A stretch of DNA of 64,000 bases from Flavobacterium sp. (GTDB lineage: Bacteria; Bacteroidota; Bacteroidia; Flavobacteriales; Flavobacteriaceae): contig JAEUTY010000045.1 of assembly GCA_016787805.1 (NCBI GenBank), forward strand, positions 48,036-112,035. Reading direction: 5' to 3'. The notes below the pieces were generated by a model that was given only the letters and a program-made list of their open reading frames with translations, was not told the origin of the DNA and searched no databases. Position numbers and translations under genes: made by a program. This document shows, one piece after another, positions 1 to 64,000 of the stretch (position 1 is the stretch's first letter; every line of letters starts with the position of its first letter).

Positions 1-2
1 AA

Positions 3-1655
3 GGAGGAAAATACACTGTTTCAGTGCGTCCTTTCTTTCAAGGAAACGAGTATTACTATTTTGTTTACCAAGATTACAAAGACGTTCGTTTAGTAGGAAC
101 TCCTCCAGAAAGTTTAGGAAAATACGGCGGTGATACCGACAACTGGGAATGGCCTCGTCATACAGCTGACTTCTCTATGTTCCGTGTTTATGCTGATGCA
201 AATGGAAATCCAGCTGATTATTCAGAAAATAATGTGCCTCTAAAACCAAAACACTATTTGCCTGTTAATATTAATGGAGTAAAAGAAAATGACTTTGCTA
301 TGATTTTAGGTTATCCAGGTAGAACCAACCGTTGGATGCCAGCTGGAGGAATCGAGCAAAACGTAAAATTTGCATATCCTGCTTGGGTTGAAGGTGCAAA
401 AACTGGAATGGATCAAATGAAAAAATACATGGATCAAAGCGATGCGCTTCGTTTGGTTTATGCTTCAAAATATGCTCAAACAGCCAATTATTGGAAAAAC
501 CGTCAAGGTATGATTGATGCTTTAACCAAATTTGGAACTGCAAAGTCAAAAGCCACTCAAGAAGCTAAATTTGACAAATGGGCTAATAAATCGGCCAATA
601 AAGCAAAATACGGAAATGTAATTTCTAACATCAATAAGTTTTATGCATTAACCAACGAAAAATCTCGTCATGACAATTATTTACAGCAATTGTTTAGAAC
701 GTCTGCTTTTGGAGCTATTGGTAGAACTTTAGGAAGACAATTAGATAATTATGTAAAAGCAGACGCTACCAAACGTGCTCAAATGGCGCCAGCTATTACT
801 GAAATGGCAGAAGAAATGTTCAAAGAATTGCACATTCCAGCTGAAAAAGACATTTTAGCCGCTCAATTAAATGTGTACGCAACAAAATCAGCAGGTTATC
901 CAATTGCACCAATGGTGAAAAAAATTGGTGACGAAAACAATAATAATTTTGCTAAATATGTAAATGCAGCTTTCGATTTAAGTGTTTTTACTTCTGTAGA
1001 CAAAATTAAAGCGTTCTTACAATTACCTAGCGAAGGTTTGTTAACCAACGATCCTTTGTACGCACTTTCAAATGATTTAACAACGCATTTCTCTAATCGT
1101 TCTGAAGAACTTATCAAGGCACAAAACGATTACTCAGCTTCGTTCCGTTTGTTGGTGGAAGGTTTGAGAGAATCAAAAATTGGTGCTATCAAATATCCAG
1201 ATGCGAACTCAACTTTGCGTTTAACATACGGAAAAGTACGTTCTTTACCAGCTGACAAACGCAACGATGCAACCATCAACAACTACACTACTTTAGCAGG
1301 CCAAGTAAAAAAATACAAAAAAGGTGATCAAGAATTTGACTTGCCAACACGTGTTTTAGACATGCAAAAAAACAAAGAGTTTGGTCGTTATGCTGATAAA
1401 GACGGTTCACTTCACGTAAACTTCTTAACGGATAATGATATCACAGGAGGAAATTCAGGCTCGCCAGTATTAAACGGAAAAGGTGAATTAATTGGTTTGG
1501 CTTTCGACGGAAACATCGAGGCTATGGCTGGAGACGTTATTTTTGATAAAAACTTACAAAGAACCATCAACGTAGATATTCGTTACGTTCTTTGGGTAAT
1601 CGAAAACTTCTCAGGCGCTAAGCATATCGTTGACGAAATGACTTTAGTAAAATAA
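3..1655 (+). CDS. S46 family serine dipeptidyl peptidase (DPP7-like), 5' end missing
   Basis: This reading frame is already open at the window edge (first full codon at base 3), so the N-terminus with the catalytic His is missing. S46 enzymes are secreted or periplasmic and remove dipeptides from peptide N-termini in protein-fermenting or scavenging Bacteroidota. The family hallmarks GGDTDNW and WPRHTADF are near the start, and the nucleophile motif GGNSGSP is near the C-terminus, with the Ser codon at 1455-1457. Eighteen residues after that Ser is the Gly of FDGN. DPP11-type (Asp/Glu-specific) enzymes carry Arg there, so a DPP7-like preference for hydrophobic P1 residues is inferred. It is followed by a terminator, so it ends its own transcript. 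Confidence 0.93.
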   Translation, partial: GGKYTVSVRPFFQGNEYYYFVYQDYKDVRLVGTPPESLGKYGGDTDNWEWPRHTADFSMFRVYADANGNPADYSENNVPLKPKHYLPVNINGVKENDFAMILGYPGRTNRWMPAGGIEQNVKFAYPAWVEGAKTGMDQMKKYMDQSDALRLVYASKYAQTANYWKNRQGMIDALTKFGTAKSKATQEAKFDKWANKSANKAKYGNVISNINKFYALTNEKSRHDNYLQQLFRTSAFGAIGRTLGRQLDNYVKADATKRAQMAPAITEMAEEMFKELHIPAEKDILAAQLNVYATKSAGYPIAPMVKKIGDENNNNFAKYVNAAFDLSVFTSVDKIKAFLQLPSEGLLTNDPLYALSNDLTTHFSNRSEELIKAQNDYSASFRLLVEGLRESKIGAIKYPDANSTLRLTYGKVRSLPADKRNDATINNYTTLAGQVKKYKKGDQEFDLPTRVLDMQKNKEFGRYADKDGSLHVNFLTDNDITGGNSGSPVLNGKGELIGLAFDGNIEAMAGDVIFDKNLQRTINVDIRYVLWVIENFSGAKHIVDEMTLVK

Positions 1656-1696
1656 TACCCAACAGGTTTTTATAAACTGTTAGATTAAAATATAAA

Positions 1697-1727
1697 TCCG
1701 GCTTATATAGTTAAGTCGGGTTTTTTT
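1697..1727 (+). terminator. Rho-independent terminator after the S46 peptidase
   Basis: An 8-bp stem (CCGGCTTA paired with TAAGTCGG, one G-U pair) is followed by a seven-T run, 42 bp after the stop codon. Confidence 0.75.
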
Positions 1728-1730
1728 ATG

Positions 1731-1808
1731 AGCGAATGGCTCGGGCTTTATCAGTAATCCATGTTCCTGCTTTCCGCACTGCACGGCAGTTGCTGCAATC
1801 AGGGCTAG
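1731..1808 (+). repeat. Variable-stem intergenic repeat, copy A (forward)
   Basis: The left block AGCGAATGGCTCGGGCTTT is followed by GTAATCCATGTTCCTGCT, a short self-complementary centre (ACTGC-ACG-GCAGT) and the right block GCTGCAATCAGGGCTAG. The same flanks recur at 25688 (same strand) and in reverse at 16636 and 45283; a diverged relative is at 43967. It is more GC-rich than its surroundings. It lies between the peptidase terminator and the next gene. Confidence 0.8.
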
Positions 1809-1874
1809 AGAAGAATCGTATTGAACTTTTGTTAAGTTCTTTTAAAACGCATCGCAATTTCCAAAACCATTTCT

Positions 1875-1882
1875 TATTTTTG
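1875..1882 (+). promoter_or_regulatory. Possible -7 box (TATTTTTG) for the TPR gene
   Basis: Matches the Bacteroidota TAnnTTTG -7 consensus and lies 19 bp before the ATG at 1902. No convincing -33 TTTG is seen at the usual distance. Confidence 0.4.
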
Positions 1883-1901
1883 AGGAATAGAAAACATAAC
1901 T

Positions 1902-2588
1902 ATGCGATTGCTGCCCTTTTTATTACTATTGATAACCTTTCAATTAAAGGCAGAAACCGATTTTGAAAAAGGCGAAAAGCTCTACAAACAAGACAAATTT
2001 GAAGAAGCTAAACCTTTTTTCGAAAGTTACCTTAAACAAAATCCAACAAGTTATAAATCGATTGAATATTTAGGAGATATTGCAGGACATCAACAAAAAT
2101 GGGATGTGGCGATTAGGCAATATAAGCTTCTTAAAACACAATTTCCAAAAACGGCAAACTATTTTTACAAATACGGTGGCGCACTCGGAATGAAAGCTAA
2201 ATCAATCAACAAATTTAAAGCTGTTGGAATGATAGACGATATTGAAACCGCATTTTTAACTGCTGCCAAACTCGACGCTAAACACATTGATACGCGTTGG
2301 GCTTTGGTGATGCTCTACATCGAATTACCAGGAATTGTTGGTGGAAGTGAAAAAAAGGCACAGAAATTCGCCAATGAATTAATGACGTTGTCCAAAATAG
2401 ATGGTTATTTGGCAAAAGGGTACATTGATGAATATTTTTCTAGAAACACTCAAGCTGAAGCCAATTACAAAAAAGCGCATGAAATCGGCAATTCAAAAAC
2501 CACTTTCCAAAAGTTGTACAATTTGTACCTGAATAAAATCAAAGACAAAACCAAAGCCAACAAACTAAAAGAACAATTTGAAAAATAA
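1902..2588 (+). CDS. Secreted tetratricopeptide-repeat protein
   Basis: A 228-residue protein with a short signal peptide (MRLLPFLLLLITFQLKA) and helix-turn-helix repeats of TPR type from about residue 20 (EKGEKLYKQDKFEEAKPFFESYL). It is probably periplasmic and acts as a protein-protein interaction module; no catalytic motif is visible. The ATG at 1902 gives a proper signal peptide and follows a possible -7 box. It is 58 bp upstream of mpl on the same strand and may be co-transcribed. The specific role is unknown. Confidence 0.75.
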   Translation: MRLLPFLLLLITFQLKAETDFEKGEKLYKQDKFEEAKPFFESYLKQNPTSYKSIEYLGDIAGHQQKWDVAIRQYKLLKTQFPKTANYFYKYGGALGMKAKSINKFKAVGMIDDIETAFLTAAKLDAKHIDTRWALVMLYIELPGIVGGSEKKAQKFANELMTLSKIDGYLAKGYIDEYFSRNTQAEANYKKAHEIGNSKTTFQKLYNLYLNKIKDKTKANKLKEQFEK

Positions 2589-2609
2589 GTTAAAGTTGTT
2601 GCCGATTGT

Positions 2610-2640
2610 ACTTTCGACTTTCAACTTTCAACTTTCGACT
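2610..2640 (+). repeat. 7-bp tandem repeat (ACTTTCR x4) before mpl
   Basis: Four consecutive units ACTTTCG, ACTTTCA, ACTTTCA, ACTTTCG and a partial fifth lie in the gap just upstream of the mpl start. They are in frame with an upstream ATG at 2578, so a longer mpl product is possible on paper but would encode low-complexity sequence. Confidence 0.75.
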
Positions 2641-2646
2641 AAAATT

Positions 2647-4002
2647 ATGAGAACACATTTTATAGCCATCGGCGGAGCAGCCATGCACAATTTAGCTCTT
2701 GCCTTACATAATAAAGGATATCAAGTTACAGGTAGCGATGATGCTATTTTTGAACCTTCCAAATCGCGTTTGGAAAAAAAAGGATTATTGCCAGTCGAAA
2801 TGGGTTGGTTTCCCGAAAAAATAACAACTGATATCGAGGCTATTATACTCGGAATGCATGCCAAAGCAGACAATCCCGAATTGTTAAAAGCACAAGAGTT
2901 AGGATTAAAGATATTTTCGTATCCTGAGTTTTTGTACGAACAATCCAAAAATAAAACCCGCGTGGTTATTGGTGGTTCTCACGGAAAAACAACTATAACA
3001 TCAATGATTCTGCATGTGATGCATTACCACAATATCGAGGTCGATTACATGGTAGGAGCACAATTAGAAGGATTTGATACGATGGTGCACCTGACTCACG
3101 AAAATGATTTTATTGTCTTAGAAGGCGATGAGTATTTGTCTTCACCTATCGATAGAAGGCCAAAGTTTCATTTGTATCAACCCAATATTGCATTACTTTC
3201 TGGAATTGCTTGGGATCATATTAACGTGTTTCCTACTTTTGACAATTATGTAGAACAATTCGAAATTTTTGTCAATCAAATCACAAAAGGCGGAATTTTA
3301 GTCTATAATGAAGAAGACGAAACGGTAAAAAAAGTAGCAGAAGATTCAGCTAATGCCATTCGCAAAATTCCATATCAAACACCAAATTATACGGTTGAAA
3401 ACGGAATTACTTTGCTAGAAACTCCCGAAGGACCAATGCCAATTGAAGTTTTTGGTGCACACAATCTCAATAATTTAGCTGGAGCCAAATGGATTTGCCA
3501 AAATATGGGCGTTGATGAAGCTGATTTTTACGAAGCCATTGCTAGTTTCAAAGGAGCCAGCAAAAGACTTGAGAAAATAGCAGAAGGAAAAGGAAAAGTG
3601 GCATACAAAGATTTTGCGCATTCTCCGAGTAAAGTTTCAGCTACAACCAAAGCAGTCAAAAATCAATATCCAGATCGAAAACTAATCGCTTGTTTGGAAT
3701 TGCATACTTATAGTAGTTTGAATGCCGAGTTTTTAAAAGAATACCAAGGCGCACTTGATGCTGCGGATGTTGCCGTTGTGTTTTATTCGCCCGATGCAGT
3801 AAAAATAAAACAGTTGGATGAAGTAACTTACGAGCAAATCGCCCAATCGTTTCAACGTAAAGATTTGATTATTTACACCAATCCAGCCGATTTTAAACAC
3901 TTTTTATTCAATCAGAATTTAGACAATTCGGCCTTGTTATTAATGAGTTCAGGAAATTATGGTGGATTGAATTTTGATGAGGTAAAAGAGCTTGTTGAGT
4001 AG
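2647..4002 (+). CDS. mpl: UDP-N-acetylmuramate:L-alanyl-gamma-D-glutamyl-meso-diaminopimelate ligase
   Basis: Mur ligase family, 451 residues from this start. Mpl reattaches the murein tripeptide recovered from cell-wall turnover to UDP-MurNAc, in the cytoplasm. Visible are the N-terminal nucleotide-binding start (HFIAIGGAAMHNLA), the ATP P-loop GGSHGKTT, the EGDEYLSS motif typical of Mpl rather than MurC, and the C-terminal Mur domain. An ATG at 2578 would add 23 residues encoded by a tandem repeat. The ATG at 2647 is preferred because it begins exactly at the family's first beta strand. The gene ends at a bidirectional terminator shared with the convergent BNR protein. Confidence 0.93.
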   Translation: MRTHFIAIGGAAMHNLALALHNKGYQVTGSDDAIFEPSKSRLEKKGLLPVEMGWFPEKITTDIEAIILGMHAKADNPELLKAQELGLKIFSYPEFLYEQSKNKTRVVIGGSHGKTTITSMILHVMHYHNIEVDYMVGAQLEGFDTMVHLTHENDFIVLEGDEYLSSPIDRRPKFHLYQPNIALLSGIAWDHINVFPTFDNYVEQFEIFVNQITKGGILVYNEEDETVKKVAEDSANAIRKIPYQTPNYTVENGITLLETPEGPMPIEVFGAHNLNNLAGAKWICQNMGVDEADFYEAIASFKGASKRLEKIAEGKGKVAYKDFAHSPSKVSATTKAVKNQYPDRKLIACLELHTYSSLNAEFLKEYQGALDAADVAVVFYSPDAVKIKQLDEVTYEQIAQSFQRKDLIIYTNPADFKHFLFNQNLDNSALLLMSSGNYGGLNFDEVKELVE

Positions 4003-4026
4003 TGTGTTTTAACTTTTACAAATAAA

Positions 4027-4056
4027 AAAACTCCCATCAATGTGGGAGTTTTCTTT
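4027..4056. terminator. Bidirectional terminator between mpl and the BNR-repeat gene
   Basis: A perfect 10-bp stem (AAAACTCCCA / TGGGAGTTTT) with a 6-nt loop is flanked by A- and T-rich runs. It can serve both convergent genes. Confidence 0.85.
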
Positions 4057-4071
4057 TTTATGTTTCATAAT

Positions 4072-7000
4072 TTATTCAGCTAAAAATTCTTCCATTGTTT
4101 TTAACTTAAACGCAATTCCATTTTTTGTAGCAGCATCAGTTAATTTACTTAAATAATTCGATTTTAAACTCTCAAATTTGGTTTTTGCGGTGTTGAATAA
4201 ATCCATTATGTTCTCAATATTTGCTTTTTGCGAAGGCGAAGGTGCATCATATTGACTGGCAACAGATGTATAAATAGCACCTAATTTTTCGCGTAGTTGT
4301 TTTTCTGCAGAAGCAACATAATTGTCACCTGTAGTCACTACCATCGTATTTTTTAACGCATTCAGTTCTGCTGAAATTTTAGTATTTCCTTTTTTCATCG
4401 AAGGAACTTTGGTAGCCAATTCATCTGAAACTTTAATCATTTCATCTACTTGATATACCATATAAGCCAATTCTTGAACTTTATCAAACAACATATGGGT
4501 CGTTTGGTATTGTTCATCGCGAGAAGCTTGAGAAATGGCACCTTTTGGATCGTTAGTAATTTCGAATTCGTGTGTATACGTTTCTTTACCTTTGGTTAAA
4601 ATTGCTTTGTATTTACCTGCAGGAGCTCTTGGTGTAGTAAAGCCACTAAAATCGATGGTTTTGCCTTGTGCACTTTTCGGTCCTTTTTCATTAAAACTCC
4701 ATGTCACAATATTAATTCCCTTTTGATTCGCAGCTGGTAGTTTTACCACTCTTTTGCCATTAGCATCTTGGATTTCCATTTCCATTTTGCCAAATGTGTT
4801 ACGTTTTTTTAGATAATAAACAATTTGAGCTGTATTATTTGGGTTAGCGCCAACAAATTCTAATTCAGAAGCTGTACCACCAAAACTTGATTCTTCTTCC
4901 TTAGGAAATGCTTTTGTTTGAAAAAAATGAACGTCTTTTTTAACAACATCTTGTGTTACTTGTCTTAAAATACTAACATCATCTAAAATAATGATCCCAC
5001 GACCATGAGTAGCCATTACCAAATCATTGGTTTTTTTGTGTAAATCCAAATAAAATACTGGAACAGCAGGCATCTCACTTTCAAATTTTGACCAGTTTTT
5101 TCCACCATCGATTGTGATGTACAATCCTTTTTCAGTTCCCAAAAACAATAAGTTTTCGTTTACGTAATCTTCTTGTAAACTTCGGGTAAAACCGTCAATA
5201 TCTTTGGTGATAATAGACGACCAAGTTTTCCCAAAATCAGTTGTTTTGAAGGCATAAGCTTGGTAATCATTTTTGGTATGACCATCAAAAACTGCATAAG
5301 CGCTACCTGAATTGAAATTACTAGCTTCGATGTGATAACACCAAGTATTCAAAGGCAATCCTTTGATATTTGCGGTAACATTAGTCCATGTTTTTCCACC
5401 ATTTTGTGTAACTTGAACATTTCCATCATCGGTTCCTGCCCAGATAACATTTTTATCTTTGGGAGATTCTGCAATGGTAAATAAAGTACAATGGTTTTCT
5501 GCACCTGAATTATCTTTCGATAAACCTCCAGATTCTTCTTGATTTTGTTTTGCAGGATTGTTGGTAGTTAAATCAGGAGAAATAATTTTCCAAGTGGCTC
5601 CCATATCATCGGATACATGTACAAACTGACTTCCAGCATAAATTCGATCAGGATTGTGAATGCCAGTTACAATTGGAGTATTCCAGTTAAAACGCAATTT
5701 GGCAACGCCTTTTTCTTGTAAAGGTTGGATGGTTTTTAATTCTTTATTCTCCAAATTATAGCGCCAAATGTTTTCAGCACCTTGCATTTCACTGTAGATA
5801 ATCTTTTTGGTTGGATGTTTTAATACTCTAAATCCGTCGCCATAACCCACACTTTCCCAATCACGAGCTTCTATTCCACCATCACTTTTACTTGGGCCGT
5901 ACCATGAACCATTGTCTTGTAAACCACCATAAATATTGTAAGGTTCAGCATCGTCAACACTAATGTGATAATACTGAGCCAATGGAAGATTACGGACAAT
6001 ATCCAAGGTGCTTCCACTATTGTAGCTGCGGTACAAACCACCATCGGTAGCGCAATAAATTCGATTGGAATCGTGTAAGTCAATTGCAATATCGTGTATA
6101 TCAGCGTGCATGCTTCCTAAATTTTTGAAAGTAGCTCCACCATCACGACTTATTGATCCACTTAATCCGCCTTTGTATACAATATCAGGGTTTCTTGGAT
6201 CTACCACAATTCTTGAAAAGTAGAATGGTCGTACTACCAAAGCAAAATCACTATTCAAATGTTTCCAACTTTTTCCGCCATCAGTCGATTTGTACATTCC
6301 TTTTTGGCTGTCCTTTTCACATTCAATAACACTATAAACAATTTCTGGGTTTGAAGGAGCAACAGCCACAGCAATTCGTCCTAATTTGCCCGAAGGAAAT
6401 CCGTTGTGGATTTTATTCCAAGTTTTCCCTCCATCAGTAGTTTTTAGTAGACACGAGTTCATACCGCCCGAACTGAACGACCAAGCGGTTCTTCTAAATT
6501 CCCAAAAACTGGCGTACATAACATCAGGATTTTTTGGATCAATTACTAAGTCAGAACAACCTGTAGTGTTGTTAATTCCGTATATTTTAGTCCAAGTTTT
6601 TCCACCGTCTTTGGTGTTGTAAATGCCACGCTCGTCACTATCGCCCCAAAGTGCACCTAAAACACCAACCCATACATTATCTGAGTTTCTTGGATCAACA
6701 ATAATCGAAGAAATACGATCGGATTTTGGTAACCCCATATTGGTCCAGTTCAATCCACCATCGGTTGATTTGTAAATTCCATCTCCTGCTGAAACACTAT
6801 TTCTTGTCCACGTTTCACCTGTTCCTACCCAAATTACATTATCAGGATTGTTAGGGTCAATAGTGATACAACCAATGGATTGATTGTGTTTGTCAAACAT
6901 TGAAGAAAAACTGGCACCACCGTCGCCACTTTTCCAAACACCACCACCAGCAGCGCCAATGTAAATGATTTGATTATTGGTTGGGTGTTGCGCTATATCG

Positions 7001-7146
7001 GCAATACGTCCACTCATGATAGCGGGTCCAATTTGTCGTGCTTTGATGTCGCCAAAAAGTTCTTTTCCTTTTAGGATAATATCTTCCTGAGCATTTGCCA
7101 TAAAAGTTGCTAAACAGGCAAATACTAAATAGTTAAACTTTTTCAT
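4072..7146 (-). CDS. Secreted VPS10/BNR (Asp-box) repeat beta-propeller protein
   Basis: A 1024-residue protein with a signal peptide (MKKFNYLVFACLATFMANA) and many Asp-box repeats of the form S-x-DGG-x-x-W/F (for example KSTDGGLNW, NTKDGGKTW, KTTDGGKTW, KSTDGGKSW). These indicate stacked beta-propellers of the sortilin/VPS10 or sialidase-fold type up to about residue 720. A C-terminal part follows with an immunoglobulin-like stretch and a helical tail. Such proteins are often named glycosyl hydrolase, but no sialidase catalytic set is visible, so an enzyme activity is not supported. No T9SS tail is evident. It lies 13 bp downstream of the LolA-like gene and is probably co-transcribed with it. 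Confidence 0.85.
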   Translation of the reverse strand: MKKFNYLVFACLATFMANAQEDIILKGKELFGDIKARQIGPAIMSGRIADIAQHPTNNQIIYIGAAGGGVWKSGDGGASFSSMFDKHNQSIGCITIDPNNPDNVIWVGTGETWTRNSVSAGDGIYKSTDGGLNWTNMGLPKSDRISSIIVDPRNSDNVWVGVLGALWGDSDERGIYNTKDGGKTWTKIYGINNTTGCSDLVIDPKNPDVMYASFWEFRRTAWSFSSGGMNSCLLKTTDGGKTWNKIHNGFPSGKLGRIAVAVAPSNPEIVYSVIECEKDSQKGMYKSTDGGKSWKHLNSDFALVVRPFYFSRIVVDPRNPDIVYKGGLSGSISRDGGATFKNLGSMHADIHDIAIDLHDSNRIYCATDGGLYRSYNSGSTLDIVRNLPLAQYYHISVDDAEPYNIYGGLQDNGSWYGPSKSDGGIEARDWESVGYGDGFRVLKHPTKKIIYSEMQGAENIWRYNLENKELKTIQPLQEKGVAKLRFNWNTPIVTGIHNPDRIYAGSQFVHVSDDMGATWKIISPDLTTNNPAKQNQEESGGLSKDNSGAENHCTLFTIAESPKDKNVIWAGTDDGNVQVTQNGGKTWTNVTANIKGLPLNTWCYHIEASNFNSGSAYAVFDGHTKNDYQAYAFKTTDFGKTWSSIITKDIDGFTRSLQEDYVNENLLFLGTEKGLYITIDGGKNWSKFESEMPAVPVFYLDLHKKTNDLVMATHGRGIIILDDVSILRQVTQDVVKKDVHFFQTKAFPKEEESSFGGTASELEFVGANPNNTAQIVYYLKKRNTFGKMEMEIQDANGKRVVKLPAANQKGINIVTWSFNEKGPKSAQGKTIDFSGFTTPRAPAGKYKAILTKGKETYTHEFEITNDPKGAISQASRDEQYQTTHMLFDKVQELAYMVYQVDEMIKVSDELATKVPSMKKGNTKISAELNALKNTMVVTTGDNYVASAEKQLREKLGAIYTSVASQYDAPSPSQKANIENIMDLFNTAKTKFESLKSNYLSKLTDAATKNGIAFKLKTMEEFLAE

Positions 7147-7159
7147 AAATAGTAGTTAG

Positions 7160-7900
7160 TTATTCGGTTTTGAATTCGAATTCTTTTGGGTCGATTGTTG
7201 GATTAAGAGTGACTTTTTTCATTGTCATCTCTTGTCCAAATTGATTCATAGTAAAAGGAAAATAGATTCCTTCTACTTCTTGGTAATTGCTTGAAGATGA
7301 ACCTGCCATTTGACCTTTCATTGGGCCTTCTTTGATTTCGGCTTCTGAGGCAACAACCACATTATTTTCTACATCAAAATAATAGAAACTAACATCATCT
7401 ACTTTTTCACCATTAATGGTTTGAGGTAGTTTAGTCAACTTAACTTTATGACATTCCGTTCCTTCTTTGGTTTCTTTTCCAACATATTCAGCTGTGTACC
7501 CTTTGTCTTTATAGTTTAAAAACGGATCTGGGAAATCTTTTCCAGCAGATTTTTTCATATTTTCAAGGGTTTCAGAATCCATTTTTTCAGCTTTCATGGT
7601 CATCATATTGGTTGACCAACCCGAAGTTCCGTCAAAAGCAACCTGAGTCATTTGTTTGCCCATCAAGTTTATTTTTACTAACATCTTACCGTCTTTTGTA
7701 GAAGTAACTTCAACAGGAATTTCCATGCCTTGATAATTGGCTACCATTTCCATTTTTACACCATTTAAAGCAGCTAGTCTTTCTTTGCCTCCAATAGTTT
7801 CAATGTATTTATTGATTACTTCGTCGGCAGTTTGAGCCTGTACACCTACGAAACTTAATGTGAAAACTAAAGTGCTTACTAATAAGGATAATTTTTTCAT
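7160..7900 (-). CDS. Secreted outer-membrane lipoprotein-sorting-like protein (LolA-like fold)
   Basis: A 246-residue protein with a clear signal peptide (MKKLSLLVSTLVFTLSFVGVQAQ) and the common Bacteroidota pattern ADEVINKYIETIGG near the N-terminus. The rest is predicted beta-rich, of the LolA/LolB-like half-barrel kind that binds lipid or lipoprotein chains. Family assignment is by pattern recognition; the ligand is unknown. It is upstream of, and probably in one transcript with, the large BNR-repeat protein. Confidence 0.65.
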   Translation of the reverse strand: MKKLSLLVSTLVFTLSFVGVQAQTADEVINKYIETIGGKERLAALNGVKMEMVANYQGMEIPVEVTSTKDGKMLVKINLMGKQMTQVAFDGTSGWSTNMMTMKAEKMDSETLENMKKSAGKDFPDPFLNYKDKGYTAEYVGKETKEGTECHKVKLTKLPQTINGEKVDDVSFYYFDVENNVVVASEAEIKEGPMKGQMAGSSSSNYQEVEGIYFPFTMNQFGQEMTMKKVTLNPTIDPKEFEFKTE

Positions 7901-7989
7901 GATTTTTTGGTTTAAAATATATAAGTGAATAAGTAAGTAAAACGTTTAAAGTGTTACAATATACTTCATTTTTTTTTAAAGAATAACAA

Positions 7990-8625
7990 TTATTTATTGA
8001 ATTTAAAATGACCAACTATTTTGAATTCAAATAAACAATCCTCCAATACTTGACCATTTCCTATGTTGTGTACAATCATCGGACGCTTGCCATCAGCAGA
8101 TTTTTGATGAGTGATGATGCCAATGTGAGGCAATTTTTTGTTTACCATCCACGTTACGATTTCGCCAGCTTTATAATCATTTGGGTTGTCAGTTATTGCT
8201 AGCTTTTGACCTTTCCTTGTAAAAAACACTTCTAAGTTAAGAACTCTTCGATGGTCAATATTAGTATCGGTTTTTTTTAATCCCCATTTGGTTGGGTATT
8301 TTGAAAAATTAATTTTCATGTCCTCATGGACTTCTTTTTGCAAATCGATACCCAGTTTTCGGTAGGAACGAATCACTACATCGGTGCAAACACCTTTGTT
8401 TTTTGGAACGTCTCCATTGGGATATGGAATTGAAAAATAGGTTGGATCATAGTCTATTGTAGGGTCAACAACCGATAATGCTGCATTGGACAGCTTTTCT
8501 TCGAATGTGATTGGGGTTTTAATTAGCGATAATTGTTTAGAAATTACAATAGTGTTTTCTGTTTTTGGGTTTTTACAGCTCAAATACAATGCTAGTAAAG
8601 TAAGTGGAAAGACTAAATTTTTCAT
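7990..8625 (-). CDS. DUF1287 family exported protein (NlpC/P60-like)
   Basis: A 211-residue protein whose core contains VCTDVVIRSYRKLGIDL (candidate catalytic Cys), DHRRVLNLEVFF and KLPHIGIITH (candidate His), the order seen in DUF1287 proteins, which resemble cysteine peptidases/amidases. The N-terminus is a hydrophobic signal ending in LSC, so it could be a lipoprotein, although the lipobox is imperfect. The substrate is unknown; cell-wall peptides are a reasonable guess. It is separated by 89 bp from the downstream minus-strand LolA-like gene. Confidence 0.8.
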   Translation of the reverse strand: MKNLVFPLTLLALYLSCKNPKTENTIVISKQLSLIKTPITFEEKLSNAALSVVDPTIDYDPTYFSIPYPNGDVPKNKGVCTDVVIRSYRKLGIDLQKEVHEDMKINFSKYPTKWGLKKTDTNIDHRRVLNLEVFFTRKGQKLAITDNPNDYKAGEIVTWMVNKKLPHIGIITHQKSADGKRPMIVHNIGNGQVLEDCLFEFKIVGHFKFNK

Positions 8626-8725
8626 GTAGGATGTTTTTGTCAGATAAAAAACGAATTTTATAAGCTATTTATTTTGAAGCTATTAAAAAAATAAATTACT
8701 TTGTTGTATTCAACGCCAATAGATT

Positions 8726-9409
8726 ATGTACATACCAATCCACCAATGGGCAGAAGATGATCGCCCAAGAGAGAAATTTTTACTCAAAGGCAAATCGGCC
8801 TTATCCGACTCCGAATTATTAGCAATACTTATTGGTTCTGGCTCTCGAAATGAAAGCGCCGTGCAACTTTGTCAACGAATTTTAGCTTCTACTAATCACA
8901 ATTTGAATTTACTTGGAAAACTATCCATTTCACAATTAACCGAATTCAAAGGAATAGGCGAAGCCAAAGCTATTGCAATTGCTGCTGCACTTGAATTGGG
9001 ACGGAGAAGAGGCTCTGAGGAAGCTTTAGTATTAGATAAAATATCTTCTAGCAAAGCCGTTTTCGAATTAATGCATCCTATAATTGGAGAGTTGCCTCAC
9101 GAAGAGTTTTGGGTTTTATATCTGAATAATTCCAATAAAGTGCTTTACAAATCACAACTTTCTAAAGGAGGATTGACCAGTACAATTGTTGATATACGAT
9201 TGATTTTTAAAACCGCTCTAGAACAAAATGCAACCAGTATTATTTTGACGCACAATCATCCTTCAGGAAAATTGATAGCCAGTGAGCAAGATATTCAAGT
9301 AACCAAACGTATCAAACTAGCCTCGCAACAACTTGATATTGCTTTGTTAGATCATATAATCATTGCCGAAAATGGTTTTTACAGTTTTAACGATGAAGGA
9401 ATTATGTAA
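8726..9409 (+). CDS. radC: RadC family JAB/MPN domain protein
   Basis: A 227-residue protein with an N-terminal UPF0758 region (RPREKFLLKGKSALSDSELLAILIGSG), a helix-hairpin-helix-like stretch (LTEFKGIGEAKAIAIAAALELGRR) and a C-terminal JAMM metal site (THNHPSG followed by S and D about 10 residues later). Despite the name, a direct DNA-repair role is doubtful; members are predicted metal-dependent peptidases or nucleic-acid enzymes. Length and domain order are normal. Confidence 0.93.
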   Translation: MYIPIHQWAEDDRPREKFLLKGKSALSDSELLAILIGSGSRNESAVQLCQRILASTNHNLNLLGKLSISQLTEFKGIGEAKAIAIAAALELGRRRGSEEALVLDKISSSKAVFELMHPIIGELPHEEFWVLYLNNSNKVLYKSQLSKGGLTSTIVDIRLIFKTALEQNATSIILTHNHPSGKLIASEQDIQVTKRIKLASQQLDIALLDHIIIAENGFYSFNDEGIM

Positions 9410-9414
9410 ATAAA

Positions 9415-9464
9415 TTTGGCTAGTATTGACAAATGTCGTAATTTTGATGACAAATGTCGTAATT
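9415..9464 (+). promoter_or_regulatory. Promoter and duplicated operator of the Xre-RES module
   Basis: TTTG at 9415-9418, 20 bp, then TAATTTTG at 9439-9446 is a full Bacteroidota promoter. A 17-bp direct repeat TGACAAATGTCGTAATT is present at 9427-9443 and 9448-9464 (period 21 bp). Each unit contains the short inverted repeat GACA-AA-TGTC. One unit lies between the promoter boxes and the other just after the -7 box, as expected for autorepression. TAAATTTG at 9411-9418 also fits a -7 box, so the exact start is uncertain. Confidence 0.6.
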
Positions 9465-9968
9465 ATGCCAAAATTAGTTGCCAATTCAGATGTTCAGTTG
9501 GATAAAGCCGTTCGTACTTTTGTGTCAAAAGTAGGAAGAGAATCCAATTTGACAATTGTAGATAAAGAGATAACCTATAAAAATTTTCTCTCCAATAAAA
9601 TGTTGATTGTGCATTCTATTAGACGAGGAATTCCTTATGATTTGTACGAACTTATCAAAGAAAGAACGCCTTTTAAACAAGAAGATTGGGCCGATTTTTT
9701 AGGTGTTTCAGCGCGAACCTTATTGCGTAATAAAACCAAAAGCAATTATGTTTTTGAATCGATTCCGTCTGAAAAAATTCTAGAATTAGCCGAAGTTACT
9801 TCGCTAGGAAAAGATGTTTTTGACACCGAAGAACAATTTTACATGTGGCTCAACACGCCCAACTTCGCTCTAGGAAATCTGAAGCCTTTCGAACTTTTGA
9901 AAGATTCCTATGGAAAAGAAATGGTGATGAATGAATTGCACAAAATTGATTACGGAATTTTTGTGTAA
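9465..9968 (+). CDS. Xre/MbcA/ParS family antitoxin (DUF2384)
   Basis: 167 residues from ATG 9465. An N-terminal helix-turn-helix (QEDWADFLGVSARTLLRNK) would bind the operator. The C-terminal segment (EEQFYMWLNTPNFALGNLKP, ending in LHKIDYGIFV) is the DUF2384 region that covers the active site of RES toxins. In-frame starts at 9426 (TTG) and 9447 (ATG) would translate the duplicated operator into a repeated TNVVI peptide and lie at or before the likely transcription start, so 9465 is chosen. The stop codon overlaps the toxin start by one base, as usual for translationally coupled antitoxin-toxin pairs. Confidence 0.88.
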   Translation: MPKLVANSDVQLDKAVRTFVSKVGRESNLTIVDKEITYKNFLSNKMLIVHSIRRGIPYDLYELIKERTPFKQEDWADFLGVSARTLLRNKTKSNYVFESIPSEKILELAEVTSLGKDVFDTEEQFYMWLNTPNFALGNLKPFELLKDSYGKEMVMNELHKIDYGIFV

Positions 9969-10426
9969 TGGAAGTTTTTCGTCTTCAAAATAAAAAATTT
10001 CCCATTGAATTGTCGGGAAAAGGTGCTTCTATGACAGGTGCGCGATGGAATTCAAAAGGAACAGAAGTGGTTTATACGGCTCAAAACAGAGCGTTGGCAA
10101 TGGCGGAAGTTGTAGTTCATTTAACACTTTCCACTTTACCAAAAGGATTTTGTATGATTACCATTTTTATTCCCGATGATGTGCTGATTTTAAATTTTGA
10201 TACCCAAAAGTTACCTTCTGATTGGAATGTTTTTCCCGAAAATGCACCCACTCAAAAAATAGGGGATGAACTCATCCGGCAAAATGAGTTTGCAGTCATC
10301 AAAGTGCCATCGGCAGTAGTGAAAGGCGAGTTTAATTATATGCTGAATCCGCATCACAAAGACTTTGAGCGAATCAAAATTATTCATCAAGAAGATTTTC
10401 CATTTGATAAGCGAATCTTTAAGTAA
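9968..10426 (+). CDS. RES domain toxin (NAD+-degrading)
   Basis: 152 residues, RES family. Characterised members deplete cellular NAD+ (MbcT, ParT and Res-type toxins) and are held inactive by the Xre/DUF2384 partner. Visible family residues are Arg26 in TGARWNSKG, Tyr36, Glu47 in AMAEVVVHL and Ser115 in KVPSAVV, followed by the NPxHxDF motif near the C-terminus. All key residues are present, so the toxin looks intact. It starts within the stop codon of the antitoxin (TAATG). Confidence 0.9.
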   Translation: MEVFRLQNKKFPIELSGKGASMTGARWNSKGTEVVYTAQNRALAMAEVVVHLTLSTLPKGFCMITIFIPDDVLILNFDTQKLPSDWNVFPENAPTQKIGDELIRQNEFAVIKVPSAVVKGEFNYMLNPHHKDFERIKIIHQEDFPFDKRIFK

Positions 10427-10482
10427 TCTTTAACCTAATTTCTGGGAACTTTAGTTAAATTGCGCTGATTTAATTTGGTACC

Positions 10483-11112
10483 ATGTTTCAGTCAAAATCG
10501 CTTACTTTTAGTTACAATAAAGAGGTAAAATTCAATTTTCCAGATGTTCAATGCAATGCCTCGGAAGTTGTTTTAATTACCGGAAATTCAGGCAAAGGAA
10601 AAACAACGTTGTTACATCTTTTGGCAGGATTACTTCGACCAAAAGGAGGTGAAATCATTGTTGATAAAACTGATATTAGTTCGCTTTCTGAAAAAAAATT
10701 AGATCAATTTAGAGGAAAAAACATCGGACTCATTTTGCAACAATCCCATTTTATAGCTTCACTTTCGGTGTTAGAAAATGTAGTGTTAGCATCGTGGTTG
10801 GCTTCGGGTAAAAAAGCAACTGAAAAGGCCAAACAATTATTGCAGGATTTGGATTTACAATCACAAATGCACAAATTGCCTTCACAATTAAGTATTGGAC
10901 AACAACAACGCGTATCGATTGCAAGAGCATTAATCAATGAACCTAAACTTTTGTTGGCCGACGAACCAACGTCGAGTTTGGATGATGCGAATGCTTTGAA
11001 AGTTGCCCATTTACTTCAAAAATTAGCTCAACAATACAAAGCTTCTTTGGTAATTGTAACCCACGATCAGCGTTTGAAAGATTTATTCACTAACCAAATA
11101 CATCTCAATTAG
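10483..11112 (+). CDS. ABC transporter ATP-binding protein (LolD/MacB type)
   Basis: A 209-residue ATPase with Walker A GNSGKGKTT, Q-loop ILQQSHF, signature LSIGQQQR, Walker B LLLADEPT and switch His in VTHDQ. It is the MacB/LolD-type ATPase that partners FtsX-fold permeases. The permease starts one base after its stop. Together with the DUF3299 gene downstream this suggests a metal-related mechanotransmission or transport system rather than lipoprotein release, but that is inference. Confidence 0.9.
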   Translation: MFQSKSLTFSYNKEVKFNFPDVQCNASEVVLITGNSGKGKTTLLHLLAGLLRPKGGEIIVDKTDISSLSEKKLDQFRGKNIGLILQQSHFIASLSVLENVVLASWLASGKKATEKAKQLLQDLDLQSQMHKLPSQLSIGQQQRVSIARALINEPKLLLADEPTSSLDDANALKVAHLLQKLAQQYKASLVIVTHDQRLKDLFTNQIHLN

Positions 11113-11113
11113 T

Positions 11114-12394
11114 ATGATAGCAAAATTAGCGTGGAGAAATCTTTGGTTTAAGCCTTTAAATACAGCTTTAAGCATAATTTTATTGGCTTCAAGTGTGGCG
11201 ATAATTACGGTTTTGATTTTATTGCAAAAACAATTTGAAGAGAAGTTTTCAAGCAATATTGATGGCGTTGATTTGGTGTTAGGCGCGCAAGGAAGCCCGA
11301 TGCAATTGATACTTTCCTCGGTGTATCATATTGATAATCCTACGGGGAATATTAGTTATGATTCGGCTAAAGTTTGGATGAATCATCCGTTTATAGAAAA
11401 AGCAATTCCGCTAGCTTTTGGTGATAATTACCGTGGTTTTAAAATTGTAGGTACCAACGCCGATTACCTCGAAAAATACCAAGCTAAATTGTCAAAAGGA
11501 AAGTTATTTGACAAAAATTTTGAAGTTGTAATTGGTAGTGAAATAGCAAAAAAACTAAAGCTCAAACTTGGTGATACATTTAATGGTTCACATGGCGATG
11601 CTGCCGAAGGCGAAGTTCATGACCACTACTCTTATAAAGTAACCGGAATAGCATCTCCAACAGGAAAAGTAATCGATAATTTGATTTTGTGTAATATTCC
11701 AAGTGTTTGGCAAATGCACGGAACTCATGAAGAAGAAAATCCAGCACATGGCGAAGAAGGTCATGTTCATGAGGAAGGCGAACACGTCCACACAGCAGAA
11801 TGTAATCATGAACACCACGAAACTGACATGACTTTGGACGAACCCAATATGGAAATTACAGCGGTTTTATTGAAGTTTAGAAATAAAATGGGCATTGTAA
11901 TGTGGCCTCGAATTATTGCTCAAAATACCAAAATGCAAGCAGCTTCACCTGCTATTGAAGTCAATCGAATTTTTAGTTTGTTTGGTGTTGGATTAACAGC
12001 TTTACAATATTTAGCCTATGCTATTATGTTGATTTCAGGAATTTCAATTTTTATAGCGTTATATAATCGATTGAAAGAACGTAAATACGAGTTTGCTTTG
12101 ATGCGTATTAATGGTGCAAGTAGAATACAACTGCTGTTGTTAATTCTGATGGAAAGTCTAATTTTATGTGTGGTTGGGTTTGCTTTTGGAACAATTTTTG
12201 GTAGGTTTGCCATAGGATTTATTTCCAATTCGGCCGAAGATGATTTTAAAATGGCCTTCAATCCAATGGAAGTGATTTGGAACAAAGAATCCATTTTATT
12301 TTTAGCCACAATGATAGTCGGGATAATAGCAGCGCTCATTCCAGCAATTAAGGCATATCAATTAAATATATCAAAAACATTAGCCAATGCGTAA
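11114..12394 (+). CDS. FtsX-family ABC permease with His-rich periplasmic loop
   Basis: A 426-residue membrane protein with one N-terminal transmembrane helix (about 16-37), a large extracytoplasmic domain and three C-terminal helices, the FtsX/MacB layout. The periplasmic domain carries an acidic, histidine-rich insert at about residues 202-235 (bases 11717-11818) with ten His and one Cys, plus further His at 159-171 (HGD...HDHY). Such loops usually bind Zn, Ni or Cu. It overlaps the DUF3299 gene by 8 bp. Transport or sensing of a transition metal is inferred from the loop and neighbour, not proven. Confidence 0.88.
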   Translation: MIAKLAWRNLWFKPLNTALSIILLASSVAIITVLILLQKQFEEKFSSNIDGVDLVLGAQGSPMQLILSSVYHIDNPTGNISYDSAKVWMNHPFIEKAIPLAFGDNYRGFKIVGTNADYLEKYQAKLSKGKLFDKNFEVVIGSEIAKKLKLKLGDTFNGSHGDAAEGEVHDHYSYKVTGIASPTGKVIDNLILCNIPSVWQMHGTHEEENPAHGEEGHVHEEGEHVHTAECNHEHHETDMTLDEPNMEITAVLLKFRNKMGIVMWPRIIAQNTKMQAASPAIEVNRIFSLFGVGLTALQYLAYAIMLISGISIFIALYNRLKERKYEFALMRINGASRIQLLLLILMESLILCVVGFAFGTIFGRFAIGFISNSAEDDFKMAFNPMEVIWNKESILFLATMIVGIIAALIPAIKAYQLNISKTLANA

Positions 12395-12872
12395 TCGAAT
12401 TCAAATAGCAGTTTTACTTTTTTTAGGAGTATTCTTATTGAGTTTTTCTGTCAAAACAACAACATCAAAAGCCAAATTTGAAGATCTAGTTGTAAAAGGA
12501 GACACTTTAACTTGGAAACTTTTAGGTGAAATTAAATACGAAAAAAGAAAACATCCCAAATACGGAGATGTTCAGTTTCCAGTTGTGAACGATAAAGTGA
12601 AGGCAAAAGGAAAGAAGAGAGTATTGATTTCAGGTTTTATTGTTCCAATAGACAGTAAAAGTTATGCCATCAGTAAAAATGTTTTTGCCGCTTGTTTCTT
12701 TTGTGGTAAAGCAGGACCAGAAAGTATTGTTGGATTGAAATTTCGTGGAACAACTCCCAAACTTAAAACCGATCAATACGTTACTGTAGAAGGCGTTTTT
12801 CGTTACAATGAAACGGATGCTGACGATTGGGTTTACAATTTTGACGATGTGGTAATTGTAAAAGGAAATTAA
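12387..12872 (+). CDS. DUF3299 family exported protein
   Basis: 161 residues with an N-terminal hydrophobic signal/anchor (IAVLLFLGVFLLSFS), then an OB-like DUF3299 domain with GFIVPID and a CFFCGKAGPES motif whose CxxC could bind a metal. DUF3299 genes are found beside ABC/FtsX permeases in several phyla; I recall a comparable arrangement in zinc-acquisition clusters of Vibrio. The 8-bp overlap with the permease and TAATG overlap with the next gene show translational coupling. Confidence 0.78.
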   Translation: MRNRIQIAVLLFLGVFLLSFSVKTTTSKAKFEDLVVKGDTLTWKLLGEIKYEKRKHPKYGDVQFPVVNDKVKAKGKKRVLISGFIVPIDSKSYAISKNVFAACFFCGKAGPESIVGLKFRGTTPKLKTDQYVTVEGVFRYNETDADDWVYNFDDVVIVKGN

Positions 12873-13564
12873 TGATGTTCCAAAACAAAATTACTGACGT
12901 TTTTTTCGATTTAGATCACACGCTTTGGGATTTTGATAAAAATTCTGAATTGGCATTTGACAAAATTTTTAGAAGCCAACATCCTCAAATTAATACCCCA
13001 GAATTTATAGCAGTTTATTCACCAATCAATCACGCATGTTGGAAATTGTATCAAGTAGACCAATTGACTCACGAAGAATTGCGTTACAAACGATTACGCG
13101 ATTCTTTTGATGTTTTGAATTACAGTATTTCGGATGAAGAAATCAATCAAATGGCGATTGATTACATTACTTATTTACCCGAAAACAACCAGCTTTTTGA
13201 AGGTGCAATAGAAATTTTGAATTACCTCTCCAACAAATACAAGTTGCATATTATAACCAATGGTTTCTCTGAAGTTCAGTACAAAAAAATAAATAATTCA
13301 GGTTTGTCAGGCTTTTTTTCTACAGTAACCAATTCGGAGATGGCTGGTGTAAAAAAACCACATCCAGTAATTTATGAATTTGCTCTAACTACTGCTAATG
13401 TTCCAAAAGAAAACGCTATTATGATCGGTGATTGTATAGAAGCCGATATAAAAGGTGCACTTAATTTTGGTATTGAAGCTATTTTTTTTAATCCTGAAAA
13501 AAAAGAAGTACCTTTAGGTGTTCCAACTATATCAAAGTTAATTGAATTAAAATCGTTGTTGTAA
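12872..13564 (+). CDS. HAD-superfamily pyrimidine nucleotidase, YjjG type
   Basis: 230 residues. HAD motif I is FFDLDHTLWDFD (Asp nucleophile and general acid), motif II is IITNG, Lys is in GVKKPHP, and motif IV is MIGDCIEADIKG. The cap domain and length fit the YjjG family, which dephosphorylates non-canonical pyrimidine nucleotides for housekeeping. Two adjacent ATG codons (12872 and 12875) are equally plausible starts. It overlaps its neighbours by one base at both ends (TAATG), so it is translationally coupled in the ABC operon. Confidence 0.9.
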   Translation: MMFQNKITDVFFDLDHTLWDFDKNSELAFDKIFRSQHPQINTPEFIAVYSPINHACWKLYQVDQLTHEELRYKRLRDSFDVLNYSISDEEINQMAIDYITYLPENNQLFEGAIEILNYLSNKYKLHIITNGFSEVQYKKINNSGLSGFFSTVTNSEMAGVKKPHPVIYEFALTTANVPKENAIMIGDCIEADIKGALNFGIEAIFFNPEKKEVPLGVPTISKLIELKSLL

Positions 13565-14313
13565 TGAAAAAAATAATCACTATTGTACTAACAGTTTATT
13601 GTTGTTTTGCTTCTGCACAAAACATTAATGACTATAAATATGCTCTTGTTCCTTCTAAATTCAGCATTTTCAAAAAGAATGATTACTATCGATTAAACGT
13701 TACTACAAAACTTTATATGGAAAAATATGGTTTTGAAACTTATTTGGATACTGATGAGCAGCCGGCTGAATTCAAAAAAGATAATTGTAATAAAGTGTAT
13801 GTTGATTTAATAGAAAACAACACCATGTTTATAACACGAATTCAAGTTGTTCTTAAAGATTGTTACGGAAAAACTATTGCTATATCAAATGAAGGGAAAA
13901 GCAAAGAAAAAGATTATCAAATAGCTTATAATCTAGCATTGCGTGAGGCTTTAGATTCTTTTACAATTTTAATGAGTCACAAGTACAATGGCAAGCAGCT
14001 AACCAATTCAAAAACAGTTGAAACCAAAATCGAGAAAGAAGAACCTAAGCCAACAAGTGTTGTAAATAATTCAACCAATGGAATTTCGGAATTATTTGCT
14101 AAACCTTTTCAAAATGGATTTCAGTTATTGACTAATACTACGGCTATTCCTAATTTGGTTTTGACCATTTCTAAAACCACAAATTCAGATTGTTTTATAG
14201 CTGAACAAAATGAAAATAAAGGTGTTTTGTTTAAAAAAATGGATGGTTGGTATTTCGAATACTACAAGGATGGAAAATTGATGTCTGAAAAATACACAAT
14301 TGTCAATTTCTAA
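13564..14313 (+). CDS. Secreted protein of unknown function
   Basis: 249 residues with a signal peptide (MKKIITIVLTVYCCFASAQ). The sequence is low in recognised motifs. A conserved-looking central part (VYVDLIENNTMFITRIQVVLKDCYGKTI) and a C-terminal part ending in WYFEYYKDGKLMSEKY resemble small beta-rich exported proteins of flavobacteria, but I do not recognise a family. It is the last gene of the operon and overlaps the convergent rarA end by 4 bp without an obvious terminator between them. Confidence 0.7.
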   Translation: MKKIITIVLTVYCCFASAQNINDYKYALVPSKFSIFKKNDYYRLNVTTKLYMEKYGFETYLDTDEQPAEFKKDNCNKVYVDLIENNTMFITRIQVVLKDCYGKTIAISNEGKSKEKDYQIAYNLALREALDSFTILMSHKYNGKQLTNSKTVETKIEKEEPKPTSVVNNSTNGISELFAKPFQNGFQLLTNTTAIPNLVLTISKTTNSDCFIAEQNENKGVLFKKMDGWYFEYYKDGKLMSEKYTIVNF

Positions 14314-15587
14314 TAGCCGTATTTATCTTTCCAGCGGTTTTTTAAAAACTCACGTGTCGAATTTTCTCTAGAATTATTTCCAGGATTATACAAAACAGAT
14401 GATGATAAGGCATCGGGTAAATATTCTTGTTCACTAAAATTGTTTGCATAATTGTGTGAATATTGATATTCTTCGCCATAACCTAATTCTTTCATCAATT
14501 TGGTAGGAGCATTGCGCAAATGAACCGGAACAGGTAAATCGCCAGTTTGTTTGACCAAAGCTTGTGCTTCGGCTATTGCCATGTAAGAGGCATTACTCTT
14601 AGGAGAAGTTGCCAAATAAATGGCACATTGACTCAGTATAATCCGACTTTCAGGATAGCCAATAGTTGCTACTGCTTGAAATGTGTTGTTGGCCATAATA
14701 AAAGCTGTTGGATTGGCATTTCCAATATCTTCACTTGATAAAATAAGCATTCTTCGAGCTATAAACTTAACATCTTCACCACCTTCAATCATACGCGCTA
14801 ACCAATAAACGGCTCCGTTGGGATCACTACCACGAATTGATTTGATAAACGCCGAAACAATATCGTAGTGTTGTTCGCCTGTTTTATCGTACAAAACGGT
14901 ATTTTGTTGCACCAATTCCATTACTTTTTCGTTGGTAATTGTAATTTGGTCTCCAGCGCTTGCGTTTACAACAAGTTCAAAAATATTTAATAGTTTGCGT
15001 CCATCGCCACCTGAAAGCCGTAATAACGCCTCTGATTCTTTTAATTTGATTTTTTTGCTAGCAATAATTGGATCTATTTTCATTGCTCTGTCCAACAACG
15101 ATACTAAATCTTCTTTGGTAAACGGATTCAATATATAGACCTGACAACGTGACAAAAGAGCAGGAATTACTTCAAAACTTGGATTTTCAGTAGTCGCGCC
15201 AATTAAAGTTACCCAACCTTTTTCGACAGCTGCCAATAGCGAATCTTGTTGTGATTTGCTAAATCGATGAATCTCATCAATAAATAAAATGGGATTTTTG
15301 GCTGTGAATAATCCGCCGCTTTGTTTGGCTTTTTCAATCACATCGCGAATGTCTTTAACTCCCGAGTTAATAGCGCTCAATTCGTAAAAAGGGCGATTAC
15401 TTTGTTTGGCAATAATTTGAGCTAAAGTCGTTTTTCCAGTACCAGGCGAACCCCAAAAAATCATAGACGGAATAATACCTCGAGCAATTTGTTGTGTAAG
15501 TGATCCACTAGGGCCAACCAAATGCAGTTGACTGATGTAATCTTCTAATGCTTGTGGGCGAATGCGTTCGGCTAAAGGTGCTTCCAT
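14310..15587 (-). CDS. rarA: Replication-associated recombination AAA+ ATPase RarA/MgsA
   Basis: 425 residues, clamp-loader-like AAA+ ATPase acting at stalled replication forks. Visible are Walker [12 protein letters not shown], Walker [10 protein letters not shown], sensor 1 [11 protein letters not shown], the box with SRCQVY and the C-terminal MgsA tetramerisation domain ([24 protein letters not shown] begins here in pieces). Length is normal. It converges on the unknown secreted gene with a 4-bp overlap. Confidence 0.95.
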
Positions 15588-15591
15588 TTTT

Positions 15592-15799
15592 TTAATGTGT
15601 CAATTAGACAATTAGACAATGTGTCAATTTATTAATGTGTCGATATGATATAATTTGGTAATTATACAAATTTAAAGATATTAGATCTTTTTTAAAACAA
15701 TTATCACCATTACTTACTTCATTCATTCTCTCATTGACACATTCACTCATTGACACCTCGACACATTTCCAAATTGCCACATTAACCTGACAAATTAGC
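15592..15799. repeat. Cluster of AATGTGTCAATT-like short repeats in opposite orientations
   Basis: In the 273-bp gap between rarA and the rhomboid gene, the left part (15592-15643) has about three forward copies of AATGTGTCAATT or AATGTGTCGAT plus two ATTAGACA units. The right part (15729-15799) has several reverse copies (CATTGACAC, TCGACACATT, ATTGCCACATT). AATGTGTCGA at 15633 is exactly complementary to TCGACACATT at 15758. The two halves could pair as a long imperfect stem. No gene is seen here. Confidence 0.65.
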
Positions 15800-15860
15800 A
15801 TTAAAAAATAATTGGTTGTATTTTTGATATACTGAGTACAACATTTTAAATCAAAATAGT

Positions 15861-16619
15861 TTGAACGATTACCATTACTTTAAATTTACGCCTTCAGTAT
15901 GGATAGTACCAACATTGTTGTTGTTGCTTATCTGGAGCGTTTTTTTTACTGAGGATTTTTTCAATGTCGATTTAAGTGTTTTGGGAATTCTACCGCGAAC
16001 ATTTTCAGGATTGAAAGGAGTAGTTTTGAGCCCTTTTATTCATGGTAATTTGAGCCATATTGCTAACAATTCTTTACCTCTTTTTATATTAACAACGGCT
16101 TTGATTTATTTCTACCGAGAAATTTCGCTTAAGGTATTGGTATACGGAATACTTCTTTCGGGATTAATCACGTGGATTATTGGTCGCGAGTCGTTTCATA
16201 TTGGCGCTAGTGGGTTGATTTATGTGTTGGTTTCCTTTATTTTTTTTAAAGGCATGATGACCCAATATTACCGTTTGATGGCATTGTCATTTGCAGTAGT
16301 TGTCTTATATGGTGGAATGATTTGGTACGTTTTTCCCGATGTGGATAAAACCATTTCTTGGGAAGGCCATTTGGCAGGTTTGATTACAGGATTTGTTTTT
16401 GCCGTTCGTTACAAAACGCCTGATTATGTCAAAGAAATCCTTTATGAATGGGAAAAACCCGATTTTGACCCTTCTACTGATCCATTTATGAAGCGTTTTG
16501 ATGCAGATGGTAATTTTGTAAATCCGCCAAAAATTGAGGAAATTGTTGTAGAATATGAAGAAGTTTTGGCAGAGCCTGTTCGTTACGTCTACACGTATAA
16601 GCAAGAGGAAAGCAAGTAA
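15861..16619 (+). CDS. Rhomboid family intramembrane serine protease
   Basis: 252 residues with about six transmembrane helices. Rhomboid landmarks are the HGNLSHIANNS loop, the nucleophile motif IGASGLIY (Ser) and the catalytic His in WEGHLAGLITGF. The cytoplasmic C-terminal tail has acidic and aromatic residues. The start is TTG at 15861, chosen because it places the conserved MNDYHYFKFTPS beginning at the N-terminus and no ATG is available before the first helix. Substrates are unknown. Confidence 0.9.
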   Translation: MNDYHYFKFTPSVWIVPTLLLLLIWSVFFTEDFFNVDLSVLGILPRTFSGLKGVVLSPFIHGNLSHIANNSLPLFILTTALIYFYREISLKVLVYGILLSGLITWIIGRESFHIGASGLIYVLVSFIFFKGMMTQYYRLMALSFAVVVLYGGMIWYVFPDVDKTISWEGHLAGLITGFVFAVRYKTPDYVKEILYEWEKPDFDPSTDPFMKRFDADGNFVNPPKIEEIVVEYEEVLAEPVRYVYTYKQEESK

Positions 16620-16635
16620 GCCAAAAGTTGGTCAT

Positions 16636-16711
16636 CTAGCCCCGATCCCGTTTAGCAACGGGACAAGAAGCGGGAACATGGATTGCAGGAAAAGCCCAAG
16701 CTATTTGCTTC
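16636..16711 (-). repeat. Variable-stem intergenic repeat, copy C (reverse)
   Basis: Read on the minus strand it gives GAAGCAAATAGCTTGGGCTTT, TGCAATCCATGTTCCCGCT, a stem CCCGTT-GCTA-AACGGG and ATCGGGGCTAG. It lies between the convergent rhomboid and rlmB genes. The central stem differs completely from copies A, B, D and E but is again self-complementary. Confidence 0.8.
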
Positions 16712-16726
16712 TAAATGAACAACTAA

Positions 16727-17461
16727 TTATTGTCTTTGTCGAACGGTTTCGTATAAAAATGCGCCACAAGCTACCGAAACATTTAATGAGCCAATGCTAC
16801 CAAACATTGGTAATTTTGCCATTTCATCCACAATTTTTAATACAGACGGGTTGATGCCTCGATCTTCGCTTCCCATGATAATTGCGATGGGTTGATTGAG
16901 GTCAATATCGTAAATGTTATTGTTTGTTTTTTCGGTGGCAGCTACCGTTTTTACGCCGCTTCCTTGTAGGTAAAAAATGGCGTCTTTGATGTGGTCTACT
17001 TTACAAATTGGGACGTTGAAAACTGCACCTGCAGAAGTTTTTACCGTGTCGCCATTGACAGGAGCTGAACCTGTTTTTTGAACTATAATACCGTCAACTC
17101 CTGTGCATTCGGCAGTTCTGATGATTGCGCCAAAATTTCGTGCGTCGCTCAATTGATCTAAAATTAGGAAAAGAGGTGTTTTGCCACTTTCAACCACTGT
17201 ATCGACCAAAGTTTCTAATTTCACAAAGGAAATAGGAGCAATGGTGGCTACTGCGCCTTGGTGGTTGTTGTGAGTTAAACGATTGAGTTTTTCAACGGGA
17301 ACATAGGTGAAATTGACGCTATTTTTTTTCAAAACTTTGATCAGCTCGTGCATTAAGTCACCTTGTCCATCGCTTTGAAGGAATACTTTGTCGATCTCTT
17401 TTTTGGCATTGACGGCTTCAATAATGGCTCTAATTCCGAAGATTTGGTTTTCTTTTTCCAT
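16727..17461 (-). CDS. rlmB: 23S rRNA (guanosine-2251-2'-O)-methyltransferase RlmB
   Basis: 244 residues, SpoU/TrmH class. It has an N-terminal L30e-like substrate-binding domain (FGIRAIIEAVNAKKEIDKVF) and a C-terminal knotted SAM-binding domain with motif 1 NFGAIIRTAEC, motif 2 IIMGSEDRGI and motif 3 GSIGSLNVSVACG. It methylates the ribose of G2251 in the peptidyl-transferase P loop. Length and motifs are normal. Confidence 0.93.
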   Translation of the reverse strand: MEKENQIFGIRAIIEAVNAKKEIDKVFLQSDGQGDLMHELIKVLKKNSVNFTYVPVEKLNRLTHNNHQGAVATIAPISFVKLETLVDTVVESGKTPLFLILDQLSDARNFGAIIRTAECTGVDGIIVQKTGSAPVNGDTVKTSAGAVFNVPICKVDHIKDAIFYLQGSGVKTVAATEKTNNNIYDIDLNQPIAIIMGSEDRGINPSVLKIVDEMAKLPMFGSIGSLNVSVACGAFLYETVRQRQ

Positions 17462-17474
17462 GAGGCAAAGGTAT

Positions 17475-17510
17475 AAAAAAACCGCTACTTTTTGGGTAGC
17501 GGTTTTTTAA
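17475..17510. terminator. Terminator at the end of the SusCD operon
   Basis: An 8-bp perfect stem (ACCGCTAC / GTAGCGGT) is flanked by an A-run on one side and a T-run on the other, so it works for minus-strand transcripts ending at 17523. It lies just upstream of the rlmB start. Confidence 0.8.
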
Positions 17511-17522
17511 AATTTATAAGTT

Positions 17523-18365
17523 CTAATTTAATGTTAGAGCTGGCCAATTTGAACCATCAGGTCTTGTTAAAGTTGTATCACCAAATTCACCGTAATCATT
17601 TTCCCAATGGAAAGACATTGAAGGACCACTGATTACTAAGTTTGATATTGTAAATACTTCACCGAATTGATCAGAACCTGAATAAGCTAAAGTTCCACAT
17701 GTATCTGTAAAAGAAACACCAGTAGCAATATTACCAGCGCCATACAAACCAATCCATCCACCAAAAGAAGCATCCGATAAACTGTAAACACCGCTAGCAG
17801 TTTGAGTAAATGTTACAGTTCCAGTTAAAGGACCTGCGGCGAACTCTCCTGTTGGAGCAGATACGTTAGTTGTGCTGTAATTATAAGTTCCAGCCAAATC
17901 AGAGTAACAATCTGTAATTACAAATGTTACGGTTGCAGAAGGAACGGAAGCGTTAGATGTGTTAATATTTCCAATTTTCAGGGTGAAGTTTTCATCACCT
18001 TCTTGTAAATCATCATTATGGATTGTAATTGTCCCGCTACCTGTAAGAGAGTATGCAGGAATAACAATATCATTATCAAATTCAAAATCATCTCCATCTG
18101 CAGTACCGCTTACTTGAATAACCGATATGTGGATGTCTTTTGATTGAGGTTTGTTAAGAGTAATGGTGTAAGAGAACGAATCCTCGTCCGCTTCTCTCAC
18201 ATTTTGACTAGTTGTTAATGGACTAGTTAGACTAATGGTTCCAACTACATCAGTAGCAACTTCAAGTGTACTGTCGCCAGTAAAATCATCTTTTTCACAA
18301 CTTGTTAAAAGCAATGCAGAAAAAAGAAGTGAAAGGCTTAACTTACTATTTAATATTTTTTTCAT
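17523..18365 (-). CDS. Lipoprotein with Calx-beta-like domain, SusCD operon
   Basis: 280 residues. The signal ends in the lipobox LLTSC (Cys at about residue 23), so it is a surface or periplasmic lipoprotein. Residues about 45-150 (SFSYTITLNKPQSKDIHISV, DGDDFEF, GSGTITIHNDDLQEGDENFTL) match the Calx-beta pattern, an Ig-like fold that often binds calcium. The C-terminal half is beta-rich and unassigned. It is fourth and last in the SusC-SusD operon, so it probably helps capture the transported ligand at the cell surface. Confidence 0.8.
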   Translation of the reverse strand: MKKILNSKLSLSLLFSALLLTSCEKDDFTGDSTLEVATDVVGTISLTSPLTTSQNVREADEDSFSYTITLNKPQSKDIHISVIQVSGTADGDDFEFDNDIVIPAYSLTGSGTITIHNDDLQEGDENFTLKIGNINTSNASVPSATVTFVITDCYSDLAGTYNYSTTNVSAPTGEFAAGPLTGTVTFTQTASGVYSLSDASFGGWIGLYGAGNIATGVSFTDTCGTLAYSGSDQFGEVFTISNLVISGPSMSFHWENDYGEFGDTTLTRPDGSNWPALTLN

Positions 18366-18383
18366 TTTAAATTTGAGATTAAA

Positions 18384-19307
18384 TTATTCAACAACTTTTT
18401 CTAAAACTTCGTAAAATTCTCTTGGGCCAGATCCAGTAGTATAGTAACCATAAGATCTGTAAATTCGGTCTTTACCCTCAACATCATCTCTAGTTACCGT
18501 ATTTTGCAAACCAGACCATCCACAGGCATTTACCATATCTAAAGGATTGTCTTCGCAGTTAATAACTCCAAATCCATTTAATAATTGAACTGAACCATTA
18601 TAAGAACCTGGTGTACGTACAACATCGTTTGAGTCAATAGTGAAATAGTGTGTGTTGGTTGAAGCTTCAAAAGGACCAGCAAAATCTAAAAATCTGTATG
18701 TAGTAGCGTTTACTGATTCAACAACACGAATTTGTCCAAGCCAAGTAATATCAGGACGATATACACCGATTCTCCAATATTCACCTTGAACCACTTTGTA
18801 TGTACCCGCAAAACGAGTTCCTACAGATACTTTAGTGGTTGCGGCATTAGCATGTACTTTGCCTTCAGAAGTTGTAGACACAAATTTTAAAGTCCAAAAA
18901 TCACCAATATTTAAACCAGCATCAGAGGATGGAAGTGGACTTCCATTTAAAGTCAATCCTGAAATTAATTCGTTGTAATTTACAGTAACATTAATATCCT
19001 GTGATTGTGGTGATTCAGGGATAGTAATTGTTTTTATAAACGCTTCATTAGAAGTGTCTCCAGCTACATTTGTGAAAGATTTGTAAACAGCAATCTGAGT
19101 TGTTTTAACAGCTCCTTGAAAAACATTTAAAGAAACATTATAGTTGAAAGTGTTTCCATTACCAACTACATAGGCTACTAGGCTAGATCTAACATCTACG
19201 AGACCACCAACTTCTGCATCGCCAGTCAATTCATCATTTTCCTTTTCACAAGAAAAAAGACTAAAAAGAACCGCAAGCGATAAAAAAAATAAATTAAATT
19301 TTTTCAT
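18384..19307 (-). CDS. SusCD-associated lipoprotein of unknown family
   Basis: 307 residues. The signal MKKFNLFFLSLAVLFSLFSC gives a lipobox with Cys20, followed by acidic residues, the usual export context for surface lipoproteins in Bacteroidota. The body is beta-rich, with a first domain (about 35-150) resembling Ig-like domains and a second with aromatic residues (GEYWRIGVYRPDITWLG). It lies between susD and the Calx-beta lipoprotein with gaps of 30 and 18 bp. It is likely an accessory surface ligand-binding protein; the ligand is unknown. Confidence 0.75.
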   Translation of the reverse strand: MKKFNLFFLSLAVLFSLFSCEKENDELTGDAEVGGLVDVRSSLVAYVVGNGNTFNYNVSLNVFQGAVKTTQIAVYKSFTNVAGDTSNEAFIKTITIPESPQSQDINVTVNYNELISGLTLNGSPLPSSDAGLNIGDFWTLKFVSTTSEGKVHANAATTKVSVGTRFAGTYKVVQGEYWRIGVYRPDITWLGQIRVVESVNATTYRFLDFAGPFEASTNTHYFTIDSNDVVRTPGSYNGSVQLLNGFGVINCEDNPLDMVNACGWSGLQNTVTRDDVEGKDRIYRSYGYYTTGSGPREFYEVLEKVVE

Positions 19308-19337
19308 TTTTATATTTTTAATTTTTTAATAAATCAA

Positions 19338-20759
19338 TTAGTTCATCCACCAAATTGGTGAAGTTAAATTATCACCACCTGTAAGTGTAGCAACTGCTGC
19401 TAAATAATTTTCTCTATTAAGAGAAATCGCTGTAGAGCTGTAATATAATCTAGATGGAATTGCCGACTCAGCAGCATTAATTACAGGGGAAAGAGTTGGT
19501 TTACGTGTTCTTCTCCATTCAGTCCATGCTTCAAATCCTTGACCAAATAAAGCAACCCAACTTTGTTCTGCAATTTTCACTCTTGCATCTGTTTGATTAG
19601 TGAAAGTAACGTTTGGTTGAGCAATAAAAGCTGCTGCTGCACCACCAATTCCATTAAATTCAAAACTTGAAGTAATTGCATTATTGTAGTAATTTAGAGC
19701 AGCACTAGTGCCACCAGAAATCAACCCTTCATTTGCGGCTTCGGCTAATAAGAATTGTACTTGCGAGTTTGATAAGATTACACCAGGTAGGGTTGGAGAT
19801 AAATAGAAGCTACCAAGAGATGAAAAGCCATCATAATTTCCTGGGTTTTCTTCACCTGGGTTGTTGCCAACATAAAGACCAGCATCATTTGTGCTTGCGT
19901 AAACGGGAAGTCTAGCATCATTTAAACCACTCATTTTATTCACTAAAACTGAACTAAGTTTGTATTCTTCTCTTACACCATATACAATAGTTTCATAAAT
20001 AGGATTTGCATCTGGTTGTGCAGGTAAATAAGCTAACTGAGCGCTATCACTATTTGATGACATTAAGTGACCAGCATTAACCAAAGCTTGAACTTCAGCT
20101 CCAACGTTTCTCTTTCCAGAAATTCTCATCAAAGCTTTTAATTTTAATGAGTTAGCTAATTTTCTCCATTTAGAAGTGTTCCCACCATAAATTAAATCAG
20201 AAGTAGAAGGGACAGATCCTGAACCATTAGCAAGTAATGCGTCAGCTTGAGTTAACATACCAAGGATACCATCATAAACTACTTCTTGACTATCATATCT
20301 TGGTTTTGTCAAACCTGGAATGAATACTTCGTTGTAAGGAACTGGACCGTATAAGTCAGTTAAAATTTGAAAAGCATTTGCTTGAAGAACAAGAGAGATA
20401 CCTTTCAAATTGTCATTTCCTTCAGAGTCAGCTAAAGAATACATTGATTTTGCATCAGATATTACAGCTGTGTAAAGATTGGTCCAAATTGCATCAATTG
20501 CTGCTCTTCGAGGGATATATCTTTCTTCATCATTATACTGAACTTTTGAAACATGTTGTGACCAGCACATTCCCATGTCTCCACCTTGTTGCATACCATA
20601 AATAGTGTTTTGATTAACTCTTATGATATTTCCTAGAAGTAAATGAGCAGGAACAGCTGTAGGCTGATTGGGATCTTTATTTACTTCCTCGAAGTTATTA
20701 TCACAGCTAACTGCAAAAAGTGAAAGCACGGTGATAAATAATATTGATATTTTTTTCAT
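19338..20759 (-). CDS. SusD/RagB-like surface lipoprotein
   Basis: 473 residues. The signal has a lipobox (LFAVSC), and the mature part shows the SusD-like layout: an EVNKDPNQPT start, helical TPR-like segments (AIDAIWTNLYTAVISDAKSM) and a KWRKLANSLKLKALMRIS stretch typical of the SusD-like_2 group. It forms the lid of the TonB-dependent SusC channel at the cell surface. It is 11 bp downstream of susC. No glycoside hydrolase is linked, so a glycan substrate cannot be assumed; peptides are as likely. Confidence 0.92.
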   Translation of the reverse strand: MKKISILFITVLSLFAVSCDNNFEEVNKDPNQPTAVPAHLLLGNIIRVNQNTIYGMQQGGDMGMCWSQHVSKVQYNDEERYIPRRAAIDAIWTNLYTAVISDAKSMYSLADSEGNDNLKGISLVLQANAFQILTDLYGPVPYNEVFIPGLTKPRYDSQEVVYDGILGMLTQADALLANGSGSVPSTSDLIYGGNTSKWRKLANSLKLKALMRISGKRNVGAEVQALVNAGHLMSSNSDSAQLAYLPAQPDANPIYETIVYGVREEYKLSSVLVNKMSGLNDARLPVYASTNDAGLYVGNNPGEENPGNYDGFSSLGSFYLSPTLPGVILSNSQVQFLLAEAANEGLISGGTSAALNYYNNAITSSFEFNGIGGAAAAFIAQPNVTFTNQTDARVKIAEQSWVALFGQGFEAWTEWRRTRKPTLSPVINAAESAIPSRLYYSSTAISLNRENYLAAVATLTGGDNLTSPIWWMN

Positions 20760-20770
20760 TTTTTAAAGTA

Positions 20771-23700
20771 TTAAAATTTAACATTTAAATTAAAACCATA
20801 CGATCTTGCAGATGGAATCTGACCAAATTCTTGACCTAATTCAGCATTTGAACTACTAAATCCAGTTTCTGGATCAATATGAGGTGCTTTTTTATACAAT
20901 ATAGCTAAATTTCTTGATACTATAGAAAACTTTAACTCATCAATAAAACTTCCGTTTAACCATTTTTTTGGGAAAGTATATCCTAAAGAAACTTGTCTTA
21001 ATTTCACATAAGTAGCATCAAAAATAGCACTTTCTTCGATTGTATTTCCGTATGAAGCTTGATTGAACTCTTTGGCACTCACAACAACATTGTTTTGTAC
21101 ATAACCTCCAGCTCCATCAGACATTACACCATTTCCTACTACACCAGTTTCTCTACCAATTAAAGTTTCTTCTAATGTTCCAGCATATCTACCCCAAGCA
21201 TAAGTCATTGAGTGAACATCTCCACCCACTTTAGCATCAATTAAAGTGCTTAAATCAAAAGATTTGTATTTCACTGTAAAATTAGCACCACCAGTCCAAT
21301 CTGGAGTAATGTTGCCTAATACTTTTTTAGTTGTTTCAATTACAGGTAATCCATTCTCGTAAATTACATTTCCGCTATCATCTCTTGCAAAACCTCTTCC
21401 AACTAAAGCGCCATAGGCTTCGCCTTCACGAGCTTCTAAAGTTACACCCCATTGACCACCTAAAACGTAAGTATCTAAGTCACCTAAATCAGTAACTTTG
21501 TTTTGGTTTTTAGCAAAGTTTAAATCGATATCAAAGCTAAAGTTTTCAGTTTTAATTGGTGTAATTCCAAGTTGTAATTCAACTCCTTTGTTTTGCATTT
21601 CAGCAACATTCTCCCAAGAACTAGTATAACCAGATTCTTCAGGGATTTGAATAGGAACAATTAAGTCTTTACTTGTTTTGGTGTAGTAAGTACCCGAAAA
21701 ACGCAGTCTGTTTTTAAAAGCATTAATATCTAAACCAAATTCAGTTCCAATTACACTTTCTGGTTTGATGTTTGGGTTGAATTGAGTTGCAGGAGTTGAC
21801 GCTTGATTACCCCATCCATTATTTACTAAAGTATAGGTTGGGTTAATAAGATATGCTCCTAATGCTCCAATACCACCCACTTTAGACCAACCTCCTCTTG
21901 CTTTAATGTAGTTCACTTTCGAATCTTTTGTTCCGAATAGTTCAGAAAGCACAATAGAACCAGTGACTGAAGGATAGAAGAATGAATTATTTGCTTTAGC
22001 AAACACACTCGCCCAGTCATTTCTTCCTGAGAAGTCTACAAAAATTACATCTTTATAGGAAACTTGTCCAAATCCAAAAACAGAACCAATTCTGATTTCG
22101 TTGTAGTTATTTCCGAAAATTGGAGTAGTACCTGTTTTAATGTTAGATAGTGAGTATAGTCCTGGTAGCTCTAAAGCATTTGCTAGACCCCAATTTTGAG
22201 TACGAATTCTTTTCATTTGGTTTCCACCAAAATTCAATGATAAATTAAAGTCTTTAAATAATTGTTTTTTATAACTTAAAATATACTCTGAATTAATTTC
22301 ATTATGTCTCAATGAGTTTTCACCATAAGATCCGTCTGGTGCTGCATTAGAACCAATAGATTGTCTACCAGTAGTTAACTGAGAGTAATGGTCTAATGAA
22401 ACTTTAGCTGTTACGGATAAATCTTTAAAAATTTGATAACCTAAATTAACAGAACCTGTCAAACGATCCCTGTTATAGGTGTTTCGATTGGTTTCCAAAA
22501 CCCAATATGGATTGTTTTGAAAGTTTGTATTCCAGCTTATAGGAGTTCCAGCAGAAGGAGTGCTAGGATCAGCTAAAGGTAAATTTCTCCAATCTTTTAA
22601 GTCTTTGAAGTTCACATTTCTCGCAGACCAAATGAATTGTTGTGCAGCGTTTTCGCTGTTATAACCTACAGTTGGTAAATTAGTACTTTTGTCATTAAAG
22701 AAAATTAATGAGGCACCAGCTGTAAGCTTTTTGCCAATTTTCATGTTTCCATTTAAACCAACATTAAACTTCTTGAAGTTAGTAAATGGCATCATACCTC
22801 TTTCGTCACTGTTACCAACTGATAGTCTTACGTTAGCATCTTCAGTTCCTGTTGAAAACGAAATGTTGTTTGAAATGTTTATAGCAGTTTCGTAAAAATC
22901 TTTAACATTGTCTGGATGCGACACCCATGGAAGCGGAGCGCCACCCACTTTAAAGGAATCCCATTGAACGAATTCTAAGCCTTTATCTAAGGCAGGACCC
23001 CAACTTTCGTCTACACCATCATTGTAGCCACCACCAGCTCCATCAACAAATTCAAAATATTCTGAAGTGGCTCCTTGTCCGTATGAATTTTGAAAATCAG
23101 GAAGCACTAATGGATCAGAAAAAGTAACATTAGTATTAAGCGTTACTGTACCTTTTGATTTTCCTTTTTTACCAGATTTAGTTGTAATAATAACAACACC
23201 ATTACTAGCTCTTAATCCATAAAGAGCAGCAGCGTTAGGGCCTTTAAGTACTGTAACGCTCTCGATGTCATCAGGGCTAATACTTGCAACACCGTTAGGA
23301 AGATCTCTTCCTCCACCAGAACCAGCAGCAGAGTTTCCAGCTCCATTATATCCTCTGTCGTTGGAGGATGAGTTATCAAATGGAATGCCATCAACTATAA
23401 ATAAAGCTTCATTGTTTCCTGTAATAGATGAATTACCTCTTAATACAATTCTAGATGAAGCTCCTACAGCACCTGAGCTATTAGTTACCTGAACCCCAGA
23501 AACTTTACCGCTTAATGAGTTAACTAAGTTAGACTCTCTTGCTTCACTAAGCGAATTCCCTTTGAGACTTTGTGCAGCATAACCTATTGCTTTTTCTGAC
23601 TTTTTAACCCCTAATGCTGTTACTACAACACCTTCCAATTCAATCGAACCATCTTGTAGTTTGACATTAACTTTTGTGTTTTTAGCTGAAACTTCTTGAG

Positions 23701-23938
23701 TTTTCATACCTAAAAAACTAAAAACTAGGGTTTGGTTTTCAGATGCCTTGATAGCATATTTACCATCAATGTCAGTTTGAACACCTGTTTTGCTGCCTTT
23801 AACAACGACGTTTACCCCAGGCAAAGGTAAACCAGAATTGTCGGAAACTACTCCAGTTACAACCCTGTCTTGTGCAAATGAGATTTGCACAAAAAACACC
23901 ATAATAAGTGTTAGAAATAAATTAAACTTTGTTTTCAT
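20771..23938 (-). CDS. SusC/RagA-like TonB-dependent outer-membrane transporter
   Basis: 1055 residues. Signal peptide, then a carboxypeptidase-regulatory-like domain (about 25-105, VVTGVVSDNSGLPLPGVNVVV), plug domain with SGKVSGVQV and VLRGNSSITGNNEALFIVDGIPFDN, and a large beta-barrel ending in an aromatic residue (NLNVKF). It imports the ligand captured by SusD using TonB energy. It is first in a four-gene minus-strand operon. No adjacent anti-sigma factor, ECF sigma factor or hybrid sensor is present, so local regulation is not evident. Confidence 0.95.
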   Translation of the reverse strand: MKTKFNLFLTLIMVFFVQISFAQDRVVTGVVSDNSGLPLPGVNVVVKGSKTGVQTDIDGKYAIKASENQTLVFSFLGMKTQEVSAKNTKVNVKLQDGSIELEGVVVTALGVKKSEKAIGYAAQSLKGNSLSEARESNLVNSLSGKVSGVQVTNSSGAVGASSRIVLRGNSSITGNNEALFIVDGIPFDNSSSNDRGYNGAGNSAAGSGGGRDLPNGVASISPDDIESVTVLKGPNAAALYGLRASNGVVIITTKSGKKGKSKGTVTLNTNVTFSDPLVLPDFQNSYGQGATSEYFEFVDGAGGGYNDGVDESWGPALDKGLEFVQWDSFKVGGAPLPWVSHPDNVKDFYETAINISNNISFSTGTEDANVRLSVGNSDERGMMPFTNFKKFNVGLNGNMKIGKKLTAGASLIFFNDKSTNLPTVGYNSENAAQQFIWSARNVNFKDLKDWRNLPLADPSTPSAGTPISWNTNFQNNPYWVLETNRNTYNRDRLTGSVNLGYQIFKDLSVTAKVSLDHYSQLTTGRQSIGSNAAPDGSYGENSLRHNEINSEYILSYKKQLFKDFNLSLNFGGNQMKRIRTQNWGLANALELPGLYSLSNIKTGTTPIFGNNYNEIRIGSVFGFGQVSYKDVIFVDFSGRNDWASVFAKANNSFFYPSVTGSIVLSELFGTKDSKVNYIKARGGWSKVGGIGALGAYLINPTYTLVNNGWGNQASTPATQFNPNIKPESVIGTEFGLDINAFKNRLRFSGTYYTKTSKDLIVPIQIPEESGYTSSWENVAEMQNKGVELQLGITPIKTENFSFDIDLNFAKNQNKVTDLGDLDTYVLGGQWGVTLEAREGEAYGALVGRGFARDDSGNVIYENGLPVIETTKKVLGNITPDWTGGANFTVKYKSFDLSTLIDAKVGGDVHSMTYAWGRYAGTLEETLIGRETGVVGNGVMSDGAGGYVQNNVVVSAKEFNQASYGNTIEESAIFDATYVKLRQVSLGYTFPKKWLNGSFIDELKFSIVSRNLAILYKKAPHIDPETGFSSSNAELGQEFGQIPSARSYGFNLNVKF

Positions 23939-24033
23939 TATTTTTTGGTTTGAATTAGTTACAACAAAAATCTTAAAAAAATCTTAATTAAACAACGATA
24001 ATTCATAAAAATAATAAAATTAACACTTATTGA

Positions 24034-25680
24034 TTAAAAATAACTTTTAAGACTGATGTGTATTATTGAGTTGGATGCTTTTATAATTTGCTTATTGTCA
24101 ATACTATTAGCGTAAATTAAATTGAGTATTCCGCCTTTGTTAGCTAACCCAAACCCAAGGCCAAAACCTAACGGTCGATTGCTTGTATTGGTGGTTTTAT
24201 CTCTGTAATAACCATAATCTAGTATTGAATGCATGTAAAAATTAGGTGAAAATTTATAACGGTACTCCGTAAAGAATAAGTTTACTTGATTGGCTTGTAG
24301 GCTATTTTCTCTAAAACCTCTAATCGATTTAATGCCTCCAAATCGATAAAGCTCGTTAGTCAAATAGTTGTTGCTAAGCAAAATATAGTTCTGTAATGAA
24401 ACAAACAAACTATTTTTTTGATTCAGTTTGATGATGTGGTTCATATTTAATTGTCCAAAAAACTGCGAATCTGAACTTGTTTTTGCGTTGCGTTTCCCGG
24501 TGCCAATGGATGCAAATAGGTTCGTTTTTTCTGGAAAAAGAAAATCGTCTTGTTGATGTACATAGTAAAAACTACTAGTGTAAAAATGGTTTTTAAAATC
24601 ATTTAGCAATACCGTATTGGTATTTTTGATGTCGCTCGATTCAGTGCTTTGATAACCAAAGTATATTTTGCTTTTGTTGGATAAATAGTAAGCTAAGTCA
24701 ATATTCGTTTTCGAGTTTTGAAAGGTGCTGTCTTGCTTGAAAATATTCAGTTGTAGTTTTAGCCCAATCGGACTTTTAAAAACATAAGGCAATTCTACAC
24801 CAAGATTAAAGTTGGTTTGTTGTTTACCGTCGCTTTTCCATTTAAGTGAAAAAATGTCACCCGAATTCAAAATGTTATTCAAGTTTACGTCAATATAGCC
24901 GTTAAAAATTAGTTTGTTATCGGAATTACTGAATCCCAAAAAACCATCAAAAAAGTTGTTTTTCTTTTTTTCAATAAAAACATACACTTTGGTTGAGTCT
25001 GTGCTAAATAAAATTTCAGGGTATTTCAATTGCTTTACAAATAGAATGTTGTTAAAGTCTTTATTGATTTTCTCTAAACTTTCTTGGTTAAAGGTGTTGT
25101 TTTTGTATTTTTTAATGATATTCTTTTTGAATCCCTTTGGAAATTTATCATAGCCATTTATCACGATGTCATTGACGACTCTTTTTTTGTCGAGTTCAAT
25201 AAATAAATCTGCAATTAAATAGTTGTTTTTTTTTGTAATGTTCTTCAGTTGTACTTTAGATATAGAAAATCCTTTACTTTCGATTTTCTTAGAAAGATTT
25301 ATTAAATAGGTTTCGCTTTCGGTTAAATGCATCTTTAAAGTGTCTGATTTGGTATCCAAAATTGTTTTCCATTTTTCACCTATATATATATGTATAAAAT
25401 CTGTACGGTTTTTTAAGTCAAATCGATAGCTAAAGGTTGAGTCATTAATTTTAGAATTAGTTATAATCTGACTTTCTAAATATCCTTTTTTTTGAAGTTG
25501 TTCTGCTAAATGATTTACTTCATCCACAAGTAAATCTTCTTTAGTAAACTTTTGCTGATAGCCGATAGAATCAATCGTCATTGTCTCGTTTTCCTGTGAA
25601 CCAACTACAGTCAAATAATAACTTTGACCAAAACCTGTCAAGCAATACAGCAAAATAAGTAAGACAAAAAGTTTTTTCAT
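24034..25680 (-). CDS. POTRA/Omp85-like outer-membrane beta-barrel protein
   Basis: 548 residues with a signal peptide (MKKLFVLLILLYCLTGFGQS). Residues about 25-230 contain POTRA-like repeats (VNHLAEQLQKKGYLESQI; NDIVINGYDKFPKGFKKNIIK). The rest is a barrel with alternating aromatic strands and the Omp85/surface-antigen end pattern RFGGIKSIRGFRENSLQA, which corresponds to the RGF motif, ending in SYF. It is shorter than BamA and single-copy here, so a TamA/ShlB-like translocation or assembly role is possible but unproven. It is transcribed divergently from the ribosomal operon. Confidence 0.82.
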   Translation of the reverse strand: MKKLFVLLILLYCLTGFGQSYYLTVVGSQENETMTIDSIGYQQKFTKEDLLVDEVNHLAEQLQKKGYLESQIITNSKINDSTFSYRFDLKNRTDFIHIYIGEKWKTILDTKSDTLKMHLTESETYLINLSKKIESKGFSISKVQLKNITKKNNYLIADLFIELDKKRVVNDIVINGYDKFPKGFKKNIIKKYKNNTFNQESLEKINKDFNNILFVKQLKYPEILFSTDSTKVYVFIEKKKNNFFDGFLGFSNSDNKLIFNGYIDVNLNNILNSGDIFSLKWKSDGKQQTNFNLGVELPYVFKSPIGLKLQLNIFKQDSTFQNSKTNIDLAYYLSNKSKIYFGYQSTESSDIKNTNTVLLNDFKNHFYTSSFYYVHQQDDFLFPEKTNLFASIGTGKRNAKTSSDSQFFGQLNMNHIIKLNQKNSLFVSLQNYILLSNNYLTNELYRFGGIKSIRGFRENSLQANQVNLFFTEYRYKFSPNFYMHSILDYGYYRDKTTNTSNRPLGFGLGFGLANKGGILNLIYANSIDNKQIIKASNSIIHISLKSYF

Positions 25681-25687
25681 TTTTAGA

Positions 25688-25776
25688 AGCGAATGGCTCG
25701 GGCTTTATTTGTAATCCATGTTCCCGCTATACGCATCTCGTCTTTTGAGACGAGATTTGCTGCTATCGGGGCTAAA
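25688..25776 (+). repeat. Variable-stem intergenic repeat, copy B (forward)
   Basis: AGCGAATGGCTCGGGCTTT, GTAATCCATGTTCCCGCT, then a perfect 9-bp stem ATCTCGTCT-TTTG-AGACGAGAT, then TTGCTGCTATCGGGGCTA. The flanks match copy A almost base for base, while the stem is unrelated. It sits between the divergent outer-membrane-protein and rpsL genes, upstream of the ribosomal promoter. Confidence 0.85.
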
Positions 25777-25908
25777 GGATAATTCATTTTTGTGTTTGTT
25801 GGGTTGTAAAAATAACGTAAATATTGACAGTTTAATATATTTTTTGGGTAGTTCAGAAATCATATTGAAAATTAATTAATTATGATTTTTTTTATTGAAA
25901 ATAATTAC

Positions 25909-25916
25909 TACATTTG
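25909..25916 (+). promoter_or_regulatory. -7 box (TACATTTG) of the ribosomal superoperon
   Basis: An exact TAnnTTTG match 53 bp before rpsL and downstream of an A/T-rich tract. The -33 region has no clear TTTG. This is the only promoter-like site found ahead of rpsL. Confidence 0.6.
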
Positions 25917-25969
25917 CAACCCCGAAAAAAGCGGGATTTTAATAAATAAAGAAATTTTAGTATTTAATT

Positions 25970-26353
25970 ATGCCAACAATTCAACAATTAGTAAGAACAG
26001 GAAGAACTCAGATCACTAAGAAGAGTAAATCGGTTGCTTTAGATTCTTGTCCTCAAAGAAGAGGTGTTTGTACGCGTGTTTACACTACTACTCCAAAAAA
26101 ACCAAACTCTGCAATGCGTAAAGTAGCGCGTGTACGTTTGACTAATGGAAATGAAGTGAATGCATACATACCAGGAGAAGGGCACAATCTACAAGAGCAC
26201 TCGATAGTATTAGTGAGAGGCGGAAGGGTAAAAGATTTACCAGGAGTTAGATACCACATTGTGCGTGGTGCGCTTGATACATCAGGTGTAGCAGGAAGAA
26301 CACAACGTAGATCTAAATATGGTGCAAAACGCCCAAAAGAAGCTAAAAAGTAA
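25970..26353 (+). CDS. rpsL: 30S ribosomal protein S12 (uS12)
   Basis: 127 residues, decoding-centre protein and first gene of the superoperon. The [10 protein letters not shown] loop includes Lys43, and Lys88 is in GGRVKDLPG. Both are the wild-type residues whose substitution gives streptomycin resistance in other bacteria, so no resistance allele is seen. The start follows an A/T-rich leader with no Shine-Dalgarno sequence. rpsG follows after 25 bp. Confidence 0.98.
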
Positions 26354-26378
26354 TTTTTAAAACTTTTAAAGAAAAGAC

Positions 26379-26855
26379 ATGAGAAAAAGACAGGCCAAAA
26401 AAAGACCTCTTTTACCAGATCCAAAGTTTAACGATCAGTTAGTGACGCGTTTTGTAAACAACTTAATGTGGGATGGTAAAAAATCTACTGCATTCAAAGT
26501 ATTTTATGATGCTTTAGAGATTGTAGAAACAAAAAAGAACAATGATGAGAAATCGTCATTAGAAGTATGGAAAGATGCTTTAACCAATGTTATGCCTCAC
26601 GTGGAAGTGCGTAGTCGTAGAGTAGGTGGAGCTACCTTTCAAATTCCAATGCAAATTCGTCCAGATAGAAAAATTTCTATGGCTATGAAATGGATGATTC
26701 TATATGCAAGAAGAAGAAACGAAAAATCAATGGCTTCTAAACTAGCAGGTGAAATTTTAGCAGCAGCTAAAGAAGAAGGTGCGGCAGTTAAGAAAAGAAT
26801 GGATACTCACAAAATGGCAGATGCTAACAAAGCATTCTCTCACTTTAGATTTTAA
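26379..26855 (+). CDS. rpsG: 30S ribosomal protein S7 (uS7)
   Basis: 158 residues, binds the 3' major domain of 16S rRNA and organises the 30S head. The N-terminus [17 protein letters not shown] and the ARRRNEKSM and AFSHFRF C-terminal patterns are typical. It lies between rpsL and fusA in the str cluster with gaps of 25 and 10 bp. Length is normal. Confidence 0.98.
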
Positions 26856-26865
26856 TTCATAAGAA

Positions 26866-29022
26866 ATGGCTAGAGATTTAAAATACACAAGAAACATTGG
26901 TATCGCTGCTCACATTGATGCAGGAAAGACCACAACTACTGAGCGTATATTATTCTACACAGGAAAGTCGCATAAAATTGGTGAAGTGCACGATGGTGCT
27001 GCAACAATGGACTGGATGGCGCAAGAGCAAGAAAGAGGTATTACTATTACTTCTGCTGCTACAACTTGTGAGTGGAATTTCCCAACGCAACAAGGTAATA
27101 TTTTACCTGAATCAAAACCCTATCACTTTAACATTATTGATACTCCTGGACACGTTGACTTTACCGTAGAGGTAAACCGTTCGTTACGTGTATTGGATGG
27201 TTTAGTGTTCTTGTTTAGTGCGGTTGACGGTGTTGAGCCTCAATCAGAAACTAACTGGAGATTAGCGGATCAATATAGAGTGCCTCGTATGGGATTCGTT
27301 AATAAAATGGACCGTCAAGGATCTAATTTCTTAAACGTATGCCAACAGGTAAAAGACATGTTGAAATCTAACGCGGTTGCTATCACTTTACCTATTGGTG
27401 AAGAAAATGATTTCAAAGGTGTGGTTGATTTAGTAAAAAATCAAGCAATTGTATGGCATGATGCCACGCAAGGGGCAACTTTTGATATCGTAGATATTCC
27501 AGCTGACATGGTGGATGATGTAAAACATTACCGTTCAATCCTTATTGAGGAGATTGCAACTTACGATGAAAGTCTTCTTGATAAATACATGGAGGATGAA
27601 AACTCAATTACGGAAGACGAAATCAATGCGGCGTTAAGAGCTGCTACAATTGATATGGCTATCATTCCTATGATTGCTGGTTCTTCATTCAAAAACAAAG
27701 GAGTTCAATTCATGTTGGATGCTGTGTGCAAATACCTTCCATCTCCATTGGATAAAGAAGGTATCGAGGGTATTCACCCTGATGATGCTGATTTGTTAGA
27801 AGAAGATCAAACTAAAATCTTACGTCGCCCTGATGTAAAAGAGCCGTTCGCTGCTTTAGCATTTAAAATTGCTACTGACCCTTATGTTGGTCGTTTGGCT
27901 TTCTTCCGTGCTTATTCAGGTCGTTTAGATGCTGGGTCGTATATTTTAAATACACGTTCAGGAAATAAAGAAAGAATTTCTCGTATCTACCAAATGCACG
28001 CTAACAAGCAAAACCCAATCGAGTACATCGAAGCAGGTGATATTGGAGCAGCAGTTGGATTTAAAGATATCAAGACTGGAGATACAATGTGTGATGAAAA
28101 ACACCCAATTATTCTTGAGTCAATGAAATTCCCTGATCCAGTAATTGGTATCGCTATCGAGCCTAAAACTAAAGCAGACGTTGATAAAATGGGTATGGCT
28201 TTAGCAAAATTAGCTGAAGAAGATCCAACATTTACGGTAAGAACTGATGAAGCTTCAGGTCAAACGATTATTTCAGGTATGGGTGAATTACACTTAGATA
28301 TCCTTGTAGATCGTATGAAACGTGAATTCAAAGTTGAAGTGAACCAAGGTGAGCCTCAAGTTGAGTACAAAGAAGCATTTACAAAATCTGCTCAACACAG
28401 AGAGGTGTACAAGAAACAGTCGGGTGGTCGTGGTAAATTCGGAGACATTGTTTTCCGTTTAGAGCCTGCTGACGAAGTGGACGGTAAAACTCCAGTTGGA
28501 TTACAGTTTGTAAACGAAGTTAAAGGTGGTAACGTACCTAAAGAATACATTCCTGCTGTTGAAAAAGGTTTCAAAGAAGCAATGAAAACAGGTCCATTAG
28601 CTGGATATACTGTAGATAGCTTAAAAGTAACTTTGTTAGACGGTTCGTATCACCCAGTGGATTCGGATGCTCTTTCGTTCGAATTAGCAGCAAAAATGGG
28701 TTATAAAGAAGTAGCGAAAGCTGCAGGAGCCGTTATCCTTGAGCCAATTATGAAAATCGAAGTAATTACTCCTGAAGAAAACATGGGTGATATCGTAGGA
28801 GATTTGAATAGAAGAAGAGGTCAAGTGAATGATATGGGTGACAGAGCGGGTGCAAAAACCATTAAAGCTCACGTTCCATTATCGGAAATGTTCGGTTATG
28901 TAACTACATTAAGAACACTTTCTTCTGGTAGAGCAACCTCTACTATGGAATTTTCACACTACGAACAAACTCCTTCAAACATTTCTGAAGAAGTAATCAA
29001 AAAAGCAAAAGGTAACGCTTAA
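26866..29022 (+). CDS. fusA: Elongation factor G
   Basis: 718 residues, translocation GTPase. G1 [13 protein letters not shown]2 [10 protein letters not shown]3 DTPGHVDF and G4 NKMD are present, followed by domains II-V through [15 protein letters not shown]. Length is normal. Unlike in E. coli, no tuf gene follows; rpsJ starts 11 bp downstream, so the str and S10 clusters are fused. Confidence 0.98.
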
Positions 29023-29033
29023 TTTTTAACAAG

Positions 29034-29339
29034 ATGAGTCAAAAAATTAGAATAAAATTAAAGTCTTACGATCATATGTTGGTTGATAAATCAGCTGAGA
29101 AAATCGTAAAAACTGTAAAAAGTACAGGTGCAGTTGTAACTGGTCCAATTCCGTTGCCAACTCACAAAAAGATTTTTACTGTATTACGTTCTCCACACGT
29201 TAACAAAAAATCAAGAGAGCAATTTGAAGTGAGTTCTTACAAGAGATTGTTAGATATCTATAGTTCTTCTTCAAAAACAATTGACGCTCTTATGAAGTTA
29301 GAGTTACCAAGTGGTGTAGAAGTAGAAATTAAAGTTTAA
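29034..29339 (+). CDS. rpsJ: 30S ribosomal protein S10 (uS10)
   Basis: 101 residues, 30S head protein and NusG/NusB partner in antitermination. The pattern [21 protein letters not shown] and [15 protein letters not shown]-type motif are present. It is followed by a 99-bp gap holding a long hairpin, the largest gap so far in the operon. Confidence 0.98.
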
Positions 29340-29350
29340 GTTTTAGATAT

Positions 29351-29399
29351 GTAAATGTGAATAGTAATTGGTTTATACTAATTGCTATTCACTATTTAC
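29351..29399 (+). promoter_or_regulatory. Long RNA hairpin between rpsJ and rplC
   Basis: Left arm 29351-29369 (GTAAATGTGAATAGTAATT) pairs with right arm 29380-29399 (AATTGCTATTCACTATTTAC) over 19 pairs with one bulged A and one G-U; the loop is 10 nt. A six-T run begins 8 nt after the stem. It could be an attenuator or ribosomal-protein-binding leader for rplC and downstream genes. Confidence 0.6.
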
Positions 29400-29438
29400 T
29401 TATCACTTTTTAATAATAATAATCAATAAATAATAATT

Positions 29439-30056
29439 ATGTCTGGGTTAATTGGAAGAAAAATCGGCATGACCAGTATTTTTGATGAGAACGGGAAAAA
29501 CATTCCTTGTACTGTAATCGAAGCTGGACCTTGTGTCGTTACCCAAGTCAGAACCAAAGAGGTTGACGGGTATGAAGCTCTTCAACTTGGTTTCGATGAC
29601 AAAACAGAAAAACATGCTACTAAAGCTGACTTAGGTCACTTTAAAAAAGCGGGTACTTCTGCTAAGAAAAAAGTCGTTGAATTCCAAGGGTTTGAAGAAG
29701 AGTATAAATTAGGTGATAATATCACTGTTGAGTTATTCAGCGAAGGTGAGTTTGTGGACGTACAAGGTGTGTCCAAAGGTAAAGGTTTTCAAGGTGTTGT
29801 AAAACGTCACGGATTTGGTGGAGTTGGACAATCAACACATGGTCAACACAACCGTTTAAGAGCACCAGGTTCTGTAGGAGCATCTTCTTATCCATCTAGA
29901 GTATTCAAAGGAATGCGTATGGCTGGAAGAACGGGAGGTGAAAATGTTAAAGTGCAAAATCTTAGAGTTTTGAAAGTAGTTTCTGAAAAGAATTTGCTTG
30001 TAGTTAAGGGAGCAGTTCCTGGACACAAAAACTCTTATGTAATCATTCAGAAGTAA
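29439..30056 (+). CDS. rplC: 50S ribosomal protein L3 (uL3)
   Basis: 205 residues, early 23S rRNA assembly protein near the peptidyl-transferase centre. [13 protein letters not shown] at the N-terminus and the [23 protein letters not shown] region, which carries the methylated Gln loop in E. coli, are recognised. The stop codon overlaps the rplD start by one base (TAATG). Confidence 0.98.
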
Positions 30057-30685
30057 TGGAAGTAAAAGTTTTAGATATCAACGGAAAAGAAACTGGAAGA
30101 AAAGTACAACTTTCGGATTCAGTATTTGGTATAGAGCCAAATAATCACGCAGTGTATCTTGATGTTAAGCAATACTTAGCGAATCAAAGACAAGGAACTC
30201 ACAAAGCTAAAGAAAGAGCTGAAGTTGCTGGTAGTACACGCAAGATTAAAAAACAAAAAGGAACTGGTACGGCTCGTGCAGGTAGCGCAAAAAGTCCAGT
30301 TTTCAAAGGTGGTGGTACGATTTTCGGACCAAGACCAAGAAGCTACTCTTTCAAATTGAATAAAAGTTTAAAGCGTTTGGCTCGTAAATCAGCTTTCTCT
30401 TTAAAGGCAAAAGAAAACAATTTGGTAGTCGTTGAAGATTTTACATTTGATGCTCCAAGTACAAAAAAATTCATTTCATTTTTAGGTGCTTTAGGATTAG
30501 AAAATAAAAAATCTTTAATAGTGTTGGGTGATACAAATAAAAATGTATATTTGTCGTCACGCAATTTGAAGGCTTCTAACGTGGTAACTAACTCAGAATT
30601 AAGCACTTACGCAATTTTAAATGCAAATAATTTAGTGCTTTTAGAGGGTTCTTTAGAAGGAATTGAAGAAAATTTAAGCAAGTAA
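30056..30685 (+). CDS. rplD: 50S ribosomal protein L4 (uL4)
   Basis: 209 residues, 23S rRNA-binding protein with an extended loop reaching the exit tunnel ([22 protein letters not shown] in pieces, [13 protein letters not shown]). L4 is the autogenous repressor of the S10 operon in E. coli; whether it acts on the hairpin upstream of rplC here is untested. It is translationally coupled to rplC. Confidence 0.98.
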
Positions 30686-30691
30686 TAGGCC

Positions 30692-30982
30692 ATGAGTATC
30701 ATAATTAAACCTATAATTACTGAAAAAATAACCAAAGAAAGTGAAATTTCAAATCGCTTTGGTTTTGTTGTGGATAGAAGAGCTAATAAAATACAAATTA
30801 AGAATGCTATTGAAGCAGCTTATGGAGTAAATATTGTAGCGATTAACACAATGAATGTAAGACCAGATCGATCAACAAAGTACACTAAAAGTGGTTTAAT
30901 CAGTGGAAAGACAGCTGCTTACAAAAAAGCAATTGTACAAGTACAAGAAGGAGAAACAATCGATTTTTACAACAATATCTAG
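30692..30982 (+). CDS. rplW: 50S ribosomal protein L23 (uL23)
   Basis: 96 residues, at the tunnel exit, docking site for trigger factor and SRP. The start MSIIIKPIITEKIT and YGVNIVAINTMNVR region are typical. It lies 6 bp after rplD. Confidence 0.97.
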   Translation: MSIIIKPIITEKITKESEISNRFGFVVDRRANKIQIKNAIEAAYGVNIVAINTMNVRPDRSTKYTKSGLISGKTAAYKKAIVQVQEGETIDFYNNI

Positions 30983-30991
30983 AAATTTAAG

Positions 30992-31816
30992 ATGTCAGTA
31001 AGAAAATTAAAACCTATTACCCCGGGTCAGCGTTTTAGAGTTGTGAATGGTTTTGACGCCATTACAACTGATAAGCCGGAGCGTTCATTAATCGCACCGA
31101 AAAATAACTCAGGAGGTAGAAATAGTCAAGGAAAAATGACCATGCGTTATACAGGCGGTGGTCACAAACAAAAGTATCGTATCATTGATTTCAAAAGAAC
31201 TAAAGCGGGTATTCCTGCTACAGTAAAATCAATCGAGTATGATCCAAACAGAACGGCTTTTATCGCATTACTTTGGTATGCTGATGGAGAGAAGACTTAT
31301 ATTATTGCTCAAAATGGTTTACAAGTTGGGCAAACTGTAGTATCTGGTGAAGATGCAGCTCCAGAAATTGGAAATTCATTACCATTAAGTAAAATTCCTT
31401 TAGGAACTGTTATTTCTTGTATTGAATTACGTCCAGGTCAAGGTGCTACTATCGCTAGAAGTGCAGGTACTTTTGCTCAGTTAATGGCGAGAGATGGAAA
31501 ATATGCTACAATTAAAATGCCTTCAGGTGAAACAAGATTAATCTTGTTAACTTGTACTGCAACTATTGGAGCAGTTTCAAATTCTGATCACCAATTAATT
31601 GTATCTGGTAAAGCAGGTAGAAGTAGATGGTTAGGAAGAAGACCAAGAACAAGACCAGTTGCAATGAACCCTGTTGATCACCCAATGGGTGGTGGAGAAG
31701 GACGTTCTTCTGGAGGTCATCCACGCTCTAGAAAAGGTCTTCCTGCAAAAGGGTATAGAACTCGTTCTAAAGTTAACCCGAGTAATAAGTATATTGTTGA
31801 ACGCAGAAAGAAATAA
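30992..31816 (+). CDS. rplB: 50S ribosomal protein L2 (uL2)
   Basis: 274 residues, needed for subunit joining and peptidyl transfer. It shows [12 protein letters not shown], the [20 protein letters not shown] segment, and [15 protein letters not shown] with the functionally important His. The C-terminus ends in YIVERRKK. Length is normal. Confidence 0.98.
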
Positions 31817-31826
31817 TTAGATAGAC

Positions 31827-32105
31827 ATGGCACGTTCATTAAAAAAAGGACCTTTTGTACACTATAAATTAGATAAAAAAGTTCAAGAAAATATCGCCGG
31901 TGGAAATAAAGGAGTTGTTAAGACTTGGTCTAGAGCTTCTATGATTACACCAGATTTTGTTGGGCAAACTATCGCAGTTCACAATGGTCGTCAATTTGTT
32001 CCAGTGTATGTGACTGAGAACATGGTAGGACACAAATTAGGAGAATTTTCACCAACTAGATCTTTTAGAGGTCATGCTGGAGCAAAAAATAAAGGTAAAA
32101 AATAA
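31827..32105 (+). CDS. rpsS: 30S ribosomal protein S19 (uS19)
   Basis: 92 residues, 30S head protein next to S13. [15 protein letters not shown] at the start and [15 protein letters not shown] near the end are diagnostic. It is 6 bp before rplV. Confidence 0.98.
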
Positions 32106-32111
32106 GAAGCA

Positions 32112-32522
32112 ATGGGAGTTCGTAAAAGAGAAACAGCAGATGCGAGAAAAGAGGCTAATAAGTCTATTGCTTTCGCGAAATTGAATAACTGCCCTACTTC
32201 ACCTAGAAAAATGCGCTTAGTAGCAGACTTGGTAAGAGGTCAGAAAGTGGAAAGAGCTTTAAATATTTTAAGATTTAGCTCAAAAGAAGCTTCACGTAAA
32301 TTAGAAAAACTATTGTTATCTGCCATCAACAATTGGGAGCAAAAAAATAGTGAAGGAAATGTAGCGGAAGCAGGCTTATTTGTAAAAACAATCACTGTAG
32401 ATGGTGGTATGATGTTGAAAAGACTTCGTCCAGCTCCACAAGGAAGAGCACACAGAATTAGAAAACGTTCTAACCACGTAACTATCGTATTAGGACAATT
32501 AGATAACACACAAAGTAATTAA
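32112..32522 (+). CDS. rplV: 50S ribosomal protein L22 (uL22)
   Basis: 136 residues, lines the exit tunnel with its long beta hairpin ([22 protein letters not shown]). [15 protein letters not shown] marks the family. It has a longer N-terminus (about 20 residues, [18 protein letters not shown]) than the E. coli protein, common in Bacteroidota. Confidence 0.97.
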
Positions 32523-32530
32523 TAAACAGT

Positions 32531-33274
32531 ATGGGACAAAAGACAAATCCAATTGGAAATCGCCTTGGTATCATTAGAGGATGGGATTCAAACTGGTATG
32601 GTGGTAATGACTACGGTGATAAAATCGCCGAAGATTACAAAATCAGAAAGTACATCCACGCTCGTTTATCAAAAGCTAGTGTATCAAAAGTAATCATCGA
32701 GAGAACTTTGAAGCTTGTAACCGTTACTATCACTACGGCTCGTCCAGGTATCATTATTGGTAAAGGCGGTCAAGAGGTAGACAAGTTGAAAGAAGAACTT
32801 AAGAAAATTACCGACAAAGAGGTTCAAATCAACATCTTTGAAATTAAAAGACCTGAGTTAGATGCTTATTTAGTTGCAACAAGTATCGCTCGTCAAATTG
32901 AAAGCCGTATTTCGTACAGAAGAGCTATTAAGATGGCTATCGCAGCAGCTATGCGTATGAATGCTGAAGGTATCAAGGTAATGATTTCGGGTCGTTTGAA
33001 TGGTGCTGAAATGGCACGTTCTGAAATGTTCAAAGAAGGTAGAATTCCTCTATCAACTTTCAGAGCCGATATTGACTATGCTTTGGGTGAAGCTCACACT
33101 ACTTATGGTAGAATGGGTATCAAAGTATGGATCATGAAAGGTGAAGTTTACGGAAAACGTGATTTATCTCCACTTGTTGGAATGGATAAAAAACAAGCTT
33201 CTGCAGGTAAAGGTGGTGATGCTCCAAGAGGAGGAAAACCAGGCGGTAAATCAAATCCACGTAAAAGAAAGTAA
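32531..33274 (+). CDS. rpsC: 30S ribosomal protein S3 (uS3)
   Basis: 247 residues, mRNA-entry-site protein with helicase function. The N-terminus is [14 protein letters not shown], the KH domain has [16 protein letters not shown], and the C-terminal S3 domain has [13 protein letters not shown]. The C-terminal tail is Gly/Lys-rich ([20 protein letters not shown]). Gaps to neighbours are 8 and 19 bp. Confidence 0.98.
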
Positions 33275-33293
33275 TTTTTTAAATTAAAGAAAA

Positions 33294-33713
33294 ATGTTAC
33301 AGCCTAAAAGAACAAAATACCGTAAGGTACAGAAAGGTAGAATGAAAGGAGTGGCACAAAGAGGTCACATGCTTTCAAGTGGAATGTTTGGAATCAAATC
33401 TTTGGATTCAGCATTTTTAACTTCTCGTCAAATTGAGGCGGCTCGTATTGCAGCAACGCGTTTTATGAAAAGAGAGGGTCAATTATGGATCAACATCTTC
33501 CCAGACAAACCGATTACCAAAAAACCTCTTGAAGTACGTATGGGTAAAGGTAAAGGAGCAGTTGAATATTGGGCTGCTGTTGTTAAACCAGGAAGAATCA
33601 TGTTTGAGGTTGGAGGTGTGCCTTTAGCTGTTGCCAAAGAAGCATTGCGTTTAGCTGCTCAGAAACTTCCAGTTAAAACTAAGTTTGTTGTTGCTAGAGA
33701 TTTCGAAGCATAA
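33294..33713 (+). CDS. rplP: 50S ribosomal protein L16 (uL16)
   Basis: 139 residues, positions A-site tRNA on the 50S subunit. [19 protein letters not shown] at the start, [19 protein letters not shown] centrally and [12 protein letters not shown] at the end are typical. Length is normal. Confidence 0.98.
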
Positions 33714-33727
33714 TACCAAAAGAAATT

Positions 33728-33916
33728 ATGAAACAATCAGAAATTATTGGTCTGTCTACAGCTGAGTTACAAGAAAAACTTAGTCAGTTAAAAAAAACAT
33801 ACGCCGATTTAAGAACGGCTCACGCGATTTCACCAATTCAAAACCCACTTCAGATTAAATCTGTAAGAAGATCGGTAGCAAGATTGGCAACTGAATTAAG
33901 CAAAAGAGAACTATAA
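33728..33916 (+). CDS. rpmC: 50S ribosomal protein L29 (uL29)
   Basis: 62 residues, two-helix protein near the tunnel exit. The start [18 protein letters not shown] and the [15 protein letters not shown] helix fit the family. It is 13 bp before rpsQ. Confidence 0.96.
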
Positions 33917-33929
33917 TCTCGCTGAAAAG

Positions 33930-34187
33930 ATGGAAAAAAGAAATTTAAGAAAAGAAAGAATTGGTGTTGTAACCAGTAACAAAATGGAAAAATCTATTGT
34001 TGTTTCTGAAACTCGTAGAGTAAAACACCCATTATACGGTAAGTTCGTGTTAAAAACTAAAAAATACGTTGCACACGACGAAACAAACGACTGTAACATT
34101 GGAGATACAGTAAAGATCATGGAAACACGACCTTTATCTAAATCAAAATGTTGGAGATTAGTTGAAATCATTGAAAGAGCGAAATAG
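33930..34187 (+). CDS. rpsQ: 30S ribosomal protein S17 (uS17)
   Basis: 85 residues, primary 16S rRNA-binding OB-fold protein. [18 protein letters not shown] and [16 protein letters not shown] are diagnostic. rplN starts 2 bp after its stop. Confidence 0.98.
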
Positions 34188-34189
34188 TT

Positions 34190-34558
34190 ATGGTACAACA
34201 AGAATCAAGATTAAAAGTAGCAGATAACACAGGAGCAAAAGAAGTTTTGACTATCCGTGTTTTAGGAGGAACGAAACGTCGTTATGCCTCTGTTGGAGAT
34301 AAAATTGTAGTTTCAATTAAAGACGCAACACCTAACGGAAACGTGAAAAAAGGTGCTGTATCAACTGCAGTTGTTGTACGTACCAAAAAAGAAGTGAGAA
34401 GAGCTGATGGATCTTATATCAGATTCGACGATAACGCATGTGTATTGTTGAATGCTGCAGGTGAAATGAGAGGTACTCGTGTTTTTGGTCCGGTTGCCAG
34501 AGAACTTCGTGAAAAACAATTCATGAAAATTGTATCATTAGCACCTGAAGTGCTTTAA
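34190..34558 (+). CDS. rplN: 50S ribosomal protein L14 (uL14)
   Basis: 122 residues, subunit-interface protein that contacts L19. [19 protein letters not shown] at the N-terminus and [14 protein letters not shown] are the family signature. Length is normal. Confidence 0.98.
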
Positions 34559-34566
34559 TTCGATTA

Positions 34567-34884
34567 ATGATGACAAAGTTAAAAATCAAAACAGGCGACG
34601 TTGTAAGAGTTATTGCTGGAGACCATAAAGGTGCTGAAGGTAAAGTTCTTAAAGTTGACCGTGAGAATAATAAAGCGATTGTTGAAGGTACTAACATGGT
34701 TTCAAAACACACGAAACCAAGCGCTAAAAACCCTCAAGGTGGAATCGTAAAGAAAGAAGCTCCAATTCATATTTCAAACTTGTCTTTGATAGATCCAAAA
34801 TCTAAAAAAGCAACTAAAGTAGGTATGAAAACGGAAGGAGATAAGAAAGTGAGATTTTCAAAAAAATCTAATCAAGTATTATAG
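34567..34884 (+). CDS. rplX: 50S ribosomal protein L24 (uL24)
   Basis: 105 residues, assembly initiator with a KOW motif ([20 protein letters not shown]). Adjacent ATG codons at 34567 and 34570 are both possible starts (MMTKLK or MTKLK). rplE starts 2 bp after its stop. Confidence 0.96.
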
Positions 34885-34886
34885 TT

Positions 34887-35438
34887 ATGGCATATATACC
34901 TAGACTAAAGGAAGAATATAAGAGTAGAGTAATTGCTGCTCTTAAAGAAGAGTTCGGCTACAAAAACGTAATGCAAGTTCCTAAATTGGAAAAAATTGTA
35001 ATTAGCCGTGGAGTAGGTGCAGCTGTATCTGATAAAAAATTAGTGGACTACGCAGTAGAAGAACTAACTAAAATTACAGGTCAAAAAGCAGTAGCAACTA
35101 TCTCTAAAAAGGACGTAGCGTCATTCAAATTAAGAAAAGGAATGCCGATTGGTGCTAAAGTAACTCTTAGAGGAGAAAGAATGTATGAGTTTTTAGATAG
35201 ACTTATCACTTCAGCTTTACCACGAGTTAGAGATTTTAGCGGAATTAAGTCTACTGGTTTTGACGGTAGAGGTAACTACAACTTAGGTGTTTTGGAGCAA
35301 ATCATTTTCCCAGAAATTGATATTGATAAAGTAAACAAAATATCAGGTATGGACATTACTTTTGTTACTACTGCAAAAACAGATACAGAAGCAAAATCAT
35401 TATTAGCAGAATTAGGTTTACCTTTTAAAAAGAATTAA
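34887..35438 (+). CDS. rplE: 50S ribosomal protein L5 (uL5)
   Basis: 183 residues, binds 5S rRNA in the central protuberance. [34 protein letters not shown] and [17 protein letters not shown] are diagnostic. It is 3 bp before rpsN. Confidence 0.98.
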
Positions 35439-35441
35439 GAT

Positions 35442-35711
35442 ATGGCTAAAGAATCAATGAAAGCCCGTGAGGTGAAAAGAGCTAAAACGGTTGCAAAGTA
35501 TGCTGAAAAAAGAAAAGCTTTATTAGAAGCTGGTGATTATGAAGGCTTACAAAAGTTACCCAAAAATGCTTCTCCTGTTCGTATGCACAATCGTTGCAAA
35601 TTAACGGGTAGACCAAGAGGTTATATGCGTCAATTCGGTATTTCACGTGTTACTTTCCGTGAAATGGCTAACCAAGGATTAATTCCAGGGGTGAAAAAAG
35701 CTAGCTGGTAG
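35442..35711 (+). CDS. rpsN: 30S ribosomal protein S14 (uS14), zinc-free form
   Basis: 89 residues. [23 protein letters not shown] is the family core. Only one Cys (NRC) is present, so the CxxC...CxxC zinc ribbon of the short S14 type is absent and this is the zinc-independent version. A 140-bp gap with hairpins and a -7-like box separates it from rpsH. Confidence 0.97.
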
Positions 35712-35724
35712 TTAGTATATTTCA

Positions 35725-35835
35725 GCAGATAATTGTACATTTGCCGGATTTTTGCCGGGAACGTGCAATTATCTGCTTTAAAATAAGAGTTTAATGGCTT
35801 CAGGTTCAGCGGAATAGTTCTTCTGAAAACCGTTG
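35725..35835 (+). promoter_or_regulatory. Structured leader and possible internal promoter between rpsN and rpsH
   Basis: A 14-bp stem (35725-35738 with 35763-35776, one G-U) has a 24-nt loop. A second, weaker stem pairs CAGCGG at 35807 with CCGTTG at 35830. TACATTTG at 35736-35743, overlapping the first stem, is an exact TAnnTTTG -7 box, but no -33 box is seen. The region could be an internal promoter, a ribosomal-protein-binding leader, or both. Confidence 0.5.
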
Positions 35836-35851
35836 CCGAAATTTAATAAAT

Positions 35852-36250
35852 ATGTATACAGATCCAATTGCAGATTATCTTACGAGAGTTAGAAATGCAG
35901 TGAGAGCCAACCACAAAGTGGTAGAAGTTCCAGCATCTAACTTGAAAAAAGAAATCACAAAGATTTTATTCGATCAAGGGTATATCTTAAGCTACAAATT
36001 TGATGACAGTACTGTTCAAGGTACCATTAAAATCGCTCTTAAGTATGATAAAGATACTAAAGAGTCTGTAATTAAAGATATCCAAAGAATTAGTAAACCA
36101 GGTTTACGTAAGTACGCAGGTGCTTCAAAGTTGCCTAGAATCCTTAATGGATTAGGTATTGCTATTGTTTCTACATCAAAAGGATTGATGACAGGAAAAC
36201 AAGCTAAGCAATTAAATGTAGGTGGAGAAGTAATTTGTTACGTATACTAA
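35852..36250 (+). CDS. rpsH: 30S ribosomal protein S8 (uS8)
   Basis: 132 residues, binds the central domain of 16S rRNA. MYTDPIADYLTRVRNA at the start and STSKGLMTGKQAKQLNVGGEVICYVY at the end (in parts) are diagnostic. S8 represses the spc operon in E. coli; the structured gap just upstream makes a similar loop conceivable here. Confidence 0.98.
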   Translation: MYTDPIADYLTRVRNAVRANHKVVEVPASNLKKEITKILFDQGYILSYKFDDSTVQGTIKIALKYDKDTKESVIKDIQRISKPGLRKYAGASKLPRILNGLGIAIVSTSKGLMTGKQAKQLNVGGEVICYVY

Positions 36251-36264
36251 AAAACAGTTAAACA

Positions 36265-36807
36265 ATGTCAAGAATAGGTAAAAATCCAATTTCAATTCCT
36301 GCAGGTGTTACTGTTGATGTTAACGAAAACACAGTTACTGTAAAAGGAAAATTAGGTCAACTTACGCAAGATTACGCAGATGTAACAGTAAAAGTTGAAG
36401 AAGGTCAAGTACTAGTTGAAAGACCTTCTGATAGCAAAGATCATAGAGCGAAACATGGTTTATACAGAGCATTAATCAATAACATGATTACAGGTGTGTC
36501 TACAGGTTTCACAAATGAATTAGAATTAGTAGGTGTAGGATACAGAGCGTCTAATCAAGGTCAAAAACTTGATTTAGCTTTAGGTTTTTCTCATAACATC
36601 GTTTTGGAAGTGGCTCCAGAAGTTACTTTAGAAACCATTTCTGAAAAAGGTAAAAACCCTATCGTAAAACTTACGTCATACGACAAACAACTTTTAGGTC
36701 AAATTACGGCTAAGATTAGAGGTTTCCGTAAACCAGAACCATACAAAGGAAAAGGTATCAAGTTTGTAGGAGAAGAGTTAAGAAGAAAAGCAGGTAAATC
36801 AGCTTAA
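36265..36807 (+). CDS. rplF: 50S ribosomal protein L6 (uL6)
   Basis: 180 residues, near the sarcin-ricin loop. [15 protein letters not shown] begins the protein and the C-terminal signature [20 protein letters not shown] is present. Length is normal. Confidence 0.98.
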
Positions 36808-36818
36808 AAATTAAGATT

Positions 36819-37172
36819 ATGTCATTATCAAAATCTGAAAGAAGACAAAGAATCAAGTTTAGAATTAGAAAGATTGTTAGTGGTACAGCTACTAAACCAA
36901 GACTTTCTGTATTCAGAAGTAATAAAGAAATCTACGCCCAACTTATTGACGATGTCAATGGAGTTACTTTGTTAGCTGTTTCTTCAAGAGACAAAGGTGT
37001 TAACTTGACTGGGACAAACGTAGAAATTGCAACTGAAGTAGGTAAACTTGTTGCTGAAAAAGCGTTAAAAGCTGGGATTGACACTGTAACTTTCGATAGA
37101 GGAGGTTATTTATATCACGGACGTATTAAATCATTAGCAGAAGGCGCTAGAGCAGCTGGACTTAAATTCTAA
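36819..37172 (+). CDS. rplR: 50S ribosomal protein L18 (uL18)
   Basis: 117 residues, carries 5S rRNA with L5. [21 protein letters not shown] near the start and [21 protein letters not shown] at the end are diagnostic. It lies 6 bp before rpsE. Confidence 0.98.
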
Positions 37173-37178
37173 GAAATT

Positions 37179-37703
37179 ATGTATCATAAATACAAAAACG
37201 TAGAGTTAGTAAAACCGAGTGGTCTTGAATTAAAAGATCGTTTGGTAAGTGTAAATCGTGTTACCAAAGTAACAAAAGGAGGTAGAGCTTTCGGCTTTTC
37301 TGCTATTGTTGTAGTAGGTGATGAAAACGGAGTAGTAGGTCACGGATTAGGAAAATCTAAAGATGTTTCAGAAGCTATTGCAAAAGCAGTTGAAGATGCA
37401 AAGAAAAACTTGGTTAGAATTCCTTTAAGTGGTCAATCGGTTCCTCACGAACAAAAAGGAAAATTTGGTGGAGCTCGTGTGTTCTTAATGCCTGCATCTC
37501 ATGGTACAGGAGTTATTGCTGGTGGTGCTGTTCGTTCAGTACTTGAATCAGTTGGGATTCACGACGTATTATCAAAATCTCAAGGATCATCTAATCCACA
37601 CAATGTGGTAAAAGCAACTTTTGATGCATTACTTCAAATGAGAAGTGCTGTTACAGTAGCTAAACAAAGAGGTGTTTCTTTAGAAAAAGTATTTAAAGGT
37701 TAA
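37179..37703 (+). CDS. rpsE: 30S ribosomal protein S5 (uS5)
   Basis: 174 residues, decoding-fidelity protein at the mRNA entry. The double-stranded-RNA-binding-like part contains [20 protein letters not shown], and [17 protein letters not shown] follows. Length is normal. Confidence 0.98.
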
Positions 37704-37714
37704 TTCAAGGAAAA

Positions 37715-37897
37715 ATGGCAAAGATTATAGTAAAACAAGTAAGAAGTCAAATTAATTGTCCTCAAACACAAAAGAGAACATTAGTGGCTTTAGGTCTAAA
37801 AAGACTAGGACAAACTGTTGAGCATGATGCTTCTACAACTATCCTTGGAATGGTAAATAAAGTAAAACACTTAGTTTCTGTAGAAGAAGCTAAATAA
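37715..37897 (+). CDS. rpmD: 50S ribosomal protein L30 (uL30)
   Basis: 60 residues, small 50S protein. IIVKQVRSQINCPQTQKRTLVALGLKRLGQ (in parts) and MVNKVKHLVSVEE fit the family. It lies between rpsE and rplO. Confidence 0.97.
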   Translation: MAKIIVKQVRSQINCPQTQKRTLVALGLKRLGQTVEHDASTTILGMVNKVKHLVSVEEAK

Positions 37898-37909
37898 TAG
37901 CAATAAACT

Positions 37910-38362
37910 ATGAATTTAAGTAACTTACAACCAGCAGAAGGTTCTACACACAACCAAAACAAAAGAGTAGGTAGAGGAGAAGGATCAGGTAAAGGCGGAA
38001 CTGCTGCAAGAGGTCACAAAGGAGCTAAATCTCGTTCAGGATATTCTAAAAAAATCGGTTTTGAAGGAGGACAAATGCCACTTCAAAGACGTGTTCCTAA
38101 ATTTGGATTTAAAAACATTAATAGAGTAGAATATCAAGGTGTTAATCTTGATACACTTCAATCGTTAGTTGACAACGGAATTGTTACCGATACTGTAGAT
38201 TTTTCAGTATTAGTTGGTGCTCGTTTGGTTACTAAAAATGAACTTGTAAAAGTTTTAGGTAGAGGTGAATTAAAATCAAAATTAAAAGTAACAGCTCATA
38301 AATTTACAGCAACTGCAAAAGCAGCTATTGAAGCAGCTGGTGGAGAAGCAGTAACATTATAA
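37910..38362 (+). CDS. rplO: 50S ribosomal protein L15 (uL15)
   Basis: 150 residues, late-assembly 50S protein. The glycine-rich N-terminal tail (KRVGRGEGSGKGGTAARGHKG in parts) and EGGQMPLQRRVPKFGF are diagnostic. It is 12 bp before secY, the usual order. Confidence 0.98.
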   Translation: MNLSNLQPAEGSTHNQNKRVGRGEGSGKGGTAARGHKGAKSRSGYSKKIGFEGGQMPLQRRVPKFGFKNINRVEYQGVNLDTLQSLVDNGIVTDTVDFSVLVGARLVTKNELVKVLGRGELKSKLKVTAHKFTATAKAAIEAAGGEAVTL

Positions 38363-38374
38363 TTTTCTGACTAT

Positions 38375-39718
38375 ATGAAGAATTTTATCGAATCATTAAA
38401 AAATGTTTGGAAAATAGAAGAACTGAAGAATAGAATTCTTATTACTTTGGGTTTGCTTCTTGTTTACCGTTTTGGTGCACACGTTACCCTTCCAGGTATC
38501 GATGCAACTCAATTAGCGGGTTTACAAGGACAAACTAAACAAGGAATTGGGTCTATTCTTGATATGTTTACTGGTGGATCTTTCTCAAAGGCTTCTATTT
38601 TTGCTTTGGGAATTATGCCTTACATATCGGCTTCAATTGTTGTGCAGTTAATGGGTATAGCTATTCCGTATTTGCAAAAGTTGCAAAAAGATGGAGAAAG
38701 TGGAAGAAAAAAGATCAACCAAATTACACGTTGGTTAACTATTGGAATCACTTTACTACAAGGACCAAGCTACATCTACAACTTGTACAGAACTATTCCT
38801 GACAGTGCTTTTTTATTAGGAGCTGATTCGTTTCCATTCTTGTTTTCATCTGTTTTAATCTTAACTACAGGTACAATTTTTGCCATGTGGTTAGGAGAAA
38901 AAATCACAGATAAAGGTATTGGAAATGGTATTTCACTTTTAATTATGGTTGGAATTTTAGCAAGACTACCACAATCTTTAATACAAGAGTTTACTTCAAG
39001 AGTAACCAATAATAATGGAGGTCCAATGTTGTTAGTGATTGAAGTAATTGTATGGTTATTAGTAATCATTGCTTGTGTATTGTTGGTAATGGCTATCAGA
39101 AAAATTCCTGTACAATACGCTCGTAGAACTACTGCAGGTGATTTTGAACAAGATATGATGGGAGGTAATAGACAATGGATCCCTTTGAAGTTAAATTCGG
39201 CTGGTGTAATGCCAATCATTTTTGCTCAAGCAATTATGTTCATCCCTGCTGCTTTAGCTGGTCTTTCCAAGTCAGAAACTTCTCAGTCGATAGCAGGTGC
39301 CTTTAGCAATATGTTTGGTGTATGGTATAATGTGGTTTTCGCATTGTTAATCATCATCTTTACGTATTTCTATACTGCAATTACGGTTCCAACTAATAAA
39401 ATGGCTGATGATCTTAAAAGAAGCGGTGGTTTTATACCAGGAATTAAACCAGGCGTAGAGACTTCTGATTTCTTAGATAAAATTATGTCATTAATTACTT
39501 TCCCAGGTGCATTATTCTTAGCTTTAATTGCTGTGTTCCCAGCTTTAATTGTTAATATCGGAGTGCAACAATCATGGGCAATGTTCTATGGCGGAACTTC
39601 TTTAATCATTATGGTTGGAGTTGCAATTGACACTATTCAACAAATTAATTCGTATCTGTTGAATAAACACTATGATGGTTTGATGAAAAGTGGTAAAAAT
39701 AGAAAAGCAGTAGCTTAA
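38375..39718 (+). CDS. secY: Protein translocase subunit SecY
   Basis: 447 residues with about ten transmembrane helices. It forms the Sec protein-conducting channel in the inner membrane. The plug and lateral-gate regions ([33 protein letters not shown] in pieces) and the C-terminal cytoplasmic loops ([23 protein letters not shown]) are recognised. It exports the many signal-peptide proteins of this window. The gene order rplO-secY-infA is normal, with no adk or map between. Confidence 0.98.
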
Positions 39719-39723
39719 TTTTT

Positions 39724-39939
39724 ATGGCAAAACAATCAGCAATAGAACAAGACGGATCAATCATCGAAGCACTTTCGAATGCAATGTTCCGTGTAGAATT
39801 AGAAAACGGACACATCGTTATCGCTCACATTTCTGGAAAAATGCGTATGCATTACATTAAATTGTTACCTGGTGACAAAGTAAAATTAGAAATGAGTCCT
39901 TACGATTTGTCAAAAGCAAGAATCACTTATAGATACTAA
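39724..39939 (+). CDS. infA: Translation initiation factor IF-1
   Basis: 71 residues, S1/OB-fold factor that blocks the A site during initiation. [30 protein letters not shown] (in parts), [17 protein letters not shown] and ITYRY are diagnostic. It is 5 bp after secY and 12 bp before rpmJ. Confidence 0.98.
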
Positions 39940-39951
39940 TAGCTATATAAT

Positions 39952-40068
39952 ATGAAAGTAAGAGCATCAGTAAAAAAACGTAGTGCAGAATGCATTATCG
40001 TTAGAAGAAAAGGTAGATTATACGTAATCAACAAAAAGAATCCTAGATTTAAACAAAGACAAGGATAA
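39952..40068 (+). CDS. rpmJ: 50S ribosomal protein L36 (bL36), zinc-free form
   Basis: 38 residues, [19 protein letters not shown] at the start and [12 protein letters not shown] at the end. The classical bL36 zinc ribbon has three Cys and a His; here only one Cys (Cys14) is left and the His is replaced, so this is the zinc-independent type. It is in the expected infA-rpmJ-rpsM position and is easily missed because of its size. Confidence 0.96.
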
Positions 40069-40070
40069 TT

Positions 40071-40445
40071 ATGGCAAGAATAGCAGGGGTAGATATACCT
40101 AAAAACAAGAGAGGTGTTATAGCACTAACCTATATCTTCGGAATAGGTAAAAGTAGAGCTATTGAGATTTTAGAAAAAGCTCAAGTTAGCCAAGATACTA
40201 AAGTTCAAGATTGGAATGATGACCAAATCGGAGCAATCCGTGATGCAGTATCATACTACAAAATTGAAGGTGAACTTCGTTCAGAAACTTCATTAAACAT
40301 CAAACGTTTAATGGATATCGGTTGTTACAGAGGAATTCGTCACAGATCTGGTCTTCCATTACGTGGACAAAGAACTAAAAACAATTCTAGAACAAGAAAA
40401 GGTAAAAGAAAAACTGTTGCTAACAAGAAAAAAGCAACTAAATAA
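40071..40445 (+). CDS. rpsM: 30S ribosomal protein S13 (uS13)
   Basis: 124 residues, head protein contacting the P-site tRNA and L5. [30 protein letters not shown] (in parts) and [25 protein letters not shown] are diagnostic. It starts 2 bp after rpmJ. Confidence 0.98.
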
Positions 40446-40453
40446 TAAATAGT

Positions 40454-40837
40454 ATGGCTAAAGCAAGTACAAAAAAACGTAAAGTTATTATTGAATCTTC
40501 TGGCGAAGCTCATATTAATGCCACTTTCAATAACATAATCATTTCTTTAACCAATAAGAAAGGTGAAGTTATTTCTTGGTCTTCAGCTGGTAAAATGGGT
40601 TTCAGAGGTTCTAAAAAGAATACTCCATATGCAGCTCAAATGGCAGCAGAAGATTGTGGGAAAGTAGCATTAGAAGCGGGTCTTAAAAAAGTAAAAGTTT
40701 ACGTAAAAGGTCCAGGTAACGGAAGAGAATCAGCTATTCGATCAATTCACAATTCTGGAATTGAAGTAACCGAAATCATCGACGTTACTCCAATGCCACA
40801 CAACGGATGTCGTCCTCCTAAAAGACGTAGAGTATAA
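40454..40837 (+). CDS. rpsK: 30S ribosomal protein S11 (uS11)
   Basis: 127 residues, platform protein. [18 protein letters not shown] and the C-terminal [18 protein letters not shown] are diagnostic. A 117-bp gap with a bulged hairpin separates it from rpsD. Confidence 0.98.
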
Positions 40838-40887
40838 TGTTAGCTGATTTTTCAGCTCCTTTATAATTTTTATTCAAGTATAACAAA

Positions 40888-40940
40888 AGATAGAAACCAG
40901 ATTATCGAAGGATTTCGACCTGAATTCATAATCTCTATCT
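40888..40940 (+). promoter_or_regulatory. Candidate S4-binding leader hairpin upstream of rpsD
   Basis: AGATAG 40888-40893 pairs with CTATCT 40935-40940. After a 5-nt bulge (AAACC), AGATTAT 40899-40905 pairs with ATAATCT 40928-40934, and an inner stem CGAA-GGAT-TTCG caps it at 40906-40917. All these pairs are perfect. It ends 14 nt before the rpsD ATG, fitting autogenous control by S4, which regulates its own operon in other bacteria. Confidence 0.6.
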
Positions 40941-40954
40941 AAAAACAATTTAAA

Positions 40955-41560
40955 ATGGCAAGATATACTGGTCCAAGTACAAAGATTGCTCGTAAATTTG
41001 GCGAAGCAATATTCGGAGAAGACAAAGCCTTCGAAAAAAGAAATTACCCTCCAGGGCAACATGGTTTGGCTAAAAAGAGAGGTAAAAAATCAGAATATGC
41101 AGTACAGTTAATGGAAAAGCAAAAAGCGAAGTACACTTACGGTATTCTTGAAAAACAATTCAGAAACTTATATGAAAAAGCAGCTGCTTCTAAAGGTGTA
41201 ACAGGTGAAATCCTATTGCAATTGTGTGAAGCTCGCTTAGATAACGTAGTTTTCAGAATGGGAATCGCTTCTTCTAGAAGAGCTGCAAGACAAATCGTTT
41301 CTCACCGTCACATTACTGTAAATGGTGAGTTAGTAAACATCCCTTCTTACCACTTAAAACCAGGTGATGTTGTAGCAGTTCGTGAAAAATCTAAATCTTT
41401 AGAGTCTATCGAGCGTTCTTTATCAAACTCTAAACATGTTTACGAATGGATTACTTGGAACAACGATACCAAAGAAGGTACTTTTGTTACTGTTCCTGCT
41501 CGTTTGCAAATTCCAGAAAACATCAAAGAACAATTAATCGTAGAGTTGTACAACAAATAA
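40955..41560 (+). CDS. rpsD: 30S ribosomal protein S4 (uS4)
   Basis: 201 residues, 16S rRNA assembly initiator. [20 protein letters not shown], the NYPPGQHG motif and the S4 RNA-binding domain ([30 protein letters not shown] in parts) are present. No N-terminal Cys zinc knuckle is present, as in other C-minus S4 proteins. It is preceded by a well-paired hairpin. Confidence 0.98.
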
Positions 41561-41581
41561 TAATTGACAGTAGTCTAAATT

Positions 41582-42574
41582 ATGGCAATATTTAATTTTC
41601 AGAAGCCCGATAAAGTTATCATGATCGATTCAACCGATTTTGAAGGTAAGTTTGAATTCAGACCTTTAGAACCTGGTTACGGATTGACCGTTGGTAATGC
41701 ACTTAGAAGAGTTTTACTTTCTGCTTTAGAAGGTTATGCTATCACTTCAACCAAAATTGAAGGCGTTGAGCATGAGTTTTCAACAATCTCTGGTGTAGTT
41801 GAAGACGTTACTGAAATTATCCTTAATCTTAAACAAGTACGTTTCAAACGTCAAATCGAAGATATCGATAATGAATCAGTTACGATTTCAATCACTGGAA
41901 AAGAACAAATTACGGCAGGTGACTTCCAAAAATTCATCTCTGGTTTTCAAGTCTTGAACCCAGATTTAGTAATTTGTAATCTTGAAAGCAAAGTTAATTT
42001 CAATATGGAATTAACAATCGAAAAAGGTAGAGGTTACGTACCAGCTGAGGAAAATAAAAAGCAAAATGTTTCTATGGGAACTATTTTTACTGACTCTATT
42101 TTTACTCCAGTTGTGAACGTGAAATACGCTATTGAAAATTTCCGTGTAGAACAAAAAACTGACTATGAAAAATTAGTTTTTGAAATCAAAACGGACGGTT
42201 CAATCAATCCAAAAGATGCTCTAACTGAAGCAGCTAAAGTATTAATTCACCACTTCATGTTGTTCTCTGATGAGAGAATCACTCTTGAGGCTGACGAAAT
42301 TGCTCAAACCGATTCATACGACGAAGAATCATTACACATGAGACAATTGCTTAAAACCAAGCTTGTTGATATGGACTTGTCGGTAAGAGCGCTAAATTGC
42401 TTAAAAGCAGCTGAAGTTGACACATTAGGAGACCTAGTCTCTTTTAATAAACACGATTTAATGAAGTTCCGTAACTTCGGTAAAAAATCGCTAACCGAGT
42501 TAGACGAATTAGTAGCCAACAAAAACTTAACGTTCGGAATGGATTTATCAAAATATAAATTAGATAAAGACTAG
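41582..42574 (+). CDS. rpoA: DNA-directed RNA polymerase alpha subunit
   Basis: 330 residues. The N-terminal dimerisation/assembly domain shows [27 protein letters not shown] (in parts); the C-terminal domain for UP-element and activator contact shows [21 protein letters not shown] and [15 protein letters not shown]. It assembles the core enzyme. Normal position between rpsD and rplQ. Confidence 0.98.
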
Positions 42575-42604
42575 TCGCTTTATCCAAATTAAAAAGCATT
42601 TAAA

Positions 42605-43132
42605 ATGAGACACGGAAAAAAAGTAAATCACTTAAGCAGACAAACAGGACATAGAAAATCTATGTTAGCAAATATGGCTTGTTCTCTTATCGAGCACAAA
42701 CGTATTAACACCACTGTCGCTAAAGCAAAAGCGCTTAAACAATTTGTTGAGCCTTTAATCACCAAGTCAAAAGAAGATACTACTCACAACAGACGTATCG
42801 TTTTCGCATACTTACGTAACAAATACGCTGTAACTGAATTGTTCAGAGATGTTGCCGCAAAAGTAGGTGATCGTCCAGGTGGATATACTCGTATCATCAA
42901 AATGGGTAACCGTTTAGGAGATAACGCTGATATGGCCATGATTGAGTTAGTGGATTTCAACGAACTATACAATGGTGGTAAAAAAGAAGAGAAAAAATCA
43001 AAAAGCCGTCGTGGTGGTAAAGCGAAAAAAGCAGAATCAACTCCTGCTCCAGAAGCTACTCCAGCACCAGAAGCAAAAGCACCTGAGGCTCCAGAGACTT
43101 CTTCAGAAGAAACTACAGAAAGCGCAGAATAA
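42605..43132 (+). CDS. rplQ: 50S ribosomal protein L17 (bL17) with acidic C-terminal extension
   Basis: 175 residues, tunnel-exit protein. [21 protein letters not shown] and [21 protein letters not shown] are diagnostic. After about residue 122 there is a Lys/Arg-rich stretch then a Pro-Ala-Glu low-complexity tail ([20 protein letters not shown]), about 45-50 residues beyond the E. coli end. Last gene of the superoperon, followed by a strong terminator. Confidence 0.97.
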
Positions 43133-43156
43133 TGAAATCGCTCTCGTAAATACAAA

Positions 43157-43187
43157 GGATAAACTTACTGAGTTTATCCTTTTTTTA
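43157..43187 (+). terminator. Terminator of the ribosomal superoperon
   Basis: A perfect 9-bp stem (GGATAAACT / AGTTTATCC) with a 5-nt loop and an eight-T run lies 25 bp after the rplQ stop. Confidence 0.9.
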
Positions 43188-43214
43188 TTTTATTTATATA
43201 TCTTATTTTAAACT

Positions 43215-43898
43215 ATGAAAAACGTTTATATTTTTTGTTTATTCTTAATCAATTGGTTGTATGCTAATGCACAAAGTGATATTGAAAAAAGGAATGCACT
43301 ACAATCCATGGGTTCTTTGTCTACTAGCGGAGCTTGGATACCCGCCAAATCAAACCAAACAGTCATATTAGGATCAGTTTATTTATTCCCTAATTGGGTT
43401 GGTCAATACAAAGTAATTGATAACACTGGAACCACAACTAATCTGTTCAATCTTAATTATAATATAAAAAACCAAACTATTGAATCTTCTATTTCAAATG
43501 ATTCAGTTTTTCAATACGATACAGATAAAATTGATTACATCATTTATAACAAAGATAAATACGCGGTTTTGAATAACGATGATTTGAAAGGTTTATACCT
43601 TGAAATTTGTAATACTAATAAAATTAAAATTTACAAAGGTTATTCGGTTACTGTGGTTACAGGCAGCTTAAATCCGCTTACACAAGAAAAAATATCTGAA
43701 GATACTTATGAACAAATTTCGCAATACTATTTCTCCAACAATGGGAAGTACGAAAAATTTAAACCAACTAAAAAAGAAATATTCAAACTGTTAAATGATA
43801 AATCAGTTGAAATAAAAGAATATTTGTCCAAACATACAATCGAATTTAGTAATGATCAAGATTTGAAAGTATTGTTCAACTATTACTGTTCATTATAA
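43215..43898 (+). CDS. Secreted protein of unknown function
   Basis: 227 residues with a signal peptide (MKNVYIFCLFLINWLYANAQ). The pattern GSVYLFPNWVGQYKVIDNTG, then YDTDKIDYIIYNKDKYAVL, suggests a small beta-rich exported protein, followed by a Lys-rich helical tail (KFKPTKKEIFKLLNDKSVEIKEYL in pieces). I do not recognise a family. It has its own terminator and stands alone between rplQ and carA. Confidence 0.75.
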   Translation: MKNVYIFCLFLINWLYANAQSDIEKRNALQSMGSLSTSGAWIPAKSNQTVILGSVYLFPNWVGQYKVIDNTGTTTNLFNLNYNIKNQTIESSISNDSVFQYDTDKIDYIIYNKDKYAVLNNDDLKGLYLEICNTNKIKIYKGYSVTVVTGSLNPLTQEKISEDTYEQISQYYFSNNGKYEKFKPTKKEIFKLLNDKSVEIKEYLSKHTIEFSNDQDLKVLFNYYCSL

Positions 43899-43902
43899 TT
43901 TT

Positions 43903-43930
43903 AAAAGGGTAACTAAGTTATCCTTTTTTT
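43903..43930 (+). terminator. Terminator after the unknown secreted protein
   Basis: An 11-bp stem (AAAAGGGTAAC / GTTATCCTTTT, one G-U) with a 3-nt loop runs into a T tract, 5 bp after the stop. Confidence 0.75.
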
Positions 43931-43966
43931 ATGCAGCAAAAATGCAGCAGTTCTTTACAATAGTTG

Positions 43967-44050
43967 TCCCGCTGTCCGCTGTATCTTTTCAATCCAAACA
44001 GGTTTTTAAAACCTGTTTGGATTGAAAAGGATGCCGCTCCCATCGGGGCT
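43967..44050 (+). repeat. Variable-stem intergenic repeat, copy E (diverged, long stem)
   Basis: TCCCGCTGTCCGCTGTAT and CGCTCCCATCGGGGCT frame a perfect 22-bp inverted repeat (43985-44006 with 44008-44029, single central T). The arms begin CTTTTCAATCCAAACAGG. The AGCGAATGGCTCGGGC left block of the other copies is absent. It lies between the unknown secreted gene and carA. Confidence 0.8.
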
Positions 44051-44116
44051 GATTAAGAACAATAGTAATGTTTATAACCTTTAATAAATCGTTTTTCTAT
44101 TTTATAGCGAATCATT

Positions 44117-44124
44117 TAAATTTG
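44117..44124 (+). promoter_or_regulatory. -7 box (TAAATTTG) of carA
   Basis: Exact TAnnTTTG match 26 bp before the carA ATG. No clear -33 TTTG is seen. Confidence 0.6.
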
Positions 44125-44150
44125 CACAACAACTAACTAGACACAACACA

Positions 44151-45272
44151 ATGAAGTACAACACACGACCACAAGCCATCTTACTACTCGCAGACGGAAC
44201 TATTTTCTATGGAAAATCCATCGGAATCGCTGGAACTACTTTTGGAGAAGTTTGTTTCAACACCGGAATGACAGGTTACCAAGAAATCTTCACCGATCCA
44301 TCGTATTTCGGTCAAATTATGGTAACTACCAATCCACACATCGGAAATTACGGAGTCAACACCAACGAAGTCGAATCGGATAAAATAATGATTGCAGGTT
44401 TGGTATGCAAAAGCTTTAGTTTCAACCATTCGCGTCCTGATTCAGAAAGTAATTTGTACGAGTATTTCGAAAAACAAAATCTAGTATGTATTTCGGATGT
44501 GGATACACGCGCTTTAGTAAGCTATATTCGCGATCATGGCGCACAAAATGCCGTAATCAGCACCGATGGAACTTCAATTGAAGACTTACAACAACAATTG
44601 GCCAATGTTCCTGATATGAAAGGTTTAGAATTGGCCTCTAAAGTATCGACAACCGAACCGTATTTCTTAGGAAACGAAAATGCAAGTTTCAAAATTGCAG
44701 CTCTCGACTTAGGAATCAAACGCAATATTTTACGTAACTTAGCCAAAAGAGATTGTTACATCAAAGTATTTCCGTACGATACAAATTTTGCTGATTTGAA
44801 AGCCTTTGAACCTGATGGTTATTTTCTATCCAATGGACCAGGTGATCCTGAACCATTAGAGCAAGTACAAGAAACCGCGCGTCAAATGATTGCTTCAGAT
44901 AAACCCGTATTCGGAATTTGTCTCGGTCACCAAATCATTGGTTTGGCCAACGGTGTTTCAACATATAAAATGTTCAACGGTCACCGCGGGATTAATCATC
45001 CAGTAATGAATGTAGTAACTGGAAAAGGCGAAATCACCTCTCAAAACCACGGATTTGCAGTCAACAGAGAAGAGTTGGAAAACCACAATGATTTGGAAAT
45101 CACACATTACCATCTCAACGATAATACGGTGGCAGGAATGCGCATGAAATCGAAAAGTTGCTTTTCTGTACAATACCATCCAGAAGCCAGTCCAGGTCCA
45201 CACGATTCATCGTATTTGTTTGATGAATTCATTGCCAATATCGAAAAAGCCAAAAGGTTACAAGAGGTTTAA
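44151..45272 (+). CDS. carA: Carbamoyl-phosphate synthase small (glutaminase) chain
   Basis: 373 residues. It hydrolyses glutamine and passes ammonia to CarB for arginine and pyrimidine synthesis. The N-terminal domain has LADGTIFYGKSIG and FNTGMTGYQEIFTDPSY; the class I amidotransferase domain has the Cys nucleophile in FGICLGHQI and the His/Glu pair in QYHPEASPGPHD. carB is not in the window. A variable-stem repeat starts 10 bp after the stop. Confidence 0.97.
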   Translation: MKYNTRPQAILLLADGTIFYGKSIGIAGTTFGEVCFNTGMTGYQEIFTDPSYFGQIMVTTNPHIGNYGVNTNEVESDKIMIAGLVCKSFSFNHSRPDSESNLYEYFEKQNLVCISDVDTRALVSYIRDHGAQNAVISTDGTSIEDLQQQLANVPDMKGLELASKVSTTEPYFLGNENASFKIAALDLGIKRNILRNLAKRDCYIKVFPYDTNFADLKAFEPDGYFLSNGPGDPEPLEQVQETARQMIASDKPVFGICLGHQIIGLANGVSTYKMFNGHRGINHPVMNVVTGKGEITSQNHGFAVNREELENHNDLEITHYHLNDNTVAGMRMKSKSCFSVQYHPEASPGPHDSSYLFDEFIANIEKAKRLQEV

Positions 45273-45282
45273 GGTATATTTT

Positions 45283-45361
45283 CTAGCCCCGATTGCAGGA
45301 AACGCCACGCGTGACGAAAAGCGGGAATCTGGATTACAAAGAAGCCCAAGCCTTTCGCTTC
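45283..45361 (-). repeat. Variable-stem intergenic repeat, copy D (reverse)
   Basis: Read on the minus strand: GAAGCGAAAGGCTTGGGCTT, TGTAATCCAGATTCCCGCT, a centre built on the palindrome CACGCGTG, then TGCAATCGGGGCTAG. It begins 10 bp after the carA stop, with no other obvious terminator there, so it may form the transcript's 3' end. Confidence 0.8.
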
Positions 45362-45430
45362 AAAAAAAACACTAAATCGTTTGCGTTTATAAGTTTTTCT
45401 GATTTTTAAAGGTCGATTTTTAAGAATCCT

Positions 45431-45438
45431 TAAATTTG
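45431..45438 (+). promoter_or_regulatory. -7 box (TAAATTTG) of eno
   Basis: Exact TAnnTTTG match 49 bp before the eno ATG, with an A/T-rich leader. Confidence 0.6.
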
Positions 45439-45484
45439 TAGTAATCAATTCAAAATTCAACATTTATAATTCATAATAAAATAA

Positions 45485-46780
<1,296 letters not shown>

Positions 46781-46803
46781 AAACTAGATATTTATAGATT
46801 TTA

Positions 46804-46833
46804 CCCGATTAATGCAATTAATCGGGTTTTTTT
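46804..46833 (+). terminator. Terminator of eno
   Basis: A perfect 10-bp stem (CCCGATTAAT / ATTAATCGGG) with a GCA loop and a seven-T run, 23 bp after the stop. Confidence 0.9.
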
Positions 46834-46835
46834 AT

Positions 46836-46871
46836 GCGAATTCTAATTCAAAATTGGCGAATTCTAATTCA
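46836..46871 (+). promoter_or_regulatory. Direct-repeat pair, candidate LytTR binding site 1
   Basis: GCGAATTCTAATTCA occurs at 46836-46850 and 46857-46871, exactly 21 bp apart (two helix turns). It ends 26 bp before the TATCTTTG -7 box. The equivalent place upstream of the second kinase has a related pair at the same 21-bp period. LytTR regulators bind as dimers to direct repeats with this spacing. Confidence 0.6.
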
Positions 46872-46897
46872 CACTTTTTTCCAACCTAATGAAATAG

Positions 46898-46905
46898 TAT
46901 CTTTG
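46898..46905 (+). promoter_or_regulatory. -7 box (TATCTTTG) of sensor-LRR operon 1
   Basis: TAnnTTTG match 17 bp before the kinase ATG, predicting a very short leader. There is no -33 TTTG; the direct repeats lie just upstream, which fits an activator-dependent promoter. Confidence 0.55.
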
Positions 46906-46922
46906 AGAAGGATTTTTAGTTA

Positions 46923-48884
46923 ATGAAAAAACAACTCAGTTTATTGTTTTTGTTTATTTCATCCTCTTTTGTTTTGGCTCAAAATGAAAGAATGGACAGT
47001 TTAACTGTGGTTTTAAAACGGGCAAAAAATGATATTGATAAAGTGGAAACACTCAATGCTATTGCCGACGAGTACAAAACATCTGATCCAAAAATGATGT
47101 TGCAATTTGCTGAGCAAGCATTGCAATTATCAAAAAAAATAAACTACAAGGTAGCCGAAGGAAATGCCTATTTAAATATAGGAAATGCTAATATTATTTT
47201 GGGAAGTTATACTATTGCATTACAAAATTCCAATTCGGCTGCTTTTCTTTTTGAAAATCTGACCAACGCCAATCCAAAGCAAACCATCGAAATAAAAAAG
47301 GGTTTAGCCAAAGCCTATGGTAGTATGGGGATTATTTTTTCAGAACAAAGCAATTATACTCAGGCTTTGCATTATTACTTAAAGTCTGTTAAAATATATG
47401 AATCATTAAATGATGAAGCCAAATGCGCTTCAATTTACAATAATATAGGTATAGTTTTTAAATCACAATCTTATGATTTTAAGGCATTAGAGTATTTTGT
47501 TAAAGCACAAAAAATCAAAGAAAAATTAAATGACCCTACCATTAGTATTACCATTACCAATATTGCTAATTGTTATTTGAAGCAAAAAAATTTCGACAAA
47601 GCTTTTGATTATTATCTTCAAGCAAAAAAATATTTCGATCAGTTTCCTAATCCACGTGGTTTAGGCGAATGGTATAACAATTTTGGTTTGCTTTTTAAAG
47701 AATCTAAAAATAGTAGCAAAGCTATTGAAAACTGGAATTTAGCCATTCAAACATTTCAATCAATTGACGACAAGTTTGGTATTGCCGATACTTACCTTTA
47801 TTTAGGACAATTGTATTTAGACCAAAATCAAACTGCAAAAGCTATAGAAATGGCAAAAAAGGCTTTGCAATTGGCATCGGAATTAGAAATTTTGGAGCAA
47901 CAAATGATATCTGAAAAACTGTTAACGGATTGTTATTCAAAAGAAAATAATGCATCATTAGCATTGTTGCATTACAAGTTGTACAATAAGCTAAAAGATA
48001 GCTTGGTCAATGAAGCAAATACCAGGAAAAGTGTTGAAGCTGAAATGAATTTTGAGTTTGAAAAGAAAGAAGCTATTCATAAAAAAGAGCTTGAAAATAA
48101 AGAACTTTTGCTAAAAGAAGAATCCAAACGCAGCAAATTGCAATTGTTTTTTTCACTATTATTTGGAGTATTGTTGTTCGGATTAGGATTTTTGATTTAC
48201 AACCGAATTCAACTGAAAAAAACACTGGTGCTTCAAAAAGAATTAGCCGAATACGAGCAAAAAGCCTTGCATTTGCAAATGAACCCTCATTTTGTTTTCA
48301 ATTGTTTGGGTTCGATTTCGAGTTTTATTGTCAACAATGGCAACGAATCGGCTATAAAATATTTGGCCAAGTTTTCAAAACTTATGCGGTTGACTTTAGA
48401 ATATTCCAAAGAATCATTGATTCCTATTGACAAAGAAATTGAAGGATTGCAAAATTACCTCGAACTCGAACAATTGCGATTCAACAATAAGTTTAGTTTC
48501 TCTATAGACAAAAGTAATGCTATCGAAGATGATATGGCTATTCCTCCATTATTATTGCAACCATTTGTTGAGAATGCTATCATACATGGAGTAATACCAA
48601 AGAAAGAATTGGGAACAATTGCTATTCATTTTTTTATTGAAAAAGAACATTTAGTGTGCACTGTTGAAGACGACGGAATCGGTTTTCAACAGTCGCAACT
48701 AAATAAAGAAAAAACGGTGGTAATTCATAAGTCTATGGCTTTGGAAATTACCAAAAAACGTTTGCAAATGATAGAATCAACAACCAATCAAAAAGCTAAT
48801 TTTAGCATTGAAGAAATAGTAAAAGAAAACCTTATTAAAGGAACTAAGGTAATATTGCATTTACCAATTCAATATATTAATTAA
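46923..48884 (+). CDS. LytS-type sensor histidine kinase with periplasmic TPR domain (operon 1)
   Basis: 653 residues. Signal peptide (about 1-20), a string of TPR repeats (about 40-350, for example YTQALHYYLKSVKIYESL and FDKAFDYYLQAKKYF), a charged coiled-coil, one transmembrane helix (about 407-426), then the PF06580 kinase core with phospho-acceptor His456 in LQMNPHFVFN, N-box PPLLLQPFVENAIIHG and G-box VEDDGIGF. The topology puts the TPRs in the periplasm as the likely sensor. The response-regulator gene starts 2 bp after the stop. It is a clear paralogue of the kinase at 52182. Confidence 0.92.
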   Translation: MKKQLSLLFLFISSSFVLAQNERMDSLTVVLKRAKNDIDKVETLNAIADEYKTSDPKMMLQFAEQALQLSKKINYKVAEGNAYLNIGNANIILGSYTIALQNSNSAAFLFENLTNANPKQTIEIKKGLAKAYGSMGIIFSEQSNYTQALHYYLKSVKIYESLNDEAKCASIYNNIGIVFKSQSYDFKALEYFVKAQKIKEKLNDPTISITITNIANCYLKQKNFDKAFDYYLQAKKYFDQFPNPRGLGEWYNNFGLLFKESKNSSKAIENWNLAIQTFQSIDDKFGIADTYLYLGQLYLDQNQTAKAIEMAKKALQLASELEILEQQMISEKLLTDCYSKENNASLALLHYKLYNKLKDSLVNEANTRKSVEAEMNFEFEKKEAIHKKELENKELLLKEESKRSKLQLFFSLLFGVLLFGLGFLIYNRIQLKKTLVLQKELAEYEQKALHLQMNPHFVFNCLGSISSFIVNNGNESAIKYLAKFSKLMRLTLEYSKESLIPIDKEIEGLQNYLELEQLRFNNKFSFSIDKSNAIEDDMAIPPLLLQPFVENAIIHGVIPKKELGTIAIHFFIEKEHLVCTVEDDGIGFQQSQLNKEKTVVIHKSMALEITKKRLQMIESTTNQKANFSIEEIVKENLIKGTKVILHLPIQYIN

Positions 48885-48886
48885 CT

Positions 48887-49657
48887 ATGATTTCAGCAGT
48901 ATTAATAGACGACGACTTCAACCTTCGCAATGGTACGAAAGGATTGCTCAATTTGTACGCACCACAAATTAAAATTATTGGTGAAGCCGATGATGTAGCA
49001 ACCGGAATTAAAGTTATTAACGCACTAAAACCTGATGTTGTATTTTTGGATATTCAACTCAATGACGGAACTGGCTTTGACATTTTAGAACAATTAGCGC
49101 TTATAAACGGAAAAATAACCTCTCACATTGTATTTATAACGGCGCATGAGCAATATGCAATAAAAGCTTTCCGATTTAGTGCTTTGGATTTTTTGCTAAA
49201 ACCAGTTGATCCCGACGAATTGAAAAAAGTAATCAGTAAAATTCATGAAGTTATAGAAAAGAGCAGCAATTACGCACATATCGATTTGTTGATAGAAAAT
49301 ATCAGAAAGAAAGTTGACAAATTTCAACGAATAGCGCTATCCAATGCTGATGGAATTCATCTTTTTGAAGTAAGTGATATTATTCGATGCGAAAGCGAAG
49401 ACAATTACACCAAATTTTACATCAAAAACAATAAACCCATTTTGATTTCAAAAACATTAAAAGAGTACGAAGAATTGTTAACCGAACATGGATTTGTGCG
49501 CATTCACCAATCGCATTTAATCAATTTGGCTTTTTTGAAATCATTTATTAAAAAAGAGGGTGGTTATGTGATTATGGCTGATAATAGTAACTTGCCAATT
49601 TCACAACGCAAAAAAGATAGTTTGCAGGAAATTTTAACGAAGCAAATGAACAATTAA
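48887..49657 (+). CDS. LytTR family response regulator (operon 1)
   Basis: 256 residues. Receiver domain with acidic pocket IDDD (8-10), phospho-acceptor Asp55 in VVFLDIQL, Thr in FITAHE and Lys in LLKPVDPDE. The C-terminal LytTR DNA-binding domain (about 145-250) shows IIRCESEDNYTKFY and GFVRIHQSHLINL. It should be phosphorylated by the adjacent kinase and bind direct repeats such as those at 46836 and 52092. It lies 11 bp before the LRR gene. Confidence 0.95.
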   Translation: MISAVLIDDDFNLRNGTKGLLNLYAPQIKIIGEADDVATGIKVINALKPDVVFLDIQLNDGTGFDILEQLALINGKITSHIVFITAHEQYAIKAFRFSALDFLLKPVDPDELKKVISKIHEVIEKSSNYAHIDLLIENIRKKVDKFQRIALSNADGIHLFEVSDIIRCESEDNYTKFYIKNNKPILISKTLKEYEELLTEHGFVRIHQSHLINLAFLKSFIKKEGGYVIMADNSNLPISQRKKDSLQEILTKQMNN

Positions 49658-49668
49658 TCTGGATTATT

Positions 49669-51978
49669 ATGAAAAAGTATTTTGTGCTCTTTACATTGTG
49701 TTTTTCTGTTTGTTCTTTTGCGCAAATAGTTAATATACCTGATGCTAACTTTAAAACAAAATTAATCGCTCTCGGAGTTGATACTAATAATAATGTCGAA
49801 ATTGAAGTGAGTGAAGCTTTGGCGATTACTAATTTAGATGTTTCAAGTTCATCTATATCTGATTTATCAGGTATTGAGAGTTTTACCAATTTAATAAATT
49901 TTGATTGTCATTCAAATCAAATCACTTTTTTAAATATTAATAGCTTAGTAAACCTCCAAGTACTTAATGCGAATGATAATCTTTTGTCGACTTTCTCAAT
50001 ATTAGGGTTAAGCAACTTAACACATTTAAGTTTGTCAATTAATAATTTAAGTTCATTGGATGCAAGTGGTTTGTTTAATCTTTTGGTTCTAAATTGTTCA
50101 GATAATCTTATTGCATCATTAAATGTGTCAGGGTTAACAAATCTTATTGAACTCAACTGTAGTAATAATAAACTTGTATCAATTGATTTAAGTAACTTAG
50201 ATAATTTACAGCGTTTAATATGTGCAGGAAACCACCTTGACACAATTAATGTTATTAATCTAAGTAATCTTGATAGATTGCATTGTGATAATAATGGTTT
50301 GACTTCTTTAAATTTAAGCGGATTGTCTCTTCTATTTGAGGTAAATTGCAGTAATAATTTGATTACGTCGATAAATCTGAGTGGTTTAGAATCCTTGAAC
50401 AATTTTTATTGTTCATCAAATGAATTAACTACATTGGATTTTAGCAACATACCTGATTTATTTATTTTAGAATGCCAAAATAACCAACTTGAAACACTAT
50501 TTTTAAAGAATGGTAAAGTTGAGAATACTTTAGTTTTCTCTGATAATCCAAATTTGACATACATATGTGCTGATGAAGATCAAGTTGCAAGCATTCAAAC
50601 CATGGCTGCTACTAATGTGGTTGTTAACTCTTATTGTAGCTTTACACCTGGCGGAAATTTCAATACAATCAATGGAACTATTAAATTTGATCAAGTAGGC
50701 GATGGTTGCGATGCTACCGACAATATACCTCCTTTCGTTCGATTTGAAATGCAAAGCCCAACCAACCAAGTAGAATTTTCTTCCAATGCTGTCGGCGAAT
50801 ACGCCGCTTACGCAATGTTAGGGGAATATGTAGTAACACCAATAATTGAAAATCCGAGTTGGTTTACTATTACTCCAGAGAATGCAACAGTTACATTTGA
50901 TAATACGGACAACAATTTTGTTACACAAAACTTTTGCATCACACCCACTGATATTCATTCTGACGCGGCAATTGTAATCACTCCATTGAATCAACCTGTT
51001 CCTAACACTAATGTAACGTATCAAATTGTTTTCAGAAATAAAGGTACACAACCCTTATTTGGTGTAATCTCATTGAATTATGATGATGGAGCTTTGGATT
51101 ATGTAGATTCGTCTATTTTTCCCGATAATCAAGTTGGTGGTCAATTGGATTGGAACTACATTGAATTGTTGCCGTTTGAGACTAGAACTTTTTTAGTCAC
51201 TTTCAATGTTGGACAAGCTGTTCCAATTGACTATGTTTTACAGCTTACCTCACAAATTTCAACTTCTTTAACCGATGAAATACCATTGGATAATCAATTT
51301 TTATACAAGCGTAAAGTTGTTTCATTTTCCAATTCAAATACTATAACTTGTTTGCAAGGAGAAATAGCGCCAGTAACTTTAATTGGAGAATATCTTGATT
51401 ATGCTGTAGATTTTGAAAATACAGGATTAGCTCCAATTGAAAATGCCGTTATCAAATTTCAAATTAATCCTACAATGTTTGATGCTAACTCAATCCAAAT
51501 TCAAGAGGCAACGGATACAGCTTTTCTTAGAAAAAATGGAAATGTCGTAGAAGTTATTCTTCAACAAGTGAATATTGATACGGGCGGACATGGCAATGTT
51601 TTACTCAAAATTAAAAGCCAACCTACACTTCAAGAGGGAGGCTCAGTAGTCAATGTAGCCAGTATTTATTTTGATTATAACGCACCAATTATAACTAATG
51701 AAGCCGAAACAACGTTTAAAATATTGAATAATCCAAGTTTTCAGTCTGATGAATCGATAACAGTTTTCCCAAATCCAACAACTTCAGTTATTAATATCGA
51801 TTGCAGTAACACTATCAAAACCGTGGAGTTGTATGATGTGCAAGGTCGATTGTTGCAAATTCAAATGGTAGATAGCACTACCACAAGTTTGGATATTTCA
51901 AGTAAAACGAGTGGAATTTATTTCGTCAAAATCACTTCCGAAAAAGGCGTGAAGGTCGAAAAAATTAGTAAAGAATAG
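49669..51978 (+). CDS. Secreted leucine-rich-repeat protein with T9SS sorting tail (operon 1)
   Basis: 769 residues. Signal peptide (MKKYFVLFTLCFSVCSFAQ), an N-terminal cap IVNIPDANFKTKL with an EF-hand-like loop (DTNNNVEIEVSE; the usual Gly is Val), then about a dozen repeats of 20-22 residues (L-x-x-L-x-C-S-x-N-x-L), an Ig-like part, a conserved domain with SGGHGNVLLKI-type motif (here DTGGHGNVLLKI) and FDYNAPI, and a C-terminal type A sorting domain (VFPNPTTSVINI ... GIYFVKITSEKG). It is exported across the outer membrane by T9SS, so it is probably a surface adhesin or ligand binder. Same operon as the kinase-regulator pair. Confidence 0.9.
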   Translation: MKKYFVLFTLCFSVCSFAQIVNIPDANFKTKLIALGVDTNNNVEIEVSEALAITNLDVSSSSISDLSGIESFTNLINFDCHSNQITFLNINSLVNLQVLNANDNLLSTFSILGLSNLTHLSLSINNLSSLDASGLFNLLVLNCSDNLIASLNVSGLTNLIELNCSNNKLVSIDLSNLDNLQRLICAGNHLDTINVINLSNLDRLHCDNNGLTSLNLSGLSLLFEVNCSNNLITSINLSGLESLNNFYCSSNELTTLDFSNIPDLFILECQNNQLETLFLKNGKVENTLVFSDNPNLTYICADEDQVASIQTMAATNVVVNSYCSFTPGGNFNTINGTIKFDQVGDGCDATDNIPPFVRFEMQSPTNQVEFSSNAVGEYAAYAMLGEYVVTPIIENPSWFTITPENATVTFDNTDNNFVTQNFCITPTDIHSDAAIVITPLNQPVPNTNVTYQIVFRNKGTQPLFGVISLNYDDGALDYVDSSIFPDNQVGGQLDWNYIELLPFETRTFLVTFNVGQAVPIDYVLQLTSQISTSLTDEIPLDNQFLYKRKVVSFSNSNTITCLQGEIAPVTLIGEYLDYAVDFENTGLAPIENAVIKFQINPTMFDANSIQIQEATDTAFLRKNGNVVEVILQQVNIDTGGHGNVLLKIKSQPTLQEGGSVVNVASIYFDYNAPIITNEAETTFKILNNPSFQSDESITVFPNPTTSVINIDCSNTIKTVELYDVQGRLLQIQMVDSTTTSLDISSKTSGIYFVKITSEKGVKVEKISKE

Positions 51979-51989
51979 TTAGTTGGGTA

Positions 51990-52032
51990 ACCGTGGATAG
52001 AGTAAGTTAGTCTCTATCTGCGGTTTTTTTTA
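51990..52032 (+). terminator. Terminator of sensor-LRR operon 1
   Basis: ACCG-TG-GATAGAG pairs with CTCTATC-TG-CGGT around a 9-nt loop, with a 2x2 internal mismatch, followed by eight or more T. Confidence 0.85.
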
Positions 52033-52052
52033 TTTTAAATGTATTTAGTTAG

Positions 52053-52078
52053 CCTGATAAGTTTTCATCAGGTTTTTT
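52053..52078 (+). terminator. Second, tandem terminator
   Basis: CCTGAT ... ATCAGG with an 8-nt loop followed by six T, 21 bp after the first terminator. Confidence 0.7.
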
Positions 52079-52091
52079 GCTTTATATACTA

Positions 52092-52124
52092 CAAATTCTC
52101 ATTTAAGTCCAGCAAATTCTCATT
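52092..52124 (+). promoter_or_regulatory. Direct-repeat pair, candidate LytTR binding site 2
   Basis: CAAATTCTCATT occurs at 52092-52103 and 52113-52124, exactly 21 bp apart. It ends 26 bp before the TACATTTG -7 box. With the pair at 46837/46858 (CGAATTCTAATT) the shared core is C(G/A)AATTCT(A/C)ATT, with the same period and nearly the same promoter distance. Confidence 0.6.
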
Positions 52125-52150
52125 CGTAAATTTTGCAATTAATATTGTTT

Positions 52151-52158
52151 TACATTTG
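52151..52158 (+). promoter_or_regulatory. -7 box (TACATTTG) of sensor-LRR operon 2
   Basis: Exact TAnnTTTG match 23 bp before the kinase ATG. A TTTG at 52132-52135 is only 15 bp upstream, too close for a normal -33 box. Confidence 0.6.
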
Positions 52159-52181
52159 TTTAGCGATAAAGTCAAAAGCTA

Positions 52182-54083
52182 ATGCAATTCAAAAAAATAT
52201 ATTATCTACTTTTTTTAGTGTTTACCTTTTTAGGTTATTCACAAAATGATGCAGCAACAATTCTTGGTCTGAAAAAGCAGTTTGACAATGAAAAAAATGA
52301 ATTAAATCAAGCTAAAATTGCACTTCAAATCGCAGAGAAAATTAATTACGCAAACTTGGATGAGGTTGTTTTTTATGCTCAAAAAGGCTACACAATCAGC
52401 AAACAAAAAAAGGATTATGAACAACAAGTCAAAGCCATTCAATTTTTAGGAAATGCTGCCATTATTAAAGGGAATTACCCAAAAGCTAGTCAGTTTTTTA
52501 CAGAAGCAAAAAGTATTTTTGAACAACATCTTCCTCAAAATCAGGAAGGATTAATTAAAACATTAGGTAGTTTGGGGGTGATAGCTTCCGAACAAAGCAA
52601 CTATAATAAAGCACTAGAATATTATTTCCAAGGTAAAAAAATAGCCGACAAGCACCAACTCGTCGCCTTGCAAATCATTTTGAATAACAATATTGGAGTG
52701 ATTTACAAATCGACCAACCGTTATAATGACGCTTTAAAGATATTGAATGAAACTCAGCTATTGCAAAAGAAGACAAAACTTCCAGGTCGCGGAACTACTT
52801 TAACTAATATTGCAACTATTTACGAAGAATTGAATCAATACAAGCAAGTCAAAAAATACCTTGATTGGGCAGCTATTGAGTTGAAAAACAGTCAAGATCA
52901 TAGAGCAATAGGCGAGTGGAACAATAATATGGGTTCATATTATTTTAAAACTTATGATTATACTACTGCCGAAAAACATTGGAATGCAGCCTTGTCGAGT
53001 TTTGATAAAATACAAGATCAATTTGGAAGTTTCGATACGTATTGGTATTTGGCAACTTTAAAAAAAGAGCAAAATCAAATTAGTTTGGCCTTATCTTTTG
53101 CATTGAAAGCCAGAAAATTAGCTGATGCAACACAAGTCTTAGAACATCAAACCAAAATTGAAAAACTCTTGAGTGAATTGTATGAAAAGAACAATGAGGC
53201 TGTTCTTGCTTTACAACATTCTAAAAAACATCAAGTGTTGAAAGACAGTTTGGTGAATCAAGAAAACATCCGAAAAATGACACAAGCTGAAATGAATTTT
53301 GCGTTTGAAAAAGAAAAAATGAAACACCAAGAAGCGTTGAATAAAGCCAATAATAAACAATGGTTTTGGGCGTTGGGAATACTCATTTTATTGTTGCTGT
53401 TTGGCTTGTTTTACCTTCAAAAGAAAAAAGAACAACAAAAACAACAATTACAACTCGAAAATCAATTGCTCGATTATAAACAGAAGGCGTTGCATTTGCA
53501 GATGAATCCACATTTTTTGTACAATTGTTTGGCTGCTATTTCTTCGTACATCATGCAAAATGAAAAAGAAGCAGCGGCAAAGTATTTGGCTATGTTTTCC
53601 AAATTGATGCGATTTACGTTAGAATCTTCAAAGGAAAATTGGATTACGTTGGATAAAGAATTAGCGAGTTTGAACCAATATTTATCACTCGAACAATTGC
53701 GTTTGAAAAACATCTTCGAATTCACCATTGATCGTTCAACTTCGGTAGAAGACGATATGCTCGTTCCTCCAATGTTGATTCAACCTTTGGTAGAAAACGC
53801 CATCATTCACGGCATTTTACCCAAACAAGAAAAAGGAAATATCGAGTTGAATTTTGATGTTCAAAATAATCAGTTGTTTGTTACGATTGAAGACAACGGA
53901 ATAGGAATTGAACAATCAGTGGCAGAAAAACAAAATCAAGTTGAATTGCATAAATCGTTAGCATTAAATATTATCAGAGACCGATTGGAAATGCTACAAA
54001 AAAACAACAATACAGAAGCACGATTAGAGTACCAACCTACAAATATTGGAACAAAGGTTTTACTTGTAATTCCGATAAAATAA
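52182..54083 (+). CDS. LytS-type sensor histidine kinase with periplasmic TPR domain (operon 2)
   Basis: 633 residues, paralogue of the kinase at 46923. Signal peptide (about 1-21), TPR repeats (about 40-345, such as YNKALEYYFQGKKIA), transmembrane helix at about 394-412 (WFWALGILILLLLFGLFYL), coiled-coil, then phospho-acceptor His444 in LQMNPHFLYN, N-box PPMLIQPLVENAIIHG and G-box IEDNGIGI. The TPR part has diverged much more than the catalytic part, suggesting different ligands. The regulator follows 7 bp downstream. Confidence 0.92.
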   Translation: MQFKKIYYLLFLVFTFLGYSQNDAATILGLKKQFDNEKNELNQAKIALQIAEKINYANLDEVVFYAQKGYTISKQKKDYEQQVKAIQFLGNAAIIKGNYPKASQFFTEAKSIFEQHLPQNQEGLIKTLGSLGVIASEQSNYNKALEYYFQGKKIADKHQLVALQIILNNNIGVIYKSTNRYNDALKILNETQLLQKKTKLPGRGTTLTNIATIYEELNQYKQVKKYLDWAAIELKNSQDHRAIGEWNNNMGSYYFKTYDYTTAEKHWNAALSSFDKIQDQFGSFDTYWYLATLKKEQNQISLALSFALKARKLADATQVLEHQTKIEKLLSELYEKNNEAVLALQHSKKHQVLKDSLVNQENIRKMTQAEMNFAFEKEKMKHQEALNKANNKQWFWALGILILLLLFGLFYLQKKKEQQKQQLQLENQLLDYKQKALHLQMNPHFLYNCLAAISSYIMQNEKEAAAKYLAMFSKLMRFTLESSKENWITLDKELASLNQYLSLEQLRLKNIFEFTIDRSTSVEDDMLVPPMLIQPLVENAIIHGILPKQEKGNIELNFDVQNNQLFVTIEDNGIGIEQSVAEKQNQVELHKSLALNIIRDRLEMLQKNNNTEARLEYQPTNIGTKVLLVIPIK

Positions 54084-54090
54084 TTTCAAA

Positions 54091-54846
54091 ATGATTAAAA
54101 CCATTCTCATAGAAGACGACGAAATTCTCCGCAAAGGATTACACCAAATGTTAGAGCTTTATGCACCTAATTTTGTAGTTATTGCTGAAGCTGAAACGGT
54201 TGCAAATGCAGTTGAAGTTTTGTTAGAAAAAGAACCCGATGTTGTGTTTTTAGACATCATGCTCATAGGTGGAACTGGTTTTGATGTATTGAAACAATAC
54301 CAAGTAAAAAATGGATTTCCTAATTTTCAATTGGTGTTTATCACAGCTTTTGAAGAATATGCCATAAAAGCTTTTCGCATGAGTGCTTTGGATTATTTGC
54401 TCAAACCCGTTGATCCTGACGAACTCAAAGAAGTAATCCGAAAAATAGAAAAAGCAAAAACACTTCATCCTGACTCATTTGAACTATTGATAGACCAATT
54501 AGGCAAACAAAACCATAACAAGAAAATAGCTTTGGCCACAGCAGAAGGTATTCATATTGTTTTGATAGATGAAATCGTTTATGCACAAGCCGATAACAAT
54601 TACACGACCATTGTACTCAACAATAATAAGCAAATTATTGTTTCAAAACCTTTAAAAGAATATGAGGAATTACTAGCGGAAAAAGGGTTTTTACGCATTC
54701 ATCAATCGTATTTAATTAATACACAATACGTGCAATTTTTTGATAAAATGGAACACACAGTTCAACTCAACACCAACGCCATTCTTCCTGTTGCGAGTAG
54801 AAAAAAAGAGTTGCTGTTGCAAACTATAACCAAATTAACAAGATAG
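54091..54846 (+). CDS. LytTR family response regulator (operon 2)
   Basis: 251 residues, paralogue of the regulator at 48887. Receiver with IEDD (8-10), Asp55 in VVFLDIML, Thr in FITAFE and Lys in LLKPVDPDE; LytTR domain with IVYAQADNNYTTIV and GFLRIHQSYLINT. The DNA-contacting region is similar to that of its paralogue, so cross-binding to the two related direct-repeat sites is possible. It lies 29 bp before the first LRR gene. Confidence 0.95.
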   Translation: MIKTILIEDDEILRKGLHQMLELYAPNFVVIAEAETVANAVEVLLEKEPDVVFLDIMLIGGTGFDVLKQYQVKNGFPNFQLVFITAFEEYAIKAFRMSALDYLLKPVDPDELKEVIRKIEKAKTLHPDSFELLIDQLGKQNHNKKIALATAEGIHIVLIDEIVYAQADNNYTTIVLNNNKQIIVSKPLKEYEELLAEKGFLRIHQSYLINTQYVQFFDKMEHTVQLNTNAILPVASRKKELLLQTITKLTR

Positions 54847-54875
54847 AATTAAAGTCAAACAAAATAAGAAAGCCT

Positions 54876-57860
54876 ATGAAAACTATATTCAGAATACTCG
54901 TTTTTTTGTTTTTAGCACATAGTGTGCAAGCGCAAATTGTAAACATACCCGATGCGAATTTTAAGAATACTTTATTGTTTGCTGATATTGATAATGAAAT
55001 TGCAAAAGACATTAATAATAGTAGCATTAAAATTGATAATAATAATGATGGTGAAATTCAACTTGCAGAAGCTCAAAATGTATTTTATTTACAATTATCA
55101 AACAATGAAATTCAAAATATAATAGGAATTGAAAGCTTTACATTTCTCATAAATTTGGATTGCGCAGGAAGTGGAATTTCATCATTTGATTTCTCAATGC
55201 CGAGTTTACAAACTTTAAATTGTAGCGGTTGTCCTTTACTAACGTCATCACTAGTTTTATCAGGTGTGCAAAATCTGCAAACTTTAGATTGTAGTGATTG
55301 CAACCTATTAATATCATTAGATTTATCAAGTTTATCAAATTTGGTTAATTTCAATTGTTACCATTGTGACGCCTTAACAACTTTAAATTTAAATGGACTT
55401 AGCAATCTTCAAAATATAAATTGCGGAACATGCGGACTATTAACTTCATTGAGTTTAGTTGGTCTTACTAATCTTCAAAGTTTGAATTGTACTGATTGTT
55501 ACAATATGACTTCTTTAAATTTTGGTGGTAATACTAGTTTAACATACTTAAACTGTAGTAATTGTTATGACTTGGTAAGTTTAGATGTTAATAGTTTAGT
55601 TAACCTTCAAACATTAAGTTGTAATTATTGCATTTCATTAACAGCTATCAATTTAAGCGGAATGTCTAATTTAAATTCCATAAGTATTTCTAATTGTTCT
55701 GCCGTTACAAATTTAAATATTACTGGAGTCAACCCTATTGAATTTGGTTGTTCCGCAATAGGGTTGAGCTCTATTGATGTAACTGCTATGACTAATTTAG
55801 AACGTTTATATTTGGGTTATAATGCTTTAAGTAATTTAAATGTATCAACTTTAGTTAATTTGAAAACATTAGATTTCCAGTACAACGGTTTAAACAATAT
55901 TGATTTATCTCAATTAATTAATTTAGAAGTTTTATTTTGTCACAGAAATCACCTAACTAGTTTGAATATTAATTCTTTAATTAATTTGAAGTATGTAGAT
56001 TGTCATTTTAATAATTTAAATACACTTGATGTTTCTGGATTAGTCAATTTGCAAGAATTGTATTGTTCAAATAATTCAATGTCTAGTTTAAATCTTACCA
56101 ATTGTATACAATTATATAAACTGAATATTGTGAATAATAATTTTTCATCTATAGACCTATCAGATCTTGTAAATTTAAATTCATTTGAATGCAATGAAAA
56201 TCAAATTACTTCATTAGATTTTTCAAATCACCACAAATTACAAACTTTAAATGTTAATAACAATTTATTGACCTCTTTGGATTTGAGTCAATCCTTAATT
56301 TATGAAGCTGTAGACTATTTTATTCATAATAACCCCAATTTAGTATATGTAAATTTAAAAAATGGTTTAAATATCGCAAACTTTGGTTCAATAATTTCAA
56401 CTTCGGGATGTCCAAATTTAGAATTTATATGTGCAGATGAAGAAGAAGTTCAATATATTCAACAGCTTGTTTCAAATCCAAATGTTCAAGTAAGTTCCTA
56501 TTGTAGTTTTACTCCTGGAGGAAATTACAACACAATCACAGGTACAACCACTTTTGATAGCGATAACAACGGTTGTGATGTAGCTGATTTACCCAAACCC
56601 AACATCAAAGTTAATATCAATGACGGAACCAATCAAGGTGCTACTTTTACCAATAATTCAGGCGATTATAATTTTTATACACTAGCTGGTAGTTATACTT
56701 TAACACCCAACATTGAAAATCCTTCTTGGTTTACTTTTTCGCCAACAACCGCTACGATTCCTTTTGCTAATAATAATAACAATGTGGTTACCCAAAACTT
56801 CTGTATTTCATCCAATGGAATCCACAACGACTTAGAAGTGGTTATTGCTCCAATAACATCTGCTCAACCTGGTTTTGATGCTGTGTATCAAATTGTCTAT
56901 AAAAACAAAGGCAATCAAACACTTTCAGGTGATGTAAGTTTAACTTTTGATGATAATAAAACGGACTTTGTTTCAGCAACTCCTAATCCAGATAACTTGG
57001 CCGTCAATTCACTATCATGGAATTACACCAATTTATTGCCTTTTGAAAGCAGAACCATCAATGTAATGTTGAATGTGAATGCTCCAACAGATACACCGCC
57101 AGTTAATATTGGAGACGAGTTGGATTTTGTAGTAGCTATTAATCCTATTGTTAACGATGAAATTCCGTTGGATAATAGTTTCAATTACAACCAAATTGTT
57201 GTAGGAAGTTTTGATCCTAACAATATTGAATGCCTCGAAGGTGAAGTCGTAGCACCAAGTTACATTGGTCAATATTTGCATTACGCTGTCAATTTTGAAA
57301 ATACAGGCAATTTTCCGGCTGAAAATATTGTAGTAAAAATAGTTATTGATACTACTAAATATGATATGAATTCGCTGCAATTACTCAATGTTTCACACAA
57401 TTCCTACACTCGAATTAAAGATAATATAGTAGAAATCATCTTCCAACAAATCAATTTAGATTCAGGAGGTCATGGTAATATATTGTTCAAAATCAGAACC
57501 AATGATAACCTTGTTGAAGGTAATTCTGTTGCCAAACGCGCCGACATATTCTTTGATTATAACGCGCCAATTGATACTGGAATGGCTAACACTACTTTTG
57601 AAGTATTAAACAACAGTGTTTTTGAGTTAGATGATACCATCTCGATTTATCCTAATCCAACCTCTTCAATAATCAATATCAATGGCAATTTCAATATCAA
57701 AACTATACAGTTGTATGATGTTCAAGGACGATTATTACAAACTCAATTAGCTGATGAGGTACAAACTTCAATTGATATTTCTGAAAAATCAAAAGGTGTT
57801 TATTTCCTTAAAATCACTTCCGATAAAGGAAGTAAAGTCGAAAAACTAATTAAAGAATAA
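54876..57860 (+). CDS. Secreted LRR protein with CxxC ladder and T9SS sorting tail (operon 2)
   Basis: 994 residues. Signal peptide (MKTIFRILVFLFLAHSVQAQ), cap IVNIPDANFKNTL with a complete EF-hand loop (DNNNDGEIQLAE, residues 54-65), then about 20 leucine-rich repeats. In seven consecutive repeats (residues 116-252) the usual Cys-S-x-N becomes Cys-x-x-Cys, spaced 22-23 residues. Later domains: an Ig-like segment (NGCDVADLPKPNIKVNI), a conserved LDSGGHGNILFKI/FFDYNAPI domain, and a C-terminal sorting domain (IYPNPTSSIININ). It is likely surface-displayed. The 3' part is nearly duplicated in the next gene. Confidence 0.9.
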   Translation: MKTIFRILVFLFLAHSVQAQIVNIPDANFKNTLLFADIDNEIAKDINNSSIKIDNNNDGEIQLAEAQNVFYLQLSNNEIQNIIGIESFTFLINLDCAGSGISSFDFSMPSLQTLNCSGCPLLTSSLVLSGVQNLQTLDCSDCNLLISLDLSSLSNLVNFNCYHCDALTTLNLNGLSNLQNINCGTCGLLTSLSLVGLTNLQSLNCTDCYNMTSLNFGGNTSLTYLNCSNCYDLVSLDVNSLVNLQTLSCNYCISLTAINLSGMSNLNSISISNCSAVTNLNITGVNPIEFGCSAIGLSSIDVTAMTNLERLYLGYNALSNLNVSTLVNLKTLDFQYNGLNNIDLSQLINLEVLFCHRNHLTSLNINSLINLKYVDCHFNNLNTLDVSGLVNLQELYCSNNSMSSLNLTNCIQLYKLNIVNNNFSSIDLSDLVNLNSFECNENQITSLDFSNHHKLQTLNVNNNLLTSLDLSQSLIYEAVDYFIHNNPNLVYVNLKNGLNIANFGSIISTSGCPNLEFICADEEEVQYIQQLVSNPNVQVSSYCSFTPGGNYNTITGTTTFDSDNNGCDVADLPKPNIKVNINDGTNQGATFTNNSGDYNFYTLAGSYTLTPNIENPSWFTFSPTTATIPFANNNNNVVTQNFCISSNGIHNDLEVVIAPITSAQPGFDAVYQIVYKNKGNQTLSGDVSLTFDDNKTDFVSATPNPDNLAVNSLSWNYTNLLPFESRTINVMLNVNAPTDTPPVNIGDELDFVVAINPIVNDEIPLDNSFNYNQIVVGSFDPNNIECLEGEVVAPSYIGQYLHYAVNFENTGNFPAENIVVKIVIDTTKYDMNSLQLLNVSHNSYTRIKDNIVEIIFQQINLDSGGHGNILFKIRTNDNLVEGNSVAKRADIFFDYNAPIDTGMANTTFEVLNNSVFELDDTISIYPNPTSSIININGNFNIKTIQLYDVQGRLLQTQLADEVQTSIDISEKSKGVYFLKITSDKGSKVEKLIKE

Positions 57861-57864
57861 GCAT

Positions 57865-60003
57865 ATGAAAAAGTTAATTTATCTTTTGTTGTTGGTGCCT
57901 TTTTGTGTAAACGCACAAATCATCAACTTTCCAGATCCACTTTTTAAAGCGAAGTTGCTGCAAGCGAGTAGTATTAATGAGATAGCCTACACTACTTCTA
58001 ATAATTATAATAAAATTGACACCAATAATAATGGCGAAATTGAATTGAGTGAGGCTGCTTTAATCAAACGATTGTATGTCGGTTCTTCTGGTATCACCTC
58101 ATTAGAAGGAATCACTAATTTTGTGAATTTGGAGTTCATAAGTTGTGGTCAAAATTCTATTTCAACCATAGATTTGTCGGGTTTAAACCTTTTAACGGCT
58201 ATTTGGGCTGAATATAATCAACTGACCAATATCGATATTTCTCCATTTCAAAATTTAACAACTCTTTCTGTAGGAAATAATCAACTTCAAAATCTTGATA
58301 TATCCAATAATCCTAATATTGGGATTTTGTATTGCGATCACAATCAACTTCAAAATTTGGATTTGTCTAACTTAACGGGTTTGTGGAGATTAGACTGCAG
58401 TTATAATCAGATTCAAACAATTGATTTGTCAAATAATGCGACCAACATGATTCAACTTTATGCCGGTAATAATCCTAACCTAACTACTCTCTTAGTTAAA
58501 AATGGTTATGAAGAATGGGAAGGATTAACCTTATCCAATTGCCCTAATTTAAATTACATCTGTGTGGATGATTTTCAATTAACTTTTATGCAAGCTTACA
58601 TTCAAAATGTTCTCGCTTTGCCTAATTGTACAGTTAATACCTATTGTTCTTTTATCCCTGGAGGAGACTTTAATGTCATTACCGGAACAACAACTTTTGA
58701 TAGTGATAATAATGGTTGCGATGACAGTGATTTACCCAAACCCAATATCAAAATCAATATTAACGACGGAACGAATCAAGGCGCTAGTTTTTCCAATAAT
58801 TCGGGTGATTATAATTTTTATACACAAGCGGGAACTTTTACTTTAACGCCCAATATCGAAAATCCTTCTTGGTTTACTTTTTTACCAGCAACTGCTACAA
58901 TTCCTTTTGCAGATAATAATAACAACATAAGTGAGCAAAACTTCTGTATTTCGCCCAATGGTGTTCACCATGATTTAGAAGTAGTTATTGCGCCAATAAC
59001 ACCAGCTCGACCAGGTTTTGATGCGACGTATGAAATTGTCTTTAAAAATAAAGGAAATCAGACACTTTCTGGAAATGTAAGCTTGACGTTTGATGATGAT
59101 AAAACGGATTTTGTTTCTTCCAATCCGAACCCTAATAACTTAAATCTGAATTCACTTTCTTGGGATTATACCAACTTATTGCCTTTTGAAAGTAGAGTTG
59201 TACAGTTAACTTTAAATGTAAATGGTCCAACCGAAACTCCTGCGGTCAATATTGGTGATGTATTGCATTTTACAGCCACAATAAACCCAACTGCTGGCGA
59301 TGAGTTTCCAAATGATAATACATTTAACTATAACCAAATTGTTGTGGGTAGTTATGATCCTAACAATATTGAATGCCTCGAAGGTGAAGTGGTAGCGCCA
59401 AGTTATATTGGTCAATATTTGCATTATGCTGTCAATTTTGAAAACACGGGCAATTATCCAGCTGAAAACATTGTGGTCAAAATAATTATTGATACTACTA
59501 AATACGATATAAATTCGTTGCAATTGCTCAACGTTTCACACAATTCGTACACTCGAATTACTGGCAATATAGTAGAAGTTATTTTTCAACAAATCAATTT
59601 AGATTCAGGCGGACATGGTAATTTGCTTTTCAAAATTAGAACCAGCAGCAATCTTGTCGAAGGAAATTCAGTGGCCAAACGAGCGGATATTTTCTTTGAT
59701 TACAACGCACCAATTGATACCGGAATGGCAAACACTACTTTTGAAGTATTAAACAATAGTGTTTTTGAGTTAGATGATACCATCTCGATTTATCCTAATC
59801 CAACCTCTTCAATAATCAATATCAATGGCAATTTCAATATCAAAACTATAGAGTTATATGATGTTCAAGGACGATTATTGCAAACCCAGTTGCTTGATGA
59901 AATACAAACTTCTATTGATATTTCAGAAAAATCAAATGGCATTTATTTCCTTAAAATAACTTCAGATAAAGGAAGTAAAGTCGAAAAAATTGTGAAAGAG
60001 TAA
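57865..60003 (+). CDS. Secreted short LRR protein with T9SS sorting tail (operon 2)
   Basis: 712 residues, 4 bp after the preceding paralogue. Signal peptide (MKKLIYLLLLVPFCVNAQ), cap IINFPDPLFKAKLL with an EF-hand-like loop (DTNNNGEIELSE), only about seven leucine-rich repeats (YNQLTNIDISPFQNLTTL and similar), then C-terminal domains almost identical to those of the 994-residue neighbour. This includes a 93-bp stretch with no base differences (57615-57707 against 59758-59850). The recognition part is short and different while the anchoring part is conserved, suggesting duplication followed by divergence of the binding face. Confidence 0.9.
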   Translation: MKKLIYLLLLVPFCVNAQIINFPDPLFKAKLLQASSINEIAYTTSNNYNKIDTNNNGEIELSEAALIKRLYVGSSGITSLEGITNFVNLEFISCGQNSISTIDLSGLNLLTAIWAEYNQLTNIDISPFQNLTTLSVGNNQLQNLDISNNPNIGILYCDHNQLQNLDLSNLTGLWRLDCSYNQIQTIDLSNNATNMIQLYAGNNPNLTTLLVKNGYEEWEGLTLSNCPNLNYICVDDFQLTFMQAYIQNVLALPNCTVNTYCSFIPGGDFNVITGTTTFDSDNNGCDDSDLPKPNIKININDGTNQGASFSNNSGDYNFYTQAGTFTLTPNIENPSWFTFLPATATIPFADNNNNISEQNFCISPNGVHHDLEVVIAPITPARPGFDATYEIVFKNKGNQTLSGNVSLTFDDDKTDFVSSNPNPNNLNLNSLSWDYTNLLPFESRVVQLTLNVNGPTETPAVNIGDVLHFTATINPTAGDEFPNDNTFNYNQIVVGSYDPNNIECLEGEVVAPSYIGQYLHYAVNFENTGNYPAENIVVKIIIDTTKYDINSLQLLNVSHNSYTRITGNIVEVIFQQINLDSGGHGNLLFKIRTSSNLVEGNSVAKRADIFFDYNAPIDTGMANTTFEVLNNSVFELDDTISIYPNPTSSIININGNFNIKTIELYDVQGRLLQTQLLDEIQTSIDISEKSNGIYFLKITSDKGSKVEKIVKE

Positions 60004-60021
60004 ATAAGTTTCTAGTAACTA

Positions 60022-60049
60022 AAAGCGTACTTCGGTGCGCTTTTTTTTT
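60022..60049 (+). terminator. Terminator of sensor-LRR operon 2
   Basis: AAAGCGTAC-TTCG-GTGCGCTTT (one G-U, UUCG tetraloop) followed by a T run, 18 bp after the stop. Confidence 0.9.
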
Positions 60050-60103
60050 GAACTATATCAATCTTGCATTTTTTAAAGAAAAATTAACGAATTCGTTATC
60101 ATA

Positions 60104-60139
60104 TTTGTTTTTTAATTCATTTGGAATTCCATAAATTTG
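60104..60139 (+). promoter_or_regulatory. Promoter of gltA
   Basis: TTTG at 60104-60107 and TAAATTTG at 60132-60139, 24 bp apart (slightly long), 40 bp before the ATG. Confidence 0.55.
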
Positions 60140-60179
60140 TTAAATTATTATTTATCAGACTTAATTTCCATATTATATC

Positions 60180-61463
60180 ATGTCAAAAACAGCAATATTA
60201 GAATACGAAGGCAATAGGTATGAGTTTCCTGTAATTGTAGGAAGTGAAAACGAACCCGCCATTGATATCGAAAAATTACGCGCGCTAACTGGCGCAATTA
60301 CGCTTGATCCAGGGTATAAAAACTCTGGTTCTTGTAAAAGTGATATCACTTTCCTTGATGGAGAAGAAGGAATTCTTCGTTACCGAGGCTATGCAATTGA
60401 AGACTTAGCAGAAAAAGCAGATTTCCTAGAGGTTTCTTATTTAGTAATCTTTGGAGAATTACCGACTAAAGCACAATTGACACAATTCGAAACCGATATC
60501 AGAAAGTATACATTGGTTAACGAAGAAATGAAAAACATCATTGACGGTTTTCCAAAAACCGCGCATCCAATGGGTGTTTTATCATCGTTAACTTCTGCTT
60601 TAACTGCTTTCAACCCGAAAGTGGTAAATGTAGACAACGAAAAAGAAATGTATGAAGCGGTTTGTAAAACCATGGGTAAATTCTTGGTCATCGCTACTTG
60701 GACGTACCGCAAAATGATGGGTTATCCATTAAATTATTACGATAATACCAAAGGTTATGTTGAAAATTTCATGCGTTTAATGTTTGAATTGCCAACCGGA
60801 CCTTATGTTTCAAATCCGAAAGTAATTGATGCTTTGGATAAATTATTTATTCTACACGCTGATCACGAACAAAACTGTTCTACATCAACGGTTAGAATCG
60901 TAGGTTCTTCACATGCAGGTTTGTTTGCTTCTATTTCTGCTGGAGTTTCTGCACTTTGGGGACCATTACACGGTGGAGCAAATCAAGCCGTGTTAGAAAT
61001 GTTAGAAGATATTCAAAAAGACGGTGGTGATGCCGATAAATATTTAGCTAAAGCCAAAGACAAAGACGATCCTTTCCGTTTGATGGGATTTGGTCATAGG
61101 GTTTATAAAAACTTTGATCCAAGAGCGAAAATCATTAAGAAAGCAGCCGATGAAGTGTTAAACACTTTAGGTGTTGATGATCCTATTTTACAAATTGCCA
61201 AAAAATTGGAAGAATCAGCTTTGGTGGATGATTATTTTGTATCAAGAAAATTATACCCTAATGTTGATTTCTATTCAGGTATTATTTACCGTGCTTTAGG
61301 AATTCCAACAGATATGTTTACGGTACTTTTTGCGATTGGTCGTTTACCAGGTTGGATTGCACAATGGAAAGAAATGCGTATCAACAAAGAACCTATTGGA
61401 AGACCACGCCAAGTTTATACTGGATATCCATTAAGAGATTTCGTTCCGATGGAAAAAAGATAA
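60180..61463 (+). CDS. gltA: Citrate synthase
   Basis: 427 residues, type I hexameric family, condenses acetyl-CoA and oxaloacetate at entry to the TCA cycle. Markers: ITFLDGEEGILRYRGYAIEDLA, catalytic His in LHADHEQNCSTSTVR and in WGPLHGGANQAV, MGFGHRVYKNFDPRA, and catalytic Asp in the NVDFYSGIIYRALGIP segment. It ends in a strong terminator. In related genomes gltA usually lies close to eno, so the 13-kb LRR block may be an insertion; this is from memory. Confidence 0.98.
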   Translation: MSKTAILEYEGNRYEFPVIVGSENEPAIDIEKLRALTGAITLDPGYKNSGSCKSDITFLDGEEGILRYRGYAIEDLAEKADFLEVSYLVIFGELPTKAQLTQFETDIRKYTLVNEEMKNIIDGFPKTAHPMGVLSSLTSALTAFNPKVVNVDNEKEMYEAVCKTMGKFLVIATWTYRKMMGYPLNYYDNTKGYVENFMRLMFELPTGPYVSNPKVIDALDKLFILHADHEQNCSTSTVRIVGSSHAGLFASISAGVSALWGPLHGGANQAVLEMLEDIQKDGGDADKYLAKAKDKDDPFRLMGFGHRVYKNFDPRAKIIKKAADEVLNTLGVDDPILQIAKKLEESALVDDYFVSRKLYPNVDFYSGIIYRALGIPTDMFTVLFAIGRLPGWIAQWKEMRINKEPIGRPRQVYTGYPLRDFVPMEKR

Positions 61464-61483
61464 ACAATAAAATATTCTCTATA

Positions 61484-61520
61484 CCAAAAAACTCCTTGCA
61501 TTTTGTAAGGAGTTTTTTGG
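61484..61520 (+). terminator. Terminator of gltA
   Basis: A perfect 14-bp stem (CCAAAAAACTCCTT / AAGGAGTTTTTTGG) with a 9-nt loop; the T-rich right arm gives the release tract. Confidence 0.9.
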
Positions 61521-61532
61521 TTTTCAAATGTA

Positions 61533-61574
61533 TTTAATCACTTCTTAAAGAATTAGTTTAAGAAGTGTATTAAA
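61533..61574. repeat. Inverted repeat in the gltA-adhesin gap
   Basis: CACTTCTTAAA / TTTAAGAAGTG is perfect over 11 bp with a 7-nt loop; outer arms TTTAAT / ATTAAA pair past one bulged T. There is no T tract. It lies in a 410-bp gap without genes (61464-61873) that otherwise holds the gltA terminator and the next promoter and leader. Confidence 0.7.
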
Positions 61575-61672
61575 TAATTTAAAAAGTAAGAAAATTACAG
61601 TATTAAATTCTAAAAAAACGTAAAACATCGATTTTTTTTACTTTTTAAGGATTTTTTTTATTTAAAATAATA

Positions 61673-61680
61673 TACATTTG
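61673..61680 (+). promoter_or_regulatory. -7 box (TACATTTG) of the large surface-protein gene
   Basis: Exact TAnnTTTG match 193 bp before the ATG at 61874, implying an unusually long leader of about 185 nt. A small stem GTTCA-TTAT-TGAAC lies within the leader near 61820. Confidence 0.5.
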
Positions 61681-61873
61681 AGAAAAGAAATTCCCTAATT
61701 AATAAAGCAAATAATTCACCAATCCCTACAAAGTTGAATTTTTTGTGATTGAAAGAAAAAGTACTGCAATACCCTATAGTCAGTGCATTAAAAACAGCGT
61801 TTAGTTTTTCAAAATGAATGTTCATTATTGAACTTGTTTGTTTACTGATTTATTAATTTTTAAATGTATTGCC

Positions 61874-64000
61874 ATGAAAGTAAAAATTACTCTTTTATTA
61901 ACAACATTAGTTTTTTTGGTTTTAGCCACTAAAAGTAACGCTCAAGAGCAAAAAAGCAATGAGCAGGGGATTTCTAAAAAAGATATTCTTAAACATTATT
62001 TGTCACAAATCAAATTAGATTCTATTGCATTATCAAAAGAAACTAGTTTTGGTGAAAATAAAAACGGAACCAACGTTAGTACATCAGTTCAAGATAATCA
62101 AGATGCAGGTCCGTTTTGGAGAACTAATGGAAATTTTGATACGGATTCTGACGTGAATTTTGTTGGAACTACCGACAACGAAGATTTGACTTTCAGACGC
62201 AACAATGTAATCAGCGGAAGATTAGGCTTTCTCAATACATCCTATGGTTATTTATCAGGTAGAGGCGGTTTTTCTAATGTTAATATTGGTAGAAAAGCAG
62301 GTAATAATTCCAATTTAATTCAAAATTTTTATAATATTTCGATAGGTGAAAGTGCGGGTTTGTCTAATGAAACGGGTTCGCTTAATACTTTTGTAGGAGT
62401 GTTTGCTGGTACAAATAACACTTCTGGAATTGGTAATACATTTATTGGTGCCGATTCAGGAAGATTTAACACCACTGGAAATTCAAATACGGCTATTGGA
62501 TTTCGTTCGCTTTTGAAAAACACAACAGGAGATTATAATATTTCACTCAGTAATGGAGCTTTAGAAAACAATACAACTGGTAATCACAATATTGCAATAG
62601 GAAGTTGGTCGATGCAAAAAAATGAAATCGGCGATGATAATATTGGAATAGGTCATTCGGCAGGTCAATTTTCAACAGGTAGTCACAACATCTTTTTCGG
62701 GGAAGCCGCTGGAAAAAGTATTGAATCAGGCGACAATAATTTATTCTTAGGGTATTATACAGGTCACTTTTTAAACCAAGGATCAGAAAATATATTCATT
62801 GGTTCAAAATCGGGTTATTCTACAACTGTTGGAATAAAAAATTTGTTTTTAGGAAATAGTTCGGGCGTGATCAATGGTTCAAATAACATCGCTATCGGAG
62901 AAAATGCTGGAGGAAACACAGGTAATGGAAATATTTTAATTGGAAATAATTCTAAAATTAACCCAGGTTTTCAACAAAATCCGTTAAATAATAATTTTTT
63001 AAATATAGGAAATGTTGTTTTTGGTTATAATATGAACCGAATTAGTAGTGCAGACAATACAACAACAAGATCAGGAATGATTGGTATTAACACTACTGCT
63101 CCAAAAACAGCTTTGGAAGTAAATAGTGAAATTAAAGATGTTTCAGGACTTCGTTTTACTAACTTAAAAAGTAATTATAATCCAACAAATGTACAACCAA
63201 CCAATAAGTTCTTGACAGTAAACCAAGATGGTGATGTTGTATTGCAATACATGGCAAATTTGAATACAACAAATGTATTAGAGTCCAATGGAAACACGAT
63301 GACTACAAATGTTAATACAATCACTTCAAGTGCGCCAATTATCAATTCAATAGCTAATAGTTTTAATTCAAGTAATGAACTTATAACTACTGTAAATGGT
63401 GTTTCTAGTAATCCAATTACAATACCAATTCCTAATTTTATCGAGATTGATGGTAGTGTAACCAACGAATTGCAAACACTTTCGCAATCAGGAAATACAA
63501 TAACATTGTCAAATAATGGAGGCTCATTTACTTTGCCAACATTTACGGATACAGATGCTCAGGCATTAACCTTAACGGGAAATAATTTATCAATTTCAAA
63601 CGGAAATACGGTTTTGCTTCCAACAACTAATGTCATTGCAGGAACCAATGTTTCAGTAACAGGAAACGGTTCAACTGCTTCACCTTTCCAGATTTCAGCT
63701 CAAGATGAAGACGAGCAAAACTTAACTTTAGTAGGAAATAATTTGTCAATATCCAACGGAAATACGGTGGTTTTACCAACTTTTACCGAAATTGATGGCA
63801 GTGTAACCAATGAATTGCAAACGCTAACACAAACCGGAAATACAGTAACACTTTCTAATAATGGAGGCTCATTCACATTGCCAACAGATACTGATAATCA
63901 AACGTTAACCTTAACTGGAAATACATTGTCAATTGCGGATGGGAATTCAGTTGTACTTCCAACAACCAATGTAATTGCAGGAACCAATGTTACAGTAATA
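61874..64000 (+). CDS. Large repetitive surface protein with YadA-head-like repeats, 3' end missing
   Basis: The frame is open for 709 codons to the window edge. Signal peptide (MKVKITLLLTTLVFLVLATKSNAQ), then about 14 repeats of roughly 17 residues with N-x-x-I-G-x-x-A/S-G (NIAIGENAG, NTFIGADSG, NIFIGSKSG) between about residues 135 and 360. These resemble the beta-roll heads of trimeric adhesins. From about residue 520 longer units repeat (EIDGSVTNELQTL, SNNGGSFTLPT, LTGNNLSISNGNTV, VIAGTNVSVTG), the EIDG unit recurring after 115 residues. The end of the protein, where a chaperone or sorting domain might be, is not visible. Confidence 0.85.
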   Translation, partial: MKVKITLLLTTLVFLVLATKSNAQEQKSNEQGISKKDILKHYLSQIKLDSIALSKETSFGENKNGTNVSTSVQDNQDAGPFWRTNGNFDTDSDVNFVGTTDNEDLTFRRNNVISGRLGFLNTSYGYLSGRGGFSNVNIGRKAGNNSNLIQNFYNISIGESAGLSNETGSLNTFVGVFAGTNNTSGIGNTFIGADSGRFNTTGNSNTAIGFRSLLKNTTGDYNISLSNGALENNTTGNHNIAIGSWSMQKNEIGDDNIGIGHSAGQFSTGSHNIFFGEAAGKSIESGDNNLFLGYYTGHFLNQGSENIFIGSKSGYSTTVGIKNLFLGNSSGVINGSNNIAIGENAGGNTGNGNILIGNNSKINPGFQQNPLNNNFLNIGNVVFGYNMNRISSADNTTTRSGMIGINTTAPKTALEVNSEIKDVSGLRFTNLKSNYNPTNVQPTNKFLTVNQDGDVVLQYMANLNTTNVLESNGNTMTTNVNTITSSAPIINSIANSFNSSNELITTVNGVSSNPITIPIPNFIEIDGSVTNELQTLSQSGNTITLSNNGGSFTLPTFTDTDAQALTLTGNNLSISNGNTVLLPTTNVIAGTNVSVTGNGSTASPFQISAQDEDEQNLTLVGNNLSISNGNTVVLPTFTEIDGSVTNELQTLTQTGNTVTLSNNGGSFTLPTDTDNQTLTLTGNTLSIADGNSVVLPTTNVIAGTNVTVI

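Follow-up and report, generated by a model that had tools for sequence, protein, structure and literature searches.

What do two neighbouring sets of sensor kinase, LytTR response regulator and LRR surface-protein genes control in a Flavobacterium genome, and are the surface proteins the regulated output of the kinases or part of what the kinases sense? The question is raised by a 64,000 nt stretch of DNA, referred to here as the window, which belongs to a source genome of 3.23 Mb in 51 contigs (G000).

Organization and recurrence of the two operons

In the window ORF list, seven + strand ORFs span 46923-60003 and form two head-to-tail operons, within which the genes are separated by gaps of 2, 11, 7, 29 and 4 bp. 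A sequence-only reading of this DNA had described two tandem operons of shared gene order with 2-29 bp between genes, and the ORFs, their Pfam domains and the measured gaps all agree with this. The genes and their surroundings are as follows.

45488-46780: enolase (read by eye), flanking operon 1 on its upstream side
46803-46827: terminator-like hairpin before operon 1
46923-51978, + strand: operon 1 (TPR-PF06580 kinase, LytTR response regulator, LRR-DUF7619-T9SS-tail protein)
46923-48884, + strand: sensor kinase K1, 653 aa, with TPR solenoid, PF06580 kinase domain and a hydrophobic segment that starts at residue 408 (signal peptide read by eye)
48887-49657, + strand: LytTR response regulator R1, 256 aa (Response_reg and LytTR, Pfam)
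49669-51978, + strand: LRR surface protein L1, 769 aa, with an LRR head like that of internalin J, a DUF7619 stalk and a T9SS type A tail (signal peptide read by eye)
52051-52074, + strand: terminator-like hairpin after operon 1
52182-60003, + strand: operon 2 (TPR-PF06580 kinase, LytTR response regulator, two LRR-DUF7619-T9SS-tail proteins)
52182-54083, + strand: sensor kinase K2, 633 aa (42% identical to K1)
54091-54846, + strand: LytTR response regulator R2, 251 aa (50% identical to R1)
54876-57860, + strand: LRR surface protein L2, 994 aa (LRR-DUF7619-T9SS tail)
57865-60003, + strand: LRR surface protein L3, 712 aa (DUF7619 and T9SS tail; its LRR matches fall short of the cut-off)
60021-60044, + strand: terminator-like hairpin after operon 2
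60180-61463: citrate synthase (read by eye), flanking operon 2 on its downstream side

Elsewhere in the window, a SusC/SusD-like pair (TonB plug and SusD-like domains) lies at 19338-23938 on the - strand.

From their sequences, K1 and K2 can be classed as PF06580-type sensor kinases on domain score (79.4 and 78.8 bits against a cut-off of 25.2; E 2.4e-22 and 3.6e-22) and on the His and N/G-box residues: H456, N551, D583, G585 and G587 never vary in two alignments, of 16 and 24 kinases. TPRs are present in both, and HATPase_c falls slightly below its cut-off (Pfam). Identity with FimS (NCBIfam NF053520) was rejected for the two kinases, at 75.9 and 43 bits against the 600 required. R1 and R2 are likewise predicted LytTR response regulators, with a LytTR domain and a receiver that carries the phospho-acceptor Asp; D9, D55 and T85 are conserved in 102/102 distinct regulators. 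Among the fetched loci, for which K2 and R2 did not serve as queries, no relative of K2 exceeded 44% identity and none of R2 51%, and R2 forms a long branch of unsure place in the regulator tree.

The TPRs of the kinases are probably periplasmic, since a hydropathy scan finds a single above-threshold segment in each kinase (from residue 408 in K1 and 394 in K2) and a signal peptide is read by eye. In the AlphaFold model of K1 (pTM 0.53), a TPR solenoid at residues 22-340 is followed by one long helix, 344-451, of moderate to lower confidence, which crosses the hydrophobic segment.

A K1 homologue was found in 35/150 genomes of the genus (E 1e-60) and, at E 1e-100, in 7/299 genomes of the family and 6/236 genera. 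The 46 kinase matches in the genus were reduced to 40 regions by leaving out the two window kinases, two G069 rows and G145:C355; the two kinase rows of G133 are one broken gene and count as one locus. This broken kinase (L131; G133 C1, 339084-341032) is split into two frames and still has an A-type box upstream and a regulator and LRR-like gene downstream. Kinase, regulator and LRR-like gene, the last defined by a best BLAST match to L1-L3, occur on one strand and in that order in 38 of the 40 regions, the two exceptions being 27-29% paralogues. In a second set, the best 80 of 333 relatives were fetched as named loci, of which 73 show kinase, regulator and a next gene; contig ends, an intervening small ORF and one broken gene account for the other seven. 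An LRR-like gene follows the pair in 71/73, the exceptions being L352, where the second next gene is LRR-like, and L357. The two sets overlap by at least 15 loci with identical kinases and are therefore not independent. The named loci belong to Flavobacterium, which holds the nearest named relatives of the window kinase, and to Dokdonia, Ulvibacter, Aequorivita, Marinirhabdus, Planktosalinus and Lacinutrix. Flavobacterium aquatile and Dokdonia pacifica are two species whose environmental type strains have the module.

The conserved order of TPR-PF06580 kinase, LytTR regulator and T9SS LRR gene that the sequence-only reading had proposed to look for is thus borne out in both sets. It had also held that its case would fail if LRR genes were found equally often without the pair, and here the outcome is divided. 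DUF7619 proteins are common without the pair, occurring in 128/150 genus genomes (117 above the cut-off) against 35/150 for the kinase, and 16 of the 19 in the source genome lie outside the module; the pair without an LRR-like neighbour is rare (2/40 and 2/73). No named system composed of a kinase, a LytTR regulator and a T9SS LRR protein was found in the open-access literature searched, and the earlier remark that no such system was known stands within that scope.

A direct repeat and a putative -7 element before the kinase genes

Each kinase gene of the window is preceded by an 11-bp direct repeat of period 21, 32 bp overall. The left edge of the region singled out in the sequence-only reading, 46836, is the start of the direct repeat, yet that reading was silent on it. 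The signals between the boxes and the kinases are listed here.

46837-46868, + strand: LytTR-type box of operon 1, CGAATTCTAAT, 10 bp, CGAATTCTAAT (period 21), matching 22/22 consensus positions
46898-46905, + strand: putative -7 element TATCTTTG (TAnnTTTG), 29 nt past the operon 1 box
52092-52123, + strand: LytTR-type box of operon 2, CAAATTCTCAT, 10 bp, CAAATTCTCAT (period 21)
52151-52158, + strand: putative -7 element TACATTTG (TAnnTTTG), 27 nt past the operon 2 box

None of 100 shuffles was as good as the operon 1 box. Among the upstreams of 105 distinct kinases, 52 repeat an exact 8-mer at lag 21; at the other lags from 12 to 44 no more than three do so, and in shuffled sequences no more than five. 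A score of at least 18 over the 22 box positions is reached by 63/79 kinase upstreams of the named loci versus 3/545 other genes there, and two of these three non-kinase genes look exported. In the first 40 kinase upstreams, 32 outscore all 100 shuffles. A clear box is absent from 8/40 genus upstreams, and the score is below 18 in 16/79 named ones; in one of the eight (L122), a strict box falls inside the long ORF start that was chosen. The predicted box has the geometry of a LytTR site, namely direct repeats of 9-11 nt, a period of about 21 and a promoter downstream (PMC4847170, PMC6193735). Published sites have repeats of 9-11 nt and spacers of 11-13 nt, according to the accessible part of PMC4847170; the half-sites here can be taken as 11 nt with a 10 nt spacer or as 9 nt with a 12 nt spacer.

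The position of the promoter is also conserved. TAnnTTTG is the flavobacterial/Bacteroidota -7 consensus (PMC9723704, from the text available), and an exact match starts 27-29 nt past the box in 61/79 distinct A-type promoters (73/91 before 12 duplicates were removed), with a single mismatch in 16 more. No exact TAnnTTTG was present elsewhere within 72 nt in the A-type promoters. B-type promoters, whose half-site differs as described below, have the -7 element at 27-29 nt in 7/8. For the window itself, the earlier reading gave each operon its own promoter and terminator. The terminator-like hairpins agree with it, and the region contains 11 such sites against a shuffled mean of 5.8 (SD 2.8), about twofold. 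Promoter matches of the E. coli sigma-70 type in the region, 70 against 66.1 expected, are at chance level, but each operon has a TAnnTTTG element.

A second box accompanies the LRR gene in many loci. Where the regulator-LRR gap is at least 70 nt, a box scoring at least 17 is present in 48/54 named loci, compared with 3/19 where the gap is shorter. As gap boxes track the longer gaps in this way, the LRR gene appears either to lie near enough for co-transcription or to own a box. Among 54 distinct gap boxes from both locus sets, the -7 element is found at 27-29 nt as an exact match in nine and with one mismatch in 39.

Each operon is, in all likelihood, an autoregulated two-component system for the display of T9SS surface proteins. 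The periplasmic TPR sensor suggested by the topology would control the PF06580 kinase, which, judging from the conserved residues, would phosphorylate the adjacent LytTR regulator. The regulator would bind the two 11-bp direct repeats 21 bp apart. With the near repeat ending 27-29 nt before the -7 element, its position suggests that it would control, and probably activate, a housekeeping-sigma promoter. Its targets would be its own operon and the LRR gene, reached by co-transcription across a short gap or through a box of its own after a long one, and in several genomes also unlinked T9SS cargo genes. The exported products would form a coat, their internalin-like heads variable and their stalk and sorting tail better conserved. 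The proposal in the sequence-only reading that the LRR proteins are the regulated output of a self-regulating module is supported in silico by the box before the kinase and, in long gaps, before the LRR gene.

In many copies the module has enolase on one side and citrate synthase on the other (identified by eye in the window, elsewhere by BLAST), and the arrangement could be viewed as mere inherited synteny at this site, with no functional linkage. This is highly improbable, as gene order, box and promoter spacing are kept at other sites, including those of the B clade, Dokdonia and Aequorivita, among others.

Boxes at unlinked loci and two half-site types

If the adjacent regulator reads the box, further targets may be sought elsewhere in the genome, and the putative regulon rests on such pattern searches. 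The strict pattern, CRAATWCTM, 12 nt, CRAATWCTM, occurs in 24/150 genus genomes, comprising 21/35 with the kinase and 3/115 without it; a reversed control pattern occurs in 3/150. Many of the strict matches in kinase-bearing genomes are the kinase promoters themselves. Setting aside these promoters, the boxes in regulator-LRR gaps and that of the G145:C355 paralogue (L257, where a 35% kinase paralogue with a strict box lies at the edge of a contig) leaves 18 unlinked loci. They are found in 8/35 genomes with the kinase versus 3/115 without it (p 4e-4, with shared ancestry ignored).

At 11 of the 18, an ORF with a T9SS sorting domain begins 36-84 nt downstream; the source genome, of 3.2 Mb, has 104 Por_Secre_tail matches. 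The other seven are not closely 5' of a T9SS gene. One (G100:C39) is followed by an ORF that looks like a lipoprotein and has a Fib_succ_major domain, one (G033:C4) has a small lipoprotein-like ORF 157 nt on, another in the same genome (G033:C5) has a CHU_C gene 769 nt on and that of G085 precedes a 136-aa tRNA_anti-like protein. Nothing of note lies near those of G136, where the box is inside a gene, G078 and G145:C340. Spacing was assessed for 22 unlinked boxes, of which three have an exact -7 element at 27-29 nt and eight more have one with a single mismatch.

A relaxed search (up to three mismatches) was dropped, because the matches listed included a widespread AAATTCCAAT repeat, whether or not the genome had the kinase. 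Repeats of the AAATTCCAAT type are common in the Flavobacterium genomes searched and imitate the box at two to three mismatches. Among 29 relaxed-match loci in kinase-less genomes, taken as a control, 15 are inside an ORF, 13 are intergenic and one was not re-found; an ORF starts within 160 nt of seven of the 13 intergenic matches, and none can be recognized as LRR from its first residues, in loci of 3 kb with the tails outside view. Among the relaxed matches of the source genome are a triple half-site with two 21-bp steps before an unlinked LRR-DUF7619 gene (L141; contig C14, 13674-13726) and, on C42, a box upstream of a two-gene unit in which the second gene encodes a sorting tail. G100 also has a triple half-site (L261), and its boxed LRR gene at L260 has similar neighbours (an ORF beginning MANVKKE).

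The three genomes with strict boxes and no kinase at E 1e-60 are G100 (five loci, four of which precede T9SS genes), G135 (one locus) and G136, with completeness of 89%, 85% and complete, respectively. An R1 orthologue (E 1e-40) was not found in any of the three, and a search for R1 over 63/115 kinase-less genomes gave a best match of 47% identity. The kinase and regulator of G100 may possibly have been lost in an assembly gap. As boxes occur without K1 or R1, another LytTR protein could read some of them. Extended to the module, this would mean that the boxes serve a different LytTR protein and the adjacent regulator acts elsewhere, an idea to which the 13 LytTR matches of the source genome and the boxes in these three genomes lend something. 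We give it a slim chance: no lag-21 repeat stands out before eight other kinase/LytTR genes of the source genome, and the half-site type follows the adjacent regulator, as set out below.

Twelve regulators form one group, the B clade, with support of 100/98. Their kinases have a clear CAAATAATAAT box in eight cases and a weak one in four, and position 241 is S in 12/12 B-clade regulators and R in 89/90 other distinct regulators, with a gap in one. One genome, G120, holds module copies with both box types, L137 scoring 20/22 for the A type and L134 21/22 for the B type, each beside a regulator of the matching kind, which again argues against a reader other than the adjacent regulator; four further genomes also hold both regulator kinds, with one weak box apiece. 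In all, 14 positions differ at >80% in each group between A and B regulators, seven of them in the LytTR domain. R241 appears the most suggestive of these in a comparison that rests on one clade. R241 would read the G opposite the C of TC in CAAATTCTAAT. We take R233 of AgrA, a base contact, to lie near R241; the alignment of R1 with AgrA was inferred from the FhRhHRS motif (AgrA 196-202; R1 203-209). The correlation of half-site and residue is to be seen as a lead and not proof, and a single evolutionary change may underlie all of it.

Taking autoregulation by the adjacent regulator as the preferred reading, a broader view can be put forward tentatively and with some doubt. The module would comprise duplicated, mutually insulated coat circuits, each with its own half-site (TC in CAAATTCTAAT with R241, AA in CAAATAATAAT with S241), with several LRR coats on a constant stalk and unlinked T9SS genes recruited by gain of a box.

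Surface proteins and related systems

L1-L3 have putative signal peptides, read by eye from the translations, and, by domain score, the tail of T9SS type A cargo, the sorting domain (Por_Secre_tail/TIGR04183) giving 51.9, 60.8 and 55.6 bits against a cut-off of 23. DUF7619 and Por_Secre_tail are present in all three; LRR_4 passes its cut-off in two, the third reaching 22.4 of 27 bits. A model of the L1 head shows an LRR solenoid with high confidence. Its best solved match by sequence (E 1.4e-31, residues 23-276), and also its top fold match by E-value (1.4e-15; TM 0.31 and 0.50), is internalin J (3bz5). Listeria internalin J resembles L1 in this head; it has a Gram-positive wall anchor, whereas L1 has a T9SS tail and a DUF7619 stalk. 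Membership of the Internalin J family (NF033187) was rejected for L1-L3, at 101, 74.8 and 60.2 bits against a cut-off of 1700.

The same architecture is found in other loci, with DUF7619 in 54, Por_Secre_tail in 54 and LRR_4 in 38 of the 55 proteins scanned downstream of the pair. The regulators average 78% pairwise identity (61 loci) and the kinases 60% (64 loci), against 50% in the stalk and 37% in the LRR head (55 loci), and the heads range from 168 to 918 aa (55 loci). Within the window, L2 and L3 share a 3' part of 1368 bp at 83% DNA identity (56489-57856 and 58632-59999), which covers stalk and tail; in their LRR heads the two proteins are different. This constant part may be read as recent copying or conversion.

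DUF7619 has a predicted isopeptide bond (PMC12617251, in the portion available). The residue after DPN[DN] is K in 7/7 source-genome copies outside the window in which the motif was detected (9/16 were without a detected motif), and in module-linked stalks it is I/V in 41/44 and K in 3/44 of those detected (11/55 without). This K is probably the lysine of the predicted bond, so that the bond may be lost in the module proteins.

The sequence-only reading had also allowed that the LRR proteins contribute to the sensory input. In that case the periplasmic TPR would read the LRR protein, or the state of its export, giving feedback on surface display. Kinase and LRR gene are tightly linked, although co-regulation explains this equally well, and the TPR is predicted to be periplasmic, on the modelled helix 344-451 leading through the hydrophobic segment to the kinase. 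By analogy, a position upstream of PorXY is assigned to the T9SS-tailed protein PorA in Porphyromonas gingivalis (PMC7712824, as far as its available text goes). Stalk divergence tracks the TPR beyond the kinase domain (partial correlation 0.37), as if stalk or tail rather than head met the sensor, but divergence of the LRR head is almost uncorrelated with that of the TPR (rho 0.15; partial correlation about 0 when the kinase domain is controlled for; noisy LRR alignment of 55 loci). A sensory role for the LRR protein is thus unsupported, and feedback of this kind is unlikely.

The module can be compared with known systems. The YpdA/YpdB-type LytS/LytTR systems of E. coli are similar in having a PF06580 kinase, a LytTR regulator and a direct-repeat site; YpdA and LytS presumably belong to the PF06580 kinase class, and we take BtsS/BtsR to be a LytS/LytTR-type two-component system. 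The module differs from the YpdA/YpdB type in that its putative output is a T9SS surface protein within the same operon. LytS/YpdA-type kinases have a multi-TM receptor, in place of which the module has a predicted periplasmic TPR sensor.

The LytTR Regulatory Systems (LRS) of Streptococcus and others also have direct repeats just 5' of the operon's promoter. Positive feedback from these repeats is shown there, and their authors set LRS, with a membrane inhibitor protein, apart from two-component systems (PMC6193735, from the part accessible). The module has a kinase and a receiver-bearing regulator, not a membrane inhibitor; membership of LRS was rejected, as the regulators carry Response_reg and their partner has PF06580. 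PorXY-SigP with PorA in P. gingivalis is a two-component system tied to the T9SS with a T9SS-tailed protein in the pathway; PorXY controls T9SS machinery genes through SigP, and the available portion of the source describes no LytTR regulator or LRR cargo (PMC7712824). The tandem LRR proteins of Flavobacterium psychrophilum are comparable as putative secreted LRR adhesins under environmental control, 17 of which are induced by fish plasma; no adjacent regulator is described in the accessible part of that work (PMC9723704).

In the open-access literature searched, no description of a LytTR target of the T9SS surface-protein kind in flavobacteria was found. The natural pair of half-sites and the few candidate residues make LytTR DNA specificity testable. 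As the paired box precedes both the operon and other exported-protein genes, the findings suggest that one control circuit governs part of the cell's outer coat. This is a candidate answer to how some flavobacteria choose which T9SS proteins they display, involving one regulator, a 32-bp box and targets that can be checked.
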